DNA from: a virus
Strand: one strand, 5' to 3'
Length of the DNA: 20,109 nucleotides
IMG/VR virus record: IMGVR_UViG_3300025286_000185
Location: 1 to 20,109 of that record
Part shown: in pieces, positions 1 to 20,109 of the stretch
Numbering within the stretch: the first letter of the stretch is position 1
Layout of the letters: each line of letters begins with the position of its first letter
Position numbers and translations under genes: made by a program
Notes under the pieces: generated by a model
Told to the model about the DNA's origin: nothing
Database searches by the model: none
What the model saw: only the letters and a program-made list of their open reading frames with translations

Positions 1-48
1 ATATATACTATTAAATCTTAGCAGTTAATATCTATTAGTACCAAAACA

Positions 49-100
49 TGTCAATCTATCCCTACTAATATCAAACAATATGTGTATAATGTACACCATC
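49..100 (+). promoter_or_regulatory. Promoter region P1, duplicated upstream of both paralogous early genes
   Basis: A perfect -10 hexamer TATAAT lies at 85-90 inside TGTGTATAAT. No good -35 hexamer sits 16-18 bases upstream. The 52 bases aligned here match positions 1591-1642 without gaps at 43 of 52 positions, including TGTCA..CTATCCC 25-35 bases upstream of the -10. The poor -35 and the conserved upstream block suggest an activator or operator site rather than plain sigma70 use; that part is inference. Confidence 0.6.
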
Positions 101-146
101 GAACGGCACAACATGATGTTGTTTGATTTAACGTTCGATAACAACC

Positions 147-174
147 GGCGCTTCTGGCGTCGTTCAGAAGCGCC
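147..174 (+). promoter_or_regulatory. Perfect 10 bp leader hairpin just upstream of the Shine-Dalgarno
   Basis: GGCGCTTCTG (147-156) and CAGAAGCGCC (165-174) are exact reverse complements around an 8-base loop. The stem ends three bases before the AAAGGA ribosome binding site of the gene at 191. A competing stem, CTGGCG (154-159) with CGCCAG (171-176), overlaps it. It lies downstream of promoter P1, so it would be in the mRNA leader. Confidence 0.6.
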
Positions 175-190
175 AGAAAGGATTAGGACA

Positions 191-718
191 ATGTCCTATG
201 AATTGCCAACGACAACGCGTGGGAGCGTTGTAAAAGCTGTCCGTAAGCATTATTTAGGTATAAAAACTTACGGTTTAGCTGTAGATGCCTTGCTAAAAGC
301 TGGGTATACCGCCATGTTTTGTACCGCTCCAAAGAAGGGTGAACAAACAAGCGCTGAACATAAACAGCGCTATGCGGCATTAAAACTCGCAGTTGTCGCG
401 GGTTTCACAGCGTCCCAACAGAAGCTCTTGGAAAAGAACACCAAGGAGTTGGATGACACGAAAAAGATCGAGAAGCGGGGCATTCAACAAGCTATCGGAG
501 CACGCGTAAGCGATTTCAAAAAGCAACTCCAACGTCGAGAAGACATCAAAAATGGTGTTAAGAAAAAACCTCGGGTTCCAAAATCTGTAGAAGAAAGGAC
601 CGAGACCACGTTGGTCGAGCTGATTGAATATCTACAGGCGGCAGAAAATACCTTGTTTGATTGCGAAGAAACAATCAATTTGCTGAAAAAGGCAAAAGAT
701 GAGGTATCGAAGCGCTAG
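191..718 (+). CDS. Hypothetical early phage protein, paralogue of the gene at 1721
   Basis: A 175-residue, lysine-rich soluble protein with no recognised domain. The frame is open upstream to 80, but the first ATGs there lie at or before the predicted -10 box. The ATG at 191 has AAAGGA eight bases ahead, so it is the chosen start. The C-terminal half is charged and probably helical or coiled coil. It aligns with the protein encoded at 1721-2272, most clearly over AIGARVSDFKKQL here and AIGAKISDSRKIL there. The two genes also share a promoter block, so they look like an old duplication. It is followed by a terminator hairpin, giving a single-gene unit driven by P1. Function is unknown. Confidence 0.8.
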   Translation: MSYELPTTTRGSVVKAVRKHYLGIKTYGLAVDALLKAGYTAMFCTAPKKGEQTSAEHKQRYAALKLAVVAGFTASQQKLLEKNTKELDDTKKIEKRGIQQAIGARVSDFKKQLQRREDIKNGVKKKPRVPKSVEERTETTLVELIEYLQAAENTLFDCEETINLLKKAKDEVSKR

Positions 719-730
719 GTTATCAACTAC

Positions 731-756
731 GGGGGGGCTTCGGCCCCCCCATTTTT
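731..756 (+). terminator. Intrinsic terminator with TTCG loop
   Basis: A run of seven G, CTTCGG, then seven C forms a GC-only stem with a tetraloop, followed by ATTTTTT. It sits 12 bases after the stop of the gene at 191 and just before the ribosome binding site of the next gene. Confidence 0.85.
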
Positions 757-773
757 TAAAGGAAGGAAAGACA

Positions 774-953
774 ATGGATAAATGTCTAACAATAGTCGCA
801 ATAATATTCGGAACTGCAATGTTAACATTAGTTCTGATGAATATCCTAGAGCATGTGAGAAACCCAAAAGATCTAGTTCTTTTATTAGCTCTTATCCTTG
901 GGCAATTCAGTTTAACTTGCGGCTTACGTAGTATAAGAGGCAGACAATGGTAG
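774..953 (+). CDS. Small two-helix membrane protein
   Basis: A 59-residue protein starting at the ATG at 774, with AAAGGAAGG about eight bases ahead. An upstream in-frame start at 699 would run through the terminator hairpin and is rejected. There are two hydrophobic stretches: roughly residues 4-23 (LTIVAIIFGTAMLTLVLMNI) and residues 33-50 (VLLLALILGQFSLTCG). They are separated by a short charged loop, and the C-terminus is basic. This predicts a small inner-membrane protein with two transmembrane helices. It overlaps the next gene by seven bases, suggesting translational coupling. Small membrane proteins are common among phage early genes and in lysis, but nothing here assigns a role. Confidence 0.65.
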   Translation: MDKCLTIVAIIFGTAMLTLVLMNILEHVRNPKDLVLLLALILGQFSLTCGLRSIRGRQW

Positions 954-1117
954 AAACATTAGCACCCTACAAAATCAATCACTTCTACGATATTTTTTAC
1001 GTCGTAAAAGATGGTGACCACTACGCTACCGCTCAATTCGAGACCAGAGAAGAAGCCGAGGCAGAACGTAATCGTCTTAACAGTAAACATGGTCTCGGTG
1101 CCATACTTGGAAAGTAA
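947..1117 (+). CDS. Hypothetical 56-residue protein
   Basis: ATG at 947 overlaps the end of the preceding gene by seven bases, and the stop is TAA at 1115-1117. The product begins MVETLAPYKINHFYDIFYVV and ends GLGAILGK. It is a compact alpha/beta-like sequence with an acidic and basic helix (TREEAEAERNRLN) of the kind seen in many tiny phage proteins. The start has no strong Shine-Dalgarno (AGAGGCAG lies about six bases upstream), so expression probably depends on coupling to the upstream reading frame. A GC-rich TTCG hairpin follows directly. Function is unknown. Confidence 0.6.
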   Translation: MVETLAPYKINHFYDIFYVVKDGDHYATAQFETREEAEAERNRLNSKHGLGAILGK

Positions 1118-1123
1118 TTAACC

Positions 1124-1141
1124 GGGGGGCTTCGGCCCCCC
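1124..1141 (+). terminator. GC-rich TTCG hairpin lacking a T-tract
   Basis: GGGGGGCTTCGGCCCCCC forms a six-pair stem with a tetraloop seven bases after a stop codon. It is followed by ACAACC rather than a run of T, so it may slow polymerase or stabilise an mRNA end rather than terminate fully. Confidence 0.5.
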
Positions 1142-1161
1142 CACAACCAGAAAGGTAAGAC

Positions 1162-1389
1162 ATGGAAGACAGATTTAAAGTGCATATAGTTAAAGATACA
1201 AAACCGTGGAATAAATACTCCGTGCATCCTTCAAAATGTGCCTACAGCATGTTCATCCACGATGAACAAGAAAATGAGTTCATGCATCTCCATGTAGTGT
1301 TCCAAGGCGGGGTGGCTAAGTACAAACCCTTTCTGTTTAGGGAAGCTAGAGAGCTTAACAAGCACATAAAAGAAAATAAGGGTAGTTAA
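1162..1389 (+). CDS. Hypothetical 75-residue protein
   Basis: ATG at 1162 is preceded by AGAAAGGTAAG, an acceptable ribosome binding site. The product has 75 residues, is basic, and is rich in His and aromatic residues (for example HDEQENEFMHLHVVFQGG in the middle). It has no hydrophobic segment and no Cys pair, so no membrane or zinc-binding role is suggested. The C-terminal third looks helical (FREARELNKHIKENKGS). A strong terminator follows. It is a stand-alone small early gene and I do not recognise its family. Confidence 0.65.
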   Translation: MEDRFKVHIVKDTKPWNKYSVHPSKCAYSMFIHDEQENEFMHLHVVFQGGVAKYKPFLFREARELNKHIKENKGS

Positions 1390-1397
1390 ACTACAGG

Positions 1398-1424
1398 GGA
1401 GGGACTTCGGTCCCTCCTTTTTTT
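1398..1424 (+). terminator. Intrinsic terminator
   Basis: GGAGGGAC-TTCG-GTCCCTCC is a perfect eight-pair stem with a tetraloop, followed by a run of eight T. It closes the 774-1389 gene group. Confidence 0.9.
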
Positions 1425-1427
1425 ATG

Positions 1428-1462
1428 TTTGATACCAGTTCTCCCGAACGCGGTGCGCCATT
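1428..1462. repeat. GAAACCAGTT/GCGGTG repeat, copy A (diverged)
   Basis: This copy has GATACCAGTT followed by GCGGTGCGCCATT. It matches copies at 1504, 2354 and 2555 in both conserved blocks and in their spacing. It directly follows a terminator. Confidence 0.55.
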
Positions 1463-1503
1463 CGATCTCGACTTTGGTTTCCCTCCCTCACACAATAGTT
1501 TAT

Positions 1504-1535
1504 GAAACCAGTTTTATTTGATGCGGTGCGCCGTT
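1504..1535. repeat. GAAACCAGTT/GCGGTG repeat, copy B
   Basis: GAAACCAGTT then GCGGTGCGCCGTT, leading straight into a GTTAGGGA palindrome at 1536. Here the repeat precedes the palindrome, the reverse of the order in copies C and D. Confidence 0.55.
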
Positions 1536-1554
1536 GTTAGGGATTGTCCCTAAC
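1536..1554. repeat. Dispersed palindrome, copy 1 (spacer TTG)
   Basis: GTTAGGGA-TTG-TCCCTAAC: perfect eight-base arms with a three-base centre. Flanked by TT on the left and AA on the right, which extends the dyad to ten bases each side. Located about 70 bases upstream of the P2 -10 box. Confidence 0.85.
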
Positions 1555-1590
1555 AAAATATACCAAACTTTATTTAAACTTATCATAACT

Positions 1591-1642
1591 TGTCATACTA
1601 TCCCTTTTAATTACAAGGAATATGTGTATAATGTACATCATC
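1591..1642 (+). promoter_or_regulatory. Promoter region P2, copy of P1
   Basis: TATAAT at 1627-1632 within TGTGTATAATGTACA. The 52-base block matches 49-100 with nine substitutions and no gaps. As in P1, the conserved upstream element is TGTCA..CTATCCC, with no standard -35 at the usual distance. Confidence 0.6.
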
Positions 1643-1682
1643 AACACGGCGCAAAACAAAGCGTGAGGGTTGATGTAAACTT

Positions 1683-1701
1683 GTTAGGGATTGTCCCTAA
1701 C
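1683..1701. repeat. Dispersed palindrome, copy 2 (spacer TTG)
   Basis: GTTAGGGA-TTG-TCCCTAAC in the transcribed leader of the gene at 1721. It sits just upstream of the AAAGGAAG ribosome binding site. The paralogous gene at 191 has a different perfect hairpin (147-174) in the same place. Confidence 0.85.
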
Positions 1702-1720
1702 AAAAACCAAAGGAAGTGTT

Positions 1721-2272
1721 ATGAACACATCTACAAGAAATGCTCCCGTTTCCGAGCAAATGGAAACAGCCACCCTTAAATTGTGGAACAAAGAGGCCGG
1801 TGTAAAAAAGGAACGCGGGTTGTGGGGAAAATTGGCTAAAAAAGAAGGGTGGACGGCAAATACGTTTCTCAGTCCACATACTAAGAACCCTAATGGTTCA
1901 ACTTGCACTCCAGAACTTTGGGCATATCTCCGAACAATGGCAACCCAGCAACTAAAAGTACGGGAGCAGAAACTTGTTGCCCTAGAAAGTAACAAGGGAC
2001 TGTCGGAGAATGACAAACTTGTCCGAAGCAATGCCCAAAAGGCTATCGGCGCGAAGATCAGCGACAGCCGAAAAATTCTGCTCAAGGCTGAGAAAAAAGA
2101 GGCTGAGGCAGCGGAGGGTTATGTGGCACCCAGAAAAACTGCAGCGGAACAAGTTTTAGCAAGTTTGAATGTTGCTATCACTAAAATCCAAAACTGGGAA
2201 GACCCACACTTTGAGGCTACCCCAATTATCGAAGACCTAAAAGAGATTGCCAAAACAATCGACAAAAAATAA
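1721..2272 (+). CDS. Hypothetical early phage protein, paralogue of the gene at 191
   Basis: A 183-residue lysine-rich protein. The ATG at 1721 follows AAAGGAAG at good distance; an in-frame start at 1691 would begin inside the palindrome and is rejected. The N-terminal 60 residues differ from the product of the gene at 191. From about residue 65 on the two align, clearest over QKAIGAKISDSRKILLKAE here and QQAIGARVSDFKKQLQRRE there. The C-terminal end is acidic and helical. It is expressed from P2, a copy of P1, and closed by a strong terminator, so it forms its own transcription unit. No known domain is recognised. High early expression is suggested by the perfect TATAAT, but that is inference. 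Confidence 0.8.
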   Translation: MNTSTRNAPVSEQMETATLKLWNKEAGVKKERGLWGKLAKKEGWTANTFLSPHTKNPNGSTCTPELWAYLRTMATQQLKVREQKLVALESNKGLSENDKLVRSNAQKAIGAKISDSRKILLKAEKKEAEAAEGYVAPRKTAAEQVLASLNVAITKIQNWEDPHFEATPIIEDLKEIAKTIDKK

Positions 2273-2289
2273 CTTGTTACCCCCAACTG

Positions 2290-2317
2290 GCCACCCCTTC
2301 GGGGGTGGCTTTTTTTT
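2290..2317 (+). terminator. Intrinsic terminator
   Basis: GCCACCCC-TTCG-GGGGTGGC is an eight-pair perfect stem followed by eight T. It ends the unit that starts at P2. Confidence 0.92.
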
Positions 2318-2324
2318 GCCTAAT

Positions 2325-2383
2325 TTTTGTTAGGGACATCCCTAACAATTTTTGAAACCAGTTTCTCCATGAGCGGTGAGCCA
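2325..2383. repeat. 59 bp composite repeat, copy C (palindrome plus GAAACCAGTTTC block)
   Basis: This copy is identical to 2526-2584 except for the two bases at the palindrome centre (CA here, TG there). It contains GTTAGGGA-CA-TCCCTAAC (2329-2346) and then GAAACCAGTTTC, itself an inverted repeat (GAAAC-CA-GTTTC), followed by TCCATGAGCGGTGAGCCA. Confidence 0.85.
2329..2346. repeat. Dispersed palindrome, copy 3 (spacer CA)
   Basis: GTTAGGGACATCCCTAAC immediately after the 2290-2317 terminator, so probably outside the upstream transcript. Confidence 0.85.
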
Positions 2384-2525
2384 TTAAGTACCTGAAATGT
2401 GGCGACCATAAACTTCATGTCATAACAAGTTATAGTGTATACCCTACAGCAGTATTACCGGTGCACTGTGTACCCATAGCAATGTTCTATGTACCTGTAG
2501 TGATGATACAAACAGCTTCCTGATA

Positions 2526-2584
2526 TTTTGTTAGGGATGTCCCTAACAATTTTTGAAACCAGTTTCTCCATGAGCGGTGAGCCA
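2526..2584. repeat. 59 bp composite repeat, copy D
   Basis: Second copy of the composite unit, 201 bp downstream of the first. It matches all along except the palindrome spacer, and its last base starts an AATGTTCT octamer. Confidence 0.85.
2530..2547. repeat. Dispersed palindrome, copy 4 (spacer TG)
   Basis: GTTAGGGATGTCCCTAAC within the iteron-like gene-free region. Confidence 0.85.
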
Positions 2585-2824
2585 ATGTTCTGTGTTAAGT
2601 TATTGATAAATAAGGAATGTTCCGGTTTTGGGGGGTAATGTTCCGTAATGTTCTGTAACGAGAGAACATTATGTTTTTGTAGCAATTCGTGTCAGCTTGT
2701 ATGCAATTCTGTGGAGAAGTGCTTATCAAAACTTATCAATTTATATGTATTTATTATATAGTATGTAATGTTCTTTTTTTAAAAAATTATAAAGCGATAT
2801 TTTCGACCCCCTTGGACGCGGAGT

Positions 2825-2842
2825 GTTAGGGACGTCCCTAAC
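2825..2842. repeat. Dispersed palindrome, copy 5 (spacer CG)
   Basis: GTTAGGGACGTCCCTAAC, a fully symmetric 18 bp palindrome at the right edge of the AT-rich core, between the two octamer clusters. Confidence 0.85.
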
Positions 2843-3008
2843 AAAACTTCACCCAAATATCACTCTCCAAAATCGGAAAAAAAAGAACATTAGAACATTC
2901 TATATTTTTCAATGGGTTACAGACCCCGACTACAGAACATTACAGAACATTACAGAACATTATACGTTTTAACATGTATACGTATAATACAACACGTTTT
3001 CACAAAAC

Positions 3009-3047
3009 TTGACATTAACTGATATATATGCTATACTTGTGTATAAT
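3009..3047 (+). promoter_or_regulatory. Strong sigma70-type promoter P3
   Basis: TTGACA (3009-3014), a 17-base spacer and TATACT (3032-3037) form a near-consensus promoter. A second TATAAT lies at 3042-3047 within TGTGTATAAT, the same decamer as in P1 and P2. It points into the DUF3150-like gene and the AAA/VWA cluster. Confidence 0.8.
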
Positions 3048-3071
3048 ATAAATTGTTTAGAGGAGAAATAA

Positions 3072-4064
3072 ATGTCCTACGAAAATTCTTCAGCACCGCG
3101 TACAAACCACAACCTAAAACAAAAGGAGAAAGAAATGAATACGCAATTGAACGAAGAAATGTTAGGGAAGTCCCTAACAAAATTTGAACCCGAAACAGCC
3201 GCACCCTCTATCGCGTCATCAGCCTGTCTCTCGGAATTATCCATCAGTCAGTGGGGGGGCCGCAAAAAGGACCGCAAGGCATCAAAAGAAGTTACAGCAA
3301 ACAACAACGCCGCTTCCGGTGTCGCAAACGTCCACAAGAAACTTCTCGGAGATTGTCCCGAACTTGATGCGGTACACAAAATGACGGGTAACATCCGCAA
3401 CATGCACTACGCTATGACAATGCCGTGGAGCGATATAGGGATGCGCCTCCTGCCCACGAAACAATATTTCAACTACCACAAGCAGATGACCGAGATGGAG
3501 AACGAATGGTATAAAACCGTCGAGGCTTTTTTAAACTCCTACAATTGGGAAATCAGCAAGGCCGAGGCAAAGCTGGGTAACTTGTTCTACCGTGACGAAT
3601 ACCCAACCGTAGATACCCTCAAGGGAAAATTCTCTTTCAATCTCACTTACATACCGATCCCCGAAACTGGAGATTTTCGTATTGACATCGGGAATGAGGC
3701 TAAAGCCGAAATCGTTAGGGGTTATGGAGAATATTATTCACGCCAGATAAAAAACGCGATGGATGATATATGGTCGCGGTTGTACAGCGCATTGAACAAG
3801 ATGTCAGAACGGCTCGACTATACGAACAGTGATAACAAGAAAATCTTTCGGGACAGTATCGTTAGTAATGTCGTGGATATAATCGGTTTACTCGATACGT
3901 GTAATGTGACGGGAGACAGCCAGATGTCGGCGGCAAGACTTAAATTGGAGGAAGCCATGTACAGCGTTACTCCCGACGCACTGCGTGAGGACGACTATCT
4001 GCGCGGCGTAACGAAAAAAGCAATGGACGATGTTATTAAATCCTTACCGAGTTTGGATATATAA
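3072..4064 (+). CDS. DUF3150-like protein of the MoxR/VWA gene cluster
   Basis: A 330-residue soluble protein if translated from the ATG at 3072 (AGGAGA ahead). The in-frame ATG at 3135 has an equally strong AAGGAGAAAG ahead and would give 309 residues; both starts look usable. After a low-complexity N-terminus, residues 54-130 carry the pattern SISQWGGRKKDRKASKEV ... MPWSDIGMRLLP. I associate this with DUF3150 proteins encoded next to AAA ATPases in phages and proteobacteria, from memory only. The rest is mostly helical. The dispersed palindrome is embedded in frame near the N-terminus (3161-3178), read as LGKSLT. Its place in front of a MoxR ATPase and a VWA protein suggests a partner or substrate adaptor; this is inference. 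Confidence 0.65.
   Translation: MSYENSSAPRTNHNLKQKEKEMNTQLNEEMLGKSLTKFEPETAAPSIASSACLSELSISQWGGRKKDRKASKEVTANNNAASGVANVHKKLLGDCPELDAVHKMTGNIRNMHYAMTMPWSDIGMRLLPTKQYFNYHKQMTEMENEWYKTVEAFLNSYNWEISKAEAKLGNLFYRDEYPTVDTLKGKFSFNLTYIPIPETGDFRIDIGNEAKAEIVRGYGEYYSRQIKNAMDDIWSRLYSALNKMSERLDYTNSDNKKIFRDSIVSNVVDIIGLLDTCNVTGDSQMSAARLKLEEAMYSVTPDALREDDYLRGVTKKAMDDVIKSLPSLDI
3161..3178. repeat. Dispersed palindrome, copy 6 (spacer AG), inside a coding sequence
   Basis: GTTAGGGAAGTCCCTAAC falls in codons 30-36 of the frame from 3072 (codons 9-15 from 3135). It is the only copy inside a gene body. The following AAAATTTGAA is also shared with copy 9. Confidence 0.85.
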
Positions 4065-4065
4065 A

Positions 4066-4242
4066 ATGGGTGGGCGTCTATTGGGAATGGTTGTGATGGG
4101 GGGAATAATACTCCTCATCACTATTATTGTTATGGAATGGCTCATCGGTTGCGGTGAGAAAACCTACTACCCGAATGGAACTTGGATAACAGGCGAATGT
4201 CTGTTTATCCCTTACGAAGTAACTTACGGTTACTGGAAATAA
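4066..4242 (+). CDS. Small single-pass membrane protein
   Basis: A 58-residue protein whose ATG at 4066 follows the previous stop with one base between. Residues 5-28 (LLGMVVMGG then IILLITIIVMEWLI) are strongly hydrophobic, followed by a Cys and a polar tail with aromatic residues and a second Cys (ending TYGYWK). It looks like a bitopic inner-membrane protein with the tail outside. A lipobox is not convincing because no small residues flank the first Cys as needed. It lies between the DUF3150-like gene and the AAA ATPase gene, so it may anchor that complex; this is a guess. No family recognised. Confidence 0.6.
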   Translation: MGGRLLGMVVMGGIILLITIIVMEWLIGCGEKTYYPNGTWITGECLFIPYEVTYGYWK

Positions 4243-4245
4243 TTT

Positions 4246-4264
4246 GTTAGGGATGGTCCCTAAC
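4246..4264. repeat. Dispersed palindrome, copy 7 (spacer TGG)
   Basis: GTTAGGGA-TGG-TCCCTAAC begins three bases after a stop codon and ends about 11 bases before the AAGGA ribosome binding site of the AAA ATPase gene. Confidence 0.85.
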
Positions 4265-4289
4265 AAAAAACATAAAAGGAAAAAATCTT

Positions 4290-5384
4290 ATGAGTAATTC
4301 AGCTATACGGATGTACGCACTAAACATCGACCAGATCGCCACCGCCATACGTACAGGTGGTAACAAGCGCACCATTTTGGTGCAGGGGCACATGGGCACG
4401 GGTAAGTCTTCTATCCTAAAGATGTTAGCAGAAGATTTACCGAACCACGTACCCTGCTACTTTGACTGCACGACGAAAGATTTGGGTGATATCCAGTTAC
4501 CCAAGCTGAAAGACTTGGATGGTAAAGATTATGTTCGTTTCGCTACCAACGAGGAACTTGGCGTACATTTAGGCAAGCCGCTTATTATCATGGTTGATGA
4601 ATATGGCAAAGCCAACCCCTCCGTAAAACTTGCGCTCACCGGACTGATGCAGGAGAGAAAGATAGGCACAAGTAAACTGCACCCAGACACTATAATTTTT
4701 GCGACGACCAACCTTGGTTCCGAAGGTGTAGGTGACTTGTTACCACCACATGCCCGTAACCGTATGGCCGTTGTGCAGATGCGGAAATCAACCAACCTTG
4801 AATGGATAGAATGGGGAATAAGCAATGAAATCGACCATACATTATTGGGGTGGTGCAAGGATAATCCACAGTTGTTCGCCTCGTTTGAGGATATCAAAGA
4901 CCCAGACGAAAACCCTTATATCTACCACCCACAAGCACAAAGGACAGCGTTCTTCACACCACGTTCCGCAGAAGCGGCAAGTGATTGGCTCAAACAGCGG
5001 GAACACTTTGACGATCAAACGCTGACAGGTCTGCTCATGGGAACCATCGGGGAACGCGGGGCGATGGACTTGATGGCGTTTGTCAAGTTAGCCGATCAGC
5101 TACCGTCACTCGAAAGTATCAAGAAAGACCCGAAAAACGCTAAGGTGCCAGACAGTGCCAGCGCGGTGTGTATGGTTGTGTATCGCACGTTAGCAAGTTT
5201 AGACAAGGAGTGGGTTAACCCGTGGATGGAATACATGGTGCGCCTCGACAAGGAAGCGCAGGGTATGTTCGCCAACGGTGTTCGCGCTCCCAAATACTCC
5301 AAGCAGTCTATGGTGATGACCAATAAGAAATTCACCGATTGGGCTATGGCAAACAACTATATGTTTGCGGGGGATAAGAAATAG
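4290..5384 (+). CDS. MoxR-type AAA+ ATPase (CobS-like)
   Basis: A 364-residue AAA+ ATPase. Walker A is at residues 33-40 (GHMGTGKS). Walker B is at about 98-104 (LIIMVDE), followed by the long helical insert typical of MoxR/midasin-like ATPases. Sensor 1 Asn is at 141 (IIFATTN) and candidate arginine fingers lie at 156-158 (PHARNRM). Such ATPases act as hexameric remodelling machines, usually paired with a VWA-domain partner. That partner is encoded directly downstream. Phage homologues are often labelled CobS from similarity to the cobaltochelatase subunit, but no cobalamin gene is present here, so a chaperone-like role with the VWA protein is more likely. Start chosen with AAAAGGA ahead. 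Confidence 0.9.
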   Translation: MSNSAIRMYALNIDQIATAIRTGGNKRTILVQGHMGTGKSSILKMLAEDLPNHVPCYFDCTTKDLGDIQLPKLKDLDGKDYVRFATNEELGVHLGKPLIIMVDEYGKANPSVKLALTGLMQERKIGTSKLHPDTIIFATTNLGSEGVGDLLPPHARNRMAVVQMRKSTNLEWIEWGISNEIDHTLLGWCKDNPQLFASFEDIKDPDENPYIYHPQAQRTAFFTPRSAEAASDWLKQREHFDDQTLTGLLMGTIGERGAMDLMAFVKLADQLPSLESIKKDPKNAKVPDSASAVCMVVYRTLASLDKEWVNPWMEYMVRLDKEAQGMFANGVRAPKYSKQSMVMTNKKFTDWAMANNYMFAGDKK

Positions 5385-5401
5385 TTAGGGATGTCCCTAA
5401 C
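5384..5401. repeat. Dispersed palindrome, copy 8 (spacer TG)
   Basis: GTTAGGGATGTCCCTAAC. Its first G is the last base of the TAG stop codon of the AAA ATPase gene. A second hairpin (GGGTGG at 5409-5414 with CCACCC at 5424-5429) lies between it and the next ribosome binding site. Confidence 0.85.
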
Positions 5402-5452
5402 AAAATCAGGGTGGGGTATCGCTCCACCCCTTAACTGGAAGGATAAAAGCAA

Positions 5453-6670
5453 ATGTTAACATTAGGTAAATCACTCACCACTGAACAGCGATTATCGAAA
5501 GCTGTTGTGTCTATTATGAGTAACGAAAAGTATGTGGCTTTGGCTGGCATACTTATGATTGGAGACCGGAGTGTACGTGACGACATACCTACCGCGTGTA
5601 CGAATGGACGTGATGAGATGTACGGTAGGGAATTTGTCGATAAACTTTCTGACCCAGAATTACGATTCCTTACACTTCATGAGTGCTACCACAAACTCTA
5701 CAAACATCTTACCACGTGGAGGCATCTGTACGAAGAAGACCCGCAACTTGCAAACATGGCCTGTGATTACGTCATTAACCTAAAGATAACCGATGATAAC
5801 AAGGATGGTTTTGCGGTGATGCCAAAAGAAGGTCTTTTGGATGAGCAGTTTCGCGGGATGGATAGCGCACAGGTGTTTGACATCTTAAAGCAGGATACTC
5901 CTTCCAATAATCATCCCGACAATTCCGGGACAGGTAATGGTTCAAATGGAAAGTCGTTACCACAAGGTTTCGATGAGCATGATTGGGAAAGCGCAAAGGA
6001 ACTTTCCGAAGAGGAGAAGCGGGAACTTGGACGGGATATCGACGAAGCCATACGGCAGGGTGCGTTGATCGCTGGCAAGTTAGGTACAGGGGCAGATCGT
6101 GAATTAAAAGATTTGCTTAAACCGCAAGTGGATTGGCGGGAAGTCATGCGGGAATTTATTACGATGACTTGTTCAGGCAACGACTACTCCACCTACAGAC
6201 GACCTAACAGGCGTTTCCTATCAGCCGATATATTTATGCCGAGTGGTATATCCGAAAGCGTCGAGGGTGTTGTCGTTGCTGGCGACATGTCTGGTTCCAT
6301 CGGGCAACGTGAACAGGCTGTCATTCTCACCGAGGCTAAACAAATGTTCGATACCGTTCATCCTAATTGGGTGCGTATGTTGTATTGGGACACAGTGGTA
6401 TGTTCAGATGAGAAATACGAACAACACCAACTGGATCAATTTGTAAAGTCTACCAAGCCAAAGGGCGGCGGCGGCACCGATGTCGAGTGCGTCCCCAAAC
6501 ATATGACCGATAACAACATCAAGGCACAGGCCGCAATTGTTATAACTGATGGGTATCTCGGCGGTTCATGGGGGGAATGGGATTGTCCTGTCTTGTGGGT
6601 TGTTGTTGATAACAAGGGAGCCAAACCCACCGTTGGTACCTGTATACATGTCAGTTCGAGGGAGTTGTAA
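5453..6670 (+). CDS. Metallopeptidase-like plus VWA domain protein (DUF2201/CobT-like)
   Basis: A 405-residue two-domain protein. The N-terminal half carries a zinc-metallopeptidase motif HECYH (HExxH) at residues 76-80, followed by ACDYVIN at about 103-109, a usual further element of this putative metallopeptidase domain. A linker (150-175) is rich in Asn, Gly and Ser. The C-terminal half is a VWA-like domain with a MIDAS metal site: DMSGS at 278-282, a Thr at 342 (GGTD) and TDG at 365-367. This matches DUF2201-type proteins that partner MoxR ATPases. All key residues seem intact. It likely binds a target through the metal site and is remodelled or activated by the upstream ATPase. Ribosome binding site GGAAGGA precedes the ATG, and the stop overlaps the next start (TAATG). 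Confidence 0.88.
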   Translation: MLTLGKSLTTEQRLSKAVVSIMSNEKYVALAGILMIGDRSVRDDIPTACTNGRDEMYGREFVDKLSDPELRFLTLHECYHKLYKHLTTWRHLYEEDPQLANMACDYVINLKITDDNKDGFAVMPKEGLLDEQFRGMDSAQVFDILKQDTPSNNHPDNSGTGNGSNGKSLPQGFDEHDWESAKELSEEEKRELGRDIDEAIRQGALIAGKLGTGADRELKDLLKPQVDWREVMREFITMTCSGNDYSTYRRPNRRFLSADIFMPSGISESVEGVVVAGDMSGSIGQREQAVILTEAKQMFDTVHPNWVRMLYWDTVVCSDEKYEQHQLDQFVKSTKPKGGGGTDVECVPKHMTDNNIKAQAAIVITDGYLGGSWGEWDCPVLWVVVDNKGAKPTVGTCIHVSSREL

Positions 6671-7092
6671 TGCTAAGTGCAATAACTTGTTTGGCTATGG
6701 CTGTTTATTTCGAGGCTCGTAACCAACCGACAGCAGGGCAATTGGCGGTGGCTCAAGTGGTGATTAACCGTGTCCAGTCCCGTCGCCATCCAGATACCGT
6801 GTGTAAAGTTGTTATGGAGGGGCCGGTGTACCCATCCGGCCACCCTCGACGTAATATGTGTCAGTTCTCATTCTGGTGTGATGGTAAACCCGAACGTCCC
6901 GTGAACAAGGATGCGTGGGAGATGGCGTTGCGTATCGCCTCCGCTGTAACCGATACCAGTTTCTACCCCCTCGATGTTTCCGAGGGAGCTACATTCTACC
7001 ATTCAACCCAAGTGTCCCCAGTGTGGAGGCATACAATGAAAGTGACCGTCAGAATTGGTGATCACGTGTTTTATAAAACAGGAGAAAGATAA
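6670..7092 (+). CDS. Cell wall hydrolase, SleB/CwlJ type (Hydrolase_2)
   Basis: A 140-residue single-domain protein matching the SleB/CwlJ cell wall hydrolase family. It shows AVYFEAR (probable catalytic Glu at residue 15), AVAQVVINRV, CQFSFWCDG in the middle, ATFYHSTQVSPVW and a C-terminal GDHVFYK. These enzymes cut peptidoglycan and serve as phage or bacterial muralytic proteins. There is no separate signal peptide: the hydrophobic N-terminus is part of the fold. Export would therefore need a holin or another route. It is translationally coupled to the VWA gene (TAATG) and to the next small gene (TAATG), an unusual place for a lysis enzyme, far from the expected lysis cassette. The lytic role is inferred from the family. 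Confidence 0.88.
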   Translation: MLSAITCLAMAVYFEARNQPTAGQLAVAQVVINRVQSRRHPDTVCKVVMEGPVYPSGHPRRNMCQFSFWCDGKPERPVNKDAWEMALRIASAVTDTSFYPLDVSEGATFYHSTQVSPVWRHTMKVTVRIGDHVFYKTGER

Positions 7093-7226
7093 TGGAATAC
7101 AAAGAAGCATTAAGATTATTTGAGGAAGTATTAGAAACCACCCTTGACCGTATGCGGCAGGAGGGGTGTTCAGAACAGGAAGTCCAAAAGGTGAAAGATG
7201 CTTTCAATAAGGTTAGAAATGGTTAG
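7092..7226 (+). CDS. Hypothetical 44-residue protein
   Basis: ATG at 7092 overlaps the hydrolase stop by one base (TAATG), with AGGAGAAAG ahead as ribosome binding site. The product is a short acidic and basic helix, beginning MEYKEALRLFEEVLETTL and ending FNKVRNG. The heptad-like pattern suggests an amphipathic or coiled-coil peptide. Its TAG stop lies inside the next palindrome (7222-7239). The tight coupling and good ribosome binding site support it as real. Function is unknown. Confidence 0.6.
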   Translation: MEYKEALRLFEEVLETTLDRMRQEGCSEQEVQKVKDAFNKVRNG

Positions 7227-7239
7227 GGACGTCCCTAAC
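7222..7239. repeat. Dispersed palindrome, copy 9 (spacer CG)
   Basis: GTTAGGGACGTCCCTAAC. The TAG within its left arm (7224-7226) is the stop codon of the 44-residue gene. The downstream AAAATTTGAA is shared with copy 6. Confidence 0.85.
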
Positions 7240-7354
7240 AAAATTTGAAGATAAAAAAATGGACTTTAACCATCGAAAAAATAACTCATGTGCCTGTGTC
7301 AGATTAGATCGGGTATACGCTAGAAAGAAATTTAACCGAAAAGGATATAAACTA

Positions 7355-8356
7355 ATGGGTGATTTAAATACATTTGAAGATGTAAAAAAGCGTTACGACG
7401 AAACACGTGTTCTTGTGAGCGGCGTTCATTCCCGCGAAGAAGATGTAAGACCTATCGGTAGGAGAAGCCGAAAATGGGAACGTGTGGAGAAAGGCTCGCC
7501 AGATAAATATGTGTTGCATGACGTGTTACCACGAAACCCTAGCAGTTGGGGGTCTGATTGGCACAGAAGGGCATTAAGGAGACCCCCGATTGTATGGGAG
7601 CGACAACTCGCAAACGCGACTTCGACAGAATTTGTTACTGTGCGTGGGGCTGTGTCTGAAGGGTATGATACATCTAGATATAATTTTCTTCGTTTCTGGC
7701 TCCCCCTTGGTCTTGAGTTTGATAACTGGACACAAATAGGGAAGCATTTCGTCAATGTATATGATCCAAGTCTGGGTGCTAGTAGGATGCGTGTGAACCG
7801 TTATTACCTACCGCGTCCCGAATTTACAAAACCCACCCAAAATTATGCTGGAAGCCACAAGGATTATTTTTTGACATTCAAGCGCGAGAACAAGGGTCTC
7901 TGGCAATTATGTAGCGAGGAACATAACACCCCGAAAATACGTGTGAACAAGGAAGCAAAAAAAGCACTTAAAGAAGATATAGCGTCTTTCTTTACTTGGC
8001 TATGTGCGACAGGCCCACTGCTGAAGATTGAGAGAGATGAGTTTTCGTTTCCTACCTTGTCTTACATGCAGACGGAAGTAAATGAATACGTTTCCGAGCA
8101 TAAAGAATTTCTGGAAAATGATGTTGATTATAATTCGGTTTATAGCCGAGGCAGTTTACATATGGGTCCAAAACTTGCGCTAAGTGTTCTAACGGATTAT
8201 AATCATCCACTACGTATACATCTCGCTTCAATGTTTTTGATGCTAAATGATATAAAACAACTCAATACAGAAGAAGATGTCCGTTCTTTTAAAGCCGCGT
8301 TTAATAAATGGGCGAACAGAATTTTTGATTTTAACTATATAACAAGGGGTAAATAG
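7355..8356 (+). CDS. Hypothetical 333-residue protein
   Basis: ATG at 7355 follows AAAAGGAT at a fitting distance. An in-frame ATG at 7259 has no ribosome binding site and adds a low-complexity basic leader, so 7355 is preferred. The protein is soluble, rich in Trp, Arg and Tyr, with no membrane segment and no catalytic pattern I recognise. The middle (about residues 100-135) is aromatic-rich (RYNFLRFWLPLGLEFDNW). The C-terminal third is helical. The 24 bases at 7605-7628 are identical to 8508-8531 in the next gene but are read in another frame. It lies first in a three-gene group of unknowns ending at 9552. Function is unknown. Confidence 0.75.
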   Translation: MGDLNTFEDVKKRYDETRVLVSGVHSREEDVRPIGRRSRKWERVEKGSPDKYVLHDVLPRNPSSWGSDWHRRALRRPPIVWERQLANATSTEFVTVRGAVSEGYDTSRYNFLRFWLPLGLEFDNWTQIGKHFVNVYDPSLGASRMRVNRYYLPRPEFTKPTQNYAGSHKDYFLTFKRENKGLWQLCSEEHNTPKIRVNKEAKKALKEDIASFFTWLCATGPLLKIERDEFSFPTLSYMQTEVNEYVSEHKEFLENDVDYNSVYSRGSLHMGPKLALSVLTDYNHPLRIHLASMFLMLNDIKQLNTEEDVRSFKAAFNKWANRIFDFNYITRGK

Positions 8357-8357
8357 T

Positions 8358-9317
8358 ATGTCTAGAACTCATGAGCAATGGACGGCAGACTGTACTGCTG
8401 TGACTGATAGTGAACTTTCCGAGTGGGGAACCCCGTTGCCCCTTAAAAAGTTTATAAATGAAATCCGAAAAATTTTTCCTAAGTGTAGTTTTTCGCAGAG
8501 GGGGGAAAACTCGCAAACGCGACTTCGACAGGATGTACATGCAAGTCCATTGGGGAGTAACGTCTACCAGCAACCCCACAGTTTTTGGGTTTACCATGCG
8601 TATAAACCTCTTTGTATGGGGTGGGTATCTCTGCACATAAGACCATACGACCAGAAAAACGGAAAAAATAATAAGCCGCAATATATAGTGTATTCAAAAA
8701 GGATATCTAATGAGAAATATGCTTCTTATAATTGGAAACACCATTCAGTCAGTAGTGTAAACTTAAAAGTTGCATTACGTAATGTTCGAAAATACTTGCG
8801 TGATTATAGTGCAGTAGAAGTTGCTTCTAAAGAAAGTAATGAATGTCGTAGAGGGTGGAGTAACACCGATGAAGCCATGCGAAAAAAGCTGAGTAACGCA
8901 CGGCGCAATGTTACTGTTGATGATGGAGGGAATGATCCACTTCTGAGGGAATTGTTGTCTGTAGAAAATTCGGATTACAATTTTATTGACCCTGAGTTTG
9001 GTCAAAAAGTTACCGAGTTTCTGGATGCTCACAGGGAGCATAAAGAGCGTCTTGAAGGGCGTACAAAACGTATGCTGTTAGTGAGTGTGGAGAAAGATTT
9101 TCATGGTAACGACTTATATTGCACAGCTTTAACAGACGATATATCCGAATGGAAAACAAAATGGGTAGAGGGGGAGAGATATAATTCAGAAAATATCCCC
9201 GAAGCTCTAATGGGAAAATTATCGGTGTTGAGTATGGGTAAGAATGGGCAGTATTTTGATAACGTAGGTTATCGTGCAACGGAGACTTGTTTTTATGTCG
9301 TACAGGAAGATGTTTAA
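8358..9317 (+). CDS. Hypothetical 319-residue protein with a C-terminal domain shared with the next gene
   Basis: ATG at 8358 has AAGGGG ahead and follows the previous stop by one base. The N-terminal part (to about residue 110) is basic and aromatic. The central part is charged and helical. The last 90 residues resemble the whole product of the next gene: here NIPEALMGKLSVL...QYFDNVGY...CFYVVQ, there ELPQWMQERLAVL...IYYGDFGK...SFWVVQ. So a domain appears to have been duplicated and is either a tail domain or a free protein. No known family is recognised and no catalytic motif is visible. Confidence 0.75.
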   Translation: MSRTHEQWTADCTAVTDSELSEWGTPLPLKKFINEIRKIFPKCSFSQRGENSQTRLRQDVHASPLGSNVYQQPHSFWVYHAYKPLCMGWVSLHIRPYDQKNGKNNKPQYIVYSKRISNEKYASYNWKHHSVSSVNLKVALRNVRKYLRDYSAVEVASKESNECRRGWSNTDEAMRKKLSNARRNVTVDDGGNDPLLRELLSVENSDYNFIDPEFGQKVTEFLDAHREHKERLEGRTKRMLLVSVEKDFHGNDLYCTALTDDISEWKTKWVEGERYNSENIPEALMGKLSVLSMGKNGQYFDNVGYRATETCFYVVQEDV

Positions 9318-9552
9318 CGATAACGTATATCACGTTTACCTAAACCCAGATACAAATTGTATTCATGTGTCATGTATTGGTATGAATAGGCTTGACACTG
9401 ATGTGGGAGGTGTCTACAGTAGCATAGAAGAATTGCCGCAATGGATGCAGGAAAGGTTAGCGGTGCTGTTAGTTGTGCAACCCAATATATATTATGGAGA
9501 TTTTGGTAAGTCTATTGACAAAAATTCTTTTTGGGTTGTGCAACCACAATAA
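9295..9552 (+). CDS. Hypothetical 85-residue protein, free-standing copy of the preceding C-terminal domain
   Basis: The frame overlaps the end of the preceding gene by 23 bases. I choose ATG at 9295 (GGAG ten bases ahead); GTG at 9274 and ATG at 9310 are alternatives. The product contains NVYHVYLNPDTNCIHVSC, suggesting beta strands, then a helix (IEELPQWMQERLAVLL) and a final strand (NSFWVVQPQ). It resembles residues 233-319 of the preceding protein in order and spacing. A palindrome and a terminator follow the stop. Function is unknown. Confidence 0.7.
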   Translation: MSYRKMFNDNVYHVYLNPDTNCIHVSCIGMNRLDTDVGGVYSSIEELPQWMQERLAVLLVVQPNIYYGDFGKSIDKNSFWVVQPQ

Positions 9553-9553
9553 T

Positions 9554-9571
9554 GTTAGGGACGTCCCTAAC
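9554..9571. repeat. Dispersed palindrome, copy 10 (spacer CG)
   Basis: GTTAGGGACGTCCCTAAC starting one base after the TAA stop of the 85-residue gene and ending five bases before a terminator hairpin. Confidence 0.85.
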
Positions 9572-9574
9572 AAA

Positions 9575-9621
9575 TTAGGGAGGGGTTTCGGCCTCTCCCT
9601 TTTTGAAACCAGTTTTTTTGG
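9575..9621. repeat. 47 bp direct repeat, left copy (terminator plus GAAACCAGTT)
   Basis: The 47 bases here are identical to 10183-10229. The unit contains a full intrinsic terminator and GAAACCAGTT followed by a T run. The two copies bracket the gene at 9683-10162. Confidence 0.9.
9577..9604 (+). terminator. Intrinsic terminator (left copy)
   Basis: AGGGAGGGG and CCTCTCCCT pair with one G-U wobble around TTTCGG, followed by five T in total (9600-9604). It ends the group 7355-9552. Confidence 0.88.
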
Positions 9622-9625
9622 GATT

Positions 9626-9643
9626 GTTAGGGACATCCCTAAC
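9626..9643. repeat. Dispersed palindrome, copy 11 (spacer CA)
   Basis: GTTAGGGACATCCCTAAC, the last copy in the window, about 40 bases upstream of the gene at 9683. None was found from here to 20109. Confidence 0.85.
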
Positions 9644-9662
9644 AAAATTTTAACAAAACTTT

Positions 9663-9678
9663 AATGTTCTAGGAGAAC
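9663..9678 (+). promoter_or_regulatory. Octamer and small dyad over a ribosome binding site
   Basis: AATGTTCT (9663-9670) is another copy of the octamer repeated at 2481-2961. It overlaps GTTCT-AGG-AGAAC, a five-base inverted repeat whose centre contains the AGGAG ribosome binding site of the gene at 9683. This could be an operator or a small mRNA hairpin; not proven. Confidence 0.4.
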
Positions 9679-9682
9679 TTAT

Positions 9683-10162
9683 ATGCATAAAATTAACCTA
9701 AATACGAGCGCGACTGTTGTACCTGTAACAAACGCAATCCGCGCAAAAAAGGGTGACTATTTATTTGTTAAAGATGAAGGTGACATTGTTGTTATTGACA
9801 ACAAAACATTTCAAGCGTTAACGAAGACTGAACTTGTAGTAAAAATGGGCACAGACAAAGTGTCCAACGGTACTTCTGAGGGGCTTAATGGTTCGTTTTT
9901 AGACCAAGATATTTTAAATACAAAAATTTTAAATAATTTAGAAGACCCAATAACGACAACAGATTTGATGAAAGAAATGTTGGGGCCAAAATTACCATAC
10001 AATAAAGTAGAATATAAGCGAGTTTATCACTCGTTAGGACGGCTTAAAAATGCTGGAAAAATCGAATCTGTTTTAGTTGATGACGAGTATAATAAGGAGC
10101 TTAAACGCCCCGTACATTTATGGGGACTTCGCAAGAAAAATGAAGATAGCGGGGATGAGTAG
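9683..10162 (+). CDS. Hypothetical protein with a winged-helix-like C-terminus
   Basis: A 159-residue acidic protein. ATG at 9683 follows AGGAGAAC at good spacing. The N-terminal 50 residues look like beta strands (KKGDYLFVKDEGDIVVID). A linker is rich in Asn and Ser. Residues 92-152 have a helix-turn-helix then wing pattern: ITTTDLMKEMLG, YKRVYHSLGRLKNAGKIESV, RPVHLWGL. This is typical of winged-helix DNA-binding domains, though the match is by eye only. The gene is set between two identical 47 bp terminator repeats and follows the last palindrome, so it may be a regulator expressed on its own. A candidate for the factor binding the palindromes or octamers; speculative. Confidence 0.7.
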   Translation: MHKINLNTSATVVPVTNAIRAKKGDYLFVKDEGDIVVIDNKTFQALTKTELVVKMGTDKVSNGTSEGLNGSFLDQDILNTKILNNLEDPITTTDLMKEMLGPKLPYNKVEYKRVYHSLGRLKNAGKIESVLVDDEYNKELKRPVHLWGLRKKNEDSGDE

Positions 10163-10163
10163 C

Positions 10164-10184
10164 GGGGGCGCATAACCCCCTTTT
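10164..10184 (+). terminator. Short intrinsic terminator, first of a tandem pair
   Basis: GGGGG (10164-10168) and CCCCC (10176-10180) around CGCATAA, followed by TTTT. It starts one base after the stop of the preceding gene. Confidence 0.7.
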
Positions 10185-10229
10185 AGGGAGGGGTTTCGGC
10201 CTCTCCCTTTTTGAAACCAGTTTTTTTGG
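10183..10229. repeat. 47 bp direct repeat, right copy
   Basis: Identical to 9575-9621. It includes the second terminator of a tandem pair (10185-10212), and its final TTTGG runs into the leader of the VRR-NUC gene. Confidence 0.9.
10185..10212 (+). terminator. Intrinsic terminator (right copy)
   Basis: Same hairpin as at 9577-9604, followed by five T. With the hairpin at 10164 it gives a double stop after the winged-helix-like gene. Confidence 0.85.
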
Positions 10230-10237
10230 AAACAAGA

Positions 10238-10534
10238 ATGACCCCTGAAGGCAAAGTTAAGAAAGCGGTAACAAAACAACTCAAAGAGTTGGGAGCATAT
10301 TATTTTTTTCCCATGACCGGAGGGTACGGAAGAAGCGGTGTACCGGATATAGTCGGATGCTACAATGGATACTTCTTTGGGATTGAATGTAAAGCAGGTA
10401 AGAATAAACCCACACCGCTACAGCAAAAGAACTTAACAGATATTCAAAACGCAAACGGCCTGAGCTGGGTAGTCAATGAGGAAAATGTTTCTGGAGTTTC
10501 GGATAAGTTGAATGGTCTCGGTATTAAAACATAA
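10238..10534 (+). CDS. VRR-NUC domain nuclease
   Basis: A 98-residue single-domain nuclease of the VRR-NUC branch of the PD-(D/E)XK fold. It shows Glu4 (TPEGKVK), an aromatic strand, GVPDIVG with Asp37, and IECK with Glu50 and Lys52, then Gln62-Gln63 (LQQKNL). These are the expected catalytic residues and none is missing. Phage VRR-NUC proteins are stand-alone nucleases, often near helicases, proposed to process branched or junction DNA in replication and recombination. ATG at 10238 is chosen; a TTG at 10211 inside the terminator is rejected. The ribosome binding site is weak (GGAAACAAG). The 3' end overlaps the next gene by 23 bases. Confidence 0.9.
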   Translation: MTPEGKVKKAVTKQLKELGAYYFFPMTGGYGRSGVPDIVGCYNGYFFGIECKAGKNKPTPLQQKNLTDIQNANGLSWVVNEENVSGVSDKLNGLGIKT

Positions 10535-10883
10535 TTATTGCCTTGAGGATTTATTACTCAAAGAAGCAAGCCAACTGGAAATGGCAGGTAACACTGCGGA
10601 AGCATATAGCCGTTTGAATGATGCTTTGAGAGCAAACGAAATTCAAGGAAGGTCATTAAGCAGGGCAAAAAAAGGTATATATAAATGTGATTTATGGCCC
10701 CCCCTGCAAGTTTTTAATGATTGGATTCTTGATGACGAAATTGATTGGTCTGACATTCCTGACTTCAATCCTAATTTTAGGAGCGGGGCTGAACGTAGTG
10801 AGCAAAGGCAGAAATACAAGAAAAAGGCTTATCGTAAATTCATCAAACAAAGAGATGAAGATGAAACTTCTTACAACGAGTAA
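10512..10883 (+). CDS. Hypothetical 123-residue protein
   Basis: The frame opens at ATG 10512, overlapping the VRR-NUC gene by 23 bases without a strong ribosome binding site; ATG 10581 is an alternative. The product has a helical N-terminus (LEDLLLKEASQLEMAGNTAE), a Trp- and Asp-rich middle (FNDWILDDEIDWSDIPDF) and a basic C-terminal helix with many Lys and Arg (EQRQKYKKKAYRKFIKQRDE). It may bind nucleic acid, but nothing specific is seen. The stop is followed by a structured gene-free region. Confidence 0.6.
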   Translation: MVSVLKHNYCLEDLLLKEASQLEMAGNTAEAYSRLNDALRANEIQGRSLSRAKKGIYKCDLWPPLQVFNDWILDDEIDWSDIPDFNPNFRSGAERSEQRQKYKKKAYRKFIKQRDEDETSYNE

Positions 10884-11073
10884 CCCATGTCTGATTGTGC
10901 ATGGGCGGCTAAGTGGGAGAGAGGCCGAAAATTATCCTCCCGCAACAACAGGTTTTGGTTTTAGAGGGGCGGCTTCCTGCAACGAGAGAGCTTGCCCCGT
11001 TATTATCCTTTCCCTTAATGCTGTTGTCGGGTAAGCACGCTACGTTAGTCCCCCCTAAATGGGGGGCATTTTT
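10884..11073 (+). ncRNA. Candidate structured RNA with its own terminator
   Basis: A 215-base gap between genes holds several stems. CCCATG (10884-10889) pairs with CATGGG (10900-10905), and GGGAG (10915-10919) with CTCCC (10937-10941). CCCG plus ACAACAG (10939-10951) pairs with CTGTTGT plus CGGG (11021-11031), enclosing GGGGC (10966-10970) with GCCCC (10994-10998). The second and third stems share bases, so two folds may compete. A strong terminator closes the segment. I recognise no known RNA family; it could also be a structured 3' end of the upstream mRNA. Confidence 0.4.
11050..11073 (+). terminator. Intrinsic terminator before the replication operon
   Basis: CCCCCC (11050-11055), TAAAT loop, GGGGGG (11061-11066), then CATTTTT. 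Confidence 0.85.
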
Positions 11074-11098
11074 GGAATAAGAATTAAAAGAGGATAGC

Positions 11099-11296
11099 GT
11101 GAAAAAAATTGATAATATTATAGAGTTTCCTCGGAATACAAAGTCTACGCCTCCAGAAGAAATAGAAGTAATGATATTTGATTGTGGTCACACATCTGGG
11201 CATTTGGTAGATGATGGAAGGGTTAGATGTGCTACTTGCTTCACTGTGGTAGCAAACATCATGTGGCGCGTACACACATCCCCACTGATTGATTAA
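11099..11296 (+). CDS. Small zinc-ribbon-like protein
   Basis: A 65-residue protein with a GTG start at 11099 and AGAGGA ahead. It has a putative zinc site: Cys29 and His31 (DCGH) plus Cys44 and Cys47 (CATC), separated by a short beta-hairpin-like stretch. This spacing fits a small zinc ribbon. It is the first gene after the terminator and so may head the replication operon, followed by a 39-base gap to the next start. A role in DNA or protein binding is plausible for the fold but not shown. Confidence 0.65.
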   Translation: MKKIDNIIEFPRNTKSTPPEEIEVMIFDCGHTSGHLVDDGRVRCATCFTVVANIMWRVHTSPLID

Positions 11297-11335
11297 ACCA
11301 TTGAAAATATAATTTAACATATAAGGAGAAGTAAA

Positions 11336-11692
11336 TTGGCAGAACAACTTGAACTTCCTTTTAATGAACCACTAGGCCCGAAACGCCCTGATGTACGTGC
11401 AAACGTGTTACGTACAGCGGAAAAATATATTGTTAGAGACAGGGCAGACGAGCATGGAGATATGGAAGATAATTTTGGCACTATTGCTAAATATTGGTCC
11501 GAACATCTGGGTACTCATGTTTCAGCGGTGGATGTAGCCGTTATGATGACATTATTGAAGATCGCTCGGTTGAAAAACAATGAACCAAATTGGGATAACT
11601 GGGTTGATGGATGTGGTTATCTGGCTTGCGGTGCTGAACTTGTTTCCAAAAGATTGGACGTCGAGGAGGAAGCATTGAATAGGGGTGGCTGA
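11336..11692 (+). CDS. DUF6378 family phage protein
   Basis: A 118-residue protein with a TTG start at 11336 preceded by AAGGAGAAG, which decides the start. It matches the DUF6378 pattern by eye: RADEHGDMEDNFGTIAKYWS, then VAVMMTLLKIARL, then NWDNWVDGCGYLACGAEL. The family is common in tailed phages beside replication genes; its role is not established as far as I know. Paired His and Asp residues (EHGD, DNW) recall nucleotide-handling all-alpha folds such as MazG, but that is a guess. It ends two bases before the polymerase ATG. Confidence 0.8.
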   Translation: MAEQLELPFNEPLGPKRPDVRANVLRTAEKYIVRDRADEHGDMEDNFGTIAKYWSEHLGTHVSAVDVAVMMTLLKIARLKNNEPNWDNWVDGCGYLACGAELVSKRLDVEEEALNRGG

Positions 11693-11694
11693 AC

Positions 11695-13542
11695 ATGGAT
11701 TTAATAACTGTAGATTTTGAAACTTATTACGATAAAGAGTTTTCATTATCGAAAATGACAACGGAGGAGTATATCCGTGACCCCCGTTTTGAAGTTATTG
11801 GGGTAGGAACTAAGATAAACAGCGAGAGAACGGAGTGGGCTAGTGGATCGAAAGAACAGATTAAGAAATTCCTACAAACATTCGATTGGGACGAGACTAT
11901 GTTTCTTGCTCATAACACTATGTTTGATGGGGCTATTGCTAGTTGGTTGTTTGATATTCATCCTCGGGCTTATGCCGATACTTTGTGTATCGCCCGTGCT
12001 GTGGATGGGGTGGAAGTTAGTGGAAGTCTCAAAGCGTTGGTTGAAAGGTATTCTCTCGGCGTTAAAGGCACCGAAGTCATCAACGCACTCGGGAAGCACC
12101 GAGCGGATTTCTCACCAAGAGAACTCTCACGATACGGTGACTACTGTATAAATGATGTGGATTTGACTTATGCTCTGTTTAAAGTTCTTGGTAAAGATTT
12201 TCCCATAAAAGAATTAAAACTTATAGACCTTAGTTTACGCATGTTTATAAATCCTACGTTGGGTTTAGATCTGGAGCTATTGGAACAACATCTTGTGGAA
12301 ACACGTGACCACAAGAACAAGTTATTGGGGGCAGCGGGGGTTGATAGGGAAGTTTTAATGAGCAACCTTAAATTTGCGGGGCTTTTGAGGAAGTCTGGGG
12401 TTACACCTCCAATAAAAATAAGCCAAACGACAGGTAAGGAAACATTTGCTTTCGCTAAATCTGATGAGGAATTTATAGCTCTCATGGATCATGAAGACCC
12501 AAGGGTACAAACTTTAATCGCGGCCCGTCTTGGGAACAAAAGTACGTTAGAAGAAACACGTACACAGAGGTTTATAGATATTGCTAAACGTGGGCTGCTG
12601 CCGGTACCTGTTAAATACTACGCCGCGCATACAGGTAGGTGGGGTGGTGACGATAAGATTAATCTACAGAATCTTCCAAGTAGAGGCACACAAGGTAAGA
12701 AGTTAAAGCGGAGCATACTAGCCCCCGAAGGACATTCCCTGATCGACGCCGATTCCGCCCAGATAGAGGCACGTATTCTGGCGTGGCTTGCCGAGCAAGA
12801 GGACTTGGTAAGCGCATTTGCCAACGGTGAAGATGTTTATAAGAAAATGGCCTCTCGTATTTACGGGATAGGGGAGGAAGATGTGTCAGCCGCACAGAGG
12901 TTTGTAGGCAAGACCACTATCCTTGGGGCTGGTTATGGCATGGGCGCGGTTCGGTTTCGGGAACAGCTAAAGAACTTCGGGACCAAAATAGACAAGTGGG
13001 AAGCACAGAGAGTTATAAAGATATATAGAGAGGCCAATTACGACATATATAATTTATGGAGGGCCGCTCAGAATATGTTGGTATATCTATCACGAGGGGA
13101 CGCCCTTTCGTTCGGACGTGGCAACTTGTTAACAGTAGATGTAGAACATAGTGCACTGCAGCTCCCGTCTGGTTTGTTGTTGAGATACGCCGATCTGCAA
13201 AATGAGAAAGGCTATGCGGGTCAAGCTAATTTTGGAACTGGGTTGGAATTATCTTATCAAACACGGCGTGGTCGCACTCGTATATACGGCGGTAAAGTTA
13301 TAGAGAATGTATGCCAAGCTCTTGCGCGTTGCATAATCGGGGACCAAATGTTAAAAATATCAAAGAAATATCAGGTTGTGCTGACGGTGCATGACTCGGT
13401 TGTGTGCTGTGTAGCCGACGAGGAAGTAGAAGAAGCGCAAAACTACATCGAAACTTGTATGCGCGAGGTGCCTGATTGGGCCGACGGACTCCCGATAGAT
13501 TGTGAATCGGGCGTAGGCAAATCTTATGGAGATTGTGAATGA
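11695..13542 (+). CDS. Family A DNA polymerase with 3'-5' exonuclease domain
   Basis: A 615-residue phage replicative polymerase related to E. coli Pol I. Exonuclease motifs are intact: DFET at residues 7-10, HNTMFD at 73-78 and Y150-x3-D154. Polymerase motif A is DADSAQIEAR at 351-360, motif B runs from Arg402 and Lys406 to GAGYG, and motif C is HDS at 566-568. There is no 5'-3' exonuclease domain, as usual for phage enzymes. Leu410 occupies the position of E. coli Phe762, a variant reported as frequent in temperate or slow phages. It sits two bases after the DUF6378 gene and overlaps the next gene (ATGA), within the replication operon. Confidence 0.96.
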   Translation: MDLITVDFETYYDKEFSLSKMTTEEYIRDPRFEVIGVGTKINSERTEWASGSKEQIKKFLQTFDWDETMFLAHNTMFDGAIASWLFDIHPRAYADTLCIARAVDGVEVSGSLKALVERYSLGVKGTEVINALGKHRADFSPRELSRYGDYCINDVDLTYALFKVLGKDFPIKELKLIDLSLRMFINPTLGLDLELLEQHLVETRDHKNKLLGAAGVDREVLMSNLKFAGLLRKSGVTPPIKISQTTGKETFAFAKSDEEFIALMDHEDPRVQTLIAARLGNKSTLEETRTQRFIDIAKRGLLPVPVKYYAAHTGRWGGDDKINLQNLPSRGTQGKKLKRSILAPEGHSLIDADSAQIEARILAWLAEQEDLVSAFANGEDVYKKMASRIYGIGEEDVSAAQRFVGKTTILGAGYGMGAVRFREQLKNFGTKIDKWEAQRVIKIYREANYDIYNLWRAAQNMLVYLSRGDALSFGRGNLLTVDVEHSALQLPSGLLLRYADLQNEKGYAGQANFGTGLELSYQTRRGRTRIYGGKVIENVCQALARCIIGDQMLKISKKYQVVLTVHDSVVCCVADEEVEEAQNYIETCMREVPDWADGLPIDCESGVGKSYGDCE

Positions 13543-13880
13543 CAAAAAAACTAGATTTAGGTGAGGAACATGTTGCACACCGTGCGACTTTAGGAGGTAT
13601 AACTGAAAACTTTTTCACGCAATCTACGTCCGAGGCTACGTTACGACAAGTTCTTGATACGTTTGCCGACTGCAGAAAATGTGGGGGTTTTGCAGAGTTT
13701 ACTGAAACTATTGAGGTAGATACAGGAGTTGCTAGGTTTAAGACCTTGTGTTGGAGATGTAGCCATAGAGATGGGTTTACAAGTAAAACTACCAAGAACA
13801 ATATGGGCGGATTTACAGTTCAAGTTACTTGGGATGATAAGTCAGAATCCCCTAGCCATTTAAGCCTTGTAAAAAAATGA
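13539..13880 (+). CDS. Hypothetical four-Cys zinc-ribbon protein
   Basis: A 113-residue protein overlapping the polymerase stop (ATGA) and the next gene by four bases. Cys45 and Cys48 (CRKC), with Cys71 and Cys74 (CWRC), form a likely zinc ribbon with about 22 residues between knuckles. The N-terminal 40 residues look helical and the C-terminal 35 are polar. Zinc ribbons next to phage polymerases often help hold DNA or protein partners, but the role here is unknown. Both overlaps point to coupled translation with its neighbours. Confidence 0.75.
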   Translation: MTKKLDLGEEHVAHRATLGGITENFFTQSTSEATLRQVLDTFADCRKCGGFAEFTETIEVDTGVARFKTLCWRCSHRDGFTSKTTKNNMGGFTVQVTWDDKSESPSHLSLVKK

Positions 13881-14542
13881 GCATTGATCCTTGGTCTTTC
13901 AGTAAAATAAAGGCATTTGAACAATGCCCAAAGCAATTCTATCACATGAGGATTGCCAAGGATTATGCTGAATCTGAAACTGAAGCTATGTTATACGGTA
14001 CCGCGTTTCATGAGGCCGCAGAGGCTTATATAAAAGATGGTAAATCAATGCCAGCCCGATTTGATTATGCTGTTGCCGCGCTGGACAGTTTAAAATCAAA
14101 GCAGGGGCATAAATTATGTGAGTACAAGTTTGGGCTTACGAAGAACCTAGACCCCTGCGGGTTTGATGATGGAGATGTTTGGTTCCGAGGTATAGCAGAC
14201 CTAATTATATTGGATGAAAATTCTGCGTGGGTAGTGGATTATAAAACTGGGAAGTCTGCTCGGTACGCTGATAAAGGTCAGTTAGAGCTAATGGCCCTTA
14301 CTATTTTTAAGCATTTTCCACAGATTGAAAAGGTACGGGCTGGATTATTGTTTGTGGTGTCCAAAGATTTAATAAAAGATGTATATATGCGGGATACAGA
14401 AAAAATACTTTGGAATAAATGGTTGTCTGATTATTCTAATATGGAACAGGCTTTTGAAAATAATGTATGGAATCCACGACCCAGCGGGTTATGTAGACGA
14501 CATTGTGCTGTTACCGAATGTGCCCATAATGGGAGAAACTAA
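13877..14542 (+). CDS. PD-(D/E)XK exonuclease, RecB/Cas4-like with probable Fe-S cluster
   Basis: A 221-residue nuclease of the RecB/Cas4 group (PDDEXK_1). The N-terminal WSFSKIKAFEQCPKQF carries Cys17. The core has His45 (GTAFHEA), Asp108 (GIADLI), Asp121 with Lys123 (VVDYKTGK) and Gln135 (QLELMA). Three C-terminal Cys (206, 210, 215, in GLCRRHCAVTECAHNG) with Cys17 match the usual four-Cys iron-sulfur site of Cas4 and AddB-type nucleases. Such phage proteins are thought to process DNA ends during replication and recombination. There is no CRISPR context, so Cas4 is only a structural comparison. It overlaps its neighbours by four bases and one base. Confidence 0.92.
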   Translation: MSIDPWSFSKIKAFEQCPKQFYHMRIAKDYAESETEAMLYGTAFHEAAEAYIKDGKSMPARFDYAVAALDSLKSKQGHKLCEYKFGLTKNLDPCGFDDGDVWFRGIADLIILDENSAWVVDYKTGKSARYADKGQLELMALTIFKHFPQIEKVRAGLLFVVSKDLIKDVYMRDTEKILWNKWLSDYSNMEQAFENNVWNPRPSGLCRRHCAVTECAHNGRN

Positions 14543-14796
14543 TGGTTTATACTAAATCCCCTCGACCTTATAAACGTGAATACCAATTACAAAAACAACG
14601 TGGCGAACACGGGGCGCGTATGGAACGTCAAAAAGCTAGACGGGCGTTGGATAAAAAAGGTGTCAACCGAAAAGGTAAAGATATAAGCCACAATAAACCA
14701 CTCCGTAGTGGTGGCACTAATGCAGACGGGTATAGACTAATGAGTCCCAGTAAAAACCGTGCAAACAATGGTAAGAGGAAGACGAAAAAAACATAG
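14542..14796 (+). CDS. HNH-like small basic phage protein
   Basis: An 84-residue, very basic protein (many Lys and Arg). The C-terminal half follows the HNH-fold pattern DxxHxxPLxxGGTNxxxNxxxxSxxxNR: here DISHNKPLRSGGTNADG and then SPSKNRANNGK. The first catalytic-type His is present, but the Asp that usually precedes it is Ser, so endonuclease activity is uncertain. Similar small proteins occur in phage replication modules. TAATG coupling with the nuclease gene upstream; 25 bases to the helicase start. Confidence 0.7.
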   Translation: MVYTKSPRPYKREYQLQKQRGEHGARMERQKARRALDKKGVNRKGKDISHNKPLRSGGTNADGYRLMSPSKNRANNGKRKTKKT

Positions 14797-14821
14797 CGCA
14801 AGGTAATCAGGAGAACATAAC

Positions 14822-16357
14822 TTGCAGATCATTAAGAACAAGGCTGTGTTGCTGAAACTGCGAAATCCTCAGCAAGTAACGACAGTTATACCTAAAAGTC
14901 ATATAGTGGGAGATAATAACGTGCTCGTAAAATGGGGAGTTGATGAAAGCCACACACTTAAAAAATTAAATATAAACGTGCCATCACCTATAGAAGGACG
15001 TTATAAGTGGCCCGGCCAGTATAAACCATTTACCCACCAAAGGAGCACGGCGGCTTTCCTAACGATGAACAGGAAAGCTTTTTGTTTTAACGAACAAGGT
15101 ACAGGTAAAACTGCGTCTGCAATCTGGGCTTCTGATTTTCTAATACAACAGGGGCGAATAGCGCGGGTGTTAGTTATCTGCCCGCTCTCGATTATGGATA
15201 GTGCATGGCGTGCTGACTTGTTTACATTTGCCATGCATCGTAGTGTGGATGTAGCCTACGGCTCCCCTGATAAAAGACGGAGAATTATCGAAGGTGACGC
15301 TGAATATGTAATTATAAACTATGACGGGGTAGAAATCGTAGCAGATGCTATAAGTAAAGGGGGTTTCGATCTCATAATTGCGGATGAAGCTACCCATTAT
15401 AAAAACGCCCAGACAAAACGCTGGAAAGTTCTTAATTCTGTAATGAAGCCTGATACTTGGCTTTGGATGATGACAGGAACCCCTGCCGCGCAAAGCCCCT
15501 TGGATGCTTATGGTCTGGCGAAACTTGTCAATCCTATGGCAGTCCCCCGTTTTTTTGGTTCATTCCGTGATCTGGTTATGTATAAAGTATCCAATTTTAA
15601 ATGGGTACCGAAAGACAGTGCCACGAAAACAGTTTTCAATGTACTACAGCCAGCAATACGTTTTACAAAAGACGACTGTCTAGACCTCCCTGATATGATT
15701 TACGTCAAACGTGAGATAGAACTTACCCGTCAACAAAAGAAATATTATAAGGAATTACGTAATCGCATGGTTATGCAAGCGGCGGGGGAGGAAATTACCG
15801 CCGTGAATGCCGCGGTTAACATGAATAAACTCCTGCAAATAAGTTCTGGTGCGATCTATACCGATAAAGGCAACGCATTGGAGTTTGATATAAAGCACAG
15901 GTACAAGGTGCTTCGGGAAGTTATTGATGAATCCAGCCGGAAGGTACTTATCTTTGTAACCTTCAAACACACTATAGGTATTCTTGCTGATAAACTCAGG
16001 AAGGATGGAATTAGCAACGAAATAATCCAAGGTAATGTACCTGTTCGCAAGCGTACTGAAGTATTTAAAGCCTTCCAAGAACGAGATAATCCACGGGTTC
16101 TTATCCTTCAACCTGCCGCCGCCGCTCATGGCGTAACCTTGACCGCTGCCAATACGGTAGTGTGGTGGGGGCCAACAAGTTCTCTTGAAACATACTCTCA
16201 AGCTAATGCACGAGTACATCGAACAGGACAGAAGCATAAATGTACTGTGATACAGTTACAGGGGTCAGTTGTAGAGAAACACGTTTACAGTCTGTTAGAC
16301 AGTAAAATAGACGTTCACACACAAATTGTAGATTTATACAAGAAATTACTTGACTAG
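14822..16357 (+). CDS. SNF2-family DEAD/H-box helicase or translocase
   Basis: A 511-residue superfamily 2 ATPase of the SNF2 type. Start is TTG at 14822, supported by CAGGAG eight bases ahead. Motif I is EQGTGKT at residues 91-97, motif II is DEAT at 188-191, and motif III is MMTGTP at about 216-221. The C-terminal lobe has motif V-like VTLTAANTVVWWGP and motif VI ARVHRTGQ at 463-470 with both Arg present. Phage SNF2 proteins are dsDNA translocases, thought to remodel replication forks or strip bound proteins. It lies in the replication operon between the HNH-like gene and a conserved phage gene. Confidence 0.93.
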   Translation: MQIIKNKAVLLKLRNPQQVTTVIPKSHIVGDNNVLVKWGVDESHTLKKLNINVPSPIEGRYKWPGQYKPFTHQRSTAAFLTMNRKAFCFNEQGTGKTASAIWASDFLIQQGRIARVLVICPLSIMDSAWRADLFTFAMHRSVDVAYGSPDKRRRIIEGDAEYVIINYDGVEIVADAISKGGFDLIIADEATHYKNAQTKRWKVLNSVMKPDTWLWMMTGTPAAQSPLDAYGLAKLVNPMAVPRFFGSFRDLVMYKVSNFKWVPKDSATKTVFNVLQPAIRFTKDDCLDLPDMIYVKREIELTRQQKKYYKELRNRMVMQAAGEEITAVNAAVNMNKLLQISSGAIYTDKGNALEFDIKHRYKVLREVIDESSRKVLIFVTFKHTIGILADKLRKDGISNEIIQGNVPVRKRTEVFKAFQERDNPRVLILQPAAAAHGVTLTAANTVVWWGPTSSLETYSQANARVHRTGQKHKCTVIQLQGSVVEKHVYSLLDSKIDVHTQIVDLYKKLLD

Positions 16358-16418
16358 CCCATATCCTGTCACTAATATGCGTTCTCTATAAAGATTTAAA
16401 AGATCAGGAGAGACGAGG

Positions 16419-16808
16419 ATGGGTGTTCAATTGGAGACATTAACCAAGGTTTTTTTAAAAATTAAAAATAAGCGTAGTGAATTATCCGCAGCGTTTAAAG
16501 AAGAAGACGACGAACTTAAATCCCAACAAGATAAAATTAAGCAAGCTCTACTGGATCATTGTAAGAAACACAATGTTGAAAGTGTGAGAACTTCTGAAGG
16601 GTTGTTTTATAGGACAACTAGAACACGTTATTGGACAAGCGATTGGGAGCATATGTACGATTTTATAAAAGAGCATGATGTTCCCGAGTTTCTTGAAAAG
16701 CGTCTTAACCAAGGTAATGTAAAACAATTTCTTGAGGAGAACCCTGAAGCTGTTCCGAAGGGTTTAAATGTGGACAGCGAATACCTCATATCAGTTAGGA
16801 AAAAATAA
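16419..16808 (+). CDS. Conserved phage replication-module protein of unknown function
   Basis: A 129-residue protein; ATG at 16419 follows CAGGAGAGACGAGG. Residues 5-50 form a charged helix, likely coiled coil (IKNKRSELSAAFKEEDDELK, then DKIKQALLDHCKKH). After it comes VESVRTSEGLFYRTTRTRYW, a beta-hairpin-like part, then WEHMYDFIKEHDVPEFLEKR and QGNVKQFLEENPE, ending VDSEYLISVRKK. I recall similar proteins in phage operons near SSB-like genes, but know no assigned function. A 61-base gap separates it from the helicase gene; it overlaps the next gene by one base (TAATG). Confidence 0.7.
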   Translation: MGVQLETLTKVFLKIKNKRSELSAAFKEEDDELKSQQDKIKQALLDHCKKHNVESVRTSEGLFYRTTRTRYWTSDWEHMYDFIKEHDVPEFLEKRLNQGNVKQFLEENPEAVPKGLNVDSEYLISVRKK

Positions 16809-17053
16809 TGAGTGGACCGTATGTACCTATTGAAGATTTATCAAAACATTTTTCAGTATCAATTTCCACCATCCGTGGTTGGATCAGAAAAAATCATATC
16901 CCTGAACATACTTACATTAAAGTAGGTAACACCTATAGATTTTCTGTGAAAGATGTAGTTGAAGCTTTGTCTAAACCAAAACAAATTGATCCAGTTGCTG
17001 AAGGTATTATGTCTTTGGATAAACCTATTAATGATGAGGACCGAGACCTCTGA
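16808..17053 (+). CDS. MerR/excisionase-type helix-turn-helix protein
   Basis: An 81-residue protein with an N-terminal winged HTH of the MerR or excisionase type: YVPIEDLSKHFSVSISTIRG, then WIRKNHIPEHTYIKVG, then a wing and YRFSVKDVVEAL. The tail (from about residue 57) is acidic. Domains like this bind DNA and act as transcription regulators, excisionases or terminase small-subunit-like proteins. No integrase is visible, so an excisionase call is not justified. TAATG and TGATG junctions couple it to both neighbours. A candidate to bind the palindromes or octamers, without direct evidence. Confidence 0.78.
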   Translation: MSGPYVPIEDLSKHFSVSISTIRGWIRKNHIPEHTYIKVGNTYRFSVKDVVEALSKPKQIDPVAEGIMSLDKPINDEDRDL

Positions 17054-17751
17054 TGCTAGAACCTATAAGACGTTTAGGTATCCGTGATAAGAAATTCAGT
17101 GAAGTCACACGGGGTGAGGAAATACCTATAAGTAATTCAAGCTCTCAGAATATTGTGGTTATTGATGCGGCTCCTATATCGCGTTCATACTATGAAAATA
17201 ACTATGACCCTGATAAATTAACAGTTCCTACCTGTTGGTCATCGGATACACAAATTCCTTCAGTAAAAGTTCCAGAAGAACAACGTCAGGCAACCAGATG
17301 TCTGGATTGTAAACAGAATATAAGAGGTTCTGGTTACGGGAGCAGTAGGGCTTGCAGGTTTTCACAGCGTTTAGCCATTACTATGGAGGACCATCTGGAG
17401 ATAATATACCAACTCAGATTACCCGCTACTTCTATTTTTGGGGAAACAAGAGATGGAAATATGCCCCTGCAATCCTACGCCCGTTTTTTAACGGAACATA
17501 ATACTTCCGCTATTGCTGTTGTTACTCAAATATATTTCGACACAAATAGCGAAACACCAAAACTCTTCTTTAAACCTATTCGCCCTCTCAGGGAGGAAGA
17601 GTTACAGGTGGTTTCAAAAATGAAAGCTCATCCGAATACGGTAGATGCTATCACTTTGGATTTTACGCCACCACTTGAGGGTATGAAAACGTCCCCATTT
17701 GGAATCACAGATGGGTTTCAATTAAATAAACAGGAGAAATCTTATGGCTGA
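17053..17751 (+). CDS. Conserved phage protein with four-Cys site, SSB-associated
   Basis: A 232-residue protein. Cys61 (PTCWSSD), Cys83 and Cys86 (RCLDCKQN) and Cys101 (RACRFS) form a likely zinc site; the pattern CWS...CxDCxxN...RxCRxSQR is typical of phage proteins encoded just ahead of a candidate single-stranded DNA binding gene. The following YQLRLPATSIFG stretch and the C-terminal beta-rich part may form an OB-like fold, which would make it a second DNA-binding protein; that is inference. It overlaps the next gene by eight bases, with CAGGAG for that gene inside its 3' end. Confidence 0.75.
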   Translation: MLEPIRRLGIRDKKFSEVTRGEEIPISNSSSQNIVVIDAAPISRSYYENNYDPDKLTVPTCWSSDTQIPSVKVPEEQRQATRCLDCKQNIRGSGYGSSRACRFSQRLAITMEDHLEIIYQLRLPATSIFGETRDGNMPLQSYARFLTEHNTSAIAVVTQIYFDTNSETPKLFFKPIRPLREEELQVVSKMKAHPNTVDAITLDFTPPLEGMKTSPFGITDGFQLNKQEKSYG

Positions 17752-18430
17752 ATATGCCCCTACCTATCTTATTAACGAAGTAGAAGCCTTATGGCCTCGC
17801 CTTAATGGTACCTATCGGTATGACAATAAAGAGAAACGGTCTGTTCCCTGTGATCCTTTTGACGAAGGAGCACAATATGGAATCAATTTTCGTATGTCCA
17901 AAACACAAGCCAAGGATTTACGTAAAGCTATGATTCAGGCTTACAAGGAAAAGACTGCAACAGAAAAAAATTGGCCTGAGAAATTTGCAAGTCCTTTTAT
18001 TGAGGAAGAAGAAGGTACCTTTACTTTTAAGGCCAGCCTGAAAGGAGCTTACGGTAAAGATGCTACTCGTAAACCAGCTCAGTTCGATTCAAAAAACACA
18101 AAGCTGGATGATGAGTTTCTCTTGACCACAGGAAGCACTGTTAATGTTGCCGTATCTTTTGTGCCCTATAACGCAGGGGGGAGTATGGGTAATGGTGTGT
18201 CTCTAAGGTTGCGAGCGGTACAGGTTTTGAAGTATGTTCCAATGGAGTCACGTTCCCCCTTCGATACAACAGATGGTTTTGAGGCTTCAGATGGCAACCC
18301 GTTTGCAATAGTAAGTTCACCTGAAGAAAACGGAGAAATCAAAGAGCCGAAAAAAGTAGCCAAAAAGAACGCTACGCCAAAAGCTAAAGACCCAGAGTTA
18401 GATGCTATCGTAGATGATTGGGACGATTAG
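17744..18430 (+). CDS. Candidate single-stranded DNA binding protein with acidic tail
   Basis: A 228-residue protein, ATG at 17744 with CAGGAGAAAT ahead. The core (about residues 15-170) is beta-rich with conserved-looking ALWPRLNGTYRYD, GAQYGINFRMSK, and STVNVAVSFVPYNAGG followed by GVSLRLRAVQVLKYVP, resembling OB-fold SSB-like phage proteins (gp2.5/DUF2815-like). After a Lys-rich linker the C-terminus is acidic (PELDAIVDDWDD), the kind of tail by which SSBs contact polymerases and helicases. No enzyme motif is seen. Position between the four-Cys protein and the primase supports a replication role. Assignment rests on pattern and context only. Confidence 0.7.
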   Translation: MAEYAPTYLINEVEALWPRLNGTYRYDNKEKRSVPCDPFDEGAQYGINFRMSKTQAKDLRKAMIQAYKEKTATEKNWPEKFASPFIEEEEGTFTFKASLKGAYGKDATRKPAQFDSKNTKLDDEFLLTTGSTVNVAVSFVPYNAGGSMGNGVSLRLRAVQVLKYVPMESRSPFDTTDGFEASDGNPFAIVSSPEENGEIKEPKKVAKKNATPKAKDPELDAIVDDWDD

Positions 18431-18444
18431 TTTCTATTTATATA

Positions 18445-18474
18445 ACCGCGGCTGTATCGTTGTATGGCCGCGGT
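18445..18474 (+). other. Intergenic hairpin before the primase gene
   Basis: ACCGCGGC (18445-18452) and GCCGCGGT (18467-18474) are exact complements around a 14-base loop. The following CCTCTCTT is a poor T-tract. It may be a weak terminator or an RNA stability or processing site that lowers primase expression relative to the SSB-like gene. Confidence 0.55.
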
Positions 18475-18492
18475 CCTCTCTTGGGTGTAAAA

Positions 18493-20109
18493 ATGAATAC
18501 AAAAGAATTTCTACGGAGAGCATTGGGGGAGAATGGCTTTTACTGTGTTTTCTATAAATCAGATAGCCATCCACCAGCACAAAAATTTTATAGTTCTATA
18601 GATGCTGTAATAGATTTTGCTTACGAGTATGATAAAGCTGGGTTTGATACTTATTTTGCATTAGCTACATTTAAAAAAGAAGGTTCACGTAAGGTAGATA
18701 ACGTTGAACAACTCCGAACATTTTTCCTAGACTTAGATTGCGGTCCTAATAAAGATTATCCAAACCAGCCGGAAGCTATTGTCGCTCTGAAAGGATTTTG
18801 TGAAAAACTTTCGTTACCTAAACCTCTTCTTGTCAACTCGGGCAACGGGGTGCATGTATATTGGTTCTTGTCACAACCTGTTAACCTAGACGAATGGTTG
18901 CGAACAGCCCGGGTCCTTAAACGTTCTTGTTTAAAATATAAGTTGTTAGCAGATGCTGCTGTAACCGCAGATGCTGCACGTGTGCTTCGTATACCGGAAA
19001 CTCATAATTATAAATCAGATCCCCCTTCCAAGGTAATTTTTCTTGGTATGGACGTTCCTGAACCTATACCCCTTGATAAATTTACTGGATATTTTGATAG
19101 CGAATTGATACCAGTTGCTACTAAACATATTCCTGCTGGCAGTAATGCTGTAATGGATGTGTTGCTTGGCAACAGAAAAAATATATTTAAAGATATACTT
19201 ATAAAAACAAGCGCAGGGAATGGTTGCGAACAGTTAAAAAATATATTGTTGAATCAGGAAGAAATATCGGAACCCTTATGGAGGGCTGGATTATCCATAG
19301 CTAAATTTTGCGATGATGGTAAGAAAGCCGCTCATCTTCTATCTAAAAACCACTCTGAATACACTCCACAAGATACAATGAAAAAGATGGATCTCATAAA
19401 GGGTCCGTATGGCTGTGATAGTTTTGATGGACTTAATCCTAACGTATGTAGAGAATGTCCTAATTGGGGTAAGATAAAATCTCCTATAAGCCTCGGTAGC
19501 CGGATAAAAGAAGCTACGGAAGAAGATAATATTGTCGAAGCTCCGTCGATGGACTTACCTGATAAACCTGTAACAACTTATAATATACCTATGTACCCAG
19601 CCCCTTATTTCAGGGGAGCTAACGGTGGTATCTATATACGGATAACGCAGAAAGACGGCGAAATTGGTGAAAAACAAATATACCATAATGACTTATATGT
19701 AGTCAGACGTTTATGGGACGCTGAATTAGGTGAGTCGCTAGTAATGCGACTTCATCTTCCACTTGACGGTGTACGGGAATTTACAGTGCCGTTTTCTGCA
19801 GTAAATTCACAGGAAGAATTTCGTAAGGAGATGTCTAAATATGGTGTGGCAGTAGATAAGATGGGTGACATTAGGCAATACACAACAAAATGGGTTAACG
19901 AATTACAGGCTAATAGTATGGCAGATGAAGCACATAAACAGTTCGGTTGGGTTAATGATAATTGTGATTCTTTTATATTAGGTAATCAGGAGATACTTAA
20001 AGACAAGGTGGAGTTTAATCCTCCCTCCGCACAAACAGCTTCACTATTCCCCTCTTTCGAGCCAAAGGGTACTTTAGAAGGCTGGAAAGAAACCATAAAT
20101 TTCTACAAC
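18493..20109 (+). CDS. Primase-helicase (AEP-type primase plus DUF927-like region), 3' end outside window
   Basis: An open frame of 539 codons from ATG 18493 to the window end, with no stop, so the gene is partial. The N-terminal domain has archaeo-eukaryotic primase (prim-pol) motifs: FFLDLD with Asp80 and Asp82, SGNGVH at 116-121, and ADAARVLRIPETHNYK with Asp160. A middle section has a Cys cluster (GCDSF...NVCRECPNWGKI). From about residue 360 the sequence resembles DUF927-type helicase regions (PYFRGANGGIYI, and HKQFGWVNDNCDSFILGN). A helicase Walker motif would be expected beyond the window. Start lacks a strong ribosome binding site (TTGGGTGT). Likely the replicative primase and helicase of the phage. 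Confidence 0.88.
   Translation, partial: MNTKEFLRRALGENGFYCVFYKSDSHPPAQKFYSSIDAVIDFAYEYDKAGFDTYFALATFKKEGSRKVDNVEQLRTFFLDLDCGPNKDYPNQPEAIVALKGFCEKLSLPKPLLVNSGNGVHVYWFLSQPVNLDEWLRTARVLKRSCLKYKLLADAAVTADAARVLRIPETHNYKSDPPSKVIFLGMDVPEPIPLDKFTGYFDSELIPVATKHIPAGSNAVMDVLLGNRKNIFKDILIKTSAGNGCEQLKNILLNQEEISEPLWRAGLSIAKFCDDGKKAAHLLSKNHSEYTPQDTMKKMDLIKGPYGCDSFDGLNPNVCRECPNWGKIKSPISLGSRIKEATEEDNIVEAPSMDLPDKPVTTYNIPMYPAPYFRGANGGIYIRITQKDGEIGEKQIYHNDLYVVRRLWDAELGESLVMRLHLPLDGVREFTVPFSAVNSQEEFRKEMSKYGVAVDKMGDIRQYTTKWVNELQANSMADEAHKQFGWVNDNCDSFILGNQEILKDKVEFNPPSAQTASLFPSFEPKGTLEGWKETINFYN

Follow-up and report, generated by a model that had tools for sequence, protein, structure and literature searches.

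The question raised by this locus is what a palindrome with invariant arms, repeated many times in one virus contig, is for, and whether it is read as DNA or as RNA and by which molecule. We examined it in the window, by which we mean the whole stretch of DNA analysed, a 20,109-base virus contig, and in its relatives from metagenomes.

The palindrome set and its placement

The window contains GTTAGGGA-N2/3-TCCCTAAC as 11 exact copies with 16 of 16 arm bases intact (Table 1), whereas no copy is expected by chance and none occurred in 100 dinucleotide shuffles. All eleven positions given in the original prediction were confirmed with complete arms, and the variable centres agreed with its listing, the gap from GTTAGGG to CCCTAAC being 4 nt in eight copies and 5 nt in three. 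Its claim that no copy lies at 9644-20109 was also borne out, since a scan of the whole window at up to two mismatches revealed no twelfth copy. As had been claimed as well, ten of the 11 copies lie between genes or overlap a stop codon, the exception being the copy at 3161. Copies 3 and 4 have a common 59-nt repeat (97%). A search of Rfam returned no family matching the palindrome, and a literature search at title level found no paper on such a phage motif.

Table 1 Features of the window discussed in the text (positions in the window; strand given where assigned)
Feature	Position	Strand	Context
Palindrome copy 1	1536..1554		GTTAGGGATTGTCCCTAAC; upstream of the promoter of the second putative regulator gene
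Palindrome copy 2	1683..1701		Between that promoter and the start codon at 1721
Palindrome copy 3	2329..2346		Non-coding, past the terminator of the putative regulator gene
Palindrome copy 4	2530..2547		Same post-terminator non-coding region as copy 3
Palindrome copy 5	2825..2842		Non-coding region with AATGTTC/GAACATT repeats
Palindrome copy 6	3161..3178		Within the DUF3150 coding sequence, N-terminal part; 152 nt past the start of the -35 box
Palindrome copy 7	4246..4264		AAA ATPase gene begins 25 nt on
Palindrome copy 8	5384..5401		On the AAA stop codon; VWA gene 51 nt on
Palindrome copy 9	7222..7239		Intergenic
Palindrome copy 10	9554..9571		Stop codon immediately before, terminator-like hairpin after
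Palindrome copy 11	9626..9643		Gene at 9683 begins 39 nt on
Probable palindrome-binder gene, paralog 2 (183 aa)	1721..2272	+	Identified by covariation; promoter has palindromes on both sides
Paralog 1 of the 183-aa family	191..718	+	No palindrome nearby
Promoter-like repeat	1581..1642	+	TGTGTATAAT at 1623; between palindromes 1 and 2
Sigma-70-like promoter of the DUF3150-AAA-VWA operon	3009..3037	+	TTGACA-N17-TATACT
Putative replication origin	2481..2961		AATGTTC then inverted GAACATT repeats, A+T-rich core, before DUF3150

The same pattern was found in at least 119 stretches of IMG/VR and in a 32-kb contig (G007) with the identical 11 sites and the same proteins as the window. Thus sets of the motif are present in related phages, where the original prediction would have been undermined by their absence or random occurrence. 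The window is a fragment of a group of virulent-looking phages of about 60 kb known from metagenomes only. Four members (G001-G004, 59-63 kb) consist of two diverging units, a late unit (terminase, portal, capsid) and an early/replication unit, in which the ~183-aa gene is followed by a long non-coding region and then by genes for DUF3150, AAA ATPase, VWA, polA, exonuclease, helicase and primase. In none of the 13 genomes of 59-67 kb that have a clear set does an exact palindrome occur outside the early unit, and every group member examined has a comparable set of sites in its early/replication region. No tyrosine or serine integrase and no ParA were detected with PF00589, PF00239 and PF13614 in 14-15 records, some of which may be fragments. 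Megablast gave no match to isolates, no homolog of the 183-aa protein was found among phage-collection isolates at the sensitivity used, and the examined parts of HTVC023P, DSL-LC04, KPP25 and RHph_TM3_14A are without a comparable palindrome set, the last having only three GTTACCT palindromes. Planktothrix phage Pag-Yong1 (L245, L246), an annotated cyanophage isolate, has an analogous set of 17 copies of GGTTCAG-N-CTGAACC, many of them at gene borders of the early region; no 183-aa homolog was detectable in it.

Across the sites collected, 114 of 144 are non-coding, and for half of these the next start codon is no more than 45 nt away, overlap with the previous stop being frequent. Sites near genes are typically placed 10-42 nt ahead of the start codon, with many abutting the preceding stop. 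An A at +1 versus a T at -1 in the flanks was considered as proof of orientation and rejected, because this bias largely reflects overlap with upstream stop codons. Of the near-perfect sigma-70 promoters that point in the early direction, 16 in number, 13 are followed by a site at no more than 300 nt, and seven promoter-proximal sites are located 73-81 nt from the start of the -35 box, at about +40 of the transcript, which is the position expected for a roadblock or a leader element. In five genomes (G001, G022, G023, G024, G028) the first site stands upstream of an early promoter.

Several other repeats share this region. The DUF3150-AAA-VWA (DUF2201) module, at 3072-6670 of the window, adjoins palindromes throughout the phage group, and the AATGTTC/GAACATT arrangement of the putative origin also occurs in G001-G004, G021-G024 and G030. 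A second dispersed element, TGAWACCAGTT followed by GCGGTGMGCC, is present at 1430-1462, 1503-1535, 2353-2385 and 2554-2586 of the window, often behind terminators, and similar GATRCCAGTT elements are found in many related loci (L006, L015, L019). In addition, an identical 47-nt repeat (9575-9621 and 10183-10229) comprises a terminator-like hairpin and a GAAACCAGTT element.

Switching of arm type and the 183-residue protein family

The loci of relatives were collected through the AAA protein alone. In these loci the arm type changes set-wide, each phage having one type with all copies alike. GTTAGTG is the commonest type, followed by GTTAGGG, GTTAGTC, GTTATAC and others; GTTAGGC, GTTAGCC, GTTATCC, TCTAGTC, TGTAGTC, TCCCGTC and CCTGACC were found later. 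At least 17 type changes are required on the AAA tree. Comparison of G024 with G022 and G023 captured one such change, in which orthologous sites have turned from GTTAGGG to GTTATAC in both arms with conserved flanks, while other orthologous sites are cleanly absent. A 65.7-kb genome (G029) has imperfect sites in which arm position 6 is either T or C (GTTAGYC), as though intermediate between types.

We scanned 23 protein families in triplets of phages for alignment columns that track palindrome type where phylogeny points the opposite way. Among families with many triplets, the top three columns were residues 110, 113 and 115 of the 183-aa family (numbering of G002), all in one helix. Residue 114 is Asp or Glu in 63 of 64 non-redundant proteins from phages whose arm ends in G, the exception being one GTG protein with Q114, and Lys or Arg in all 14 from phages whose arm ends in C. 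This rule was checked in two hold-out sets: the types GTTAGGC, TCTAGTC, TGTAGTC, CCTGACC and TCCCGTC had Lys or Arg throughout, and in the second set 17 of 17 scorable new proteins, some only 30-36% identical to earlier ones, agreed with it. For GTTAGCC (L260, L261) and GTTATCC (L270, L271), further types from which no 183-aa gene was recovered, the rule predicts Lys or Arg because these arms end in C. The chemistry fits, since Asp/Glu accepts a hydrogen bond from N4 of C, and the opposite-strand G receives one from Lys/Arg. In about 17 other families of the same phages, no column separated G from C perfectly where more than 16 members were available; the perfect columns of the helicase family come from only 16 rows, three of them of one class. 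The AAA tree contains only three independent G/C switches with both kinds of data, too few for an independent-pairs test to reach significance, so the Fisher value is an overstatement and the covariation statistics are supportive, not final.

Residues 110 and 113 are mostly Ser and Lys with GGG, and Ala and Asn/Gly with GTG. The two paralogs of the window have the expected D114 but A110/S113 instead of the S110/K113 of most GTTAGGG phages, so the 110/113 code is not strict. Paralog 1 looks like a reader of GTTAGTG, of which the window contains no site. Its start at 191 is preferred over one at 80 because promoter elements occupy 81-96. The homolog in a phage with the divergent type TTTACGG is itself divergent and has T114, outside the residue-114 rule. 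Duplication of this gene was seen in some phages, namely in the window and in L148 (6553 and 7410); that of the window took the promoter along, the promoter-like repeat at 1581-1642 having an 81% copy at 39-100.

These data strongly suggest that the ~183-aa product of the first early gene is the binding partner of the palindromes. The original prediction had proposed the products of the genes at 9683 and 16808 instead, which is probably wrong, as the former product was not found in G001-G004 although the sites there are the same, and the best column of the latter family scored 0.42 in the triplet scan. DUF3150, AAA, VWA, the 319/333-aa family and polA were also considered as binders and rejected, their columns being weaker or scattered.

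AlphaFold (AF2) models of two members of the 183-aa family are all-helical with high confidence (pLDDT 90.1, and 90.7 for the 1721-2272 product), and the covarying residues lie on a helix of about 36 residues. Profile and fold searches of PDB, BFVD and Pfam found no significant relative, and PHROG matches were weak and scattered.

Proposed function and alternatives

Based on these results, we consider it rather probable that the first early gene encodes a DNA-binding protein that regulates its own synthesis and has the palindromes as its operators. The 183-aa protein would bind them as DNA, probably as a dimer, with its long helix reading the arm in the major groove; the arm centres, 10-12 bp apart, would be separated by one helical turn. 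The sites lie on both sides of the promoter of its own gene, about 40 nt into early leaders and at gene borders of the early/replication operon. Repression is our best guess for the outcome: the protein may lower expression of its own gene and of the early genes, both by preventing initiation and by stalling host RNA polymerase in elongation. In related phages the sites have changed as a set along with the proposed reading residues, which would define groups that differ from one another in specificity. Several points stand against the operator model. Spacers of 3-5 in one genome are unusual for a rigid dimer, no homolog of the protein was detectable in the isolated cyanophage Pag-Yong1 with its similar set, the A110/S113 of the window's paralogs and the Q114 of one GTG protein deviate from the residue pattern, and the independent G/C switches number only three.

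The original prediction had left the choice between dispersed repressor sites and RNA hairpins. If the palindromes formed hairpins in early transcripts, and the same protein bound these close to ribosome-binding sites and thereby controlled translation or the decay of the mRNA, this would account for the closeness of half of the non-coding sites to start codons (within 45 nt) and for the promoter-proximal sites at about +40, and the main point in favour of hairpins is the variable spacing, as gaps of 3-5 nt suit loops. However, among variant sites, pairing was broken one-sidedly 71 times, with eight G-U pairs and no compensatory double change, and pairing of the flanks was not above expectation. 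Moreover, the first site precedes an early promoter in the five genomes named above, several sites lie in the non-coding region past a terminator, the palindrome matches no Rfam family, and the coding site in DUF3150 is kept in different reading frames. The one-sided variants, the site upstream of the promoter and the frame-independent DUF3150 site together favour DNA, and the palindromes likely act as DNA rather than RNA. Thus the repressor half of that choice gained ground, as the sites are placed between genes and near promoters, are confined to the early operon, switch as a whole set with residues of a phage protein and are conserved across phages, and the hairpin half became unlikely, given the absence of compensatory changes within a type, the lack of a G-U excess and the site upstream of the promoter.

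We regard as slightly less likely still that the sites serve replication or DNA organisation, with the protein loading at palindromes around a putative origin and initiating, timing or partitioning replication in the manner of ParB or N15 SopB. The sites do cluster round the AATGTTC/GAACATT repeats and continue through the replication genes, but no ParA was found, placement tracks promoters and gene starts rather than the origin alone, and G026 and G028 have sites without the repeats in that region. Activation or antitermination through the same protein, raising early transcription, is improbable: a first site at about -75 upstream of the promoter of the protein's own gene in several genomes would suit an activator, but many sites are found within transcription units, 10-42 nt ahead of a start codon, where they come too late for activation of a promoter serving that gene. 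Host-factor sites or a self-spreading palindromic repeat with no phage-encoded partner, to which the common 59-nt repeat of two window copies could point, are very improbable, as flanks are otherwise unrelated, exact sites are confined to the early region and a phage protein has residues that change along with the whole set.

Comparison with known systems

In cluster A mycobacteriophages such as L5, Bxb1 and TipsytheTRex, many stoperator copies occupy short intergenic spaces and positions near early promoters, and both site consensus and repressor specificity vary among relatives (PMC9283540, PMC6550527). The operator model appears to resemble this system most, with one site recurring between genes or close to promoters in the early/lytic region. 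Blockage of transcription elongation by the bound protein, a feature of the L5 system, would be shared under the model, which departs from that system in three features. L5 sites are asymmetric 13-mers in one orientation to transcription, whereas those described here are palindromes. The L5 repressor combines an HTH with a stoperator domain and binds as a monomer, whereas the 183-aa protein has no convincing match to a known DNA-binding family or fold; profile and fold searches for an L5 gp71-type repressor gave no significant PDB match and no Pfam model above cut-off. Finally, L5-type phages integrate or carry parABS, and no integrase or ParA was found in the 14-15 records of this group.

T1-like lytic phages (T1, Stevie, TLS) have 16-20 dispersed intergenic repeats that have been likened to stoperators and whose role is unknown (PMC4319613, PMC11447400). 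Those repeats are 22 bp long, asymmetric and oriented, with no known binder, in contrast to the palindromes and the candidate binder found here by covariation. Operators of lambda-type repressors are palindromic, few and clustered, are bound by an HTH protein and fall into specificity classes among relatives. The present sites are alike in being palindromic and in having specificity classes, but about ten of them are dispersed over 3-18 kb and the candidate protein is a long-helix one. Dispersed palindromes near replication genes are also known from parS/ParB and the N15 centromere; here no ParA was found, placement is linked to promoters and gene borders, and the protein is unrelated.

It is conceivable, if unlikely in its entirety, that the 183-aa proteins form an undescribed phage DNA-binding family, which reads DNA by a long helix according to a partly decipherable residue-to-base code and governs dispersed palindromic operators in virulent phages, that mutual repression among co-infecting relatives gave rise to the specificity groups, and that extra copies of foreign specificity, such as paralog 1 of the window, are used against competitors.

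An unexplained repeat set has been tied to one specific protein through residue-base covariation, in a common aquatic phage group of which no cultured member was found. This provides a putative new family of DNA-reading proteins whose code can be tested, and a natural series of co-switched operator sets in which the joint change of a regulator and its roughly ten sites can be followed. The groups may represent immunity-like specificity in phages without an integrase, and the findings may also be relevant to T1-like lytic phages, whose intergenic repeats are unexplained. The co-switched sites and protein residues make an unstudied system of gene control directly testable.
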